A stretch of DNA of 64,000 nt from Symbiodinium natans (lineage: Eukaryota; Sar; Dinophyceae; Suessiales; Symbiodiniaceae), in assembly GCA_905221605.1 (NCBI GenBank), contig CAJNDS010002492.1, forward strand, positions 288,024 through 352,023, given 5' to 3'. The position numbers and the translations under genes are program-made. Positions 1 through 64,000 of the stretch are shown here, in pieces. The notes under the pieces are model-generated. The model was not told the origin of the DNA. It saw nothing but the letters and a program-made list of their open reading frames with translations, and made no database searches. Each line of letters opens with the position of its first letter. Positions within the stretch are counted from its first letter, which is position 1.

Positions 1-90
1 GCACCGGAGTGGTTTTGTTTAGGGGTCGCCGGGACGTCGCTGGCCCATTGAAACTTGTGAGCTTAGGCACATGTGCTTCACCTTAAGCCA

Positions 91-1461
91 GATGCGGATG
101 AAGATTGGAACTTAATCACCTTCCTCGAACATCCCAAGACTCGAGGGCAGAATGCAAAATCCATCAGCGCCGAAACCTGCCGAGTGCCCCCCCAAGCCCT
201 AAACCCTACACCCCAAACCCTAAACCCTTTTTTCTTTTTTTCTTGAACCCAGGCTCTGAGCCCGAAAGCCTACACCCCAAACCCGAAACCCGAAACCCCA
301 AACCCCAACCCGAAACCCGAAACGCGAAACCCTAAAGCCTAAACCCTGAACCCGAAACCCGAAACACGAAACCCTAAACCCGAAACCCTAAAACCCTAAA
401 CCCTAAACCCTAACCAGCCCGGATCCTAGGCACACCGCTCGCGGGGGTAGTCGGAGGAGTCGGTTTCCGGGCATGGAAGCCAGCAGGTCGCCGAGTGGTT
501 GATCTCCTTGGGTTTAGGGTTTAGGGTTTAGGGTTTAGGGTTTAGGGGTTAGGGGCTCACAACTGGGCATCTCTTAAACATAGGGCGCAAATATAAGATC
601 ATCCCCTTTTGGGCGGATCTCCAAAAATAGGTTTACATTGGTACCCTCATTTGGGGAAACCCCCCAGCTCGAATTGTAGCAGAGGGGGCTTCTCTGTCTG
701 CTACAAGCACGAGTTACTAACCCTAAACCCGCAACCGTGCTGTTGCAACAGGCTTCTCACTTCGCCTGGGTCGGACAGCACTTGCAGAAATTGTGTCCAA
801 GAAAACTCTAGGAGTCCGGCCTCAAAAGAAACTCAATTGCAACCCGAAACCCAAGCCTAAACCTCAATCCCACCCCGAACCCTAGGCCAAAAACACCATT
901 GACTTTTCAACAGCTTGAACACCCCCCCGATAGCTCCACCACAATCAAAAATTTTAATCGGGTTTACAAGAGAGTTCAGCCGAACTGAAAACCGAAAAAC
1001 TGTGTTATGCCTTCTAGATCTCACTAGTATCCTTTAGCCTTTAACTTGTTTTGGTCATGCACGGGCGGGGAACCATTCCCTTGCTTCCTCTTCCAATTGA
1101 GTTCTCCAAATAAATCGTCGCATGTGCGAATCCACAATTACCCGGAACAGGCGGAGCGGCTGCAAGATCGGAATCGCTCGGCACCCCAGGCTGTTCCGCA
1201 CCGGGAACGACCTCCAGGTAACTCGGGGCAGGGATTTCGGTGCACTGTTTTGGTGGAATTGACGGGCTCTGGGAGTTTTTTCTTGGCATCACCAGGTTTG
1301 AGTTTAGGGTTTAATCCAGGGGCAGGGCACCGGCAGAGTCGTTGAGGTAAGCAGGATCCGAGAATGTAAAGTTGCCGGCCGTTGGTCTACTAATCCCTAG
1401 CGCAGCACGGATGCCGCAGGTCAAAGAACATATGGTACGCCTGAGCTTCGGGTCTGAGTAG
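91..1461 (+). CDS. Candidate multi-exon gene fragment, product unknown
   Basis: Exon-like blocks open in one frame on the plus strand: about 91-189 (DADEDWNLITFLEHPKT...), 430-511 (TPLAGVVGGVGFRAWKPAG..., preceded by CTAG and followed by a GT that starts a TTTAGGG array), 752-845 (FSLRLGRTALAEIVSKKT...) and 1401-1461 (MPQVKEHMVRLSFGSE then TAG). The second and third blocks follow an AG acceptor, and heptamer arrays fill the gaps, as in the ECH1 introns. If the stop at 1459-1461 is real, the gene enters the window from the left and ends there. Phases were not fully reconciled between blocks, so they may belong to more than one gene. No family recognised. Confidence 0.3.
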
Positions 1462-1576
1462 GGTTTTGTTTTACTAGAGTTTGCGACTTATTTGTCAATG
1501 GGCGCTTCCGTGCGGTTTATACCCCTAAACCCTAAACCCGAAACCCTAAACCCTAAACCCTAAACCCTACACGGAA

Positions 1577-1686
1577 ATGGGACTTGCGCAGGGACGTCTC
1601 TCGGAACGGGTCAAAGCCAAGCTGCTCCGCACGTGGCCAGCAGTGAGGCGCTCGACCGGCCATAGACCTTTGATTGTGGTGACTTG
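1577..1686 (+). CDS. Candidate exon, product unknown
   Basis: Open block reading MGLAQGRLSERVKAKLL... through a basic stretch to ...PLIVVTW, running directly into the inverted-repeat element at 1682-1864. Its composition is coding-like, unlike the repeats around it. The ATG may be internal. A GA or similar donor at the element edge would make that element the following intron. Sequence after it (about 1865-2090) is also open but in an uncertain frame. Confidence 0.25.
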
Positions 1687-1864
1687 GGATATTTCCCCCT
1701 TATACTAACAATTACTAACAGTCCTTAGTAGAAAACTCTTTCTATTAAAGGGTACTAAAGGGATATTTCCCCCTTATACTAACAGTCCTTAGTAGAAAAC
1801 TCTTTCTATTAAAGGGTACTATAGTCCCTGATGATTAAGGACTGTGAGTCTGAACAGCCCAAGT
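1682..1864. mobile_element. Introner-like short inverted-repeat element, GGGATGTTCCCCC family
   Basis: Starts ACTTGGGATATTTCCCCCTT and ends with a degraded reverse complement (CTGAACAGCCCAAGT). Inside, a block of about 62-74 bp (gggatatttccccct ... aaagggtact) is repeated in tandem. Related copies lie at 20834-20931, 48365-48507 and 55855-56040. No coding capacity. It sits between two open coding-like blocks, consistent with an intron-sized insertion. Confidence 0.55.
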
Positions 1865-2097
1865 GAGGTGACTGTAGGGATATTGTCATTACGATTGCTT
1901 CTTCTTGACGTTTCCATTGATTTGGTATGGAGGTCCTCGACGATGGGCGGCTTCCCCAAATTATGCGACCCAAGTTGTTTCGGTGACCCGGAAGAACGCG
2001 AAGCTTGCGGAGGGCGAGGGACCCTCACAAAACAGAACAAGTCCAAAACTTTTGAGGTTGGATGCGGTTTCGTTTCTTGCAAGCATGCGAAAACTGT

Positions 2098-2216
2098 CCA
2101 CCCCACCCCCCCCACCCCCTCCCCCCCCACCCACCACCCCCCTTCCCCCAACCCCCATTCCCCACCAACCCCTCCCCCCCCCCCCCCCCCCCCCCCCCCC
2201 CAACCCCCCTCCCCCT
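2098..2216. repeat. C-rich low-complexity tract
   Basis: About 120 bp of C with scattered A and T, ending in a run of over 30 C. Open frames through it give poly-Pro or poly-Gly and are not genes. Confidence 0.9.
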
Positions 2217-2282
2217 GGCGGCTCCCACATACATCCTCCTGTTGCGGGCGTCGAGTGGCCTTGTTGAACATCTCCTCCCCGG

Positions 2283-2437
2283 GGCGCAGAAGCTTCTTGG
2301 TGGAGAGAACCAACCTCGGGGCAGGACTGGGAGTGCACTATCGTGCTAAGTTGCTACGGAACGCTGCAGGACATCGGCCCAGAGCCTACACCAGCTGCCA
2401 AAAAGAGCAACGGACCCTCACATCAGCGTTGGGTGCA
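2283..2437 (+). CDS. Candidate exon, product unknown
   Basis: Open frame reading ...REPTSGQDWECTIVLS... through ...PEPTPAAKKSNGPSHQRWV... . The next possible donors are a GC near 2440 and a GT near 2459. A second plus-strand block around 2570-2663 (TNIQEQTLHNLKTEVSQ...) runs into the short element at 2664. Composition is coding-like. No family recognised and joins not established. Confidence 0.25.
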
Positions 2438-2663
2438 TGCTGGAGGAGTCTAGCAAAGGTCAGTGTCGATTTTTGTTCGCCGCCTGTCGCGCAATTAAGG
2501 CTGGTGCAGTCTGCGCGAGTCTGGGAATGAACTTGCATCATGCACCTACTTTAGCAAGCCTACAGGCTCCCTGCCGCCCCAAGAAAGAAAACCAACATCC
2601 AAGAACAGACTCTGCACAACCTGAAAACAGAGGTATCCCAAAATGGTGCCTACCACCTTCGAC

Positions 2664-2734
2664 CTGGAACCCTCTTTACCTACAGTTTTATGCGAATTAA
2701 GGGTAGTTATTACTAAACTGTAGGTACTTGGGTC
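2664..2734. mobile_element. Introner-like element, CTCTTTACCTACAG family
   Basis: Terminal inverted repeats GGAACCCTCTTTACCTACAG and, at the right, TAAACTGTAGGTAC. Related copies lie at 8304-8395 and 59570-59656, the last with the best-preserved 20-bp ends. Noncoding, 71 bp. Confidence 0.6.
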
Positions 2735-2890
2735 TGCAAAGTTGACCATATCTTTTTCTATACTGAACTTGGAACCCTAGCAAAAACTTATGATTTTAGC
2801 TGTTTCTTAGGAATTACCATACCAAAAAACTAAAGACTATTCCCAAGAATCTCTAAACCCTAAACCCTAAACCCTAAGTTTAGAGGCTTC

Positions 2891-3016
2891 TCATCTTGAT
2901 TTCTTGGCCGCGGTTGCAACGGGTGCCAATTCAAAGGCTGGCGCCTGAAGGCTCGGAGCGTACTGAGACATGGGCTTCGCTTTTTGAAGGCAGGTGGGGT
3001 CCATGAGAGGAATACC
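2891..3016 (-). CDS. Candidate C-terminal exon, product unknown
   Basis: Minus-strand block of exactly 42 codons. It opens after an AG inside a heptamer-like GTAG, reads GIPLMDPTCLQKAKPMSQY... and ends ...VATAAKKSR followed by TGA. The phase-0 start, coding-like composition and flanking arrays (2850-2876 and 3015-3090) make it a good candidate last exon. The exon at 5136-5213 on the same strand also starts and ends in phase 0 and could be upstream in the same gene. No family recognised. Confidence 0.4.
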   Translation of the reverse strand, partial: GIPLMDPTCLQKAKPMSQYAPSLQAPAFELAPVATAAKKSR

Positions 3017-3092
3017 CTACACCCTAAACCCTAAACCCTAACCCTAAACCCTAAGCCCTAAGCCCTAAACCCTTAACCCTCAACCCTAAACC

Positions 3093-3560
3093 TTGCTGCG
3101 AGCGAGGTGTGTGTGTGTGGCCCATGGGAAACTGCAGCTGGATGACAGGCAAAATGCAATAATGATCATGGTATTGACGAAAAAGCAGAAACTAGTCAAA
3201 ATCCAGGATTTGCCTTCGGGCTTCCGGAGCCTTCTGAACACTGTCCGAACTACGCCCTGGTGGCAGAGGGAAGCCATCCCACCCAACGGCACGTCTTCTC
3301 CTTCATAGGGAAGTTCTCTCAAGCACCGGAAGATCGTCTCGCAACGGTTGCTTCTCGTATGCTGGGCCTTCATCCTTCTGCCACCTCAGGCGTCCTAGAG
3401 CTCTTGGTGCCCTGGCTTTGCAGCGGGCCCCTGTGGGCCTACATCAAGAGAGGCCGTCGGCCTCAAGGGGGAACTGTCACCCAGCACTCACGGCTGAAGG
3501 CGGAATTAAACTTTCTTGAAGACCGGATCGGGAGATCTGCACGCGTTTGGAACAAACCCT
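3093..3560 (+). CDS. Coding-like block, possibly frameshifted, product unknown
   Basis: Two open plus-strand frames overlap: about 3130-3290 (KLQLDDRQNAIMIMVLTKKQ... to ...NTVRTTPWWQRE) and about 3300-3560 (FSQAPEDRLATVASRMLGLH... to ...NFLEDRIGRSARVW). Both look like protein sequence rather than repeat translation. The frame change near 3290 suggests an intron, a sequencing indel or a decayed gene. A long frame also exists on the opposite strand. No domain recognised. Confidence 0.25.
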
Positions 3561-3747
3561 ATAAACCCTAAGCCCTAAACCCTAAACCCTAAACCCTAAA
3601 TAAACCCTAAACCCAAACAAGTTTCTACTCCAAGGACCATCAACTCCCCAGGCTCCCATGGGAGCTGCCCTTCAGATCTCCACCGGTGTCTCTCCGGCTT
3701 GATCCTGCTCCGACCCATACCTGGCACACCAGGATGGGGGGTACTCG

Positions 3748-4195
3748 GCCTTAACATCCTCATGATGAACCTCATAATAAGGGCCTTTTAAGGGATTGTT
3801 ATAGACAGGCATTAACATCCTCATGATGAACCCTATAAAGGGCCTTTTCAGGGATTATTATAGGGTATAACAGGCCTTAACATCCTCATTATGAAGCCTA
3901 TAAAGGGCCTTTTAAGGGATTGTAGGGTATAACAGGCTATTGGACCTTAAAATCCTCATTATGAACCCTATAAATAAGGGATTGTTGGGTATAACAGGCT
4001 GTTGGACCATAAAATCCTCATTATGAACCCTATAAAGGGCCTTTTAAGGGATTGTAGGGTATAACAGGCTGTTGGACCTTAAAATCCTCATTATGAACCT
4101 ATAAACGGCCTTTTCAGGGATTATAGGGTATAACAGGCTGTTGGACATTAAAACCCTCATTATGAACCCTGTAAAGGGCCAAGGGATTGTAGGGT
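3748..4195. repeat. Minisatellite, about 61-74 bp unit, about 7 copies
   Basis: Units contain TTAACATCCTCATTATGAAC, CCCTATAAAGGGCC, TTTTAAGGGATTGTAGGG and TATAACAGGCTGTTGGACC. Successive starts fall near 3748, 3811, 3873, 3947, 4009, 4080 and 4147. Copies diverge by small indels. The unit shares GGGTATAACAGG with the short element at 14135-14226, so the array may have grown from a short mobile element. Confidence 0.85.
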
Positions 4196-5135
4196 ACAAT
4201 AGCCCATACCTGGCACGTAGAAAGGGACTCGAAGGCGGCTTTTACGCGTGTCGCCGGCTGTTGAGCTTCTTTTTCAGTCGAGATCAGGGTGTAAGGTTCC
4301 AGGTTGAGGGATGTTTTGGTGCTCATTCAATCATTTCGGTCCCCCCAAAATGACTCGCAAGCCCTGCCGCCCCTTCTGGGACATCACACGTCCTGCCCAA
4401 ATCCCAGAACCACCCCAACTCCAGCTATGTGTTCTTCTTTTTCGCGCATGTTGCGAGCTTTCAAGTTTAGCACGAATGCATAACCCTAAACCCTAAACCC
4501 TAAACCCTAAACCCTGACCCTGAACCCCTCAGCAACGGGATTGCCTCTCCGCGCCCGCTTCCAGGGTTTCCTCACCCTGAGACCAGGCTGGGATTGCTTG
4601 AGGGATATGGAGTAGGGTTTAGAGTTTAGAGTTTAGGGTTTAGGGTTTAGGGTTTAGGGTACCCTTCAAAAGGACACCCAATATTTACACTCACCAATAT
4701 TAAAAAGGAACCCTGTATACACTCACCGGTAACAGTAATACAAACCCTACTTCATATGGGGCACTTCGTGCGCAGCAAGAGAACAACTCATGCTAAGCAA
4801 CCCCTAGCCTGAGACAAAAGGGGATATGTCGACATGGGCAATTGCCTGAATTCAAAACAATATGGTTCATTTGGGACTTTCGAGCATATACATAGAGGAA
4901 CGTGCCTTATTTCAGGCACAGGGCCAGTGGGTCTAGGTTTCCCTGATTTCTGGCAACCGTCGGCAACCGTTTGTCCTATCCAACTACCAGACCTCACGCA
5001 AAAAAAACCAGTAGCTTACACAGTACGCCCCTAGAGCCTGCGATCTAAACCAGCTATATGGGGGGTCCCCTATTTTTGTAAACCCTAAATCCTAAACCCT
5101 AAACCCCTAGATTATGTCTCTGGGACCCTGAGGAC

Positions 5136-5213
5136 CTTGGTTTCGTCGGCTTCTTTGTTCGAGGTGGGCTTGCCCCGGCGCATCAGCACAAGCGTCGGAA
5201 GTGTGATGACCTT
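5136..5213 (-). CDS. Candidate exon, product unknown
   Basis: Minus-strand block of 26 codons, phase 0 at both ends. It follows CTACAG and reads KVITLPTLVLMRRGKPTSNK... to ...EADETK, then a GT donor. TTTAGGG (5222 onward) lies upstream and CCCTAAA (5080-5108) downstream on the plus strand, the layout seen around ECH1 exons. Product not recognised. Confidence 0.4.
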
Positions 5214-5413
5214 CTGTAGGTTCAGGGTTTAGGGTTTAGGGTTTAGGGTTTAGGGTTTAGGGTTTAGGGTTAGTGCTGGTTTAGGGTTTGGGGTTTAGGG
5301 TTTGGGCGCAGGTTTTGAGGATTAGGGCCCAGGTTGTGATTCCAACGCTGCACTTCAAGTGCCATGGAAGTATCGTAAGAATGCACACGTGAAACTTGCA
5401 ATTGTGATTGCAG

Positions 5414-5680
5414 GTTGGTTCAGCTACTGCCCTCAATGCACGTCGTGTGGCTGTACGAATTCCAGTGGTGACGCACGGTGGTGACGCAACATTACTTGCA
5501 GAGTGATCGCAGGATGCCGAGTGCCACATCATAGAAGAACCTGTCTACACCGACGTACACACGTTCCCCAATTGCAGTCATGCAAACCCTTCAGACCCGT
5601 CATGAACTTGAACCCCGAAGAAGGGCGATAAACCCCGGCGTCGAAGATCCTTTTGTTCTGCACGAACTCCAAGAAAGACA
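5414..5680 (+). CDS. Coding-like blocks, product unknown
   Basis: Plus-strand block 5414-5504 follows TTGCAG and reads VGSATALNARRVAVRIPVVT..., then HGGDATLLAE before a stop. A second block near 5570-5680 reads QTRHELEPRRRAINPGVED... . Minus-strand frames across the same DNA are also open, so strand is uncertain. No family recognised. Confidence 0.22.
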
Positions 5681-5820
5681 GAGTTGAAAGTTCGGGGCGT
5701 CAGGTTTCGACTTTTTGCAATGCAAGCATCACCCCCTTTGGCACAACTTTGAAGCCGACTCCCCTCTGAGTCTCCTGCTAGCTCGCCTGTGACGAGCGAG
5801 CAGGCCAAGGAACGGTACGT

Positions 5821-5912
5821 GGGGGATTCCGACATTAGGGGTACCTTGTCAGGGTCCTTGTATTCTTAGGGAATCCTACGATTTAGGGATCTATGTTTTC
5901 GTAAACCAAGTT
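5821..5912. mobile_element. Introner-like element, GGTACCTT..GGGTCCT family
   Basis: Reads GGGGGATTCCGACATTAGGG, then GGTACCTTGTCAGGGTCCTT, AGGGAATCCTAC and TTTTCGTAAACC. The same word order occurs at 13529-13632 and 60191-60335, and a 59-bp minimal relative with clean ends lies at 10999-11057. Copies share an internal AGGGAATCCTAC motif. Confidence 0.55.
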
Positions 5913-6377
5913 TTTCTTGGGGTCTTAATCCCTTACAGCCCCAAGCTATCCCTACGCCTGACTCCTACTTACGACCCCCTACCCCCGTTATACATTAATT
6001 TCCTGGGTTTAACAGGCCAGGAGAAATGCATAACGAACCCTAAAGACATGTGATCGTTTTTTGCCTTTGTGCTCTTCGGTCGCCAGTCATCACTGAAAAG
6101 GCCGTTCCCCCCATGGGCCTTTCAGGCTTGAGTTGGGAAGAGCACCTAAAATGTCACAGCTTGAACCCCTGCAACATCGGCAACTCCAACATCAACATAA
6201 CCACCACCCTCGTTATACATTTTTGCCTTGGTGGACCGATTCTCTCCCGAAGTACAGGTACCCTCGTTATACATTAATTGGGCGTGGGGATCCCAAGCTT
6301 GAACACGTATCCTATGCCCTACATCAACTCTCAACTTAACCCCCCAGCCCAAACCCTAAACCCTAAACCCTAAACCT

Positions 6378-6555
6378 CCAGTTCGGAGCTGCACTGGGCG
6401 TCCGACCCCGACGGAGAGCACCCAGCTCACGACCTCAAGGCGTAGCTCCCATTTTGCGGCTTTTTGTCGAGGCTTCAGGACGACATTCGGGCGACATGCC
6501 GGAGCGTGAACATCGACTGGTCGAGTTTGAGGGCAAGAATTTTGGGAGGTCATTC
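6378..6555 (+). CDS. Coding-like block, product unknown
   Basis: The plus strand is open through about 170 bp: FGAALGVRPRRRAPSS..., then ...HSGDMPEREHRLVEFEG.... It runs into the repeat at 6541-6610. A second plus frame (LQDDIRATCRSVNIDW...) and a minus frame (RPVDVHAPACRPNVVLK...) are also open. One is probably an exon, but I cannot say which. Confidence 0.22.
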
Positions 6556-6610
6556 AAGTATATGTAGGGGCCCTAGGGGAATGTTGTTAGTAATTATTCC
6601 GACCCCTACA
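6541..6610. repeat. Short dispersed repeat (AATTATTCCGACCCCT family)
   Basis: Ends TAGTAATTATTCCGACCCCT, closely matching 63815-63833 (CAATTATTCCGACCCCTC). The related copy at 63741-63833 shares TAGTATA..AAAGGGACCCTAAGGGAA with 18956-18990. Probably another short-element family. Confidence 0.45.
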
Positions 6611-7544
6611 CTGAATGTGCAACCTGCGCTCCAAAACCTGCAGGGAATGAGGGGTTTAGGGTTTAGGGTTTAGGGTTTCGACTCTCACACTGGCACAAGC
6701 GGGCGAGGCAACTCCTGTCGAGATCTCTAGAGTGGGTGCATTGACCACCAGTAACGAACCAAGGGTTTAGGGTTTAGGGGCAAGCAAGCTGCAGGCGAAA
6801 GACTGCACCGACTGCGGGATGCCACAGCAGCATCAGCTGGCTAGCTAGCCTCACAGTATGGGTTCCGGGAAACAAGGGGGGCGCAAAAAGGAGAACGGGC
6901 AGAAAAGGGCATAAAAGGATGGAGCTTGTGAAGACCCATCTAGTTACTAGTTGCGGTTCAGGGTTCGAAAGTCTAGGGTTGCTGCATGCTGAACCCCCTT
7001 GAGTGGCCTACACGAAGCATCTCTCGACCCGAATGCACCAACATCCCGAAATCAGAGCCGCCGACCCTTCGTATCCCTCTTTCTTCCTCTCGCGGGCTGT
7101 TTTGTTTCCACCCATCTCCCTCGATCTGAACACGAACGAGAGTGAGTTGCGGCTCCTCCACTGCCCCTGTAGTCGAAAGGGTGTCTTGGTTTTGGTTGGT
7201 GAGGGCGTTTCGGGTTTTACGCTGGCATTCCTAAGGAGTCCGTATAGGAGTCCTACAAACCATAGGCCCGCCTCCTACCCCGGGCCTCCCCAAACCCTAC
7301 CCTGCAGGCCTTGTAGAAGGAGCCTGTTGCTCTGGGTTCCGGGCTTAGGGTTTTGAACCACGCCATGCCTACGGCCACATCGGAAGACTAAAAAAGCTAG
7401 TGGCTAGACACTGAGACGCCCCAAAGTGACGACCCTATGCATGGGTTTAGGGAGTACTGTGCAATAAGCCAAAACCCAAAACCCAAAACCCCCAAACCCT
7501 CAACCCAAACCCTAAACCCTAGCCCTAAACCCTAAACCCGAAAA

Positions 7545-7639
7545 CCGTGCATGAGGCGGGGAAGGCCAGGGCACATCGCGTAGGCTGAGGGAGACAGCAT
7601 GCCAAGGACCATGGGAGCCAGGCATCCCATGGCCACATC
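7545..7639 (-). CDS. Candidate exon, product unknown
   Basis: After CTTCAG the minus strand reads DVAMGCLAPMVLGMLSPSAY..., a hydrophobic stretch that could be a membrane segment. It is flanked by CCCTAAA (7465-7540) and TTTAGGG (7645-7684) on the plus strand. The 3' boundary is uncertain (a GC donor after ...MLSPS, or further on). Confidence 0.3.
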
Positions 7640-7982
7640 CTGAAGGGGGTTTAGGGTTTAGGGTTTAGGGTTTAGGGTTTAGGCGGGGTCTATAGGGTTG
7701 AGGGGCCCTAAGCCCATTTCGGGATTTGGGGGCCCTAAGGCCCTTGTTCCGAGAAGGTTTAGCCCGTGTTAAGCTTCAAAGCTTATAGGCTCTTTCGGAG
7801 TTAATCACTTGTAAAACCTACTACGCATCAACCGGCACCCTGTTCTCCTGGGTTGGGGTCTCAACCTTGGGCAGGCTTAGAAGCCAGGGCAGGAACGGCA
7901 GGGTTCGTATTGTAGGCATGGGGTGTGGGTAGGTTCCTTGGGATATCGGGGAGCTTGGGCCCTACTGGCCGATGACCCTCTG

Positions 7983-8288
7983 CTATGCAGACTGGAGGCC
8001 TCCCCTTGGGACATCCAGAGGATCATAATCACGGCCACGGACCTTGAGGCTATGCAAGGCTGAGATCTCGAAGCCTATACTTCTATTTGCTTAAGATTCT
8101 TCCTTTTAAGGGTAATACAGAGATTATTATTTCTACTTTTTGGGGGTTCTTAAGCAAATGGTGATATAGGCACAGGAACTTGCTCAGGGCTTCGCACAGC
8201 TCGGGGCCCAGCACGATAGGCACGTTCGCGATTATGCCCGCCAGTGCCGGCACAGAGTCCGCCAGCAACATGGCGGACAAGAACACAC
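7983..8288 (-). CDS. Two-exon gene end with an introner intron, product unknown
   Basis: Exon 8156-8288 follows CTTCAG and reads VFLSAMLLADSVPALAGII..., then ...VPIVLGPELCEALSKFL..., ending in two bases TT. Intron 8083-8155 (73 nt) starts GC and ends AG. Exon 7983-8082 resumes in the matching phase and reads LSIGFEISALHSLKVRGRD..., ending ...GGLQSA and TAG. The intron is essentially the inverted-repeat element with ends ATTTGCTTAAGA. A second short element (8304-8395) lies just upstream of the first exon. Matching phases over both exons and a terminal stop support a real gene end. No domain recognised; the first exon is fairly hydrophobic. Confidence 0.5.
8085..8160. mobile_element. Introner-like element, ATTTGCTTAAGA family
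   Basis: Inverted ends TATTTGCTTAAGATTCT and GGGTTCTTAAGCAAAT, 76 bp, noncoding. It coincides with the predicted 73-nt GC-AG intron on the minus strand. A second copy with ends CTATTTGCTTAAGAACCCC and GGGTTCTTATGCAAGCA lies at 19334-19439. Confidence 0.65.
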
Positions 8289-8303
8289 CTGAAGGGTTCT
8301 CCA

Positions 8304-8395
8304 CTGGGAGCCTCTTTACCTACAGTTTTCTGTATGTATTATGCAATACCTACCAATTATGAAGGGTAGTTGCTACCAATCTGTCCCAGGTAGTG
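8304..8395. mobile_element. Introner-like element, CTCTTTACCTACAG family
   Basis: Begins CTGGGAGCCTCTTTACCTAC and ends with a degraded complement (CCAATCTGTCCCAGGTAG). Same family as 2664-2734 and 59570-59656. It lies 15 bp upstream (minus-strand sense) of the exon at 8156-8288, so it is probably inside the preceding intron. Confidence 0.55.
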
Positions 8396-8767
8396 TTCAT
8401 AGGGTTTAGGGCACGGACCAGTCAGCGAAGAAGCCTTGGCATCTTGAATTTCAAATGCTTACCCCAAGCCTAAGATGCTGCACTCAGCCTTGAAGCCCCC
8501 AAACCCCCCCCCCCCCCAAAAAAAAAAAAAACCTTCCTAAACCCTAAAACCTAAACCCTAAACCCTAAACCCTAATTAAACCCCAAACCCTTTTGCATCC
8601 GGACTCCCATGGGTGCAAACCCTAAACCCTAAACCCCAAACCCTAAACCTTAAACCCTTCCCTGTGGGTTTCAGGGTTGAAGGCTCAGGCAGAGATTGTG
8701 CTCCAAGACTCGAAGACTCAGGCAGTTTCGGGGCGCTTTGGGGGGCTGAGGGTTTAGGGTTTTCGGG

Positions 8768-8933
8768 CTAACCCTAAACCCTAAACCCTAAACCCTAAAC
8801 CCTACACCCTGAACCCTGAACCCTGAACCCTAAACCCTAAACCCTAAACCCTAAACCCTGAACCCTGAACCCTAAACCCTAAACCCTAAACCCTAAACCC
8901 TAAACCCTGAACCCTGAACCCTGAACCCTAAAC
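8768..8933. repeat. CCCTAAA array, about 24 units
   Basis: 166 bp of CCCTAAA with interspersed CCCTGAA variants grouped in blocks. It faces the TTTAGGG array at 9029-9110 across 95 bp of GC-rich DNA that is open on both strands. Confidence 0.95.
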
Positions 8934-9028
8934 GGTTTTCGGTGCCAGCGAGACGCAGAACGTCGCGGCGCCGCGGCCGGCGAGGATGGCGCTGCCGCTT
9001 CTTGGCCGCTTACCTGGTTCGGGGAGAC

Positions 9029-9110
9029 TAGGGTTTAGGGTTTAGGGTTTAGGGTTTAGGGTTTAGGGTTTAGGGTTTAGGGTTAGGCTTTAGGGCTTAG
9101 GGTTTAGGGA
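9029..9110. repeat. TTTAGGG array
   Basis: About 82 bp, mostly perfect TTTAGGG, degrading at its right end. Convergent partner of 8768-8933. Confidence 0.95.
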
Positions 9111-10263
9111 TGGGTGTAATTAGGGTTTAGGTTTAGGGTTTCTAGTGCTCAGGGTTTCGGGTTTAGGGAGTTTGCCTGCCACTCCCAAACCCAGCAAATC
9201 AGTCGGTCATAACCCCCCGCCAAAATGGGCACATGTAGCCCAGGTCTTAGGGTTTGGAGAAGCCGAAGCCTCTTCTGGAAGAGTCTTGTATTCGTCGGGT
9301 AAGTTGAGGTTCATGTTTCTTGGCTGCACTTAGGAGGGTAGCTATAAACTACATTTTTAGCTGCCTAGCAAGCCCAATAGAACGAAAAGGATAAGGATCT
9401 AAAGTTCCATTAATTACAGCACCACAGAGGTTTGTTGCGTTGGACGTTAGCGGTCTAGGTTTGGGGACTTTTTCTGAGTGACACGGAGATTCGGAAAGTT
9501 GGAACACCCAATGCTAGGCCCCTTCTCAGGTTTTCATATGGACGAAACGCAACACCTGCGCAGCCACCATGAAAAGTTCTGGTTCGGGGTTTAGGGTTTA
9601 GGGTTTAATTAGGGTTTGAGGTTTAGGGTTTAGGGCTTAGGGTTTAGGAATCCTTCGGATCCCATACCCCGAAGCCAAAGACAGCTTCCTGGTTCGCAGT
9701 ACGGAATTGGGAAATCGCGTGCCCCAAAAAATCCCTAAAATTGATTTAAGAGAAAGTGAAGATGTCACATACAAAACAACCCAAACCCCTAAACTCTAAT
9801 CCCTAAACCCGACTGAAACTAGGAAAAAAAAACAAGCCCAAAACCCGAAACCTCACAGGGCCCGACCCTAAACCCTAAACCCTAAAGCCCCACTTGCCTG
9901 TCGCAGTAGAGGTCGGCAGCTGCAAGAGGCCCAGGCCGAGGAGGAGCCTGAGTAGGGTTTAGGGTTAATAGGGTTTTGGGTTTATAGGGTTTAGGGTTTA
10001 GGGTTCGGGGTTCGGGCTTCAGGTTTAGGGTTTAGGGTTTAGGGCTTCTCGTTCTTCTCCTCTCCCCTTCTTCTCCGTGTGCCTTCGCGTGCGTCCTTCT
10101 CTCTCTCTCTCTCTCTCGCTCGCTCTCGCTCAGCTCGTCATTGGACAGGTCCTCAAATCCTTCATCCGAAACCAAGTGCCTTCTGAGAGTGAAGTCCTAC
10201 AACCCCCCACCCCCCCCCCCGCCCCCCCCCGAGCCCCCTGAAGCCGTCCACTTGCCAGCGCAC

Positions 10264-10852
10264 TCACACAGCCAGGCGCAAACAGCTACCACTCGGACCA
10301 CCTGTGGCAGGGGTTCGGGATTTTTGCATTTTGTGGCTTCGTCCATCTTCGAGTTCAGTTTGAGCTGAATTAACCCGGAGGCAAACACAAATTCGTGAGG
10401 GGTAGGCCAGCTTCTGCGCGAAGCATGGCAGTAAGCCGACGCCGTGCTGGCTCCTGCTTTTCAAGTGAGGCCCCAAAACTTCCAGCACACCAAAGTGCTC
10501 AAAGGGGGAAAAAGTCAAGCGTAGTGACTAAACGTTCAGGACCCAAGCTTCAAGCATCTACCTGCTTATCTTGATCCGGGCGATGTTCTGGGCGCTGTGT
10601 TTTGAGATCCAGTCTGCTGCTTGACATGGTCCTCTTTCCTTTAGGACGTTTCAGATACACGGGCAACTGAGCACTGAGGACCTGGTTTGAGGACGATGCC
10701 GCGCGTTCACCAACCATGCTGTTCGGACGAGCGCTGGCCACATCGTCATCATCCGCAGGCGACTCCATGTCGTCCCAACATCCATCCCGCTGAGCAAGCT
10801 GCTCCCTCGTAGACTCCCTGCCCCAGCACGGACGTGTACTTACGCCCAACAT
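10264..10852 (-). CDS. Candidate two-exon gene, product unknown
   Basis: Minus-strand exon 10562-10852 opens at an ATG and is acidic then basic (DDMESPADDDDVASARPN..., then ...VYLKRPKGKRTMSSSR...), ending ...DQDKQ at a GT donor. After a C/T-rich tract and AG (TTTTTCCCCCTTTGAG), exon 10266-10497 resumes in phase 0: HFGVLEVLGPHLKSRSQHG... . A basic run KRPKGKR resembles a nuclear localisation signal. The true start may lie further upstream. No homologue recognised. Confidence 0.35.
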
Positions 10853-10998
10853 TGATGATTGCTTCGCGCTGAGTTCGCGATGTCACCTCATTCGCACTTT
10901 GGCATTCGGCATCAAGCCCGACTGGGGACACACAAATTCGACTCTGCCTGAGTGCCAATCTCCAACGTCACTGCCGGTGGGGCTGACAGGCCTATTTC

Positions 10999-11057
10999 GG
11001 GGTTTACGAAGTTAGGGGGTTACCTTCCTGGGGTCGTCCCTTATTTTCGTAAACCCC
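10999..11057. mobile_element. Minimal introner-like element with perfect ends
   Basis: 59 bp with perfect 12-bp inverted ends GGGGTTTACGAA / TTCGTAAACCCC. Related by its ends and GGTTACCTTCCTGGGGTC core to 5821-5912, 13529-13632 and 60191-60335. Confidence 0.65.
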
Positions 11058-11280
11058 TATTTCAATTTTGAGGTCTGGCAGCACTGATTCCAAGCTTGTG
11101 ATACGAACGGCGAGTTTATGCAATGCAAGAGGTTAGTTTAGTCACCTGTTCCACCATGAGCAGCACTGCCAGCCAAGATCACGCCAACCCTAAACCCTAA
11201 ACCCTAAACCCGAAACCCTAAACCCGAAACCCTAAACCCTAAGCCCTAAGCCCTAAACCCTAAACCCTAAACCCTGGCGG

Positions 11281-11451
11281 GTCCACAACAGACCCGCGCA
11301 AAACTGTGGCCCCACCAGCAAACCTGAGATGCAGGACTTAGTGTTGAGAAATGACGCCTTTCTGCTCCCCAGTGCGCCTAAAAGCAAGAACCTCCAGCCA
11401 TTTCTGCCCAGAAGAAGGTTTAACCTTCTCGGAATGGATCAGGCGATGTAA
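11281..11451 (+). CDS. Candidate terminal exon, product unknown
   Basis: 56 codons ending in TAA, reading VHNRPAQNCGPTSKPEMQD... to ...FLPRRRFNLLGMDQAM. Non-repetitive and coding-like, directly after a CCCTAAA array (11186-11275) and just before the minisatellite at 11450. The acceptor site is not obvious. Confidence 0.3.
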   Translation, partial: VHNRPAQNCGPTSKPEMQDLVLRNDAFLLPSAPKSKNLQPFLPRRRFNLLGMDQAM

Positions 11452-11765
11452 ACCATGGACGTCATCATGCTTGGGCCATGGATGCTCTCTGCTCATCAGA
11501 GCAGAATAGACCATGGGTCATCATGCTTGGACCCTGGATGCTCTCTTCCCAGAACGGAGTAGACCATGGACGTCATCATGGTTGGGCCATGGCAGTGCAG
11601 AAAACATGTAGACCATGGACGTCGTCATGCTTGGCCATGGATGCTCTCTTCTCATCAGAACAGAGTAGACCATGGACGTCATCATGATTGGGCCATGGAT
11701 ACTCTCTTCCCAGAACGGATTAGATTATGGACGTCATCATGGTTGGGCCATGGATGCTCTCTTCT
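11450..11765. repeat. Minisatellite, about 50-60 bp unit
   Basis: Repeats of CCATGGACGTCATCATG, then TTGGGCCATGGATGCTCTCT and TCATCAGAACAGAGTAGA, in about six imperfect copies. Plus-strand frames stay open because the unit lacks stops, but the peptide is repetitive and I do not call it a gene. Confidence 0.85.
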
Positions 11766-12065
11766 AACTATGGTGAAGCAAACGTGTTGTTTAGACCCAG
11801 GGCTGGGCAGAAGCGGATGCAAGCAAGACAGGGCTTAGTTCAGGACACGTCGAAAGTGCGAAGTAGTGCAAAAAAACCCACAAATACCAGTGCAGTCTAT
11901 GGATGCACAAAAAATTGCAGGATGATTTTGGATAAAAATTGCGGGGATGAGGTGATGGGCGAAACCCAGGAATTATCGGTATTTACAGGGGGTTCTGAGG
12001 GCAACAGAGCTAAACTGCCGAAAACGCGTGGGTCTGTTGTGGCCCCGCCTAGCCCTAAACCCCAC

Positions 12066-12127
12066 CTCCAGGGGCCGCGTGTCAGGCTTGAAGCCCAGGA
12101 TGGCCAGGGCCACCGAGGCTGCGTAGC
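12066..12127 (-). CDS. Candidate exon with hydrophobic segment, product unknown
   Basis: 62-nt minus-strand block with AG before and GT after. It reads YAASVALAILGFKPDTRPLE after a split first codon. Phase 2 in, phase 0 out. Hydrophobic first half. Confidence 0.35.
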
Positions 12128-12137
12128 CTCGGGTTTG

Positions 12138-12262
12138 GTTTAGGGTTTTTGGCGACGGTTTAGGGTTTAGTTTAGGGTTTAGGGTTTAGGGTTTAGGGTT
12201 TAGGGTTTAGGGTTTAGGGTTTAGGGTCTCTTTGGTTTAGGGTTTAGGGTTTGGGGTTTAGG
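12138..12262. repeat. TTTAGGG array
   Basis: About 125 bp, followed at 12286-12345 by CCCTAAA with 9-bp CCCTATAAA variants. Confidence 0.9.
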
Positions 12263-12345
12263 AATTGGGGTTTCGACTCTCGCGCTAACCCTAAACCCTA
12301 TAAACCCTATAAACCCTATAAACCCCAAACCCTGAACCCTAAACG

Positions 12346-12420
12346 GCCCGAAAAGATGGCAGCGAGGCAAGAGGCAGCTCAAGCCAATGACCATGGCAAC
12401 GGCCATGCGGAGCCCAGATC
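12346..12420 (+). CDS. Candidate exon, product unknown
   Basis: Open block MAARQEAAQANDHGNGHAEP... ending before GTGGGG. Bracketed by CCCTAAA on the left and TTTAGGG on the right. A minus-strand frame with a hydrophobic run (MAVAMVIGLSCLLPR) is also open, so strand is uncertain. Confidence 0.25.
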
Positions 12421-12930
12421 TGCCAAGGTGGGGCTTAGGGTTTAGGGTTTTAGGGTTTTAGGGTTTAGGGTTCAGGGTGTAGGGTCTAGGGTTTAGGGTG
12501 TTTGCCGTGCTGCTGACAGGAGTGTAGGGTATATAATTCGGGTTCATGTTTTTGGCGGTTTATCCAGGGCTTGGAGTGTATGACAAATGCTTGGGGTTGG
12601 GTTTCAAGGGTGGAGAACTGAAGGGTTTAGGGTTTACGGTTGGTTTGGGCTGGAGTGGGTGGGTCATTTGCCTGGAGTTTAGGGTTTGTAGCTCTGGCTC
12701 TGTGCGTGGCTCTCGTTCTGTTTTGCGTCAAAAGCACCTACCCTAGAAGCCCCCTTTGGCCTCCAAACCCTAAACCCTAAACCCTAAACCCTTTTTGCCA
12801 CTGGACTTAGGGGACTAACCCTTTTTGCAACTGGGCTGGGGGACTAGCCAGTCTGAGGAGCGCACATGCCTGCCCCCTAAACCCTAAACCCTAGAAGCCC
12901 CACAAAAAAACTCGCCCCTCTTCTGCCAGG

Positions 12931-13012
12931 CCTGCTCGGAAGGAGCCTCTGCAGCCGCGGCCAAGAAGTGACAAGTCGGAGGATGGAGCAAAGCAAACCT
13001 CGAGAAACTCGG
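12931..13012 (+). CDS. Candidate exon, product unknown
   Basis: After CTTCTGCCAG the plus strand reads PARKEPLQPRPRSDKSEDG... to the GT that begins the TTTAGGG array at 13010. Polar, low-complexity composition. Confidence 0.3.
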
Positions 13013-13528
13013 GTTTAGGGTTTAGGGTTTAGGGTTTGGGGTTTGGGGTTTAGGGTGTAGGGACATTTCTTCACAGCAGTGTATATTGAGAACTTATTGC
13101 GTTCTTGTATTCTTCTAAGATTGTAGTGGTATATGATTGCATTGTTCTATTGTCTTACTCTTATTTGAAGACACTTTTACATGAGTATTTTAAAGAAGAA
13201 TATCTAAGATAGCTCCCATGGGTTTACGGCTGAGGGTGGGTTTGTGTGTGGAAGCTAGGGTTCGGGCTTTATGTCCAGGCGCAACAAGGCTAAAGATCCG
13301 GGGTTCACATGTTCAGAGCTTTGAGACCTCATAGGCGTTAACGCGGCTGCAGGCTTGAGAGGTGTTTGGCGGTGGGAGGAAGGTAGCTGAGCCCTAAACC
13401 CTAAACCCTAAACCCTAAACCCTAAACCCTATAAACCCTAAACGGGCGCCTCTCGAGACTCCATGCCCACCGAAAGGGGACAGGCTTAGGGTTTAGGGTT
13501 TAGGGTTCCCAACCAGGCTTTGCCGGAT

Positions 13529-13632
13529 GTGGGGGATTCCGAAGTTATTGGTACCTTCTTGGGGTCCTTATTCTAAGGGAATCCTGCTCTTTGGGGACCT
13601 GTACTGGGGCCCCCTGTTTGCGTAAACCCCCC
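13529..13632. mobile_element. Introner-like element, GGTACCTT..GGGTCCT family
   Basis: Imperfect inverted ends GTGGGGGATTCC / GTTTGCGTAAACCCCC enclosing GGTACCTTCTTGGGGTCC and AGGGAATCCTGC. On the minus strand an open block (ALSESAALDAGPTVVCEIV..., about 13633-13714) abuts it, as expected if the element is that exon's downstream intron. Confidence 0.6.
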
Positions 13633-13714
13633 TGTGTTCGTGTACGCGCGAGACTCTCTCCCACTATCTCGCACACCACAGTCGGCCCTGCATCCAAAGC
13701 GGCTGATTCTGACA
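13633..13714 (-). CDS. Candidate exon next to an introner-like element
   Basis: After GTCGTAAG the minus strand reads ALSESAALDAGPTVVCEIVG then ESLARTRTQ and meets the element at 13529-13632. No family recognised. Confidence 0.35.
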
Positions 13715-13771
13715 GAGCCTTACGACTCACCCGACGCTTCCTCTATAAACCCTAAACCCTAAACCATTTGT

Positions 13772-13882
13772 GGCGCCGAGGCGCTATTGGAGAGCATACC
13801 TGAGGTTCTCACAAGGCTCGAGCAAATATATTCTGACATTGTCTGTTTCTTTCAACTAGTGGCCGAGATTTTGGTCAGCTAG
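13772..13882 (+). CDS. Candidate exon, product unknown
   Basis: Plus-strand block reading GAEALLESIPEVLTRLEQIY, then SDIVCFFQLVAEILVS and TAG. It has amphipathic, helix-like composition. An alternative reading uses TTTCTTTCAACTAG near 13859 as a splice acceptor. Confidence 0.28.
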   Translation, partial: GAEALLESIPEVLTRLEQIYSDIVCFFQLVAEILVS

Positions 13883-14134
13883 GCACAAATTCAAAATTTG
13901 CACATGACACAAGATCTTAATTTGCAGTTTAGATTTGCCACTTCAGGCGCCTCTCTCGCACCGCTGGAACATCTGAGACCCCAACATGCAGTCCTATATC
14001 GACACTCCTTGAGCACTTCTGTGCCAGGAAGAATGCCTTTGCATCAGGGCTGTTTTAGAAGTCCTTTGTAAGCATATGCCGAAAAAGCAGCCTTGTGGCA
14101 ACAAGGCCAATCCTAAAACCCTCACCTTTCAGCG

Positions 14135-14226
14135 TTTCCAAAAATAGGGGTACCTCTTTTGGGGGTCCCTTTAAGGGGATTATATTCTATTTGGGGTATA
14201 ACAGGGGTACCCCCTATTTTGGGAAA
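14135..14226. mobile_element. Short inverted-repeat element
   Basis: 92 bp with imperfect ends of about 19 bp, TTTCCAAAAATAGGGGTACC / GGTACCCCCTATTTTGGGAA. The core contains GGGGTATAACAGG. Related fragments occur near 620-660 and 5060-5085. Confidence 0.7.
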
Positions 14227-14550
14227 TGCCCAGACCCAGAAGAAACCTAGGAACGAAAAGGGTGCCCTTTGGTTTTAAGGGCATGAAAAGGGAAACCGAA
14301 CCCTAAAAAAAGGAAATAAGGGCCTCCTCCGGGTCCTGGACAAGCTCCCCGACAGAAACTGAACCCTAAACCCTAAACCTTAAACCCTAGACCTTAAACC
14401 CTATTTTGGGAATGCCCATATTCTCACCGCTAGACCCTGCATCATGCTTGCTCCACGGCACCCAGCGGCATGCCTAACATCGCAATCTCGAAGTCCACCC
14501 GACGTGTGGTCTGCACCAGGGGAACAGAGGGCGACCCGGACGAGGCTGGC

Positions 14551-14694
14551 TTAGGGTTTAGGGTTTAGGGTTTAGGGTTTAGGGTTTAGGGTTTAGGGTT
14601 TAGGGTTTAGGGTTTAGGGTTTAGGGTTTAGGGTTTAGGGTTTAGGGTTTAGGGTCTAGGGATGGTCTAGGGCTTAGGGCTCAGGGTTTAGGGT
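14551..14694. repeat. TTTAGGG array, about 15 perfect units then decay
   Basis: Perfect TTTAGGG from 14551 to about 14656, then TCTAGGG and CTTAGGG variants. The preceding block 14431-14549 is open on the plus strand (HHACSTAPSGMPNIAISKS...). Confidence 0.95.
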
Positions 14695-14973
14695 TGTGGC
14701 AAGGGCTTGCTTTGACATAGCTTCCCAAAGCATGCTAAAGAACCTGGTGCAAGGCTCCCAGCTGTCGAAAAAAAAAACACACACACACACACACACACAT
14801 GGCACGAAGTCCTAAGCGGCGGCGTAAATGCATCCTCGTGCAGATGCTTCCATCCTACCAGTCCAGGCCACGAGATAGCAAAGGCCCGAAAACAGACACA
14901 ACCTTTCAGCCCTCAACCCCCGAACCCCTGAACCCAATACACCTGCAAGACTCAAACTGGTTTACGGCTTGGT

Positions 14974-15078
14974 AGGCCAGTAACCATATGAGAATAAGGG
15001 TACCCTTTTTTGGGGTTGGTTACTGTATAAGGGAACCTTGAACCCCAAAAAAGGAAAAAGGGGCACCAGTGGGCTCCC
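14974..15078. mobile_element. Introner-like element, GCCCAGT..GGGTACC family
   Basis: Ends GGCCAGTAACC and GGCACCAGTGGGCTCCC. Core AGGGTACCCTTTTTTGGGG and TTGGTTACTGTATAAGGGAA. A clear sister copy with better ends lies at 21021-21124. Confidence 0.6.
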
Positions 15079-15125
15079 TAAACCCTTAACCCCTCCAACC
15101 CCAAACCAACCTAAGCACTCGATGC

Positions 15126-15197
15126 CTGGAGGATGAACCCCACGCTCGCCACCACGGCCACGTGCGGCACCTGCCCAGCGTTCAGGAACCAGGAACC
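15126..15197 (-). CDS. Candidate exon, hydrophobic, product unknown
   Basis: 24 codons in phase 0 reading GSWFLNAGQVPHVAVVASV then GFILQ, followed by a GC donor. The preceding AG would be the TTTAG of a heptamer on this strand. Probably part of a membrane protein; no family identified. Confidence 0.35.
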
Positions 15198-16115
15198 CTA
15201 AACCCTAAACCCTAAACCCTAAACCCTAAACCCTAAACCGAAACCCTAAACCCGCACGGCTTTGAGGCATGTTGGCCACCTGCACTGGTGACATGGTTTA
15301 GGAATCAGGGTTGGGCTTTCAGCCCAAAACCTGCCTGTTTGGTTGGCAATTCCTGCAAAAAAACCCTAGTTTGAGTAGCCTACAAAACACAAATAGCTTT
15401 GGGGCTCCTCAGGCAGGGTCGATTGCGGGATTGTGGGGTGCGGCTTTTGGGTTGCATGGTATCATGCTGGCTACCGGCCCATCGAGGTCTGCATTTAGGG
15501 TTTAGGGTTTAGGGTTTAGGGTTTATACCAGGAATACGACTTTGATGACAGGCAATGTTCGCAAGAATGGCAGTTCAAAACTTGATGAAACGGGACACCC
15601 CGTAAAAGACCTGTTGGCTGATGATTGTTGTGCTTTGTGATGTGCTTCCACCCAGCTGTCGGCAAGGGCACGGTTCCAAGCACTCCACCAACAACGCCGC
15701 CGAAACGTTCGACGGCTGCAGTGATCACAACCTGGCAAGGCAAGGGGCAGAGGCTGCAGAAGCACCACAGGCCCGTGGGCCCGAAGTATCCGAAAGCAAG
15801 AGCTGAAATCCTACACCCTGAAGCGTAAACCCCTCAAGAATGACACTCATCGTGGCCTTTGCCTCTGCCACCCTACCACTTGAGAGGCAACATTACATGG
15901 AAAGGTATGGGCATTGTGACTCCGAACGTTTTCAAGGATGCTTCGCATTGAAGTTTGCGGTGACCTAATACGCCTATAAGCCTAATACGCCCACTTCCAT
16001 GACCCGATCGGTTTGCGAACGCCGTTTTGAAGTGAACTTTAAAGGGTGTAGGGTTTAGGGTTTAGGGTTTAGGGTTTAGGGTCGTTTATGCCGTGGCAAA
16101 CTCTTGCTTTTTTAT

Positions 16116-16280
16116 GCTCGTCAAGAAACGATTACAAGAGCCGCAACACTGGCAGAGGTGATCTCCACGATCCACGTCATGGGCGCAAGGCACGCCTATG
16201 CGAGCACCCTGCCACGTGCTTACTTGCACAGGTCTGCTGTCGGGCTTGTTGTTCCGCCTTCTCCGGCTTGTGCTTGAAGC
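16116..16280 (+). CDS. Candidate exon, product unknown
   Basis: Plus-strand frame reading QETITRAATLAEVISTIHVM..., then GARHAYASTLPRAYLHRSA... . Two other frames are also open. Heptamer arrays end at 16083, and the block up to 16400 holds none. Confidence 0.22.
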
Positions 16281-16659
16281 AAGGTAGCTGCTGCAAACTT
16301 TCTGACTATGTCGCTTCAGACTCACCTAGCCGCGGCTTGCTAAAGGCAAACTTCCTTTGATTTGTCCTTGTTAGACCATGACACACTCATGACTCATGTG
16401 TACGTCACGGCCTAAACCTAAGCCACCCTTCACCTTTGGAAAATGGCTGCGGCCACGTCACGAGATAGGGTCTTAGGGGACTCCCTCCGTTCTACCAGGG
16501 GGGTGGGGGGGCTGGGGTGATCTATGCGCCTGATCCGGAGGTTATGCTCATTGTACCTGCAGCCAAGCGGGGCATGGGCCTTTTCCAAGCCGAGTTTTTT
16601 GAGAAACAAACTAAAGTATGAACACATACAAATTATAAAAAACATCATAAATAAACATA

Positions 16660-16696
16660 AACAAATATAGATATAAATATAAATATAAATAAATAA

Positions 16697-16739
<43 letters not shown>

Positions 16740-16740
16740 T
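16660..16740. repeat. (TA)n / (ATAA)n microsatellite
   Basis: AT-only tract followed about 40 bp later by a run of 16 G. Open frames across it give YIYIYI peptides and are not genes. Confidence 0.95.
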
Positions 16741-17414
16741 TCCATCAACAACAAACCAACGACGCTTATGAAACATAGCGGGGGGGGGGGGGGGGGCGGA
16801 CAGGACTTTCCTGAACCTGGACTCTGCTCCTCTCAAGCACGGAAGAGGGGCACCACCTAAACCCTACACCCTACACCCTAAACCCTAAACCCTAAACCCT
16901 GCACAAAAAGCTTCACCCACTTTGGGAACTGCCCCATGACGTAGATGCTCGCATGCTCGGAACAACTCCACGGAACCGAAAGCCCGCCACAACCAGCATC
17001 GGCAAGGCAGACAGGGCCATGGCCGATCCCCTTCCACCTCCGAGCTCCTGTCAGCTTTTGGTGGGGGGTTGGTGGGGGTTCTTGGCGTGGTTCATTTCGT
17101 GCTGGGAAGCTTTATGATCCAGAGCTCGAGGAGCCCGGAACCAGCAGTGCCTACACGAAAACTTGGGCTTTCTCAGCATAGCGGCTTTCAGGCACTTCAA
17201 GGTTTGGGCTTCTGAACGCATCGCAAATCTGCAAAACGGCAGCAGGTAAGCTGAAAGCTTATCGGGTTGAGGGGGTTAGGGGATAAGAGGCTGAGCGGCA
17301 CCACCCAGAATGCTAGGAATGCTGGGGCCCAGAAGCTGTTTGAGGCTTGAGGGGTGACGTCAGATTCCTATATGACAAGGTTATTTCTAGACTATTCGAT
17401 TACTAACATTGCCA

Positions 17415-17499
17415 CATATATATATATATAGATGTAGACATATTTTTTGAGTGTATATATATACACACATATATAAATATATAAATATATAAATAAATA

Positions 17500-17532
<33 letters not shown>

Positions 17533-17560
17533 TTTTTTTGTATATATATATATGTATATG
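17415..17560. repeat. (TA)n microsatellite
   Basis: Alternating TA, TACA and TAAA runs with an internal T tract. Noncoding. Confidence 0.95.
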
Positions 17561-18010
17561 TAGTTCATGTAGATTGCCACTCGGCTGTATACGTGGATCC
17601 TGAGGCCCGGGCACCACATCGGGCCCTCGGGTCGACAGCTTGATGTCGCCGATCATCGGCGCCAGCCTTGGCAGATATCAGGGGAGTTGTACTTCGATGT
17701 GTGTGAGCCTCTTAATTTACTCTAAACCCTAAACCCTAAACCCTAAACCCTAAACCTCAAAATTCGTATAAGTTGAGCTTTGTTTGGTAGAGTTTTTTGA
17801 ACCTTTGGGATGCTTCCGGCGTCTTTTCACACCTTGACCTTCAGCTAGACAACGACTACGAACCACTTTTACGGATGGGATTGAGGGTTTTGGGGGGGTG
17901 TCACGGGGGCGAGGTCCGCCAAAACACAACCCTGCAAACTTTCGAACCTGCTACTACTGACGGGACCTGATGCGGCCAAGGCCTTTCCAGACAATGCCTG
18001 TCCTTCATGT

Positions 18011-18306
18011 CTACACAGGCTCGACCCATTGCACTGACTGCACGTCGGAGCAGTTCAGATAGAGCAACAAGTCATGGGTTGATTCATGATCCGGGTCAGC
18101 AGAATTCTCTGCCGCCCTAAACCCTGTTTTGAAGCGTGGACGAAGGGTCCTGACTGGGTTTAACAAATTTAGGGCTTATGGCACAGTGCACCCTACAACC
18201 CTAAACCCTAAACCCTAAACCCTGATTTAGGGCCCATTTCGTTCCCCCGAGAAGGCCAAGGAATGATTTGAGCCTCGTGCGCAACGAACGTGTTGCCTTC
18301 ATCGTC
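18011..18306 (-). CDS. Two-exon gene end, product unknown
   Basis: Exon 18234-18306 follows TCTTCCGCAG and reads DDEGNTFVAHEAQIIPWPS then RGNEM plus one base G. The GC-AG intron 18109-18233 holds CCCTAAA arrays. Exon 18011-18108 completes the split codon as Glu and continues NSADPDHESTHDLLLYLNCS, then DVQSVQWVEPV and TAG. The polypyrimidine-like acceptor, matching phase and terminal stop support it. Acidic, soluble composition. The exon at 19052-19125 may be upstream in the same gene, with at least one exon between. Confidence 0.45.
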
Positions 18307-18414
18307 CTGCGGAAGAGTAATTATAAGGATTTAGCGTATATAGGGGTCAGCAAAATTACTCCGAATACTCCATTTAGGGTTCCTATCAAAATCTACTATG
18401 ATAACCGCGCCCGC

Positions 18415-18445
18415 CCCCCCCCCCCCCCAAAAAAAAAATAAAAAA
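18415..18445. repeat. C run followed by A run
   Basis: Homopolymer C (about 16) joined to a run of A. Similar C-then-A junctions occur at 8503-8534 and 51205-51250. Confidence 0.9.
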
Positions 18446-18644
18446 CTGAAAAAAATAATACTATTCGAATTCTTAATTAAGAACCCCTAGGGTATGTGGG
18501 GGTGACAATGCTCTATCATGAAGTGCGCACGGGTGCTTTGGAGCTGGAGGGAAGGTGTTGGGCAGGGGGCACGGCTTCATGGTTCATAGTTCCTGTATTT
18601 GCGATCAGCGCTTGCCACGTGGCCCAACCCACTGTTGCACAATA

Positions 18645-18899
18645 CTAAGCCCGATGCAATTGAAGAAGGCACTCCCTTTTCCACCGGGCTACTGGAACAT
18701 TCCTACTTTCTGGAAATCCTCGGAACCCACACCAATCCACATGTAGCCAGCCATACTGCAGGCCCGGCGCTGACATTGCAGGATCCATGACCCCAGCAGG
18801 CCCAAGAAACGCCACGAGCTTGAAGGTTAAAGCGCTCCCAAGCTGAAGTCCCCAGCGAAAGAACTGAAAGGCTAATGTTGTTTTTACTCTGACCCACAA
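18645..18899 (-). CDS. Coding-like block, product unknown
   Basis: Minus-strand frame with hydrophobic runs (ALTFKLVAFLGPAGVMDPAM, then SAPGLQYGWLHVDWCGF...). Other frames are open on both strands, so this is uncertain. Confidence 0.2.
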   Translation of the reverse strand: MWVRVKTTLAFQFFRWGLQLGSALTFKLVAFLGPAGVMDPAMSAPGLQYGWLHVDWCGFRGFPESRNVPVARWKRECLLQLHRA

Positions 18900-19051
18900 G
18901 CGCCCACAAGACAGACACCCTCTAGCGTCTTCCCAGGAATATTACAGGGGGTTCTCATAGTATACTTCTAAAGGGACCCTAAGGGAACCATATGAGTACC
19001 TCTAAAAAATCACCCTAAACCCTAAACCCTAAACCCTAAACCCTATATTAC

Positions 19052-19125
19052 CCTCGGCGGTCCTTGGCCTCAAAACTCCGGCTCTCCACCAGTGCCAGGG
19101 CCCATCGAATGTCTGCCAGCAACTC
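19052..19125 (-). CDS. Candidate exon; faint resemblance to SET-domain core
   Basis: 74-nt minus-strand block after TTCTAG, reading ELLADIRWALALVESRSFEA then KDRR, with a GT donor. The string RWALALVESRSF resembles the W-A-x-x-x-V-x-S-R-x-F region of Rubisco-methyltransferase-like SET proteins, but the NH motif that should follow was not found, so the assignment is only a suggestion. Confidence 0.35.
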
Positions 19126-19829
19126 CTAGAAGTCTGGGTTGAACGGGGTAGCCCTAAACCCTAAACCCTAAACCCTAAATCCTAAAACCGAAACCCTAAA
19201 CCCTAGACCCTTATCGGGCAGAGCCCTTCCCGAGCTTCCTGACGGAGTTTTTGCAAACAACCTCAAGCCCTACAGGGCTTCCCCACCACCTCATCTAGGG
19301 GCCTTAAGGTTTAGGGGTTTGGGGTTTAGGGTTACTATTTGCTTAAGAACCCCAAAAGAATACAAAATAATCATCCCTATCTCACCCTTAGTAAGGAAGA
19401 CTTTCTTTGCACTTCTTCTCAGGGTTCTTATGCAAGCAGTGGCTAATCTAGGGGCCTTAGGGTTTGGGGGTTTCGGGTTGAGGATTTAGGGGCCTGAGGT
19501 TTTTTTGCCACCCGCCTAGCCATGCTCCACTGGGCAACTGAAGAGGGAATGCTGTGCACAGGTTACTTCAGAGCCCAACTTTACGAGCTATCAGGATCCA
19601 GGCACCACCCCCATTCCCTCCTGCATCAGGCTTTATAGGGTTTAGGGTGTGCGGGTCATGTAGGGCCTTGATAATTAGCATAGGGTCTGGGGATGATTTT
19701 AATATATTGTATCGAAACCATAAGGGAACAATATTAGCATTTATTCCGACAACTTTTGGCCACAGGAGCTCTTAAGTTGCTCTTGAGGTCTTGACTAGCA
19801 AAGCACAAAGCAAAAACATGCCCTAAATC

Positions 19830-20279
19830 CTAAAGCCTATCCGCACACAACATCATCGAAAACCAGAATTCGGGGATCCTTCTCGTCAGCATAGCGCCCG
19901 GCGGCCTCTGGTGCCTGCGTCGGCAACATGCAGCAACGATGAGGTCAGTGGTCAATCGTCGTGGGATCAAAGCCGAGGTCGGTTGGTTCCCGCTTAGTGA
20001 TTCAAAACAGGGGCAGAACTTATTGCGTATCGCAGCCAGCACATGCAGTAATTCATAACTAATCAGTAGCGGAGAGTACCACGGGGGCTTAAACCGCAAT
20101 TGTTGACCGTCTTTAGCATGCGCCCCGGAGAAACTCAGAGGACACGTCACGGGTTCTCTTGAACAAATGCAAGGGTTGGGGGCGGGGCAAAGCCCGAATG
20201 AGCTAACTTCTAAACTACGAGCCGTGGTCAGATGATGGAGGCGCTGGACTTTGCAGGGTTTACGCGGGGACTCTGGCAT
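19830..20279 (-). CDS. Open block of 149 codons, product unknown
   Basis: One of the two longest non-repetitive frames outside the transposon (with 61282-61893), in about 500 bp without heptamer arrays. Reads MPESPRKPCKVQRLHHL..., with ...KPPWYSPLLISYELLHVL... in the middle. Rich in Cys, Arg and Pro, with no recognised domain. It could be an unspliced run of chance open sequence. Confidence 0.2.
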   Translation of the reverse strand: MPESPRKPCKVQRLHHLTTARSLEVSSFGLCPAPNPCICSREPVTCPLSFSGAHAKDGQQLRFKPPWYSPLLISYELLHVLAAIRNKFCPCFESLSGNQPTSALIPRRLTTDLIVAACCRRRHQRPPGAMLTRRIPEFWFSMMLCADRL

Positions 20280-20383
20280 ATTCGGGGAATATCAAATCCG
20301 ATTCCCTTCGGGTTCCTCAGGACCAAAGGTGCCGAGCTTTGGGGGGGGAAACCCTAAACCCTAAACCCTAAACCCTAAACAGC

Positions 20384-20432
20384 CTCGGCAGTCGAACGAG
20401 CTGCCAGGCGAGCCGCTCGATCCTTTCAGGTG
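20384..20432 (+). CDS. Candidate exon, product unknown
   Basis: Reads SAVERAARRAARSFQ before GTGACA. It lies in a 94-bp gap between a CCCTAAA array (20348-20380) and a TTTAGGG array (20475 on). Confidence 0.28.
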
Positions 20433-20833
20433 ACAAACTTGTGCGGTGGGCCGAGCTGCTGCTGTCCATCATCTTAGGGTTTAGAGTTTAGGGCCTTCGG
20501 GATTTCCTAAACCCTGAACCCTAAGCCCTAAACCCTAAACCCTAAACGGTTTAGGGTCTTAGGGGAGTTGATAACACGGACTGGGCCATAGTTCGGATGC
20601 ATCAAGCTGCGCAGACACCAAGCAAGCCATAAACCTTTGCATGACAGCTTGTAGTGTCTTTTTTGGGGGCCTCAATAGTTAGAATAGGGTTTGGGGGGCA
20701 CTATAGTATACGCGGGGGCCCGAAGGGGATACCATCACTAACGATCCCGAGCCCTATATCATGTGGCGGAGCTGTTTGGGATGGGCCCATCGGCGAGACT
20801 CATAAGAAAGTCGTAACCACGGTTAGCAACAGC

Positions 20834-20931
20834 CACTTGGGATGTTCCCCCTTAACGGTCCTTAACAGGGATTATAGTAGGGGGGGTACTATCATCCCTA
20901 CTAAGGAGCTGTTAGTACAAGGGGCCACTGT
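20834..20931. mobile_element. Introner-like element, GGGATGTTCCCCC family (degraded right end)
   Basis: Begins CACTTGGGATGTTCCCCCTT. Internal AACGGTCCTTAACAGGG matches the family. The right end is poorly conserved. Confidence 0.45.
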
Positions 20932-21020
20932 GCAACAACCATGGACAGCCAGGGACCTTGTCATGTTGCGAGGGCCCATGTGAACAAACGGGGTCTGCGC
21001 CTTACGCTTCCTCTTAATTA

Positions 21021-21124
21021 GTAGCCCAGTACCATGTCATAATGAGGGCACCCTTTTTGGGGTTGGCTACTTTATAAGGGAACTCAGGACCAAAAGTAAG
21101 AGTAAAGGGTACCACTGGGCTAGC
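21021..21124. mobile_element. Introner-like element, GCCCAGT..GGGTACC family
   Basis: Inverted ends GTAGCCCAGTACC / GGGTACCACTGGGCTA. Core AGGGCACCCTTTTTGGGG, TTGGCTACTTTATAAGGGAA. Sister of 14974-15078. It lies 66 bp upstream of the exon at 21191-21371. Confidence 0.65.
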
Positions 21125-21190
21125 AAGTCCTTCCGCGATGTTTTAACAGCACGCAAGAGGCCCGGCCAGAACCACAAATAATTCTGTGAG

Positions 21191-21371
21191 CCTTCGTCCT
21201 GCCGCGCATGTTCAAGACCTCAGCCATTCATGACGACTGCTTCTTGAAATGGCACATGGGCTCAACGGTTGAGGATGTACTTGCAAGAACATCGCACAAA
21301 AGGGCAGAGTGGTCTCGGCAAACGGGTTCGGGCAAGTCGACCAAACTTGACAAAGCAAACGACTCCGACAG
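21191..21371 (+). CDS. Well-supported exon, product unknown
   Basis: 181-nt exon between TTCTGTGAG and a strong GTAGGT donor. Reads FVLPRMFKTSAIHDDCFLKW, then HMGSTVEDVLARTSHKRAEW and SRQTGSGKSTKLDKANDSDR. Phase 2 in, phase 2 out. It is open across 59 codons with coding-like composition and no repeats. GSGKST looks like a P-loop string, but its context (basic, polar, far from any beta-strand) does not fit a real nucleotide-binding fold. Family unknown. Confidence 0.45.
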
Positions 21372-21526
21372 GTAGGTGGTCTGGAAGCCAAAACCGGTCC
21401 AAGCCCGAAACCCTAGACCCCCAAATCCCAACCCGACATTATAGCTAGGATTTCCAAGCCCCAAAACCCCAAACCCTAGACCCCACGGGTGTATAACTAT
21501 AGGATTTCGAAGCCCAGAGGCCCCCC

Positions 21527-21619
21527 GAAACCCTAAACCCTAAACCCTAAACCCTAAACCCTAAACCCTAAACCCTAAACCCTAAACCCTAATTAAACCC
21601 TAAACCCTAAACCCTAAGC
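21527..21619. repeat. CCCTAAA array
   Basis: About 13 units. It faces TTTAGGG at 21713 across 94 bp of open GC-rich sequence. Confidence 0.9.
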
Positions 21620-21623
21620 CGGA

Positions 21624-21713
21624 CCAGCGTTCTGGGCTCCAAGGCTGCCTCGAAGCCCTCGGGGCTGGGGCTCAGCCAATCGATTTCCTCCTCCTCCCAT
21701 CTCCGGCTGTGGG
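21624..21713 (-). CDS. Candidate acidic exon, product unknown
   Basis: Minus strand after CCCCACAG reads RRWEEEEIDWLSPSPEGFEA then ALEPRTLV, with a GC donor beside the heptamer array. A plus-strand frame is also open. Confidence 0.3.
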
Positions 21714-22743
21714 GGTTTAGGGTTTAGGGTTTAGGTTTAGGAGGAGAGAGAGGGTTTAGGGTTTAGGGAGGAGGAGGGGAGAGAGAGAGAGAGATAGAGC
21801 GAGAGAGAGGGTTTACGGTTTAGGCTTTAGGGTCTATCTAGGGTTTAAAGTTGAAGTGAAAGTGATCAGGACCTGTAAAGAGGGTCTTGAGTAGTTGGGG
21901 CTGAGTATTGCGATGTTTTTTTTGGGGGGGTTCTGATAAGAAGAGGGTCTGCTGACACAGGCCATCGACCGAGGAGGACAATCACCTCAACTTCAACCAT
22001 GCGCATCCCATAGCCGTGAACATCCCAGCCGGCTCAAGAAGCCGCTTAATGAACCCTTAAGCCCCGAAAGCGGAGACCCTAAACTCTAAACTCTAAGCTC
22101 TAAACCCTAAACCCTAAACCCTAAACCCCAGGCTCCTCCCAGAATATGGGATGGAAGGACAAGTCCTGGCCACATCTCTGGGAGGACTTCTTGTGGGGGA
22201 CGTGCGGGAGGGTTAATTGAGCCGATCGTAGATTTACCGCTCTTTATGGTTTAGGTATGAAGGGTGTTGTCATAGGGTTTAGGAATTTAGGTCTTCGACT
22301 AAACAAGATCAACAGTCCTTGTTTGGAACGGAAGCATCAGGTGCGGATACTTCTACGAACATCTACGAACCCCTTGCTTCCCAAACTCTACAATGACTCT
22401 ACCCTAAACTCTAAACCCTAAACCCTAAACCCTAAACCCTAGACCCTAAACCCCTAAAGCTCCCCGACCCAAACTGAGACCCAAGTCCTGGCGCCGGAGG
22501 TGCCGCACCTTGAGCGGAAACATGGGGTCGTGACCCTGCACTTGAGAGACTGGAGAGCTCCATTTTGAGGCTAACCTTAAACCCTAAACCCTAAACCCTA
22601 AACCCCAAACCCTATAAACCTGAAACCCTAAACCCTCTCTCTCAGAGGCTAACCCTAACCCTAAACCCTAAATCCTAAACCTGAAACCCTAAACTTTAAA
22701 CCCTAAACCGCAACCCTAAAAACCCTAGTTCGCGAAGCCTCAG

Positions 22744-22858
22744 CTTGGGTACGGGTCGTCCCTGAACTCTCAGCCACTCCCTGACAGCCGAGGTCATCGC
22801 GAACGGAGCGAAATCCGAGTCGTCCTGGCGCTGCAACCCTCAGCCACAAATCCCACCC
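22744..22858 (+). CDS. Candidate exon, product unknown
   Basis: After CCTCAG reads LGYGSSLNSQPLPDSRGHRE then RSEIRVVLALQPSATNP. Neighbouring plus-strand blocks 22130-22205 (LLPEYGMEGQVLATSLGGLL...) and 22475-22560 (TQVLAPEVPHLERKHGVVTL...) look similar in quality and may be exons of the same gene. None gives a recognised family. Confidence 0.3.
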
Positions 22859-22961
22859 TTAAACCCTAAACCCTAAACCCTAAACCCTAAACCCAAGCTG
22901 CTGGGCTTGAACTTTATCTGATGGCTGGGAGGGGTGGCAAATCCTTGTGCTGCTGTAAGAT

Positions 22962-23252
22962 TTGGAGCGACTTTCTGACTTTTGCCTTGCCACCTGCTCT
23001 GGTGTAGACCAACTCAAACATTACTCCAACACAGCCGCAGCAAGTAGAGGTCAGTTGCCTGCCATGTCCCTAACATCTGTGAGCGAGCTCTCAGCATCAC
23101 AGAAGGACATTGAGATTCTCGAGAGTTTTTTCCCTGAGGCCCAAACCCCTCGTCCCAAACTCGTAGGAGACTCCCACATCCCTCTTGAAGCTAGAAACCC
23201 AATCATCGGCCAAGTCGGAAGATCCCGCACTCCTCCGCCCACATCTCTTTGA
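22962..23252 (+). CDS. Coding-like block, product unknown
   Basis: Frame reads ...SLTSVSELSASQKDIEILES, then FFPEAQTPRPKLVGDSHIPL... to a stop at 23250. The next 270 bp stay open in another frame (KSEDPALLRPHLFEESPGQ...). No heptamers from 22896 to 23580. Unrecognised; possibly two exons or a decayed gene. Confidence 0.28.
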   Translation: MERLSDFCLATCSGVDQLKHYSNTAAASRGQLPAMSLTSVSELSASQKDIEILESFFPEAQTPRPKLVGDSHIPLEARNPIIGQVGRSRTPPPTSL

Positions 23253-23675
23253 GGAATCGCCAGGCCAAGTGCTCCAAAGACGCGAAGTCTTCGACCTTGG
23301 GAGCTACTTCGACCTTTGGAGCTGGGGGGGTGGGTCGACCCTGAAGCAGGAAAGCTCAACTCCTCTCAACGCGCAGCGAAGGGGAGGGGGAGGGATTGAG
23401 GCCTCTCAACCTGCAAAGAAGTCGGAAGTCGGGACCTACGCCCACACAACTCAAGGATGGCGTTCCTTCAGCCTTCCAGGAACTCCTCAATATCACCCTC
23501 CGGAAACCCCATGTCTATAAGCCAGACCCTTGCGATCCCCAGTGCCCGAAGCCCTTGAAACCATTTTGCACCAGGGATCTCCTAGCAAGAGATACCCTAA
23601 ACCTTGAAGCCGAAAACTTAAACCCTAGATCCTAAACCCTGAGGCCCATTCCCACAAAACTCTAAACCACTTTTT

Positions 23676-23804
23676 CTAAACCCTAAACCCTAAACCCTAA
23701 ACCCTGAACCCTGAACCCTAAACCCTAAACCCTAAACCCTAAACCCTAAACCCTAAACCCTAAACCCTAAACCCTAAACCCTAAACCCTAAACCCTAAAC
23801 CCTT
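23676..23804. repeat. CCCTAAA array, about 18 units
   Basis: Mostly perfect with two CCCTGAA units. The 111 bp to the next TTTAGGG (23916) are open on the plus strand and end in TAG at 23914-23916 in one frame. Confidence 0.95.
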
Positions 23805-24484
23805 TACTGGCGGCCCCCACCCTGCTGGGCCGAAGCCAAGCCTGCTTGGGAATGCTCAGGAGCTCCTCAGCAAAAGGGCGGTCTCCCCAACACAAGAGGC
23901 AAATGAGCCAGCATAGTTTAGGGGGGTTTAGGGTTTAGGGTTTAGGGTTTAGGGTTTAGGGCTCCACGAAGCCTTAGTAGCTTGAGGCTAGGGTTTTGGG
24001 CTTATAAGGTTCAAGATATAGGGCCTGTTGAAGGAGGGCATTTTCGGTCGTTTACATGTCTTTGCGGACATGGAGGGGGTTATAAGGGGATTGATAGATT
24101 TGCTATTTACTTTGGCTAGATGAGTTTTCTCATTCTCAAGGCTTGGGGAAGGAGTTGAGGGGCACCTGCTTGAGGATTTTCACAGCCGGGATACCACCAG
24201 ACTCGCGCAGTCAAGAAGCAGGTCTAGATCAACATCACGGCGCAGCCGTCAAAGCCATGGCAACCAACGGACAGCAGACACGAGCGACCTCTACGTATAT
24301 ATATATATATATATGGTACCCCCCCCCCCCAAAGATCTAGGTATTTTCATGGTTTTGGGATCTGTTTTAGGGTTTAAGGGTTGGGGGTGGGGGGATAGCT
24401 AAACATGTAAAACTCAATATGGACATGTGAATCTTGATATGTGCGAGTCTTCATATGTGCGTGGTCGTCTTTTCAAATTGTGAG

Positions 24485-25065
24485 CCCGATTGAAAAACGA
24501 TTGAAACGATTGAAATTCAATCGGAGACCGGATTGAAGATTGAAGATTGAAGATTCCCGGAAACCTTTTTTCTGGGAATCTTCAATCTTCAATCTTCAAT
24601 CCTGCCCCCGATTGAATTTCAATCGTTTCAATCGTTTTTCAATCGGGCCCCCGATTGAAAAACGATTGAAACGATTGAAATTCAATCGGAGACCGGATTG
24701 AAGATTGAAGATTGAAGATTCCCGGAAACCTTTTTTCTGGGAATCTTCAATCTTCAATCTTCAATCCTGCCCCCGATTGAATTTCAATCGTTTCAATCGT
24801 TTTTCAATCGGGCCCCCGATTGAAAAACGATTGAAACGATTGAAATTCAATCGGAGACCGGATTGAAGATTGAAGATTGAAGATTCCCGGAAACCTTTTT
24901 CTGGGAATCTTCAATCTTCAATCTTCAATCCGGCCCCCGATTGAATTTCAATCGTTTCAATCGTTTTTCAATCGGGCCCCCGATTGAATTTCAATCGTTT
25001 CAATCGTTTTTCAATCGGGCCCCCGATTGACTTTCAATCGTTTCAATCGTTTTTCAATCGGGTTC
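24485..25065. repeat. Left-end hairpin blocks, 165-bp period
   Basis: Three units starting at 24485, 24650 and 24815, each a near-perfect palindrome: CCCGATTGAAAAACGATTG on one side and its complement on the other, around an inner stem of GATTGAAGATTGAAGATT. Two half units follow to about 25060. The same stems occur inverted at the right end (33146-33365 and 33500-33715). Such subterminal palindromes in transposons are often transposase or host-factor binding sites; here that is inference. Confidence 0.95.
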
Positions 25066-25175
25066 ACGTCTTGTAAAGTCTCAGAATCAGCTTTCGTGAC
25101 GTCGCTCAAGATCACGTGTCTTCGCAGACATTCCACTCAAAATATACTTGGCCATTTGTGTTTGTAATACTCGCA

Positions 25176-26039
25176 ATGGCTCGCATCCCAGTGGCTGGCT
25201 CGGTCTTGTTCAAGGATGGCTCCGCCTACCTGAGGATCTCTCCGAAATCAGGGAACATGGCCACGTCCAACTTCCCAGACTCTGGCGCGGGCTCATCCTC
25301 TTCTACTCCAAATCCTCCATGGCCGATATCCACACAGCGCTCAGACCAGCAAATCCTCGAGGCCATCAACAGCGGCGCAGCAATAGTTCACCATACTCGG
25401 CTTCCGATGAACCCCACGGACTTGCGCGTCATGCTGAATAATATTCAGACGGCGCTTGGCCTTACCGTCGGAGTGCAGGGTGATTGGTCGCCGAGGGCCG
25501 ACCAAAGGCTCCTAGACGTATTGCTGAAGCCGAAACGTAGCCAAAAACGCAAGGCCGCAGCGATCAATGCCATTGAAGACGCCCCTGCGAGCCCCAAGGC
25601 CATCCAGGACAAACCCACCGGCAACATGAACAGTGAGCATCCGGAAAATACCCCATCGGTCAATGCCATTGAAGACGCCCCTACGGATTCCGCGGCCGTC
25701 CAGAGTGAACCCACCGGCACTACTCACATTGTGCGCTCGGAGGCTGCCGTAGATGATCTCGCTACTGCCGACAACACGCCTTCCGCCGAAGACAACGCCA
25801 CGAGCCACAGCAATGATGGCAACGACTCAGACTCTTCATCCAGCAGTTCCTCCAGGTCAAGCATTTCCCTTGCTCCTCCTGACGTCAACACAATGAAGTG
25901 GACCAGCGACTTCGCCGATGCCTACACATCTGCGATGGACTTGTTCATTATCTCCGGGGATAATAAGAAGAAGAAGAATGCAAGTGCGAAAGTCTTACAC
26001 GCCATCGTGAAAGCCAAGGGCGTGTTTGACAGCAACTAA
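25176..26039 (+). CDS. Transposon ORF1, low-complexity protein of unknown function
   Basis: First ATG of the open frame is at 25176 (287 aa); the frame is open back to 25116 but only through a GTG. A second ATG at 25257 gives 260 aa and removes a short hydrophobic N-terminus. The middle has a basic run (KPKRSQKRK, nuclear-localisation-like) followed by a duplicated block NAIEDAP...PTG, then a Ser/Asp-rich acidic stretch and a lysine-rich tail (KKKKNASAK). No known domain. It lies directly inside the left terminal repeat, first of three co-oriented genes, so a DNA-binding or accessory role in transposition is plausible but not shown. Compact, intronless and free of heptamers, unlike the surrounding host genes. 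Confidence 0.6.
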   Translation: MARIPVAGSVLFKDGSAYLRISPKSGNMATSNFPDSGAGSSSSTPNPPWPISTQRSDQQILEAINSGAAIVHHTRLPMNPTDLRVMLNNIQTALGLTVGVQGDWSPRADQRLLDVLLKPKRSQKRKAAAINAIEDAPASPKAIQDKPTGNMNSEHPENTPSVNAIEDAPTDSAAVQSEPTGTTHIVRSEAAVDDLATADNTPSAEDNATSHSNDGNDSDSSSSSSSRSSISLAPPDVNTMKWTSDFADAYTSAMDLFIISGDNKKKKNASAKVLHAIVKAKGVFDSN

Positions 26040-26557
26040 AGGGACTATATCCTACTCGGCCGGTGTCGCATCTTCCATATACTGACTGCGCTGTCACCGT
26101 CGGAGCGCTGTGAAAAACGTGCGAAGCGAATGCCCTGCACTGATTGTGCTCGCTCTGGCTAGGTGTCTTCAAGTTAACACGAAACAAATAGTCAGTCGCT
26201 GGCAGTTAAATAGTTATCTTATGCGTGCATTCTTATGGGTGGTGTAGCATATATGCCTCTATATGTAGACATATAGATGAGTTTAATATTATTTAATATT
26301 ATATAAATACATAATATACACCACGTGTTACATACCCTAAATATATGCTATCACATGTATGCATATATATGTACATGCATAATTTACATATATGCACATG
26401 TGTATGTCTTTCTATCTTGTATGCTGACATCTCACCGTTAACCATATCAACGCACAGCCTTCATCCTCATCCTTTGCACTCGCATTAGCGCTCAAGCATA
26501 CTTGCCGTCCTCTCTCCCTGTTGCCCACGAGCCATAGTCGTCTAGGTTCTCATTGTC
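26040..26557. other. AT-rich spacer between transposon genes
   Basis: About 520 bp with TATATG/ACATAT runs from 26220 to 26400. Nothing coding seen. It could hold the promoter of the ATPase gene. Confidence 0.7.
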
Positions 26558-28552
26558 ATGTCCGCCCAACTCTTGGACGATGCCATCAGCGAAGTCAACT
26601 CGCAAAACTTCACTCTTCGGCCTCTTTGCAGTGCGAACTGCTCTCGCATCGACCCAGAGCAGCCTTTATCCATCAAGGACTTTCTTGACGGAGCGTGTCG
26701 CCCGTTGAATGGCATCAAGAGTGTAGCGGTTGTCTTCGACGTTCACCTCGGCATGCTTGAGTGTGGCAGCTCTCTCAGTCTTGGAGATCTAGTGGCTCAG
26801 AAGAAGTTCTCAGATCTGCCAGAAGAATTGCGATTCATGGGCCCGTTGCCAGCTGAGACCAATGTGGATATTGTTGTCTGCAACCTTGGGGATGGCCTGG
26901 TTGACGTCATGAAGGTTCTGTACTTCAAGCAATCAGTCTCCAGGCAAGTGGCTGAGGGCTTGTGTAAAGGTCGGAGCTTTGCGCCTCAGTTTCGGCAAGG
27001 ACCCTGGGCTGTAAAGAAAGGCATTCAGTGGCTCATGAACCAGATCCCTGGCTTTCACGTCCGTTGGCACTCACTTGATCCACCCAGGCCGTCCTTGAAA
27101 AGGTCGCAGACACAAAGCTCTTGGAACCCAGAAAATGACGAGCTGTCTGCCGGCATTGCCTTCATCAACAAGCAAGCTCCAGTTTGTGACGCAGCCAATG
27201 AACAAACATTCTGGATCCTCTGCAACATCAAGGAAGACTCGGGGACCCCAATCGCTGGGTGGCCCGAAACCAAGGTCCGCTTCATGGCGCAGAACAAAAG
27301 TCGGGGATTGGGCGGCGCTCTTCCGAAGACGGAGTTCCCTCTCACAACATATAGCCTCCACGCCGCCATGTCCACCAACATTCTTCCTTACCTCTACCCA
27401 CTTCTCATGACGACAGCCGTCATGTTCCTGGGCTGTGCTGGTGTCGGCAAGACACCAGCTTTGATCGCGATGGCCATGGCAATGGGTCGCTTCCACATAA
27501 GGCGTCTTGGCCTGCAGGGCCTGCAGGGGCTTCAACCTGGTTGGAGACGTGCGAAGTCATTTGACAACTTTCGGCATAGAGCCCCACAAATCCAGGAAGC
27601 CCTGTTCTTGGATGATCCGTCTCGAGGCAAGATTGATATGGCTGATTTGAAGAGCTTCGTCACGGTGGACGAGGACGGCACCGTCGATAGTCGTTACAAC
27701 GACACTCGCCTCACCATGAACCAAATGCGAGCCCTTGCCTCCAACAACACGAGTACAGATCCGGCGTTGCAGACTCCGGACGCCACCCTCCTCCCTCCGA
27801 AGGACTTCATGAAGCTTGTGGAACCTCTCTTCCGGGGCGACGCTGAGAAGGACATTATGGCGGTATTGAAGCGTTCAACGACCTTCGTCTTCACAGAAAC
27901 AGCTCTGTTCCTCCGCTTACCGAGTGAGAAGCCCGACGCCATAGTGCACCGCATTGTGGCCGACGACCTCCACTTGGACCTTCTCGCCCCTCGCGACAAA
28001 CCATTCTATGGCAAGTACAAGAGCGGAGTGATCGCCCTTGGAGACTCCTTTGCTGACGATGTTCGTCGTGAACAAGAAATGATTGACTCCTCTGTGGCAG
28101 AGACCCAACACTTCCCCTCGAGGGACGACTATGTGAACCATGCCAACCATGCCATCCAGAAATGGTTAACGCCAGAGCCCAAAGTCAGAGTGATTCCTTC
28201 TTCGCCTGGGTCTTCCAATGAGGCTGACACATCTCGTTCCGCCTTTGGCCTCGCGCCCGTCTTCCCGGTCGTTGGAACTGGTCCCAAGCCAGGTCGCCTG
28301 AACAGCTCTTCCTCTTTCGTCTACAACGATGACAAGCGCCGCCGACTCCGATGCAAGACTTCCGTGGCGGAGGCAGGCGAAAACCAGACCAAGAACCCAG
28401 ACGAAGAAGACACTCTCGTTGCGAACGGGGGGGATTCGGAGTCTGCGAATAACCAGGAGCAGAACATCCTCAGTTCTCCGGGCGAGGCTATGGACTTGGA
28501 TCAGGGTAGCGATAGCGCCGAGGAGGAGGCGGCCCAGCATCTCCATGGGTGA
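26558..28552 (+). CDS. Transposon ORF2, P-loop ATPase (AAA+/helicase-like)
   Basis: 664 aa from ATG at 26558, no introns. Residues 292-299 are a Walker A motif (GCAGVGKT). Residues 348-353 (ALFLDD) follow as Walker B, and Asn396-397 lie where a sensor-1 residue would be expected, about 43 residues on. The roughly 290-residue N-terminal region has no recognised fold; the C-terminus is acidic with a basic patch (KRRRLRCK). The ATPase core is short between the Walker motifs (about 50 residues), as in viral/plasmid-type or IstB-like modules, but I cannot place it in a family. Lying between ORF1 and the transposase in one orientation, it resembles the ATPase partners of IS21 (IstB), Tn7 (TnsC) and Mu (MuB), which choose targets for a transposase; that role is inference. 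Confidence 0.72.
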   Translation: MSAQLLDDAISEVNSQNFTLRPLCSANCSRIDPEQPLSIKDFLDGACRPLNGIKSVAVVFDVHLGMLECGSSLSLGDLVAQKKFSDLPEELRFMGPLPAETNVDIVVCNLGDGLVDVMKVLYFKQSVSRQVAEGLCKGRSFAPQFRQGPWAVKKGIQWLMNQIPGFHVRWHSLDPPRPSLKRSQTQSSWNPENDELSAGIAFINKQAPVCDAANEQTFWILCNIKEDSGTPIAGWPETKVRFMAQNKSRGLGGALPKTEFPLTTYSLHAAMSTNILPYLYPLLMTTAVMFLGCAGVGKTPALIAMAMAMGRFHIRRLGLQGLQGLQPGWRRAKSFDNFRHRAPQIQEALFLDDPSRGKIDMADLKSFVTVDEDGTVDSRYNDTRLTMNQMRALASNNTSTDPALQTPDATLLPPKDFMKLVEPLFRGDAEKDIMAVLKRSTTFVFTETALFLRLPSEKPDAIVHRIVADDLHLDLLAPRDKPFYGKYKSGVIALGDSFADDVRREQEMIDSSVAETQHFPSRDDYVNHANHAIQKWLTPEPKVRVIPSSPGSSNEADTSRSAFGLAPVFPVVGTGPKPGRLNSSSSFVYNDDKRRRLRCKTSVAEAGENQTKNPDEEDTLVANGGDSESANNQEQNILSSPGEAMDLDQGSDSAEEEAAQHLHG

Positions 28553-28930
28553 GCTCTTGGATGCACAGGGCAGGGTCCAAGTGGCCTGTCATTTTGGTTC
28601 TCGGCCATGAACTCCGACAGTGCCAGAACTTTGGACTGAGTCCCTCTGCATTTTCGGTACAGGATATGTGCGGGATTGCCCCACAAAAACCTAGCTAGCT
28701 CCAGGTCCACCAGAGTCGTCTTCTGCGCGTTGTGCAGATAAAAGCTTGCTATGGGCTCCACTGCTTTGCTTTGCCCGTTGTTTCACGCCGCACACGCAAT
28801 GCAATCATCCGTTGTTTCAGGCCACACACGCAATGCAATCATATCCACTTTGCTCACTATTGGCTCCGCCCTGAGATATGAGTTTTACTAGTCGAGTCCT
28901 TTTGCCATAGCATCTCTCCGCTTCAGCATC
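28553..28930. other. Spacer between ATPase and transposase genes
   Basis: 378 bp. A 33-35 bp unit (GTTGTTTCAGGCCACACACG, then CAATGCAATCAT) is repeated twice at about 28778-28843. Nothing else seen. Confidence 0.7.
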
Positions 28931-30259
28931 ATGGGCAAGTACTTGTGCAAGAAGCCGGCCTATCACTTTCCCATCGCAAAGAAAGGAAAAACACGCATGC
29001 TCATGAAGGGGAACCTCACCAAGGCAGCATCCTCCAAGCGTGCGCAAGGCAAGGCTTGGAAACAAACGCCGTACAACCGCACAGGCAACAAGGCTCCTCG
29101 TGTAGATCGTCTGAAGTGGAAACGTACTTTCCAGTACTTGTCCTCCTTGAATGAGTACGATGCCATCCAGGTCCTGAAGGACGATGGCCTCATGCCAACA
29201 TGGGAGGGTGCGGTTTGTCCGTTCTGCTCGCAAGGCAAAGTCGGACCTCTGACAAAGAGGTCTGGGGGACTACCTCGTTATCGGTGCAAGCGCTGGGGCT
29301 GTCAAAAGTTCATCACGCCTCAGCACCTACACCCACTCTTTACAGCGACCCGCGGACCTGAAGGACATTCCCTTGGCGTGCAGGCAGGGATGCTGCTCTT
29401 GCGCCTTGCCAATGTGCCTCTGAGCACTATCCACGTGGTGACCCAGATCAATCACAAGGCTATCGAACGGATGGAGCATAACCTCACACTTGTTCGCAAG
29501 AAGTTTGTGGAAGAGACCCAAAGGACCATGAGCTTCGGGGGTAAAGGGAACAAGTGGCAAGATGTCGAAGTTGACGAATCCGTCTTCGACAAAAAGCTCA
29601 TTCCGATTGAGGAGGCTGATGATCCCACCAAGGTCATGGACTGGGAGCAATGGGTAGGCATGGTTCAGCGCGGCAAGCCCGAGTCGCTCGTCCTTTTGCG
29701 ATTGACTCCCCCGTCTCTCGTCTGCACTATACGTACAGAATGTACCGGTACAAGGGAAAGTAGTTGCGTGTCTCATACAACACCAAGGCCCACGAAGAAA
29801 AGGTCGCCAGGTCCAGGCCCCATCCGCCGAGACGACTGGAAGAAGATATCCGATCGCTGGCTGAAGGGTAAGCACGTGATTCTCCATTCCGACAGCGCTC
29901 GAGCTTACAAACTCAAAATCCCAGGCGTTGTTCACGGATCTGTCGTGCACAAGAAGCGCCGTGTCCAAGTGGGCAAGAAATGGGTTTGGCAACAGCCAAC
30001 CTACGTCAAGATCAAGAAAGTGACCTTGCCCGGCGGCCGCAAAGTCACCGTGAAGATCGGAACCCAGATCGTCGATCGCGGGTGGAGATTCGTCAAGGAG
30101 CGCCTCCGCGTGAACCAACGCGCCAAAACTGGTTCCTTGCGGATCATTGCTCAAATCCGTTCTGCCCAGTATGAGTACTGGAACAGGGGCAAGGACATGT
30201 GGCTGGAGACGGGCAGCCTCATGCGGCGGTACATGAGCAACATCATCGCCCAGAAGTGA
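28931..30259 (+). CDS. Transposon ORF3, IS1595/Merlin-type (ISXO2-like) DDE transposase
   Basis: 442 aa from ATG at 28931. N-terminal 60 residues are Lys/Arg-rich. A zinc ribbon is formed by Cys96, Cys99, Cys119 and Cys124 (CPFC...RCKRWGC). Catalytic-type residues: Asp215 in VEVDES, Asp321 in ILHSDSARAY, and Asp382 in TQIVDRGWRFVK, where family members usually have Glu before xxW. A family-typical GPGPIRR segment lies near 294-300. Ribbon spacing, the DES motif and the HSD block fit the IS1595/ISXO2/Merlin family, which cuts and pastes DNA between short inverted ends. Residues 261-286 look like an insertion and may be an unspliced in-frame intron (29713-29787, GT to AG, 75 nt). No in-frame stop, so possibly active. 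Confidence 0.8.
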   Translation: MGKYLCKKPAYHFPIAKKGKTRMLMKGNLTKAASSKRAQGKAWKQTPYNRTGNKAPRVDRLKWKRTFQYLSSLNEYDAIQVLKDDGLMPTWEGAVCPFCSQGKVGPLTKRSGGLPRYRCKRWGCQKFITPQHLHPLFTATRGPEGHSLGVQAGMLLLRLANVPLSTIHVVTQINHKAIERMEHNLTLVRKKFVEETQRTMSFGGKGNKWQDVEVDESVFDKKLIPIEEADDPTKVMDWEQWVGMVQRGKPESLVLLRLTPPSLVCTIRTECTGTRESSCVSHTTPRPTKKRSPGPGPIRRDDWKKISDRWLKGKHVILHSDSARAYKLKIPGVVHGSVVHKKRRVQVGKKWVWQQPTYVKIKKVTLPGGRKVTVKIGTQIVDRGWRFVKERLRVNQRAKTGSLRIIAQIRSAQYEYWNRGKDMWLETGSLMRRYMSNIIAQK

Positions 30260-30449
30260 AGATCCCTGTACTATGTTTGCTCGTAGTGCCTGAGAGGCCA
30301 CAGTGTCTCATCAACTCCAATGGGGTAGCACGGTAAAGCCGTCGGAAAATGAAACTGTCGCTTGAGCTTGCCTAGCGTTTCAACACACGTCCTCTACTCG
30401 TCTTCATCTCTCTGAGCCTATGCAAATCTTCAATGACCAACTAATAGCA

Positions 30450-31070
30450 GCATGTTGGAAGGTCCCAGGAATGAAAGGATATTTGCTCGCAGTATTCTCG
30501 CGTCCTTGGAGAATACACTGTTTTGTCCACATCACCTTATGCACTTGAATACTTCCAAGGCGTCTGGTATCTTGCTTATCTTTCCCACAGACATCCCCTA
30601 CTCATCTGCACCTATCCAGGCCCATGCAAATCTTCAACTTCGCATCGCATCCGGACCCATGCAAATCTTCAACTTGATATAGCTAAATCACGAAAATACC
30701 TAGATCTTTGGGGGGGGGGTAGCATATATATATATCTATACATATTATATTATATATGTAAATGTATATATATATATATATATATGCTACCCCCCCCCCA
30801 AAGATCTAGGTATTTTCATGATTTGGCGATGTCAGGTTGAAGATTTGCGTGGGCCCGGAGGCAATGTGAAGTTGAAGATTTGCATGGGCCCGGATAGGTG
30901 CAGATGAGTATAGGACGTCGATTGGAAAGATAAGCAAGATACCATAAGCCCAGGAAGTATTCAAGTGCATAAGGTGATGTGGAGAAACACTGTATTCCTG
31001 AAGACGCGAGAATACTGTGAGCAAATCTCCTTTCACTATGTTACGGGTTCTGGACCTTCCAAAAGCCCGA
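30450..31070. repeat. Head-to-head inner transposon ends (inverted repeat, about 275-bp arms)
   Basis: Arms about 30450-30724 and 30785-31070 are inverted copies, roughly 85% alike by eye, separated by 60 bp of almost pure A/T. Each arm starts at the centre with TGCTACCCCC, CAAAGATCTAGGTATTTTC and then GTTGAAGATTTGC / GCATGGGCCCGGATAGGTGC. Confidence 0.9.
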
Positions 31071-32200
31071 CTTACTCTCAAGTATGTGGGTGTTCATCTC
31101 ATCATTCCCAAAGGACCCCCAAAAAGAGTTATCATTTCTCAAAGATAAGACTCATTTATACACTATCCTCACTTACAAGTAAACAGCTCAATAAACCCTA
31201 CTCGATTAAGGTTCAGATTAATTCGATCAAGAAGTAGGGTCAGACCCTATTCCAAGATTTATGTGTCTTAAAGGTTTAGGGTTTAAGGTTTATATAGGCA
31301 TTTAAACCTAAGCCGTCAATTCGACCGAAACATTTGAACTTTAAACCCTCTTGGGTGTAAGGTTGAAAGGCTTAGGGTTTAACATTTAGGCATCTAAACC
31401 TCAACCGCCATTTAAACCTGAACCCTTAACCGTAAAACCCTTTTGGGTTGAGGCTTAAAAGGTTTAGGCCTTAAGATTTAGGCATTTAAACCTAAGCCCA
31501 TCGAGTGTAAATCTTAACGGGCCTAAACACTTAACCTTTTTGCATGGGCCCGGATAGGTGCAGATGAGTATAGGACGTCGATTGGAAAGATAAGCAAGAT
31601 ACCATAAGCCCAGGAAGTATTCAAGTGCATAAGGTGATGTGGAGAAACACTGTATTCCTGAAGACGCGAGAATACTGTGAGCAAATCTCCTTTCACTATG
31701 TTACGGGTTCTGGACCTTCCAAAAGCCCGACTTACTCTCAAGTATGTGGGTGTTCATCTCATCATTCCCAAAGGACCCCCAAAAAGAGTTATCATTTCTC
31801 AAAGATAAGACTCATTTATACACTATCCTCACTTACAAGTAAACAGCTCAATAAACCCTACTCGATTAAGGTTCAGATTAATTGGATCAAGAAGTAGGGT
31901 CAGACCCTATTCCAAGATTTATGTGTCTTAAAGGTTTAGGGTTTAAGGTTTATATAGGCATTTAAACCTAAGCCGTCAATTCGACCGAAACATTTGAACT
32001 TTAAACCCTCTTGGGTGTAAGGTTGAAAGGCTTAGGGTTTAACATTTAGGCATCTAAACCTCAACCGCCATTTAAACCTGAACCCTTAACCGTAAAACCC
32101 TTTTGGGTTGAGGCTTAAAAGGTTTAGGCCTTAAGATTTAGGCATTTAAACCTAAGCCCATCGAGTGTAAATCTTAACGGGCCTAAACACTTAACCTTTA
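30881..32200. repeat. 660-bp direct tandem duplication
   Basis: 30881-31540 and 31541-32200 are almost identical; the only difference noticed is C versus G at 31228/31888 (AATTCGATC / AATTGGATC). The near-identity implies a recent duplication or an assembly artefact. It contains part of the R end and the degenerate heptamer region. Confidence 0.95.
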
Positions 32201-33030
32201 AGCCCTATAGGCTATAGGGTTAAGGTTTAAAGGATTAGGGTTTAAAAGTTCAATAGTAAGCCCATAGAGTTTAAGCCTTAAGGGGCCTAAACGCTTCACC
32301 TTTAAACCCTATAGGCTATAGGGTTAAGGTTTGAGGGTTTAGGTTTTAAAGGTAAGCCCATAGAGTTCAGACCCCAAGGGGCCTAAACGCTTAACCTTTA
32401 AACCCTATAGGCTATAGGGAAGGTTTAAAGCTTTCGGATTCAAGATTTAGGCATTTAAACCCAAGCCCACCTTAAGGGTTTAAGGTTTTAAACCCTCAAG
32501 GCTTAAGAAATAGCCTAAGCCTTTAGACCCTATAGGGCTGAAAGGTTAAAGAGAGCGTAATGTCTGGGCATTTATACTTTCAACGCCTATAGGGTTAAAC
32601 CCTTTTAACGTTTTAGAGCCCTACAGGGCTTCAGGGTTCTGACCCTAAAGGGCTTAGGGTTCTCGTTTACATGCTTAAACCTTAAACCCTTAAGGTTTAA
32701 GCTCTATGGGCTTGTGTTTTAATGCCAAATCTTAAACCCTAAGCCTTTCAACCTTAACCCTATGGCCTATAGGGTTTAAAGGTTGAGCGTTTAGGACCCT
32801 TAAGGTTTAAACTCTATGGGCTTACTGTTGAACTTTTCAACCCTAAACCTCTAAACCTTAACCGTGCCTAAACACTTAACCTGTAAGCCCTATATGCTAT
32901 AGGGTTAAGGTTCAAAGGTTAAGCGTTTAGGACCCTTAAGGTTTAAACTCTATGGGCTTACTGTTGAACATTTCAACCCTAAACCTTTAAACCTTAACCG
33001 TATAGCCTACAGGGCTTAAAGGTTTAGCCC
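31250..33030. repeat. Degenerate TTTAGGG/TTAAACC-like DNA inside the transposon
   Basis: Dense words such as TTTAAACCTAAGCC, AACCCTATAGGCTATAGGG and GGTTTAAACTCTATGGGC in both orientations, many of them local palindromes. Diverged from the sharp heptamer arrays outside the element. Noncoding. Confidence 0.8.
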
Positions 33031-33720
33031 ACGATCCCGAAATCTATGGGCTTGTGACACATGACCTTGAGCGACGTCACGAAATTTACTTCTGAGACTT
33101 TATAGCGACGTCACGAAAGCTAAAACTGAGACTTTACAAGACGTGAACCCGATTGAAAAACGATTGAAACGATTGAAATTCAATCGGGGGCCCGATTGAA
33201 AAACGATTGAAACGATTGAAGTTCAATCGGGGGCCGGATTGAAGATTGAAGATTGAAGATTGAAGATTCCCAGAAAAAAGCTTTCCGGAAATCTTCAATC
33301 TTCAATCTTCAATCCGGTCTCCGATTGAATTTCAATCGTTTCAATCGTTTTTCAATCGGGCCCCCGATTGAATCTTAAAGGTTTAGCCCACGATCCCGAA
33401 ATCTATGGGCTTGTGACACATGACCTTGAGCGACGTCACGCAATTTTCTTCTGGGACTTTATAGCGACGTCACGAAAGCTAAAACTGAGACTTTACAAGA
33501 CGTGAACCCGATTGAAAAACGATTGAAACGATTGAAATTCAATCGGGGCCCGATTGAAAAACGATTGAAACGATTGAAATTCAATCGGGGGCCGGATTGA
33601 AGATTGAAGATTGAAGATTCCCCAAAAAAAGCTTTCCGGGAATCTTCAATCTTCAATCTTCAATCCGGTCTCCGATTGAATTTCAATCGTTTCAATCGTT
33701 TTTCAATCGGGCCCCCGATT
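33017..33720. repeat. Right-end hairpin blocks in direct duplicate, about 358-bp period
   Basis: Two copies (from 33017 and 33376) of: TTTAGCCCACGATCCCGAAA, GCGACGTCACGAAAGC, AGACTTTACAAGACGTGAAC, then the CGATTGAAAAACG palindrome and GATTGAAGATT stem. Inverted relative to 24485-25115. Confidence 0.92.
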
Positions 33721-34200
33721 TTTTCAATCGAGCTCACAATTTGAAAATACGACCACGCACATATGAAGACTCGCACATATCAAGATTTACATGTCCATAT
33801 TGAGATTTACATGTTTAGCTAGCCCCCCACCCCCAACCCTAAAACCCTAAAACAGATCCCAAAACCACGAAAATACCTAGATCTTTGGGGGGGGGGGGGG
33901 GTACCATATATATATATATATGCATTGCATCCTATGTAGCGCCAAAACCCTGTCCCCTTGAGCTTTACAGCTCGCTGCTCAACCAGCCCCGAAGATGCGC
34001 AGTCTCGTCGAACCCGGCCTGATCCTGCTTGGCACTTCCACATTGGCTTTTCCTGCCATGCGCGAGGGAGGGGGGGGGGGTTGAGATAGAATGCGCGCCT
34101 GCACCAGGCTTGAAGACGTACGGCGGCTTGCCCTATTGGGTACACTCATCTATGCGGACTTCATTTCTTCTAATCCCTATACAATGAATTGAAGAATCCC

Positions 34201-34272
34201 AGAGCCTGCGCAGGGCCACCCCACCGCCGAGGAGGAGCTGCACGTCATCCAGGCCTGCGCAGGCCGCGGGGC
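34201..34272 (+). CDS. Candidate exon, product unknown
   Basis: Open block EPAQGHPTAEEELHVIQACA then GRG just before a TTAGGGCTC tandem (34272-34330). A further plus-strand block at 34428-34482 (SYCNSEDRELDLCPPEF) follows TTGCCCCAG. Products unknown. Confidence 0.3.
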
Positions 34273-34734
34273 TTAGGGCTCAGGGAAGTTGGGGCTTCGG
34301 ATTAGGGCTCAGGGAAGTTGGGGCTTCGGATGTAGGGTAGGGGGGCTGGGAATTTAACAGAAAGCTTCAATCCCGCGACGTTTAGGCCTAGGGCTTTTGG
34401 GCTTGGTGTGGTGGTTCCTTGCCCCAGAGCTACTGCAACTCTGAAGACCGCGAATTGGACCTGTGTCCGCCGGAGTTTTGTTTTTTTTGGGGTTCATAGG
34501 ATCGCTACGAGGACAGCCGCCCAGACACCCTCCTCCTAGTTTTACGCATCGGTGTCCTCTTGACTACTGGAAACGTTGCCCCTCTACGCTAAATTAACCC
34601 TCAACTTTCTCAACCTCACCGCGGTCGCTGCCCTAAACCTGTACATGAGCTGTCTCTCTCTCTCTCTCTCTATATGAAGAACAATGAGGGAGTTCAGGGC
34701 TCACAGGGTCAGGGCCATGCCCCCTGGCCTGTAC

Positions 34735-34828
34735 AGCCCTTGGCCTCCATCCACTGGTAGAGCTCCTTGGCGCCTTCGGGCTCCGGAGCATCCTCGGCAG
34801 AGCTTTTCAAGGCAGACTTCTGGCTTAG
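34735..34828 (-). CDS. Candidate exon, product unknown
   Basis: Minus-strand block SALKSSAEDAPEPEGAKELY, then QWMEAKGCTG. It lies downstream of ECH1 on the same strand. A second minus-strand frame (KVQHRPKEEPCEGEPSKRR...) lies at 34900-35055. Probably a separate gene. Confidence 0.3.
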
Positions 34829-35161
34829 GGAAGCAAACTATCCGATTAGGAAGAATGCAGAAACATTGAAGAACAGTCATCACATCTGAAAACAAAGAAG
34901 GCTCCTGTTCTCCGTTTGGAAGGTTCTCCTTCGCAGGGCTCTTCTTTGGGTCTGTGTTGTACTTTGTTTAGCTGAGGGGGGAGGCTTCTCACCCGGGGCT
35001 TTCGCCTTTCGGTTGCGCAAGCTTTTTCTGTGAGCAGCGCGGTCCCAGCAAGCACTCCAAAGGGGCTTGCTTCCTTGAAACGCTCTCGAGATCCGCCACT
35101 CTAAGCCCTAAGCCCTTAGCCCTAAACCCTAAACCCTAAACCCAAAACTAAGTTACCTCAG

Positions 35162-38100
35162 CTACAGCTTGGAGAACTCGGCCTTGGTCTTCATCAGCGA
35201 GGCTTGGGCAGCCTTCATGAGGTCTTCGGACATGAGATGGATGGAGTTCCACTGCAGGATCTGGTCCAAGCCTTCTTGGACCGAGTGGTCCCTGCTGTAG
35301 TTCAAGCTCCTTAAGCTGTTTGATTCGGGTTTAGGGTTTAGGGTTAGGGCTTAGGGGTTAGGGTTTGGGGTTTGGGGTTTGGGGTTTGGGGTTTAGGGTT
35401 TGGGGTTTAGGGGTAGGTTTCGGGCTTCGACTCGCGCACGGCTGGTGAGGCTTCTAGGGCTTTCAGGCTTTGGATGTGGGTTCTTCCGCTGAAGCAGATT
35501 CACTGGACTTCTGGACTAGCCAGCAGGTGGCTGAGCTACTCGCGGGGCATGTCAACCCTACGCCCTAGAAACACTATGAGCCCTATGAAGCCTATGAACC
35601 CTACAAACCCTATAAACCCTATAAACCCTATAAACCCTATAAACCCTTTAAACTCTACAGACCCTATAAAGCCTGTGAACCCTGTAAGCCTTACAAACCC
35701 TATAAACCCTGCAAACTCTTAAACACTGAACCCAAGAATTCGCTTCAAAACTTCCAAAACGATCCAAGCATCACCTTTGTGCCCACCACGGCCACCGGGG
35801 ACTTTGAGGCAATCTCCTGCGCAATCTTCCGGGCTTCGGCCAGGCACACCTGTTAGGGTTTAGGGTTTGGGGTGGGCTGTCTCATAACGGCACCATTGAA
35901 GAATCAAGCCCTTTTCCCTCGTCTTACCACACATTCCGACCGCTGCACTCAAAATGGGCTCACACGCCTTTGCATAGGGGTTTAGGGTGTGCAAACTCCT
36001 ACCCTAAACCCTAAACCCTAAACCCCGAACCCCTAAACCCTAAAGTTCCAACAGCCCTGCAGAAAGCCCCTCGCACGCCTCGCGTGAGGGCAGAACCTTG
36101 CCGACAAGGCCCAACTCTTTTGCCTCCTTGGCCCCAAGGGAGTCTCTAAGCGTAGGGTTTAGGGTTTAGGGTTCAGGGTTTGCGGTTTGGGGTTTAGGGT
36201 TTAGGGTTTCGGAGGATAGAACGCCCGTACTCCCACAGGAGGCGGGGTTGCGAGGTGCAGATGCCTCACGACCCCATCCCTGCCAGCGAAGTATCTAAAA
36301 CAAGCGTGGGCATGCTAACCCTAAACCCTTTTGACCCCGCGAGCTCTGCCGGGTTTCCAACGTCCCTAAACCCTAAACCCTAAACCGTAAACCCCAAACC
36401 CTAAACCCTAAACTCTAGCCGATGCAATGAACTCAGACGCCCCCTCAGATGAGGAAACCCTGAAGACTACGCCCATCCGCTTAATAGGTATGACCCAGAA
36501 AACTGTAGCCCTAAACCCTACAGAAAGGCACGCTGCGGGGCCCCACTTTTCCACAAACTGGATTTTGAAACCTTCAACCCTAAACCCTAAACCCTAAACC
36601 CAAAACCCTAAACCCTATGAAAGGTCCGAGCAGGTTCGAGCAGGTCCGAGCATCCGCTGCGGCCAAACGCCGCCCCGTGAATGCAAGCTCTCGAACCACG
36701 GAGTCATTGCCGACGATCTTGGGCCTCAAACGGGTTTAGGGTTTAGGGTTTGGGGTTTGGGGTTTGGGGTTTGGGGTTTAGGGTTTAGGGTTTGGGTTTG
36801 GGGTTTGGGGTTTGGGGTTTGGGGGTTTAGAGTTGAGGGTTTGGGGTTTAACATTCCGGTGAAGATGCCCTTAAGCTCATACTCGAAGTGCACAACGGTA
36901 TTCAAGTTCACAGGGTTGCGAACCTACAGGGGTTTGGGGTTGAGGCCTTTCGGATTTAGGGCGACGGTTTTAGGATTCGGGACCTGTGCGGTGCACAGAA
37001 AATGTTTCCAAACACCGCTTGTGGGGGCAATCGCTGAAGGGTGCCCACATCAGCTGCCAAGCCAACATTGACCTGGCGCCGTTTGGGGGAACTGGGCGCT
37101 CACTTGATGCTTTAGGGTATAGGGTTTAGGGCTGGTTCATCAATTCTAGGTTCTAAGCTGGATGTCTTCTGGAAGCAAGCATCCTCGACTCGGGGGGCTG
37201 GGGATCTTCGGTAGGGAAAACTTCCGCACTATTTGGGATGCCCCGACCTCTGCGATAGAGAACCAAGCGTCCTCAGTGCAGTAGCGGATGTCGCAGGCGC
37301 TGGCCAAGTCCTTGGGGACCAAATGAACCCGAAAAGGGTTTATGGCTCATATACCTTCATAGGAAGTATAGTAGAATAGAACCTAAACCCTAAACCCTAA
37401 ACTGCCCTAAACCCTAAACCCTAATTAAATCCCAAACCCTAAACCCTAAACCCTAAACCCTTTGACCCCCCAATCTCAGGGTTCATGTCGTCCCCAAGGA
37501 TCTACCCCGGCTCCCACGATGCCGTTGTGAAGCGCCACGACCACGGGCTTCCGACAGCGCTCGATGCTGGAGATGCCCTCCTTGTAGGCATCATGCACGT
37601 TATGTGTGTACATACATGTGTACATAGGGTTTAGGGTTTAGGGTTTAGGGTTTAGGGGTATGTAGATGCTGTTTCCAGTACGAGTACAGCTTGCGGCGTC
37701 TTGTGCGGTGCGGATTTGGAAGTCTTGCAATGATCCGGCGAATGTCCATACCCGCTTTACTTTCCGAAAGTGCCCCTACTAAGCCCTACTAAGCACAAAC
37801 ATTCTGCATCCGGGCATTGAACGTGCCTTTTCCTTAAAACCGCAAAACAAGAGATCCAAGCTTCTTGGCATCGCTTGATGATGGGCTCCATTCGGAAGGC
37901 CTTGCGGCTCACGTCGAGCTTGGCGTCACCAGTCGGGAAGCCACCAATCCTTGGGATTCCGCTCTTCAGCTATGTGGTGTACAGTGTAGAGTTTAGGGTT
38001 AGGGCTGCTGTTTGGCTATCTTCTAGGCTGTGGGACCTTAGCCAGTAGGAGCTACAGATGAGATGCAAGGGTTCCAAGCTCTGAGAACTCTTCCGCCTCC

Positions 38101-39015
38101 CCTGCCACTCCCTCCACTGGCTAGACCAAACTTCCCAGGTTATTCTACCCTAGAACCCCTAAACCCTAAACCCTAAACCCTAAACTAAACCCTAAACCCT
38201 TCAAAAAGGCCCTCTATAGGGTTGACTATGAGGATTCGCAGGCCGAATACGGGGAAGAATCTCGCTCTTCAGGTCGAGCCCGGCGGTGAAGAGGCGCGAC
38301 TCACCACCGTGGAGCAGTACGCAACGCGTCTCCGGATCTTCGGATGCCATCTCAAAACCTCAGTGCGTCTAAGCCTTGTAAATGGGTATAGGGTTTAGGG
38401 TTTAAGGTTTAGGGTTTAGGGTTTAGGGTTTGGGGTTTGGGTTTAGGGTTGGGTAGTTCAATAGTTCAATAGTTCCCTAAGTTCGGGTCCCTTTTTGGGG
38501 ATCTGCTTTTTGAAGGGTGCCGGCTACCCAAAAAGGGACCCTAAGTTTAGGAAACTACCCAAGTACTACAAAGGTTCAACTCGGAGTCTATGGGCAAAAG
38601 GGAGCCTGTCACTTGAGTCGCTGGACCATGAACCGTGTCCGAGATTATCGCCCGCCCCCATCTGTTACTGGTTCTAGTACGGTGGAAGTAGGGGGTCAGA
38701 CAAGAAGACACCTTGATTTAGAGGGTCTGGTAGGGCTGACGCAGTTAGTCACCTGCACAGCGGTCCAAGAAACATCGTCGCAGGTCCAGCCACATAGCCT
38801 AGGTTTGTTCCCTGAACCCTCTGAAACATATTCCTTTCAATCTGATCCTCATAAGCCCACTATAAGGGGAAATACAAAGATATCCCATGAACCGACCTAG
38901 TTGCCCGATTGAAGGCATTGAGCGCTTTGGGTCGGTTGAGTGCGACCTCCAGGATGCCAGATGCGGGATCGCGCACCACTGCCAGGGCTTCAAACTCCCA
39001 GGACATGTCGGCCAT
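35162..39015 (-). CDS. ECH1: Delta(3,5)-delta(2,4)-dienoyl-CoA isomerase, peroxisomal, 11 exons
   Basis: Exons (minus strand): 39015-38905, 38798-38774, 38358-38240, 37969-37862, 37580-37503, 37310-37248, 37072-37029, 36724-36652, 36126-36079, 35849-35770, 35306-35162. Phases agree throughout and give 297 aa. The enzyme isomerises 3,5-dienoyl-CoA to 2,4-dienoyl-CoA in beta-oxidation of unsaturated fatty acids. Crotonase-fold landmarks: LNRPKALNAFNR near the N-terminus, LFTAGLDL, IERCRKPVVVALHNGIVGAG, VDLASACDIRYCTEDAWF, VNVGLAADVGTLQRLPKIVG, SRDHSV. The three catalytic acids of rat ECH1 (Asp176, Glu196, Asp204) match Asp148, Glu168 and Asp176 with identical spacing. The C-terminal SKL is a type 1 peroxisomal signal. 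Donors: seven GC, two GT, one GA; all acceptors AG. Exon 2 is only 25 nt. The exon 3/4 boundary is the least certain. Nine of ten introns carry heptamer arrays. Divergent from the gene at 39.9-42.4 kb. Confidence 0.93.
35575..35725. repeat. 9-bp variant array (CCCTATAAA) in ECH1 intron 10
   Basis: CCCTATAAA repeated several times in tandem with decayed neighbours. It differs from the 7-bp unit by an inserted TA. Similar stretches occur at 12296-12330 and (8-bp CCCTATAA) 55000-55025. Confidence 0.9.
36733..36850. repeat. TTTAGGG/TTTGGGG array in ECH1 intron 7
   Basis: About 118 bp of mixed TTTAGGG and TTTGGGG. On the ECH1 sense strand it reads CCCTAAA and ends 8 bases before exon 8. Confidence 0.9.
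38470..38556. mobile_element. Short inverted-repeat element inside ECH1 intron 2
   Basis: Arms of about 29 bp, AGTTCCCTAAGTTCGGGTCC with CTTTTTGGG and the complement CCCAAAAAGGGACCCTAAG, around a 28-bp loop. It occupies part of the 415-nt intron 38359-38773. Confidence 0.7.
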
Positions 39016-39756
39016 CTCTCGCGGGTTCTGGAGTCCAAAAACCCCTGGAAGTACCTAGAACTGCTCACCAGAGGGAAGGTCAGGCAAGATAAGGGCCAAC
39101 AGCTGCGGCTGCAAGAACTTCAGGCCTTGCCCCCACCCCTCAGGGATGGGCCCCCCCCACCGGGTGGGTCTCATGCAGCCTTCTCCCGACAGCCACCAAA
39201 AACCCTAAACCCTAAACCCTAAAACATCATCCCAATTCCTATGCCCGAACTTTAAAAGTCTTCTCTGCTCACAGACCATGCTTAAGAGAAGCATTCTGTA
39301 GCCCGGCAGCCTCCTTTCTGGGGCTGGCTACTATACCCCGGCCCTTTTTAACCCCGTCTATGACTGTGACATGAGCCCCAAAGCATCCAAGAGCGCTACC
39401 AGACAGTACTACCGAGAACTAACAACTCTTGCAGACTTCAGAGCCTATGCACGTCAGCGCAGTGCAGCCAGGCTTCGCCACCTCCTATCACCTCCCCTTT
39501 CGCGTCGCGCAGGACGCCAGGGTCGAATCTGCGCCTCCTATGGGCACGGGGGCTTTTCTGGAGGGCTTCTGGGGGGCTTTTGGGGCTTCAGAGGGGGCCT
39601 AAACCCTAAACCCTATTTTGGGGGTTTAGGGGTGTATAGGGGGTGTCGGTGGCAGCCGTGGTGCTAGATGAGGCTTCTCAAACTCCAAACACGACACATC
39701 CTCTTTCGAGGAGCCCCGCTTGAAACTGGCACCCCCTTTTGTGAGCCACAATCAAT

Positions 39757-39840
39757 CTAAACCCTAAACCCTAAACCCTAAACCCTAAACCCTAAACCCT
39801 AAACCCTAAACCCTAAACCCTAAACCCTAAACCCTAAACT
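39757..39840. repeat. CCCTAAA array, 12 units
   Basis: Perfect units. The following 130 bp are open on the plus strand near 39915-39950 (RAESLRSMHKK before GTGATT). Confidence 0.95.
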
Positions 39841-39914
39841 CCTACGAAAGCACAGAAAGGCTTTTGGGGGGTTCCGAAAGGCGCACATCTGAGAGCTTCA
39901 AGACTCTAGCGTGC

Positions 39915-42396
39915 GGAGAGCCTGCGCAGCATGCACAAGAAGGTGATTTGAGGTCGCCAGGTCGCCAAAGTTTGCCCTAAACCCTAAACCCTAAACCCTA
40001 AACCCTAAACCCGAAAAAGTATGGTTCAGAGTTTTAGGGCTTTTGGGACGGCTTGGGGTGTAAGGATGCAAGGTGGCCCCAAAACCCAAGTGGACTCATT
40101 CCCCCGCCCGCGAGCGCATCTTCCGTGCTTTGTACGGCCCTTAGGGTTTAGGGTTTCGGGTTTATGAATTCATAAGCCACGAGGCCCTGAACTCAAAACC
40201 CAGAACGACTCACCCCAGGCCGACTTCAAACTTTAAGTGTTGCATGTCTGTATGCAGTCTTGTAAGCGGGCGTAAACAAGAACCTGCAACTTACAGGAAG
40301 GCGTTGGAAACCCTAAACCCTAAACCCCAAACCCTAAACCCCAAACCCTAAACCCTAAACCCCAAGCTCCAAACCCCAAACCCCAAACCCCAAACCCTAA
40401 ACCCTAAACCCCATCCATGGCCACCCTCAGGGCACCTGCCATCTGAGAGCCTGATGGCCGAAGAGGAGCTGCCTTATCTGCAGGTCTCTTGCAGACATGT
40501 TAGAATCCCTAAACCCTAAACCGTAAACCCCAAACCCTAAACCCTAAACTGGGGCTTATTGGGTTTCACCAACACCTTGAGACTTGCGTCGTGCTAAGCT
40601 GGCGGAACCTTGAATCAGATGCACCCAAAAGGCCACTCAGACGTAAAGCTGACAAAGCCGGCCCGGTTTAGGGTTTAGGGTTTAGGATTTAGGGTTTAGG
40701 GTTTAGGGTTTAGGCTTCAGGGATGTTCAGGGTTTAGGGTGTAGGGTTCCCTGCAGAATGCCCGGGATGCGCACTCTTTGGAACGATGCTTCGCTTGGAG
40801 GTCGAAGGGGCAGAGGCCTCCCGGCCGAACTCCTCCTCGGCCTGTGGACTCACCCTAAACCCTAAATCCTAAACCCTAAACCCTAAACCCTACCCCTAAA
40901 CCCTAAACCCTAACCCTAGTTGCCTCCCGACGCCCGCCCACTACAGAGAGAGTTTTTTGCGTCTGAATTCCATGGTTGACAGAAGGGTGCTTCAGCCTTG
41001 TGAGTGTCGGGAGACTGCACTGCGGATGCCTAAACCCTAACCCTAAACCCTAAATTGCGAAAGCAAGGTGCCCCAGCATGCATTGCTCTCCGGGGGCGTC
41101 AACCATGGGAACCCTCAAGTGGGCCGCAACCCCTAACGTCCCCATGCCCGCTGCTCGAGAAACACAAAATCACCTTGAACCCAACGCAAGCAACCCTAAA
41201 CCCTAGCCCCTAAACCAACCCTAAACCCTAGCCCCTAAACCCGAAACCTTAAACCCGCAATCCCTGAACTCTTTTAAACCCTAAACCCTAAACCCTAAAC
41301 CCTAAACCCTTGCAGAAACCCTTGACGTCCTCGCCTGGCCGTCACTGGCAGCAGTGTCTTCCATCCACTCCTTGGGTTTTCAAATTTCAGCCTTCATCTT
41401 TGAGGCTCAGGGTTTAGGGTTTAGGGTTTAGGGTTTAGGGTTCAGGGCTTGCAGAGACTGAGTTTCTGATCTGAAATGCAACCCCTGAATCCCAAACCAG
41501 CCTTTTCATGCGGCCTCCGCGTTTGTCAGACTCGGCAAGGGTCTTTTAGCGGTAGTTCGGGGGGTGGTTTTGAAGACTACGTCTGCCCTCTTGCCTTAAG
41601 CACTAGCCCGAAACCCTAAACCAGGGCTCTTAATCCGTCGACCGCTACAAGAAGTATCTGGGGGTCTCCCAGAATTCGGGTACCTATCTTCGGGGGTCCT
41701 TCTCCATAGGTAAACCCTAAACCCTAAACCCTAAACCCTAAACCCTGTTATCAGGGGGTGGAGAGAAGGGTCCACGAGGGGTTCAAGCAAGATTTTCAAG
41801 GCCCCGGCTGCAGTGGCGAAGCCCTTCGCCGCCTTGGCTCTCACGACCAGGCGACCTGGCTGCATAGCCCTAAACCCTAAACCCTAAACCCTAAACCCTT
41901 TTAGGGTTTAAGGTTTAGGGTTTAGGGTTTAGGGTTTAGGGGCCTCTTTGTCTGTGGCCTGCAAGCTCCGACTCGGACTGAAGCAAAGACTCACTGGCTC
42001 CGCATGCGCCCGCCTGTAAACCGCCCTACGCCCTACACGCTGATTCAAACGCATGGTCATCAACAATTTAGGGTTTAGGGTTTAGGGTTTAGGGTTTAGG
42101 GTTTAGCTCCTTCGACTGCTTCCTTCCATCTTTTGTAACCCACAAGCAAGAATGCCGTTGTAGACCACGGCTACGTACATCTCAGGGCCACTCGCTGGAT
42201 AACCTTTTTGCCGAAGGAACGGCTCATCCATTTTGACAACTCCTCAAAGTTGACATGGCTCATCTTGCTGAAGCCCCAGACCCTTGATCCTACTCTCTCT
42301 CTCCCCCCAAGGATGCAGGGGGCGCCGAAGCTGTGGATGCGCGACTGGACTTCTGGACGCCGGCTGGACCCAGCCTTCGGGAAGGGGCTCGATTAG
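39915..42396 (+). CDS. Candidate multi-exon gene, product unknown
   Basis: Plus-strand open blocks sit between heptamer arrays: RAESLRSMHKK (near 39917-39949), SPARERIFRALYG (near 40100-40138), SLMAEEELPYLQ (near 40449-40484), ARDAHSLERCFAWR (40757-40798), SFLRLNSMVDRRVLQP (near 40950-40999), TLDVLAWPSLAAVSSIHSLG... (41316-41411, between TTGCAG and the GT of a TTTAGGG array), LRLGLKQRLTGS (41966-42001). The last two exons are the best: 42186-42272 (ATRWITFLPKERLIHFDNSS, then KLTWLILL) and 42312-42396 (KMQGAPKLWMRDWTSGRRLD, then PAFGKGLD, stop). They join in frame by a 39-nt GC-AG intron ending in a C/T tract. Phases of earlier blocks were not all reconciled. No family recognised. Confidence 0.42.
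41869..41942. repeat. Abutting CCCTAAA and TTTAGGG arrays
   Basis: CCCTAAA runs to 41899 and TTTAGGG starts at once, making a perfect-type hairpin with no loop sequence between. Confidence 0.9.
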
Positions 42397-42763
42397 AGAT
42401 CCGGGGCAAAACGAATTGCGGGATCGGTTGCGAGCGCGAGTGCGTTTGCGATGTATTGGTTTTGACTCAGTTCCTCAGGTCTTGTTGGTCTTCATCGTCG
42501 CGCCGTCATTCCTACTGGCAGCTATAGCTTGGGTCCGAAACTTTGAGCGACATGGCTCAACACGGTGCCGGAAGTGTGCCGACTCTTACTTCTGAGGGCG
42601 GCGCCCAACATGAAGCCTAGGGCGGGCAGAGGGGGGACTGCGCAAAGAACCCGGGGCCTGAAGGACCGGCCCCTGGCGGGGAGGAGATGAAGCAGGGAGC
42701 AATATGAAATGATTCGCGTGCACCCAAGCTGCCCGACCCAACACAAGCAGCACATGCTATAGA

Positions 42764-43550
42764 TTTACGGTTTAGGGTTTAGGGTCCTGTAACGAATCAA
42801 GCCACGCCAGATCTGCATGAGAGCCCACGGCTCATAGCCGCGCCGAACGACGGTAGCTGATGACCACGGTTCGCAGTGAGGATTGCGAACGTTCTGTCGG
42901 GGGTCGCCCAGCTGGCAGCTGGCACTAAAGATGAAATTTCAAGATCAAACGACCGACGTTAAAACCTTGCAAGGGCCTCCGGTCGAAGTCCACTGGCTTC
43001 ATCTCTAGCTCAGAGTCATCAATATCTACAACTTGAGCGACTTACTTCTTTAGCTTCTCGCGACGAGATGCAGCACATCCTGCAGGCACTCTTGCAGAAA
43101 CAGCAGCCTTCGGGCACGACCGAGCCATGCAAGACAATTCAAGAACGCCAAACTCTGCCCCCTAAACGCGTGAGATGACGAGCTGACCATGCGAAGGGGC
43201 TTGCGAAGCCTGGAAACACAAGCGCCATGATGTACACCGACACCGTGCTTTCTGCTCTGCCTTCTGCGCTGACTTTTTTTGCACTCAAAAGGAGTCTAAG
43301 ACGTTGTCGTACGGCCATGGCTCTTTGTGTGGGGCCTTTCCTGTTCTTGGTTGATCAATAGAATACTTAATCACCATCTAATATTAAGGGAGGTTTCAGA
43401 TTGATGGTTAGACAGGCGGTTGGGGTAGCGAGGGCGGGTTCCTTGTCAAGAGAGTTGCAGTCACGTAGAAAGCCTCATGATGGTACGATTTCTATGTTGG
43501 GTTCTTGGGTGTTTGAGAGTGCGTAAAAAAGAGGCCCGCGGATATTCAAG
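42764..43550. other. Heptamer-poor stretch, no gene recognised
   Basis: About 790 bp with only one short heptamer tract at its left edge (42770-42785). Frames are short on both strands. Nothing else recognised. Confidence 0.5.
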
Positions 43551-43552
43551 GT

Positions 43553-43589
43553 ACCCCCCCCCCCCTCCCCCCCCCCCTCCCCCCCCCCC

Positions 43590-43625
<36 letters not shown>

Positions 43626-43826
43626 CCCCCCCCTCCCCCCCCCCTCCCCCCCCCCCCCCCCCCCCTCCCCCCCCCCTCCCCCCCCCCCGCTCCCCTCCCC
43701 CTCCCCGCCCCCCTCCCCCCCCCCCCTCCCCCCCCCCCCCCCCCCCCCCCTCCCCCCCCCCCTCCCCCCCCCCCCCCTCCCCCCTCCCCCCCTCCCCCCG
43801 CCCTCCCCCCCCTCCGCCCCCCCCCC
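43553..43826. repeat. C-rich tract with periodic single T, about 270 bp
   Basis: Runs of 5-30 C separated by single T or occasional G. Preceded by AAGGTACC, the same GGTACC-plus-C form as the transposon ends. The poly-Pro and poly-Gly frames through it are not genes. Confidence 0.97.
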
Positions 43827-44280
43827 AAACCCAATTAATTTAACAAGATTTCTATTTGCCTTCTTTTTTCGTAGCATTTCAATTCAATTTTAATGGGGTG
43901 GGAATTATTTTGTCGAATCGGACTTCTACTAATTTCAATAGCAGTTCAATCAATTTTGATAGGAGTTGAACTTAATTCGAAAAGGATTTCTATTATTTTA
44001 ATACGAATCCCGTTAAACGCAATACAAATCTTATTAGAAGGAATAAATTCATATTATTAGAAATCTTTCAAAAGTAACAAAAGTTCTAACCCGATTAGAA
44101 TCAAAAGAAGTCCTATTAAAACTTTACTTAAAATCAAGTGAAACCCTATGAAGAATACTTTTCATTAAAAGAAATAGAAATGCCACTAATAGAAGCCAGA
44201 AACCCTTGCTCCCTGTTAAGTAAAATTCCACATTTTGTGTTTGTTAATTTCTAGTAAAGTAAATCGAAATCTTACTAAAA
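43827..44280. other. AT-rich island of about 450 bp
   Basis: Composition changes abruptly to A/T-rich with words such as CAATTTTAAT, GATTTCTATT and CTTATTAGAA recurring at irregular spacing. No heptamers, no frame of note. Bounded by the C-rich tract and by a C16/G16 hairpin (44311-44355). Confidence 0.8.
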
Positions 44281-44461
44281 TTGATAAAAGGGGGAATTGA
44301 CCAAGGAGGGGCCCCCCCCCCCCCCCACTTGAACAAGAGAGGGGGGGGGGGGGGGCCTATCGTGTTCTTCATTCGCTGTGTCGTGAAGGATATTTGTATT
44401 AAGCCGCTGAACATGGGAATTTTGGGCAATCCTAAACCCTAAACGCTAAACCCGTCCGAGC

Positions 44462-44552
44462 ACCCAACTGCCGTGGCACCCAGAGCGGCCACAGCAGCTG
44501 CCCAGGAGCTCGAAGAGCCTTTTAAAGGTGCCAGCGTCTCTTGCCATGGTTT
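44462..44552 (+). CDS. Candidate exon, product unknown
   Basis: Open block HPTAVAPRAATAAAQELEEP then FKGASVSCHG running to the GTTTAGGG array at 44550. CCCTAAA lies upstream. Ala-rich. Confidence 0.3.
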
Positions 44553-45662
44553 AGGGTTTAGGGTTTAGCGTCGCGTGAGAAGGTCAGAATAGGTGTAAGG
44601 TTTGGTTTGGGGGTTTAGGGCTGAGCCGAGCTTCAGGTTTCGAATTGAGTTTGGGGTTCTGATTTAAGGCTCCCCACATACCTTGTGGGAAGCGAAAGGT
44701 CGTCAGAGATTCGCTTTGCGACACTTCGGAAATGCGAGTCGGCAAAAAAAAAAGTTTAGGGTTTAGCTCACTCTCGCACAAGGCCGGCAAGGTTCGTTGG
44801 TCTGTGTAGGCACTGCGACAAACCCTAAACCCTAAACCCTAAACTAGGACCCACCCCCCCCTCTAAGCCCATCAACCACATCGCCGGTCTCATCAGGCAA
44901 AAGAAAGGGCAAACCATCGTCAGAGCGCATCTAGGCCACTGTGGACTGGCAGTTTGCCAGGCTCACAAGCAGGCAACCCCCCAAAAGTACGACCCACGGC
45001 CCATCCCCCCAATGACTTCCTGACAGACTAGCCTCAACAAGCCTTGTCACAAGGCCACAAAAGTCGCACATCGCATGGTGAAACTCGCCTCAACCTCATT
45101 ACATCTTTCATGTTTCCATGGCTGGACACTTGTGTCATAATGTCCACTCACTCTGCCGTCACACACGTTCCATGCAGCTTGGGACAATGCCATCAAACAG
45201 GGATCCGAATTGCTTCATGCCCATGCCAAGAGGGGCATCCCAAATTCGCAATGCAACTAGGCCTGTTCAAACTCAAACCTAAGAACCTAAAGCCCTTACA
45301 CAAATCACGCAAAGGGCTACAAGCAGCGGGGTAACGGATACCTAGTTCCCAAATTCTCAATGACAGGGTGCTGGAAGACTAAGGGAGGCTTCCAGTTCAA
45401 CTCACCCTGGCCGTTTGGAGCCGAGGGGTCTACATCTATGAGCTCTCCAAGGCCACCCTCAAACGGAAACCACCGACTTCCCACCCTAAACCCTAAACCC
45501 TCCTAAACCCTCCTAAACCCTAAACCCTATACATACCCTCCAAGGGATCAAGGGGTTTCTTCGGGCTAGGGGACCGCCCCCTCGCGGCTCAGATGCTTCG
45601 GTGGGATTTCGGGGCTGAAGTGCTGGGGTTTAAGGGTTTGGGGTTGAGAGTTCAGGGTGTAA

Positions 45663-45755
45663 CTTAGTTGTCCAGTAACCTGGGGGGATTAAAGGTTAAC
45701 CTTTGGGACTACAAGGGGATTATACTACTCCAAAAACCCAAAAAGGTTCAAGACA
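45663..45755. mobile_element. Short dispersed element, CTTAGTTGTCCAGTA family
   Basis: CTTAGTTGTCCAGTAACCTG, AAAGGTTAACCTTTGGG, then ACAAGGGGATTATACTA and CCCAAAAAGGTT. A clear sister lies at 58703-58790. Inverted symmetry is weak, around AAAGGTTAACCTTT. Confidence 0.6.
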
Positions 45756-46069
45756 GTCGCAGCCTTGCGCCAGCGGGCTGGGCCTTCCGGTGTCGGCTCC
45801 GGTTTTGCAACACCACTCGGAAGCTTTACAGGGGTCCATGCAACCTTTTTTTGCAACGAGCTTGGCTACGCTCCCGCCCGGCTTGGCTGTCCCCATACCC
45901 TGCACTCGTGATTGCAACCCTAAACCCTAACCCCTTCTGAACCCAGACTACCCTAAACCCTAAACCCAAAACCCTACAAGGTTAGGTGGCAAGCCCCCGA
46001 TTCCACGCAACACACGACACAGGAAGACCAGCCCTATTTTTTCTGAACTCAGAACCCTAAACGTTGAAA

Positions 46070-46288
46070 ACACTGTAGAGCCGCTATAGAAAACCTATAG
46101 ACCCTATAGAAACCCTACGAGAAACCCTACCAGACCCCATACCAACCCTAAAGGGCCCCCATAGAAACCCTATGGAGTCCCTATAGCAACCCTTGAGAGA
46201 CCCTATAGAAACCCTATGGCCCTATAGAAACCCTCTGGCCCTAAACCCTAAACCCTAAACCCTAAACCCTAAACCCTAAACCCTCTAG
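46070..46288. repeat. Degenerate CCCTATAGAAA repeats grading into CCCTAAA
   Basis: Units of 10-14 bp (ACCCTATAGAAACCCTATGG and relatives) pass into a clean CCCTAAA array at 46233. This shows one repeat type turning into the other within 200 bp. Confidence 0.85.
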
Positions 46289-46329
46289 AAACTCTTTGGT
46301 CCCACAGGTCGAAACACTGAGCAGCCTCG

Positions 46330-46405
46330 GGGATTCCTGCGGGCGCTCGGTGACGGCGGGCAAAGCCCGGGGCCGAACCTGGCTTCCCCGGAAGTCTATG
46401 TCTGT
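46330..46405 (+). CDS. Candidate exon, product unknown
   Basis: Open block EQPRGFLRALGDGGQSPGPN then LASPEVYV, between CCCTAAA (to 46284) and TTTAGGG (from 46408). Confidence 0.3.
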
Positions 46406-47059
46406 AGGGTTTAGGGTTTAGGGTTTAGGGTTTAGTGTTTAGGGTTTAGGGTTCAGGGTTTAGGAGTTTTGGGTTTGGGGAAATGCATCCATTTGCTTAT
46501 CTTACATGAAGATGCCGACTCCCAAAACAGTGAGACGAAGGGCTTCGACTGTCAAAGGACGGGCTAGAACCTACTGGGGCCTGGAGGCTCTCTTAGGGGC
46601 ATCCCTAAACCCTAAACCCTAAACCCTAAACCCTAAACCCTAAACCCTAAACCCTAAACTTTAGGGATCCAAATGAGCGCTGCCTAAGGCCCTTTCTGCC
46701 TTTTGCAACAGGCCTGCCACTTCGCCCTTTTCTAAAAGCCCTAAATAGCCCTGAAACCTACAAACCCCTAAAATCGTGAAACCCTAAAACTCTGAAACCC
46801 AGGGTTGGTGCACTTCAGGGTTCAGGGGTTTCGGAGGCTGTTTTGTTTTCTTATCCGCCATCCTCCGCAACTTTCGGTGTTTGCATCACGGTGGCCGCCT
46901 TCCAATGCAAGCCTATTCCTCTACTCCAACACCGTATCTCACGTGCAAGAAAAACAACGAAAGCAACTTTGTGGAAACGCGGTCGCGGCGGAGTTGAGAT
47001 TTTGAGGCTGTTACTGCAGATCGTCGCAGTTTCGTTTCATACATACTTTTCCACATGAT

Positions 47060-47345
47060 TCTTACATATACATTTACATATATATATATATATGTTCATT
47101 TATTCATTTACTTGCTTGTTTATTTATGTGTGTGTGAATGCATGAATGCATGTTCTATATATATATATATATATACATACACATACAAATAAATAAATAT
47201 AAATATGTATATACATATATATATATATATACATATACATATATCTATTTATATTTGTCCTTATATAGATACACACACACATCAACCTATGAATCAATGT
47301 TACACACAAATATACATTATATATATATATATATATATACATATG
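47060..47345. repeat. (TA)n, (TACA)n and (ATTT)n microsatellite block
   Basis: About 285 bp of simple repeats. Noncoding. Confidence 0.95.
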
Positions 47346-48323
47346 ATGGGGCCAAGGTTCCGGTTCCGTGCTTGGCTTAGGGTGCTGCGGAACCCGCCCG
47401 AGGTGGGAACGCAACAGATCTTTGCAAGAGTCAAAAAACGGTCAATCTGAGGTAAGGGGGGGTTAGGAATTAGAGTTTGTTAGGGTTTAGGGTTTAGGGT
47501 TTCGGGGTTTTGTTGCTCAAAATATACACTCACCCTTAGGCCACGCAGCCTGCTGCACGAAGGCACGCGTGGCCATGACCACACGGGCAGGATGCAAAAT
47601 TATAAAAAAACTCACGGCGCTTGAACCCTAAGGCGTCCACCGCCGCCTGATGCTGCTGTGTGGGCTTCCGGCTTGCAAATAGGGTTTCGGCATGATTCAC
47701 TTTTGGATCAGATAAACAAGGCTCCTGAGCCAAACAAGCCCAGCTGCGTCGAGCCCTCATCCCTCATGCCCCCTGCGCCTCTGCACTCAAGAACGGCCCC
47801 AGTGCTGAAAGATCTCAAAGACGAAAGGGACGAAGGAGGTGAACTCCGAACCCCTAAACCCTAAACCCTAAACCCTAAACCCCACAGGAACCTCCAAGTT
47901 CAAGTTCAAGTAAAGGTCCCTGCTGCTTCAACGCCCAGAAAAAACCACCGGCTCCTTGAACTCCACGTGCTTCGCCTCCCGGCGCACACGCTGTTTCAGG
48001 GTTCTTTGGGGTCTGCAATCTAGGGGCCGGAATAAGTACTAGTATATTCCCTTATGGTGCCTGTATAGCTATAGTGTAATCACCCCCCCCAAAACCCTAG
48101 TCTAAGTATCAAGACCCCCATATTACATCTTAGGCTCATTTATCCAAACGGCAGGGTCTCATGCATCGCAAGTTGGAGGATTTTTCGGGTGCCGGATCTG
48201 GCGCCTGGGGTCGCATGCACGTTTAAGCTGAGGCCCCATTGGGCCCCTAGCCGTTGGCGTGAAAACCTGTCACTTCCTTTCCCTTTCTTATTTGCCCCAG
48301 GACCTTTCCTCAAAACCGAATAG

Positions 48324-48580
48324 GCAAAGAAACCCTATAGCCCTGCATATGATGAAATGCTACCTCTTGGGATGTTCCCCCTTATACTAAGCGTCCTTCA
48401 TAGGGATCATCGCAGCCCCTACTATAAACCCTAAACCCTAAACCCTAAACCCTAAACCCTACTCTCATCCCTCTTAAGGACTGCTAGTCTCAGGGGAACA
48501 TCCCAAGCTACCTTCCGGAAGAATTTCTGGGGGCTGGGCATGCCAGCCCTGAAGATCCTTTTGCCACTTCTGCCACCTGA
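48324..48580 (+). CDS. Two-exon gene end interrupted by an introner-like element, product unknown
   Basis: Left exon opens after CGAATAG at 48324 and reads AKKPYSPAYDE. Right exon 48508-48580 follows CATCCCAAG and reads YLPEEFLGAGHASPEDPFAT, then SAT and TGA. Two donors keep frame: GC at 48359 (inside GCTACCT) or GA at 48371. GCTACCT occurs on both sides of the element, so it looks like a target-site duplication. The intron contains the inverted-repeat element 48365-48507 with a CCCTAAA array in its centre. Protein family unknown. Confidence 0.5.
48365..48507. mobile_element. Introner-like element, GGGATGTTCCCCC family, heptamer array in centre
   Basis: Inverted ends CTTGGGATGTTCCCC / GGGGAACATCCCAAG (15 bp, perfect), then imperfect inner symmetry (GTCCTTCATAGGGAT / ATCCCTCTTAAGGAC). 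CCCTAAA units at 48425-48462 sit at the centre. Flanked by GCTACCT on each side. Confidence 0.8.
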
Positions 48581-48585
48581 GCTGC

Positions 48586-48696
48586 TTAGGGTTTAGGGTT
48601 TAGGGTTTAGGGTTTAGGGTTTAGGGTTTAGGGTTTAGGGTTTAGGGTTTAGGGTTTAGGGTTTAGGGTTTAGGGTTTAGGGTTTAGGGTTTAGGG
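48586..48696. repeat. TTTAGGG array, about 16 perfect units
   Basis: Begins six bases after the stop codon of the preceding gene end. Confidence 0.97.
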
Positions 48697-49417
48697 CACG
48701 AGAAGGGTTGTTGGCAGGTCTTTCTGATGTTTCTACAGGGTAATAGGACTTGGGTAGAGGGTTTATAGAGCGTTTAGGGTTTAGGGCATAGGGTTTGGTT
48801 TGGTCACCGGCTTGGTGTAACGTGTATGTTGGGTGAACAGGTGCTCAAGAACTCGTACGTTTGCAGATTCCTTAGAGTTTATCTTCAAAGCTGTTGGTTC
48901 TGAAGACTCATCATCGAAGGGCAAGACGGGAAGGCGTGGAAGTAGAAGTCAGACAAGCAAGCCAACCTCCTGCCATTGAGGATGGGCACGAAAACTAAAT
49001 ATCAGACTATCACAGAGGTTTCCAAGGGACCATGGGGGGTTCCGAGGAGCACTCCCCATGAACTGGTAAGGGAGTCATGGAAAAGCACATGAGACGAGAA
49101 AGCCCCCAACTCTCTCTCGCGCCGATGTTCTCTCTTTTGTACCAGAAACCCATGCAACAAGCCTTTAGGGTTTAGGGTTTAGGCCTTAGGGATTAGGGTT
49201 TAGGGTTAGCCATCGACCGCCCTCGATGCCAACTAACTCCCCGGGCTGCATGCTCTTCGTTTCATGGACAGGTTCTGCCCTTGCTGGACAAGTTGTGAGC
49301 GATGTGTGTCAGCTATTGAGTCAACCCTAAACCCTAAACCCTAAACCCTAAACCCTAAACTAAACCCTAAACCCTAAACCCTAAACCCCAACCCTAAACC
49401 CTAAACCCTAAACCCAC

Positions 49418-49489
49418 CTGCCAAGCGAGAGTCTTGGGCCGCCACTTCTCTTTGAACCACTCACTGGGCTGGAGGTCCTCGATTCGCCT
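49418..49489 (-). CDS. Well-supported exon, product unknown
   Basis: 24 codons, phase 0 both sides, reading RRIEDLQPSEWFKEKWRPKT then LAWQ. It follows CTCTAAAG, and the donor CAG|GTGGGTTTAG leads straight into heptamers. CCCTAAA lies at its plus-strand left and TTTAGGG at its right (49527). Confidence 0.42.
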
Positions 49490-49661
49490 CTTTAGAGAAT
49501 GGGGAAGGACCTTACCTGAAGGCTCTCGGGTTTAGGGTTTAGGGTTTAGGGTTTCTCTCTCTCTCTCTGCCGCTGCATCCCAAAGGTCCCACTGCGTGAG
49601 GCAGCCAAAACACCTACTCAGATCAGCAGGCGTGAAAAAGGGTTTAGGGTTTAGGGTTTAG

Positions 49662-49740
49662 GGGCTCCAATGTAGTTCCTTTTTGGATTCGTTATAGGGG
49701 ATTCTAGTATACTAAACGAAGAAGGTACTACTTAGGAGCC
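49662..49740. mobile_element. Short inverted-repeat element, GGCTCC..TAGT family
   Basis: Ends GGCTCCAATGTAGT / ACTACTTAGGAGCC. Core CCTTTTTGGATTCGTTATAG and GGGATTCTAGTATAC. Sister at 55432-55510. A TTTAGGG array abuts the left end exactly. Confidence 0.72.
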
Positions 49741-50703
49741 TTTGGGTAAAGAGGGCTCTCTCCAGCGCGCTTCGGGTATCAGTTCAGAGTTCAAGTCTTC
49801 AGCGTTTTCGGAGTCGTCTCAGCGTGTGCAGGATGTGGGATCGAATTTCACTTCCTTTGCATCCGGACTTGGGCGCTCGAATTTCCCTAAACCCTAAAGC
49901 CTAAAGCCTTTAAGAACTGTATGCAGCACTCTGCTGGGGTTCCCCGCGTCGTCAGCTTGTTCTCTTGGATCCACCTTGGTGTGCATGCGCAGCAATAAGG
50001 GGAGTTCCCAGCATTAGGGTGCCCTGATTGGGGGGTTCCTGCAATGAAGATTACAGCATTTTGGGTAAGACACGGGGTGCCCCTTTTTTTTTCGGAAACC
50101 CCCATATCTGGGTTTGGGGCTTTGGGTTGCAAAAGGACTTAGAAAGGTTTAGGGCTTCGCGGGGCTTACAACTCAGCATGGGTACCGTCACAGCAGGTCC
50201 GACCCAAATACCTGACGAAAGTAACCATGCAGGGGGTGAAGCTGACTACTGGCATACCGAATCCGAGCGTTTGCCAGGCCATGTAGTCACGCAGTCTTGA
50301 GTCAATGCTTGACGGCTTGTGGCGACTTGCTTCATGCAGCTCAGGACGTCAAGCTTTTGGTTTGAGGTTTTACAGGTGGGGGGGTTCGGGTTAGGGCTGT
50401 GGGGCTGCCACTGTCGCAAGTAGTCTTCCGATGCAACCGGGCTCTGCCAGGGGTAGAGCACCTGCAAACAGGGTGGAACACTCGGAAACATGGCGAACCC
50501 TGCCCCAGGTGCAACCCTAAACCCTCCCATGTTCTCCCCCGCCTGCAGGGCTAGATTGCCTCAAAACCCCAAAAGGCCTAAACGAGCAGCCGTGTAGACC
50601 TGCAACGACGGGCCTCTGTACAGCCTGAACCCACAGACCCGAGAAAACCACACGCGACACCATGCCTAGACCAAATGAACCCGTTTGTTACGGTTAGCTA
50701 AAA

Positions 50704-50761
50704 CCCCCAAAGCATGTGGCCCTCTATGGGTTGTTGGGTTTTTTTCTACATACTTTGGGGG
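50704..50761. mobile_element. Short inverted-repeat element, CCCCCAAAGYATGT ends
   Basis: 58 bp with ends CCCCCAAAGCATGTGG / CTACATACTTTGGGGG (16 bp, 2 mismatches). No second copy noticed. Confidence 0.6.
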
Positions 50762-50950
50762 TCCAGGTATGGTTCATACAGCCATATACGGAGTATAGTA
50801 GCATATGGATGTATATAGTACATGGTCCTATCTTTGGGGGGTGTATTGGGTCCTCAATAGACACCCTAAAGCCTAAAAAGCTGCGTCGTTGCCAAGACCC
50901 TAAACCCTAAACCCTAAACCACCTAGGCCCCGGAAGTTCTGGATTTGGAG

Positions 50951-51008
50951 GGCTGTGGGCTTGGACCGCGACGAGGTCACCACATTGTTAAAGCACAGTT
51001 CCAGCAAG
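50951..51008 (+). CDS. Candidate exon, product unknown
   Basis: After TTTGGAG reads AVGLDRDEVTTLLKHSSSK with a GTAGCC donor. CCCTAAA precedes it at 50897. Product unknown. Confidence 0.35.
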
Positions 51009-51211
51009 GTAGCCCAACCGAAAACCATTTACGGAACCGGATTTGGCGACTGCCCTAAACCCCAAACCCTAAACCCTCAAGACAAAATAGAAATTGTATG
51101 TGGTATCATTCAGAATTTCCCAAGTTATTTGTCGAAACAGCTGACAAGCTAAGTTTAAGTAAATTAATCCAAAATTTCTCAATTACGTAAACCCTCCACA
51201 CACCCCCCCCC

Positions 51212-51248
<37 letters not shown>

Positions 51249-51387
51249 AACACAAAAAAAAAGAAAAACATAGTTCCAAAAAACAACTCGGTCAAAACGT
51301 CTCGGCAAAAGCGTTATTGGGACCCAAACCCTATACAATTTCTATAAACCCTAAACCCCAAAACCCTCGTAGCCTCAGCCCCCCAAG

Positions 51388-51506
51388 GTTGATTCAGATG
51401 GAGCTGGGGGCCTCGTCGAAGCCTTCTTTCTCATCGGGAAGGCTGAAGTTGACAAAGCAAGCGCCTGTTTCTCAGGCGCGCGGCAGTGCCAACCAAGACC
51501 CGCAGG
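51388..51506 (+). CDS. Candidate exon, product unknown
   Basis: 119 nt after CCCCCCAAG, reading VDSDGAGGLVEAFFLIGKAE then VDKASACFSGARQCQPRPA, ending at the GT of a TTTAGGG array. Phase 0 in, phase 2 out. Confidence 0.4.
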
Positions 51507-51535
51507 GTTTAGGGTTTAGGGTTTAGGGGTTTAGT

Positions 51536-51732
51536 ACCCCCCCAAAAAGGCACCATAACAACCCTCCAAAACACACACCAAGAACCCCCAAAAGGCACCA
51601 CAATAACCCCCCAAAGGCGCCATAACAACAGCACAAAAGGCGCCACAATAACGCCGCAAAAGGCACCACAATAACCCCCAAAAGGCACCATAATCACAAT
51701 AACACAACAACCCCTGAAAGGCACCAAAGGTA
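51536..51732. repeat. Minisatellite, about 25-bp unit
   Basis: AAAAGGCACCACAATAACCC repeated with decay, about 7 copies. It separates a TTTAGGG array (left) from a CCCTAAA array (right). Confidence 0.85.
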
Positions 51733-52162
51733 CCCTAACCCTGAAGCCTAAACCCTAAACCCTAAACCCCAAATACTAACCCTAAGCCCTAAACCCCAAA
51801 CCCTAAACCCTAACCATAAAAAGAAAACTGACCACATGAACCTGAGATCGCGGCTGAGAGCCTGCGGTGCCAGGTCCGGGAGCGCGTCGGACCTTTGAGC
51901 CGCTGTGTCCCCAAACCCTAAACCCTAAACCCTAAACCCTAAACCCTAAACGTTTTAAGGATCTTCGAGCTGACGTTTTAGGGTTCAGGATTTGGGAGCC
52001 CGGCCGCTTGTACCACTGCTTCTTCTCCTGCGGCAACTGCTGGACTGAGAGCGCAAGATTTGTATGTATATAAAGACAGAAATTTTAATCTTACATATGT
52101 CTATATTTATTTATGTATTTATTTATGTTTATATTTATATTTATATATATATATATATGTAT

Positions 52163-52269
52163 TAAACCCTAAACCCTAAACCCTAAACCCTAAACCCTAA
52201 ACCCTAAACCCTAAACCCTAAACCCTAAACCCTAAACCCTAAACCCTAAACCCTAAACCCTAAACCCTT
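52163..52269. repeat. CCCTAAA array, 15 units, inside (TA)n DNA
   Basis: Perfect array bounded by TATATATGTATTAAA on the left and TTTACACACACATAGACATA on the right. The outer flanks TTTGTATGTATATA (52057) and TATATACATACAAA (52300) are inverted. Confidence 0.95.
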
Positions 52270-52605
52270 TACACACACATAGACATATATATATATATAT
52301 ATACATACAAAGAAAATACACTTGAAGTTCGGGGAGCCCTAACGGCCCTAGCGTCGACAAGCCCCCCCAAAAATGTGTGTCTCTCTCCCATGTGTAAGTC
52401 CACGGCAGGCAGATGCAGCTCTGACATGTCTCAAGGACAGCCAGGAGGGTTTAGGGTTTAGGGTTTAGGGTTTAGGGTTTAGAGCAAGTTTAGGGATTGG
52501 AGTCTAGGGCCAAACCCAGGCGCCGTGGCTGAAAAGCACGCGAGAAAATGTTGACAACGCGTGCCTCTTGGGGAGTGCAACATCGTGCAAGAGAAATCAA
52601 GATGG

Positions 52606-52700
52606 AGGGTTTAGGGTTTAGGGTTTAGGGTTTAGGGTTTAGGGTTTAGGGTTTAGGGTTTAGGGTTTAGGGTTTAGGGTTTAGGGTTTAGGGTTTAGGG
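52606..52700. repeat. TTTAGGG array, 13 units
   Basis: Perfect TTTAGGG units. Confidence 0.97.
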
Positions 52701-53365
52701 ATAAAGGTTCCAGCATTGGCTGCAAAGCCTGTTGTGCAATCTGGGCTTGAGGATCTTAAGAGCCAGATCTGAGCCTGCGAACCCTGCGAACCCTGCGGAC
52801 CCTAAACCCTAAACCCTAAACCTTAAACCCTAAACCCTAAACGGCCCTAAACCCTAAACCTTAAACCCCTTCGTCCCTTCGTTTCCGGGAGCCTCCTCCG
52901 TTAGCTCCACTCGAGGCGGCTCGGGCTCGCCATCCACCTGGGGTCTGGGGGTCTACCTGGGGGCTCTCCATTTACCTACTAGTTTTGGGGGTTTAGGGTT
53001 TAGGGTTTGGGGTTTGGGGTTTAGGGTTCGGGGTTTAGGGTGTAGGGTTGAGGGTTGAGGGTTGAGGGGTGGACTAAATTGTGGGTTTTGGGGGTCGCAG
53101 GTACATCAAGAAGCTGCTACAATCGAATCTCGGTTTAGGGTTTAGGGTTTATTGCCCTTCTGCTTGCCCGATGACGGCTTAGGCGAACCTATTTCAAGCT
53201 TCCGGCCTTGCGTGGAAGCTTCGTATTCAGCTAAGCACACAGCTTCTGGCTTCCGAATCAGAAAGAGTCCCGAACCCACACAGACATCCATACATGGTAA
53301 GCGTGCATGTCCTTTTCTGCAGGTCTGGGGTTTGAGGACCTGAGTGTGTCCATCTACCGTAGACC

Positions 53366-53423
53366 TACCAGGACGAGCTATTCTACCCTATGGGGATAAT
53401 AATCCGAATAGCCCATCCTGGTA
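53366..53423. mobile_element. Short inverted-repeat element, TACCAGGA ends
   Basis: Ends CCAGGACGAGCTATTC / GAATAGCCCATCCTGG (16 bp, 2 mismatches), 58 bp. The plus strand to its right is open for about 130 bp (AAESVSASICASVSLGAS...). Confidence 0.6.
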
Positions 53424-55032
53424 TGCTGCAGAATCTGTGTCAGCCTCCATCTGCGCCTCCGTGTCTTTGGGGGCCTCCAGAATCAGGCATGCTACACTAG
53501 TGGGACGCCCAGCCGAAGAGTCAACCTCATGCAAACTACAATTACCTGCAGGGTTCAACATCCAGCTCGAATGTTCTGACGCATTTTGCAAGTAAAGTGG
53601 ACCGAGCAAATGCAAATCAGTCTATGCAGGGCTGTCGGCCTTACCGTGCAACACACGCAGGCAGAACAGATTGACATGAGCCAGGAAGAACAATTTCAGA
53701 ATGGCCCCGGTTCATGTTCCACGAGATGCATGGAAATACTTCAGACACCACAGGAACTGCATGAACTGCCCACCAGCAAGAATCTCATTCCCGGCCTCTT
53801 CCTTGGGGGCTGCGTCTGGAACCTTTGTGAGATCATGGCTAAAACCCAAAGGGTCCAAGGTCCAGAAAAGCTTTGGGCTACTAAACCCTAAACCCTATCC
53901 CGTTCTCGAACCCCTGAGTATCCACGACAGGAAACATGGGCCCTGTGGGGAAGGGTCAGGACTCTGAGGAGGTCTCTGTGCTTTGCTTGTGCTTTTGGGG
54001 TTTCCGCATGTTCGGGCTTGGCGGGCGTTTAAGGGGGTTTGGGGGATTGCGACGACGACGACGAAACCTTTGTCGCATACAACCTAATTCCATATCTGCA
54101 CCCTCTGAGCCCTCCGGGGCCCTAAAACGCAGCTCGAATGTCTGGGCTCAGTGCAGCCTCTCCTTCAGCAGCCTGCGCGCAGATCTGCAGCACGAGCCCT
54201 CATGGATTAAAACCTTTCAATCCGAACCCAAGACCATGAAAAGGTTCGCCTAAGCCACTACCTCCCCAAAAACAGAAGCTCAACCCTGAACCCTAGACCT
54301 TAAACCCGAAACTCTATAAACACTAAACCCTAAACCCTAGACCCTAGACCCTAAACCCAAATCTACAGCGCCCGTGCTGAGGACCAGGAACGATCCGAGA
54401 CAGCATGGCCTTCTTCGGTGCAGGTTCGTGCACGGTGTGCTACAGGAAGACTGATAGGATGCCACGCTTCACAATGGTTAATGTGTATGAATCAACAAGT
54501 ACATACATATGTGCATGTTAAAATATGTATATACATGCATATGTGCCAATAATACGCATATACATGTTTTTTGATGTTGCATGTATTGCATATTACGCAT
54601 CATACATGTATATTACATATGTGATGCAGACTGTCCGTTCCTGAACTACAGTTGGTACGTAGTAAGTCCTCAAGAACGTTTTTGGTGAACTGACATGCTC
54701 ACAAGTAGCTTGTCTTTGATCATTCCACGTTGACAGTAGCGCATGGCCGAAGATCCAGTTCTACCATGCTAAGGCTGCTAAGGATGCGGGTGTCTGTAAA
54801 ACACGCTTGCGCCGCTGTAGTTGCCATGACCTGAACCCTGCAAACCGTGTTTTTTGTTGGCATCCATGGTGCCCTTCTTGCTTCAGGGCTCTGGGTAGAC
54901 CCCAAACCCTAAGCCCCATAGAGCGCAGAAGCCCTGAAACCGTGGCTAGAACCCACCCAAATCGTAAACCCTAAACCCTAAACCCTAAACCCTAAACCCT
55001 ATAACCCTATAACCCTATAACCCTACACCCAA

Positions 55033-55140
55033 AACCCTTGGCCTGGGCAGCAGCCTCCTGCCCAGACTTCTGCGGCTGGCTGGGTTGAGGAGGTACCATA
55101 GGAGTTGCTTTGAGGTTTCGTTTTGAGAGCCCTGATTAAA
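55033..55140 (-). CDS. Candidate exon, product unknown
   Basis: Minus frame KRNLKATPMVPPQPSQPQKS then GQEAAAQAKG. Two other minus frames are also open, so this is uncertain. Confidence 0.22.
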
Positions 55141-55431
55141 CCCTTTGTAGGCTCGGACTTCTTTCGAGCCCTCAACCCTAAGACACGAAATTTGTGCACT
55201 AGGCTCTGGATGATGCCAGTTTGGCATGAGATGCCCGGTCCTGCTGCATAGCTTCTCGCTGCTGTGCCCACTCCGCCTGCCACGCTGCGTTTGGATTCCA
55301 TGGTGAATGTTCTTACTCTACCCAGCGAAGAGGCCCCCCGAGCCACTCTGGCCCGCCGCCCATGGTGAATCTCTCTCTCTCTCTCTCTCTCTCACATCTC
55401 TCTCTCACAGCTGAATTCGGATCTACCTGAA

Positions 55432-55510
55432 GGCTCCAATGTAGTTCCTTTCTGGGTTCCTTATAGGGGATTCTAGTATACTTCCCCAAACTGGTACTAC
55501 TTATAGGAGC
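55432..55510. mobile_element. Short inverted-repeat element, GGCTCC..TAGT family
   Basis: GGCTCCAATGTAGTTCCTTT to GGTACTACTTATAGGAGCTT. Sister of 49662-49740. Confidence 0.7.
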
Positions 55511-55854
55511 TTTTATGGTAGTTTGAGAAGCTTCTTAGGGGGAGAAAGACATTGCGGGGGATAGGTTCAAGGGAAGGCAGCTGTGATTCAGGCTCTCGGA
55601 TGAACCCTGAATAACTCAATGTCCCACAACCCCTGTAAATCAAAGCTGCCAACCTCACATACAAGACAATAAACAAAGTCTATAGATGTATAAACACTCA
55701 CATATGTATATCTACAGACATCGAACCCTAAACCCTGAACCCTTAACCCTAACCCTTTTGGGGCTTCGTTGGGTCCCCAACAAAAAAAGACGTGAGTTTT
55801 CGTGATTTGTTGGGGGAGATGGCCTGCTTCTCTTGCATCTCCAACCTCGGCACA

Positions 55855-56040
55855 GGGATGTTACCACTTACCCTAACAGTCCTTAACATTCTAATGCGGG
55901 GTGCTAGAATCCCTATTCAAGACGTAGAACCCTTCTTTCTGCTTCAGGGTCCTAAACCCTAAACCCTAAACCCTAAACCCTAAACCCTAAACCCTAAGCC
56001 CTAAGCCCTAAGCTCTGTCGTATAAAGGGGGAACATCCCA
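55855..56040. mobile_element. Introner-like element, GGGATGTTCCCCC family, heptamer array inside
   Basis: Ends GGGATGTTACCACTTA / TAAAGGGGGAACATCCC with the family motif ACAGTCCTTAACAT. A CCCTAAA array (55950-56012) sits between the arms. Confidence 0.7.
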
Positions 56041-56194
56041 AACCTTTGGGTTTGTGATTCTGGGCCTTCGCACCCTTGCAGGGCAGAAGCGCTACGAGGG
56101 AGTCAAGGAGCTGTAGGGTTTAGGGTTCAAGGGGCTAAGGGTTTATATATAAAGAAATTAAAATGTACACATATATATCTATGTATATATAAGT

Positions 56195-56215
56195 GTATAT
56201 ATATATATGATTCAG

Positions 56216-56293
<78 letters not shown>

Positions 56294-56820
56294 ACCCCCC
56301 CCCCCCCCTGTGGTGTGGTTGGGGGTTGGTTTTAGGGTTTTAGGGTTTAGGGTTTAGGGTTTAGGGTTTAGGGTTTTAGGGTTTTAGGGTTTTAGGGTTT
56401 AGGGTTTAGGGTTTAGGGTTTAGGTTTAGGGTTTTAGGGTTTAGGGTTTAGGGTTTAGGGTTTAGGGTTTAGGGTTTTCCCCGCGGATGGGGTACTAAGA
56501 TGATCCCCCCCCCCCCCCTGTGGTGTGGTTGGGGGTTGGTTTTAGGGTTAGGGTTTAGGGTTCAGGGTTTTAGGGTTTAGGGTTTAAGGTTTAAGACTTA
56601 AGGTTTAGGGTTTAGGGTTAGGGTTTAGGTTTTACGGTTTGGGGTTTAGGGTTTACAAATTAGGGGTTTAGGGTTTAGGGTTTAGGGTTTAGGGTTTAGG
56701 GTTTAGGGTTTAGGGTTTAGGGTTTAGGGACCGTAGAGTAGGCTTGGGGGGGGGGGGGATACCAGGGGGGGGGGGGGGGGGGGGGCCCAGGACGCTCGAC
56801 GCTGAACCATATGATTCATA
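56195..56820. repeat. Nested C/G-tract and heptamer structure
   Basis: Order: TATATGATTCAG, a run of 72 C, AATGGTACC with C14, TGTGGTGTGGTTGGGGGTTG and a TTTAGGG array (56330-56478). Then GATGATC with C15, the same TGTGGTGTGGTT leader and a second array (56540-56729), then G13, ATACCAG, G25 and ...GCTGAACCATATGATTCATA. Outer and inner flanks are inverted copies. Confidence 0.85.
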
Positions 56821-57204
56821 CATATATACACACACAAACATATATATATATATATACATAAGGGTTAAGGGTTTGGGATGTAGGGGTTAAAGGGTTTTTT
56901 GCCTCAGGGCCTGAATGCGCAAGTGGAGCGTACGCATAAAACTCCGAAACGCCCTTGCCAGCTTCAACGTCCCAACTCTCCGGCCTTAAGAGAAGCTCGC
57001 CCCCAAACAATCTCAACTGAAACGGAGCCATTTAGGTTTCGCCACCCGCCTAGCTGACACGGTTTATGGTTTAGGGATTAGAGAGAATGTAGCAACCGCT
57101 GCAATGATGTCTGTCCCTGACTCAAAATGAACCCTAAAACCTCATTGGGTTAAGGGTTTGGGGCTTTGGGTGTAGGGTCTCCACACAAGCCGAACCCTGA
57201 AAGC

Positions 57205-57284
57205 CCCTTGCGAGTCTGAGCTCGGGACAGCTTCTGTTGGGTGGCCTGCTGGCGTTGCAACTCGAAGTCCGCATCTGCCTTCTC
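57205..57284 (-). CDS. Well-supported exon, coiled-coil-like, product unknown
   Basis: 80 nt after TTATAG reading EKADADFELQRQQATQQKLS then RAQTRK, with a GC donor. Gln/Lys/Arg-rich, likely helical. Phase 0 at its start; it may belong with the exons at 58855-59157 upstream on this strand. Confidence 0.4.
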
Positions 57285-57312
57285 CTATAATGCTTTGTTT
57301 AAGCCAGGGTGG

Positions 57313-57451
57313 TAGGGTTTAGGGTTTAGGGTTTAGGGTTTAGGGTTTAGGGTTTAGGGTTTAGGGTTTAGGGTTTAGGGTTTAGGGTTTAGGGTTTAGG
57401 GTTTAGGGTTTAGGGTTTAGGGTTTAGGGTTTAGGGTTTAGGGTTTAGGGT
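57313..57451. repeat. TTTAGGG array, about 20 perfect units
   Basis: The longest uninterrupted perfect array in the window. Confidence 0.98.
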
Positions 57452-58702
57452 GCAAAGCTTTATGCAAGGCAAAGCTTTTTTTACAGCAGGCCTCGGGAAG
57501 CGGCAACCTGGTCCCACAGGCACTGCTTAAAGGGCATATAATGAGGCCGACATCTCTGGAGAGACTATCTGGAAAGGACACAAGGCAAACCCTAAACCCT
57601 AAACCCTAAACCCTAAACCCTAAACCCTAAACCCTAAACCCTAAACCGGAATACGAGGCTTCCAAGCCAGAACCTTAGATCGACGCAGGCTAGGGGTAAG
57701 ATGCAGAAGGTGCGGGTGCTGAAGGCAGCGGTTTTGGCTAGGAATGGCCCCAAATGACACTAAGTCCTAAACCTAAACTCTAAACACACTCAAATAGCGA
57801 CACTCCTCACCGAACATTCTCGCGAGAAGCTACCCTGCGAAATCTCCTGCAAACCTCAAATTCCAACAGGAAAATTTCCACGATTTACTCGTGTCGAATA
57901 GGGCCTTGGGGCCTCCATCTGTATAAATACGTATGCATACATGCGTATGTCTGAGTGTATATGTGTGTGTGTACATTTATGCGTTCTTTGTATCAAAGGG
58001 AACTGCTCATAAGGGGGTGCCATGGTATGGTGACATCGCAAGAGTCCTGCTTCTCTTTTCGCAGCTGCTCGTACACGTGCTCCAGGTAGTCAGCACTCGG
58101 CTGTCCCAACTCGGCCATCAGGCTAGCATGACTTGATTCTCTCATCTGTCCGTCTGCGCGTGCGCCTGCGCCTGCGTGCGCGCGTGGGCGTGTGTGGGTG
58201 TGCATAGTCTGCTCGGCGGGCTAGGTCCCAGCTTGCCTCTGCCCCCTGTTTGTTGCCATGGAGTCTGGGCATCCGGACAAGGACCTTGGCTACCCGCTTG
58301 AAGTGGGGAAGCCGAAATCGAGTGACTGCCTCGCCGCGGACAGGCTCTGACTGTCTTGGGTCCTGTTCGTCTAGGTTTGCAGCTATAGAGCTGCTAGCTC
58401 TCATGCACCGGTAGCTAGAGCGCAGCAGACAATCCGGAGTTGCTCCCATGTCATGCCAACCCCCCCCCCCTCCCCCCCCACCGCCCCCACAATCTTCGCG
58501 ACCTGAACACGCTCCTCCTTGAGCAAGTTGTTACGCACCTGCCAAAGATGGGGCTAGTCTGAACCATCGTGAGGAAGGACTGGCGTGGAGGTGCTGTTGA
58601 AGCTTACAGAGCGAGATGTGTGTGCGCCGAGGATGGGCAGTGTTGTTCAGAACTGGGGCAGCCACCCACCAGCCTTCTCCCCAAACTCAGAAAGAGAAAC
58701 AT

Positions 58703-58790
58703 CTTAGTTGTCCAGTACCTAGGGGTTTTAAAGGTTAACCTTTCGGGTTATAAAGGGGATTATATTAACCCAAAAAGGTTAAAGGTTACC
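58703..58790. mobile_element. Short dispersed element, CTTAGTTGTCCAGTA family
   Basis: CTTAGTTGTCCAGTACCTAG, AAAGGTTAACCTTTCGGG, TATAAAGGGGATTATATTA. Sister of 45663-45755. Confidence 0.6.
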
Positions 58791-58854
58791 TACTCTACCC
58801 TAAACCCTAAACCCTAAACCCTAAACTCTAAACCCTAAACCCTAAACCCTAAAC

Positions 58855-59157
58855 CCCAAACATATAATCAGCCCTTGCTGTGAAGCCACTGTCTTGAAGC
58901 TCCAGCGCCAAAAAAGTTGCCAATGTTGATGGGTCAACAGCTGGAAGCCCTTCAGCGAGAACCCTGCCCGAGCAAAGGTCGCTGGGCTTGATAGCCTTAG
59001 GGTTTAGGGCCGTTTAGGGTTTAGGGTTTAGGGCTTAGGGTTTAGGGTTTAGTGTTTAGGGTTTAGGGTGAACCCTAAACTCTCATAAAAACCGGGCCTC
59101 TAGGAACAAAATGTCTCGCTGCTGGGCGGCAGCGGCAGCTTGGAGGATCTGCTTCAC
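58855..59157 (-). CDS. Two consecutive exons of an unknown protein
   Basis: Exon 59098-59157 (20 codons, phase 0) reads VKQILQAAAAAQQRDILFLE after an AAG acceptor. GC-AG intron 58996-59097 is packed with heptamers. Exon 58855-58995 (47 codons, phase 0) reads AIKPSDLCSGRVLAEGLPAV, then DPSTLATFLALELQDSGFTA and RADYMFG, with a donor GTTTAGG that is itself the start of an array. Matching phases, clean sites and coding-like composition make this one of the best unrecognised genes here. Family not recognised. Confidence 0.5.
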
Positions 59158-59268
59158 CTTCGTCACGAGGGGTTTAGGGTTTAGGGTTTAGGGTTTAGGG
59201 GGTTTACCGTCTAGGGCCTATAGTCTGGTTGCACCTACGGGCTTCCGCCAGGGGTTTTGTCAGCCCCG

Positions 59269-59420
59269 CAGTCCTCTAAGCAGGTTATAAGTAGAAGTGT
59301 AATTGGGGTTCTACGTAACCTCCAAGCACCCGCAAGGTTGCTGCACTTGCAAGCCCCTAAGTCCTCCAAGCAGGTGATAAGTTTATGTTATACGTAACCT
59401 CCTAAGTTCCCGCAAGGTTC
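59269..59420. repeat. Two-copy imperfect direct repeat
   Basis: GTCCTCTAAGCAGGTTATAA ... ACGTAACCTCCAAGCACCCG recurs about 100 bp on as GTCCTCCAAGCAGGTGATAA ... ACGTAACCTCCTAAGTTCCC. Confidence 0.75.
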
Positions 59421-59569
59421 ACCAACAAAACGACCCCCACAGGCCGGTACCGCGAGGGAAAACTCTCTGAAAACTGTCCTGCAGATGTTGCACCCTCCCG
59501 ACTTATACCTGTAACGCCAATTACCTACAGCTTTTATGGCTTGTACCTACTAATTAAGAGTTAAGTACT

Positions 59570-59656
59570 GGACCCTCTTTACCTACACTTTTATGGGTTA
59601 TACCTAGTAAGTATTTGTAGTTACTACTAATTAAACTGTAGGTAAATAGAGCCCCA
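59570..59656. mobile_element. Introner-like element, CTCTTTACCTACA family
   Basis: Inverted ends CTGGACCCTCTTTACCTACA / TGTAGGTAAATAGAGCCCCA. A partial tandem copy precedes it from 59520. Confidence 0.7.
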
Positions 59657-60190
59657 GGGAATGTCTAAGAAGGTCTTCGTGTCGGTACTTACGCCTTTGC
59701 TTTGGCGTACCCGATAAACTTTGGATTGGCGACCCAGGAATTGAGCGCACGCTTTATTGAACTTTATTGCTGCGGGTGCCGAGCAGGATCTGGGATAACG
59801 ACGAGCCACAGCGACATGACGGACTATACAATGTCTTGGTCTTCTTGGGGCCTAAACTATCTAAAAACCCTTTTCTCGGCATGGGCTGTGGTCTCGTTGG
59901 GTGCGGGCTGCAAGCTACACAGGTTGTGCAGGCACTTGGCATGCTCATCGCAGGACCACCTTGATATTGCATAGGTGCTTCATCGACCGGTCGGTCTTTC
60001 GTTTTGGGCTTGTAGACTAGTGCTTAGTGCTGCCGGCTGCGGCGCTGAGGGTCATCGCATGAATGTTACCTTTGGGATGTCGCCGGATGCATTCGTTTAG
60101 GGTTTAGGGTTTAGGTGCTTATCAGAAAGAGTTGCGCAGCAGGCATCCGGAATACCCCGGCGCCATCCCTGATCCTTCCACCTTCACATG

Positions 60191-60335
60191 GGGCTTTACG
60201 ATACGAGAGGTACCTTATTGGGGTCCTAGATAAGGGAATCCTACCAGTAGAGGTACCTTATTGGGGTCCTAAATAAGGGAATCCTACCACTTGGGGGTCT
60301 ATTCTGGGGCTCCCTGCCCTTGTCATTGAAACCCC
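60191..60335. mobile_element. Introner-like element, GGTACCTT..GGGTCCT family, internal duplication
   Basis: GAGGTACCTTATTGGGGTCC ... AAGGGAATCCTACCA is duplicated in tandem (43-bp period). Ends GGGGCTTTACGA and TCATTGAAACCCC are inverted but decayed. Confidence 0.6.
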
Positions 60336-60644
60336 AAACTTGGACCCATCCCACTTTGCACATGCACCCATCATTGCAGAACGGCCCGTAATATACAACT
60401 GAACCCACCTCCCTAAACCCTAAACCCTAAACCCTAAACCCTAAACCCTAAACCCTCCTAAACCCTAAACCCTAAATCCACTTCGACTCATCACCAAAGC
60501 CCACAAAGCCCTGAGGGGTTTTCCGAGCCTTTGCCTCCACTCCTACACACGCAAAAACCGAACCTGGGGCTCGGCTTAACCTACTTTTTTTTTCTTTGGG
60601 GGGGGGGGGGGGGTTCTACTTATATGGGTTTAGGGTTTTTGGAG

Positions 60645-60800
60645 TCACAGGACACACCCTGTGATCTCAAGTTCGTTGAAGCACCCGCCACGAGGCCCGC
60701 AAGCACTCGTAAAGGCAATGTCCACGGCGTGGCGCGGGTTTTGACTTCTTGTGTTAAACTAAGGAGGCAGGTTTTATGGGGGCTTACAGGACTTTCTTGA
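60645..60800 (+). CDS. Candidate terminal exon, product unknown
   Basis: After TTTTTGGAG reads SQDTPCDLKFVEAPATRPAS, then TRKGNVHGVARVLTSCVKLR and RQVLWGLTGLS, stop. 52 codons in phase 0. Basic. Confidence 0.32.
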   Translation, partial: SQDTPCDLKFVEAPATRPASTRKGNVHGVARVLTSCVKLRRQVLWGLTGLS

Positions 60801-61198
60801 GTTTTTGACAGGGTTTTGATTTAGGGGTCGACAGGGTTTCATATATTGGTTTAGGGTGCAAGAGCCTATGCCGAAAGGTTATTCTTTCCAGGGGTGTATA
60901 GGAACCCTAAACCCTAAACCCCGAAACCCTAAACCGACCCTAGGAAAGATGCAGGTTCTGAGCTCCGGACTTTAGGTGAGGGTTTTGGGCCCCCTCCAAC
61001 CCCTTCCGTGTCAGAAGGAGCTGCAAATACGTTAGTTGCTACTACACTGACAGCCCTTTGCTAACTACCCCAGTTTGGGGTCTATAGGGTTGAGGGCTTA
61101 GGGTTTAGGGGCTACGTACCCCTAAACCCCAAAACTCTCGGGTTTAGGGTCTATATATATATATATATATACGTAGGGTTAAGGGTTTAGGGTTTAGG

Positions 61199-61276
61199 GG
61201 CCCAAGTCTACACGCCGGCGACGGCCTCCACGGTGAGAGAGGCTTGGGTACAGCAGTGGGCGTAGACCGGAGTTAC
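61199..61276 (+). CDS. Candidate terminal exon, product unknown
   Basis: Open block AQVYTPATASTVREAWVQQW then A and TAG, directly after a TTTAGGG array. Short. Confidence 0.22.
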
Positions 61277-61281
61277 AACGT

Positions 61282-61893
61282 TCACTTAGGGGCTGCAGAC
61301 CCTGCCCAAAAAAGGATTAACCTTTTACATATTTCGGATTCTATATTACCAAAAAGGTTTAAGCGCGACGCACTCAAAGCAGGTGCCCGGCGTCGAGCGT
61401 GAGACGTGCTACAAGTTACAGATTCAGCAGTCATTCTGAAAGCCCTAGGGGAGAGGTCTGGGTGGATGAGGGGGATACGATAGTTGTACTTCAGGATACG
61501 AGCTCTGGGGAAACTAAGCCCGTCGAATCTGACTAATCTGACTCGAGATCCGGAGAACCCGCACGCGGCCGTCCGCGTAAGAGTCTCGGGCGGTACGAGT
61601 GATTTCGCAGCATCCCTGCGTTTAGGGAGAAAGCGAGTGGCCGGTGACTTCTTTGTAGCCCGAGGATAAGCATGAGTTCCGAGAAAGACGACGCCAGCCC
61701 TGAAAACTCCATTCCGTGATGCGCAGTGTAAGCCTTCATAAGCCTGAGGCGACCTGCAGCCCAATGGAGATGGGTTGAAGTTCTTTCCCGAAGGGGGGGG
61801 GGGGGGCTGCTTGGAGGCTGACGACGACACACGCACACATACAGAATTGTTCCCAACAACTCTCCTAAACGCAAACGCCAATATGAACAACAT
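61282..61893 (-). CDS. Open block of 203 codons, product unknown
   Basis: Longest non-repetitive minus frame outside the transposon. Arg/Ser/Pro-rich, with PPPPPSGK near residue 30 coming from a G tract at 61790. No motif recognised. It may be chance openness in GC-rich DNA. Confidence 0.18.
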   Translation of the reverse strand: MLFILAFAFRRVVGNNSVCVRVSSSASKQPPPPPSGKNFNPSPLGCRSPQAYEGLHCASRNGVFRAGVVFLGTHAYPRATKKSPATRFLPKRRDAAKSLVPPETLTRTAACGFSGSRVRLVRFDGLSFPRARILKYNYRIPLIHPDLSPRAFRMTAESVTCSTSHARRRAPALSASRLNLFGNIESEICKRLILFWAGSAAPK

Positions 61894-61899
61894 GATATA

Positions 61900-61943
<44 letters not shown>

Positions 61944-62015
61944 GTTTTATTATTATCATTCATAATATAATTATTAATATTTGTTTGATGTATATGTATA
62001 TATATATATATATAT
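61885..62015. repeat. (TA)n microsatellite block
   Basis: TA runs with ATTATT interruptions. Confidence 0.95.
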
Positions 62016-62039
62016 GTCTGTTCTTTTTGGGGTTGAGGG

Positions 62040-62640
62040 TCTCTCCGCCTACAAACCCAGTCTGCAAAACAAACCATACGTGGTCCGCAAACCCCACTGC
62101 CTGGATGGTTGGGGGTGGCATCTGCGCACACCTTCCTGCTTGTGGTTGGCTCCGCTGTTGTCCAGCATTAACGACGAGCTCTGTGAATTAGTGGGCCCCT
62201 GTTTCAGGATTCCTGAAATCAGGTCCCATCTCAAGTCACGCACCCGGAAAAGCAAGCCAAACAAGGGCTTGCATCAGACTGCTTTGATAATTAAGATCTG
62301 TGTGACACATCGTGCTTTGGAGGGCCTTTGCGTGGCTCTGGTCTTCTTCTTGCAACTGGCAGCACCACCCCGAAGATCGCCGTAAAGCTGTACACAACCA
62401 AGTCAAAAAAAGCATGCAAGGGGAGTCGGTAGGAGTCGGTAGCCCGTTTTTGCAACTTCTTCCAAAGCAAGCAGCCAGAGGATCCTTGGATAAGAAATGC
62501 TGCCAGCGCAAGATGCCGAATGGATCCCAAAGCCAGGGGTCCCATCTGGCGAATCATTGCCAGGATGATCTCACGCGCACACATCGCTCACATTTGTCAT
62601 TGACCTCATCCTGAAAACCCAGCCTCAAAGCCCCACAATC
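62040..62640. other. Single-copy stretch with open frames on both strands
   Basis: No heptamers and no simple repeats. The minus frame 62291-62584 has a hydrophobic run (HAFFDLVVYSFTAIFGVVLP), and the plus frames are Lys/Arg-rich. Probably holds exons, but the strand cannot be chosen. Confidence 0.4.
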
Positions 62641-62859
62641 CGAAGGTCGCGTGTTCATCCCAGCAGGTCCATCATCTGCTTCTCGGCCTTTAAACGTATG
62701 CAAGCAATGCGTCCTTTCGCAACATATACCTATAGCCCTGGCTGATGATGAGAACTGGCGTGCTCAACATGTCCGCTCGCAACAGCATGCAGCATGTTCG
62801 GCAGGGCATCCGTCTACATGTTGATCCCAGAGGATATGTAGGGCTGATGAACAAGCAAT

Positions 62860-63123
62860 TTGCTTCGGAATGCCAGTTTGGCTTCTTCTGCAAATCCTCA
62901 GGAACCCCAAAGCCTTCTAAAACGTGTGTCAAGGAATTCGTTGGGAACAGCCTCCCAAGCAACCCCTTCTCCCCCTTCACATCTAACCCCTTCAAACCCC
63001 TCTAACGCCCTGAAACGCAAACTTTCTGTGCCAGGACACAATGCGCAGCTGTTATCCGAGCTGACTTTCAGCCGAGAGCTTGATAACTGCAAGTGTCGCG
63101 CACGAGGACCCGTGAGCACCTAG
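62860..63123 (+). CDS. Candidate C-terminal coding block, product unknown
   Basis: Open frame ending in TAG: ...ANPQEPQSLLKRVSRNSLG..., Ser/Pro-rich middle, then ...LKRKLSVPGHNAQLLSELTF and SRELDNCKCRARGPVST. Coding-like and repeat-free. The upstream limit is unknown. Confidence 0.3.
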   Translation: MLRNASLASSANPQEPQSLLKRVSRNSLGTASQATPSPPSHLTPSNPSNALKRKLSVPGHNAQLLSELTFSRELDNCKCRARGPVST

Positions 63124-63275
63124 AAGTACGGCATAATGCTTCGATGCGTGGTTTAGGGTTTAGGGCTCAGGGGGTTTAGGGGGTTTCGGGTTTAGGGGCT
63201 TAGGGCTTAGGGCTTAGGGCTTTGGGTTTAGGGTTTAGGGTTTAGGGCTCTTTACACTCCGGTTTTGCAAGTGAG

Positions 63276-63552
63276 GGTGCGGGACTCATTCGGCTCAAGT
63301 CTTCGACACTTGCGCTCTGACCCCAAGGATCCATGTACCTATGCGGTCTAGACTTGGGCCCTAAAGGTACTATATAGGAACCCCTAAACCCTAAACCCTA
63401 AACCCTAAACCCTAAACCCTAAACCCTAAACTCCTTTAAGGCCCGAGTATATACTTCCTAGGTACATGGATCCTTAGGGTGAGAGGCATCCTTTACCGCC
63501 GGTAAAACCTCCATCAAGGTTTTCGCCGGGCATACAACGCCGAGCTGCGTGA
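63276..63552 (+). CDS. Two-exon gene end with an introner intron, product unknown
   Basis: Exon 63276-63327 reads VRDSFGSSLRHLRSDPK after one split base. Intron 63328-63477 (150 nt) begins GA and ends AG. Exon 63478-63552 continues in phase 0, GERHPLPPVKPPSRFSPGIQ then RRAA and TGA. The intron is almost exactly the inverted-repeat element at 63325-63475. Pro/Arg-rich C-terminus. No family recognised. Confidence 0.45.
63325..63475. mobile_element. Introner-like element, AGGATCCATGTACCTA ends, heptamer array in centre
   Basis: Ends AAGGATCCATGTACCT / AGGTACATGGATCCTT (16 bp, perfect), inner arms partly complementary (GACTTGGGCC / GGCCCGAGT-like). CCCTAAA units at 63379-63432 sit at the centre. 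Confidence 0.82.
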
Positions 63553-63740
63553 ACTGCCAGGTTTAGGGTTTAGGGTTTAGGGTTTCGTGTTTGGGAGCAC
63601 TCCCCTCAACCCTGAGCCCTTACACGAAAAACAGCCCCGCCCCGAGAAACACTCTAAGACACACCACGAGCGGCGCAGCGGCTGCAAGCTCCGGGTTCAC
63701 GTATAGGGGACTAAGGGTTTAGGGTTTAGGGTTTAGGGGC

Positions 63741-63833
63741 TGAAGAATTAGTATACAGTTTTGGGGGTTATCGTAGTATAGTCATAAAGGGACCCTAAGG
63801 GAATACTCTGAGCAATTATTCCGACCCCTCTAT
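63741..63833. repeat. Short dispersed repeat (TAGTATA..AAAGGGACCCTAAGGGAA)
   Basis: Shares its core with 18941-19000 and its right end with 6541-6610. Confidence 0.5.
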
Positions 63834-64000
63834 GATGTCTCAAGAACTTCTGCACCCATCTAGTGGTGCCGATTTCGACAACCCTCATGACCGCAGATCC
63901 TGAACCTCAACACCAGGGCACATGCTTCATGGTCATGCTCTTGCTAGCATAGTGTGGCTGCTCTGGGATTCTAAGAGCACCCTCTACTACAGTTCAGGAG

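Follow-up and report, generated by a model that had tools for sequence, protein, structure and literature searches.

Dinoflagellate genes contain very short exons and use GT, GC, and GA donors, which raises the question of how the spliceosome finds such exons. In Symbiodinium natans, AG|G acceptors are reported for 97.1% of introns, and GT, GC, and GA donors for 23.6, 58, and 18.4%, respectively (PMC10666404). The introners of S. microadriaticum, introns born of DNA transposons with terminal inverted repeats (TIRs), carry a 4-nt direct repeat and TIRs, with the 5′ splice site lying in the duplication and the element ending in AG (PMC9860276). The non-canonical introns of Amoebophrya combine direct repeats of 3–5 nt with TIRs of 8–20 nt, and their complementary ends are proposed to join the exon boundaries; their splice sites are varied, and no U1 is reported to be detected (PMC7789003). 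In zebrafish, hairpins formed by dinucleotide repeats at opposite intron boundaries are reported to mediate U2AF2-free splicing (Lin et al., cited in PMC9198270), and the earlier note on this DNA, which proposed that telomere-type heptamers pair across introns and knew of no described system of this kind, was not quite right in the latter respect. TTTAGGG is reported as the dinoflagellate telomere unit (PMC11453091). Among the titles and abstract beginnings of the matches listed, none described polarised telomere repeats in introns, which does not establish their absence from print, and the main text of the S. natans genome paper contains neither "telomer" nor "TTTAGGG" (PMC8045281).

The window analysed here, a 64-kb stretch of S. 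natans DNA, holds 423 exact 14-mers of the telomere-type heptamer, and TTTAGGG arrays occupy much of it, so that the telomere unit lies inside a chromosome as in interstitial telomeric sequences. Unlike these, the tracts are very many and short, and many of them adjoin exons with a strand preference. Two genes of the window were checked by homology (Table 1). The minus-strand gene at 39015→35162 is ECH1, with a coding sequence of 846 nt in 11 exons (25–148 nt); its 281-aa product matches PF00378 (Pfam, E = 5e-42) and, as top match in the PDB, the dienoyl-CoA isomerase 1dci (E = 1.3e-78), and residues 5–281 align without gaps to P0002, from a 967-nt contig that is presumably a transcript, at 90% identity. 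By these comparisons the predicted protein belongs to PF00378 and appears most closely related to dienoyl-CoA isomerases. The exon model retains 38904 as the 5′ limit of the intron span and moves the other limit from 35307, as first read, to 35310. All 10 acceptors are AG|G, and the donors, which had been described as weak GC donors, are GA in five introns, GC in three, and GT in two, GC thus not being the majority. The second gene (gene 2) exactly encodes the 265-aa S. natans protein P0122, and its exons are numbered from the P0122 ATG.

Table 1. Positions of exons, introns, and heptamer tracts in the two genes (window coordinates; tracts are read on the sense strand).
Feature	Positions	Strand	Description
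ECH1 CDS exons 1–4	39015-38905, 38798-38774, 38358-38262, 37949-37865	-	Spliced translation, P0002, PF00378
ECH1 CDS exons 5–8	37580-37503, 37310-37248, 37072-37029, 36724-36655	-	Spliced translation, P0002, PF00378
ECH1 CDS exons 9–11	36126-36079, 35849-35773, 35309-35162	-	Spliced translation, P0002, PF00378
ECH1 intron 1	38799..38904	-	No heptamers; direct repeat GCAA/GCTA; ends CTAGGT...ACCTAG
ECH1 intron 2	38359..38773	-	CCCTAAA tract, only before 3′ splice site; direct repeat GTTT/GTTT
ECH1 intron 3	37950..38261	-	TTTAGGG in 5′ part (donor to first unit 65 nt); CCCTAAA near 3′ end; direct repeat GATT/GATT
ECH1 intron 4	37581..37864	-	CCCTAAA tract before 3′ splice site
ECH1 intron 5	37311..37502	-	TTTAGGG tract only; terminal inverted repeat CTTGGGGAC...GTCCCCAAG
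ECH1 intron 6	37073..37247	-	CCCTAAA before 3′ splice site
ECH1 intron 7	36725..37028	-	Long CCCTAAA/CCCCAAA tract at 3′ end; exception: single CCCTAAA, 67 nt from donor
ECH1 intron 8	36127..36654	-	TTTAGGG tracts in 5′ half and middle; CCCTAAA tract at 3′ end
ECH1 intron 9	35850..36078	-	TTTAGGG at 5′ end; CCCTAAA x2, one mid-intron, one adjoining acceptor
ECH1 intron 10	35310..35772	-	TTTATAGGG nonamers in 5′ half; CCCTAAA/CCCCAAA at 3′ end
Gene 2 coding region	6777..16180	-	Match to P0122; 15 exons of 15–76 nt, 14 introns
Gene 2 intron 1, exception	15732..16129	-	CCCTAAA 48 nt downstream of donor
Gene 2 intron 2, exception	15171..15671	-	TTTAGGG x7 at 25 nt before acceptor; CCCTAAA in 5′ half

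The earlier note had described heptamers of fixed polarity in nine of the ten ECH1 introns, and exact heptamers are indeed found in nine. CCCTAAA ahead of the acceptor was confirmed in introns 2, 3, 4, 6, 7, 8, 9, and 10, and exact TTTAGGG units occupy the first part of introns 3, 5, 8, and 9, whereas intron 10, also listed, has the nonamer TTTATAGGG in their place. By intron halves, 22 of 28 TTTAGGG units lie in the 5′ half and 25 of 27 CCCTAAA units in the 3′ half. Counted as tracts, 13 of 16 are concordant, and "fixed" overstates the polarity, given a CCCTAAA at fractional position 0.23 of intron 7, another at 0.41 of intron 9, and a TTTAGGG tract at 0.55 of intron 8.

Polarity at the splice sites was counted from the nearest heptamer to each site in the 10 introns of ECH1 and the 14 of gene 2. 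Within 60 nt, TTTAGGG was nearest at 11 of the 5′ splice sites and CCCTAAA at one, whereas CCCTAAA was nearest at 15 of the 3′ splice sites and TTTAGGG at one (Fisher 6e-6); within 120 nt, the G-rich to C-rich counts were 13:2 and 2:16, respectively. ECH1 contributes 11 concordant heptamers out of 11 to the 60-nt count, and gene 2 alone is concordant in 15 of 17 (p = 0.003). Judged by its opening introns, gene 2 seemed to contradict the polarity, but the full exon model reversed this. TTTAGGG lies a median of 38 nt downstream of the donor, and the end of CCCTAAA a median of 20.5 nt upstream of the acceptor. Within the two genes, 10 of the 11 short gaps that run from a C-rich to a G-rich tract enclose a verified exon, as against none of seven other short gaps. 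AG density is 2.5 over the 60 nt upstream of the acceptor versus 4.35 per 60 nt in the rest of the introns, which partly restates the presence of the C-rich tract; with heptamers masked, the G–C skew is −0.13 in the last 100 nt of introns, +0.05 in the first 100 nt, and +0.02 in the middle, so that the 5′ ends hardly exceed the middle. Tracts that are intronic, strand-polarised, and near splice sites are thus borne out in both genes, and the arrangement of CCCTAAA before and TTTAGGG after an exon looks real and reaches beyond ECH1. The tracts are not required: of the 24 introns, three lack a heptamer in the 60 nt next to both ends, and 14 carry one at just a single end.

It is very unlikely that the heptamers are merely common in the genome, through chance or a bias of repeat expansion, and that their polarity is a local accident. 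Such an accident would be favoured by the use of a single window, yet ECH1 and gene 2 are each significant alone, and outside both genes, where exons are only candidate, 19 of 23 C-to-G gaps are short, versus 7 of 21 G-to-C gaps (19/20,000 shuffles). The 19 short C-to-G gaps there score higher for coding than random unmasked DNA (p = 0.015); compared with the 30 other short gaps they do not (p = 0.42), which speaks for chance. The same is true of exons predicted by an ab initio gene finder, which was trained on ECH1, so that its recovery of ECH1 exons is in-sample, and which led to gene 2 but gave otherwise unreliable exons: polarity was not significant on 43 predicted exons including gene 2 and excluding ECH1 and a mobile element (832/5000 shuffles), nor on 51 predicted exons (655/5000), and the closest tract on the upstream side of high-scoring exons was G-rich in six cases and C-rich in two, an opposite lean. 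On logical grounds, a bias between strands in transcription or replication could not produce tracts of opposite orientation at the 5′ and 3′ ends of one intron.

Further searches covered the window and IMG/VR contigs. A third candidate gene at about 54–46 kb had no match in a homolog search, and CTTGG/CCAAG end motifs alone were in no clear excess beside tracts by bare counts. Rfam gave no match at gathering thresholds. Pfam scans of raw frames on both strands of 1–24.4 kb and 39–64 kb, with stops as X, gave nothing above cutoff, a few matches lying below it (E 0.085–0.29); the positive control, ECH1 in raw frames, got no further than E = 0.036, in a single frame of the three, so that these negatives carry no information. 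In IMG/VR, the contigs bearing TTTAGGG arrays (L001–L009) have one or two tracts apiece without pattern, and no relatives of ECH1 were found there.

The ends of the ECH1 introns carry a transposon-like footprint. Direct-repeat positions 1–4 match in 10, 9, 5, and 7 of 10 introns and fall to background beyond (positions 2–4, 21/30 matches, 0/100,000 permutations), and this 4-nt repeat contains the GT, GC, or GA donor. Inverted repeats lie just inside it, at offset 4, with 54/100 matches versus 40 across introns (15/20,000 permutations), those at offset 3 being weaker (34/100, 578/20,000 permutations). The ECH1 introns, and for these alone the claim is made, look like introner insertions of the TIR type, judged by the sequence of their ends, with the same architecture as in S. 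microadriaticum, where the consulted part of the account does not mention polarised telomere-type heptamers. By contrast, the direct repeat of gene 2 is weak (6, 6, and 6 of 14 at positions 2–4, expected 6.2, 3.1, and 3.3), and no excess of inverted repeats is seen at offset 4 (27/112, 2556/5000 permutations). The heptamers may themselves be subterminal inverted repeats of introners, reading TTTAGGG on the left and CCCTAAA on the right in either insertion orientation, with no function needed; the ECH1 footprint speaks for this, and a symmetric element would account for both ends together. Even so, this explanation appears unlikely: joint arms would be expected, yet the two ends are independent; the variants differ between the ends of ECH1 introns (19 CCCCAAA units in the 3′ halves as against a single TTTGGGG in the 5′ halves); and gene 2 is strongly polar with little or no footprint, near-perfect tracts standing beside decayed ends, so that polarity is more than a TIR relic.

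The earlier note was correct that the two tract types are complementary (UUUAGGG with CCCUAAA), as are the simple repeats at opposite intron ends in zebrafish and the intron ends of Amoebophrya, which share short direct repeats as well. Here, the tandem heptamers lie mostly 10–60 nt inside the intron, and acceptors are AG|G in 22 of 24 introns. The earlier note had proposed that the donor-side and acceptor-side tracts of one intron pair and bring the splice sites together, for which the complementarity in inverted order and the zebrafish precedent speak. Seven of the 24 introns have both tracts within 60 nt, four have TTTAGGG at the 5′ end only, eight CCCTAAA at the 3′ end only, and five neither, so that 12 have a single expected tract; in this small sample, with little power, introns with both ends show no excess over independence (p = 1), unlike zebrafish, where the repeats are reported to co-occur in one intron. 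Minimum-energy folds of pre-mRNA pieces (span 600–900, parts of gene 2 omitted) predict, for 228 intronic G-tract bases, pairing with C-tract partners within their own intron (ECH1 76, gene 2 152), but also, for 199, pairing with C tracts of another intron, across exons (ECH1 124, gene 2 75), and in the 3′ piece of ECH1 the ratio of same to other goes from 76:34 to 52:57 at span 1900. In the predicted structures, loops enclosing exons measure 71–197 nt (11 cases) and those enclosing introns 39–564 nt (nine cases), the former being mostly the shorter; exons could hence be looped out through this complementarity, which would favour their skipping. Pairing within introns is thus improbable as the explanation, and for the unusual donors, which it was meant to account for along with the short exons, 4-nt direct repeats as in introners are simpler.

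We tentatively favour, at somewhat less than even confidence, the reading that the donor-side and the acceptor-side tract each work on their own at their splice site. At least in the introner-like introns of ECH1, the GT, GC, and GA donors would come from a 4-nt target duplication and hence be weak. A UUUAGGG tract near the donor would be a series of G-triplets, which enhance weak donors in other organisms. The CCCUAAA tract, C-rich and without G, and hence without a decoy AG, would offer repeated CUAAA, which has a branch-point role in other organisms, in the zone usually taken by the branch point and pyrimidine tract. A reversed tract would read UUUAG|GG and mimic an AG|G acceptor, so that selection would tend to purge reversed tracts near acceptors, although intron 2 of gene 2 shows that such a decoy is tolerated at least once. 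The polarity itself, the independence of the two ends, the tract distances, which fit the donor-proximal and branch-point/pyrimidine zones, the scarcity of AG upstream of acceptors, and the masked skew at 3′ ends count for separate signals; the ab initio exons without significant polarity and the introns that lack tracts count against them. Tract positions, polarity, and the ECH1 introner footprint are observed, and from these we would infer an effect on splicing, selection, and a protein or snRNP as reader of the tracts.

The tracts may help splicing. A wider version, that exons throughout the S. natans genome are bracketed in this way, with CCCUAAA replacing the branch-point/pyrimidine signal, UUUAGGG boosting weak donors, and a telomere-like code defining exons of 15–80 nt, is doubtful at present. 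A strand-preferring repeat that brackets exons would be a readable signal and might account for the way in which newly inserted introners come to be spliceable; furthermore, telomere-like repeats would go from noise to markers of gene structure and could improve gene prediction.

Exact 14-mers of TTTAGGG or CCCTAAA occur 423 times in the window, against 0.01 in shuffled sequence, and TTTAGGG is named as the dinoflagellate telomere unit in PMC11453091. The polarity of these tracts was determined at the 24 verified introns of two genes in this one window. The dienoyl-CoA isomerase gene ECH1 was picked in the earlier note on account of the pattern, whereas gene 2, which encodes the Symbiodinium natans protein P0122, was reached through a coding search and was not selected on tracts. 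The initial exon model of ECH1 was aligned with eight homologs (62–89% identity), and the exon 3/4 junction was set by P0002, a homolog from a 967-nt contig (presumably a transcript) that is without the extra residues of the initial model; the final protein matches P0002 without gaps over 277 residues. Exon 2 has the length of 25 nt that had been read from the sequence alone. The ten introns have GA (5), GC (3), and GT (2) donors and AG/G acceptors throughout; for S. natans, a table in PMC10666404 gives GT 23.6, GC 58, and GA 18.4%, and AG/G 97.1%. The 14 introns of gene 2 are fixed by P0122 ("unnamed protein product [Symbiodinium natans]" in the database) and separate exons of 15–76 nt, the smallest at 13799-13785; all acceptors are AG (AG/G in 12/14), and the donors are GT (6) or GC (8). 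The exact match to P0122 marks the window as DNA of S. natans or of an extremely close relative. The gene 2 product, which is hydrophobic and probably a membrane protein, is related to sequences from other transcriptomic or metagenomic collections, and no Pfam family scored above cutoff (DUF3147, 20.7 bits vs. 23.6).

Coordinates of the coding regions and long open reading frames (ORFs) in the window
Feature	Position	Strand	Description
ECH1 coding region	39015-35162	minus	spliced translation, 11 exons, 281 aa, dienoyl-CoA isomerase
Gene 2 coding region	16180-6777	minus	15 exons encoding the 265-aa P0122 residue for residue, then a stop codon
Long intronless ORF 1	25077-26039		within 24300-33950, amid GATTGAA/TTCAATC repeats
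Long intronless ORF 2	26546-28552		within 24300-33950, amid GATTGAA/TTCAATC repeats
Long intronless ORF 3	28892-30259		within 24300-33950, amid GATTGAA/TTCAATC repeats

A tract is called concordant if, on the sense strand, it is TTTAGGG toward the intron 5′ end or CCCTAAA toward the 3′ end. Exact heptamers are present in nine of ten ECH1 introns, as the earlier note had it, with 22/28 TTTAGGG copies in the 5′ half and 25/27 CCCTAAA copies in the 3′ half; 13/16 tracts are concordant, as are all 11 heptamers that lie nearest to a splice site at up to 60 nt. Intron 10 does contain a tract in its first part, as claimed, but its unit is TTTATAGGG and not the heptamer: a nonamer array (CCCTATAAA, 16 copies, 35563-35710), reading TTTATAGGG on the coding strand, replaces the expected TTTAGGG tract in the same strand sense. 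Furthermore, an inverted repeat resembling a hairpin lies in intron 2 (38470-38552; minus-strand GGGTCCCTTTTTGGG and CCCAAAAAGGGACCC) and may be a small element nested there. In gene 2, 21/29 tracts are concordant, as are 15/17 of the nearest heptamers within 60 nt of splice sites, the exceptions being CCCTAAA 48 nt past the donor of intron 1 and TTTAGGG 25 nt ahead of the acceptor of intron 2. For both genes within 60 nt, TTTAGGG:CCCTAAA is 11:1 at 5′ sites and 1:15 at 3′ sites (Fisher 6e-6); 22/24 introns contain an exact heptamer, and in 3/24 both ends are heptamer-free for 60 nt.

A serious rival is that the symmetry is element-borne, the heptamers being subterminal inverted repeats of introners (transposon-born introns). 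Intron bases 1–4 of ECH1 tend to recur at the start of the following exon (10, 9, 5, and 7 matches of 10 at positions 1–4; 2/10 from position 5 on), and the 21/30 matches at positions 2–4 were reached by 0/100,000 permutations. Terminal inverted repeats are clearest with the four repeated bases skipped (offset 4, 54/100 vs. 40 across introns, 15/20,000; offset 3, 34 vs. 25.6, 578/20,000), although boundaries were placed by homology and splice-site rules with the repeats already known, so that bias is possible. This footprint matches the architecture described for S. microadriaticum introners in the Fig. 2 legend of PMC9860276, i.e., a 4-bp duplication, terminal inverted repeats, a 5′ splice site from the duplication, and a 3′ site within the element, and such an origin would explain the odd ECH1 donors. 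By contrast, the footprint is weak or absent in gene 2, where heptamer polarity is strong; footprint and polarity are thus not the same thing.

If exons are bracketed by CCCTAAA before and TTTAGGG after, a C tract closely followed by a G tract, on either strand, should enclose an exon. Within the two genes, a verified exon lies in 10/11 short (60–200 nt) C-to-G gaps vs. 0/7 other short gaps. Outside both genes, 19/23 C-to-G gaps are short vs. 7/21 G-to-C gaps (reached by 19/20,000 label shuffles), and outside ECH1 only, 26/33 vs. 8/32 (1/20,000). Predicted exons outside ECH1 showed no significant polarity, high-scoring ones having TTTAGGG upstream in 6 cases vs. CCCTAAA in 2, against the polarity, and coding scores of C-to-G gaps outside both genes did not exceed those of the remaining short gaps. 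What extends beyond the two genes is therefore a spacing bias, with at most a possible link to exons. Tracts are dense at 39700-42100, where an apparent minus-strand exon (41855-41773, predicted) is flanked by TTTAGGG on both sides, contrary to the polarity. Heptamer tracts are absent for about 6.8 kb (24377-31191), and thence to 33.9 kb only tracts of 9–17 nt occur. The region 24300-33950 looks like a large mobile element; its ORFs have no Pfam match, the third has weak PDB matches only, and a transposase-like zinc-ribbon look is only an impression. Within 31008-32041, a stretch seems to be duplicated at a distance of 660 nt, since the positions of heptamers, as well as a 22-nt exon predicted there, come back exactly 660 nt later. 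Long imperfect poly-C runs lie at 43554-43826 (273 nt) and 2101-2215 (115 nt).

The two tracts of one intron could pair, as had been proposed, and a similar idea of intron-end pairing appears for zebrafish in PMC9198270. Under a pairing mechanism, the presence of one expected tract in an intron should make the other more likely; no such tendency was seen (7 both, 4 only 5′, 8 only 3′, 5 neither; p=1, with little power at 24 introns). Loops that enclose exons measure 71–197 nt (11 cases), mostly less than those that enclose introns (39–564 nt, 9 cases), and in minimum-energy folds of pieces of both pre-mRNAs (span 600–900), 228 G-tract bases pair within the same intron and 199 with another, one ECH1 piece changing from 76:34 to 52:57 with a longer span. 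Pairing is thus possible yet not singled out by end independence, loop lengths, and fold counts. Tracts follow donors at a median of 38 nt and precede acceptors at a median of 20.5 nt. These distances, the independence of the two intron ends, and the strand content suggest, as far as sequence can indicate, that the tracts act separately at the two splice sites. G-triplet enhancers and the branch-point consensus are known from other organisms. The G-triplets of the UUUAGGG tract would adjoin weak donors and act there, whereas the acceptor-side tract, AG-free, C-rich, and containing CUAAA, would stand at the place of the branch point and pyrimidine tract. Reversed, the latter would present a row of UUUAG/GG decoys, an orientation that is tolerated before the acceptor of gene 2 intron 2.
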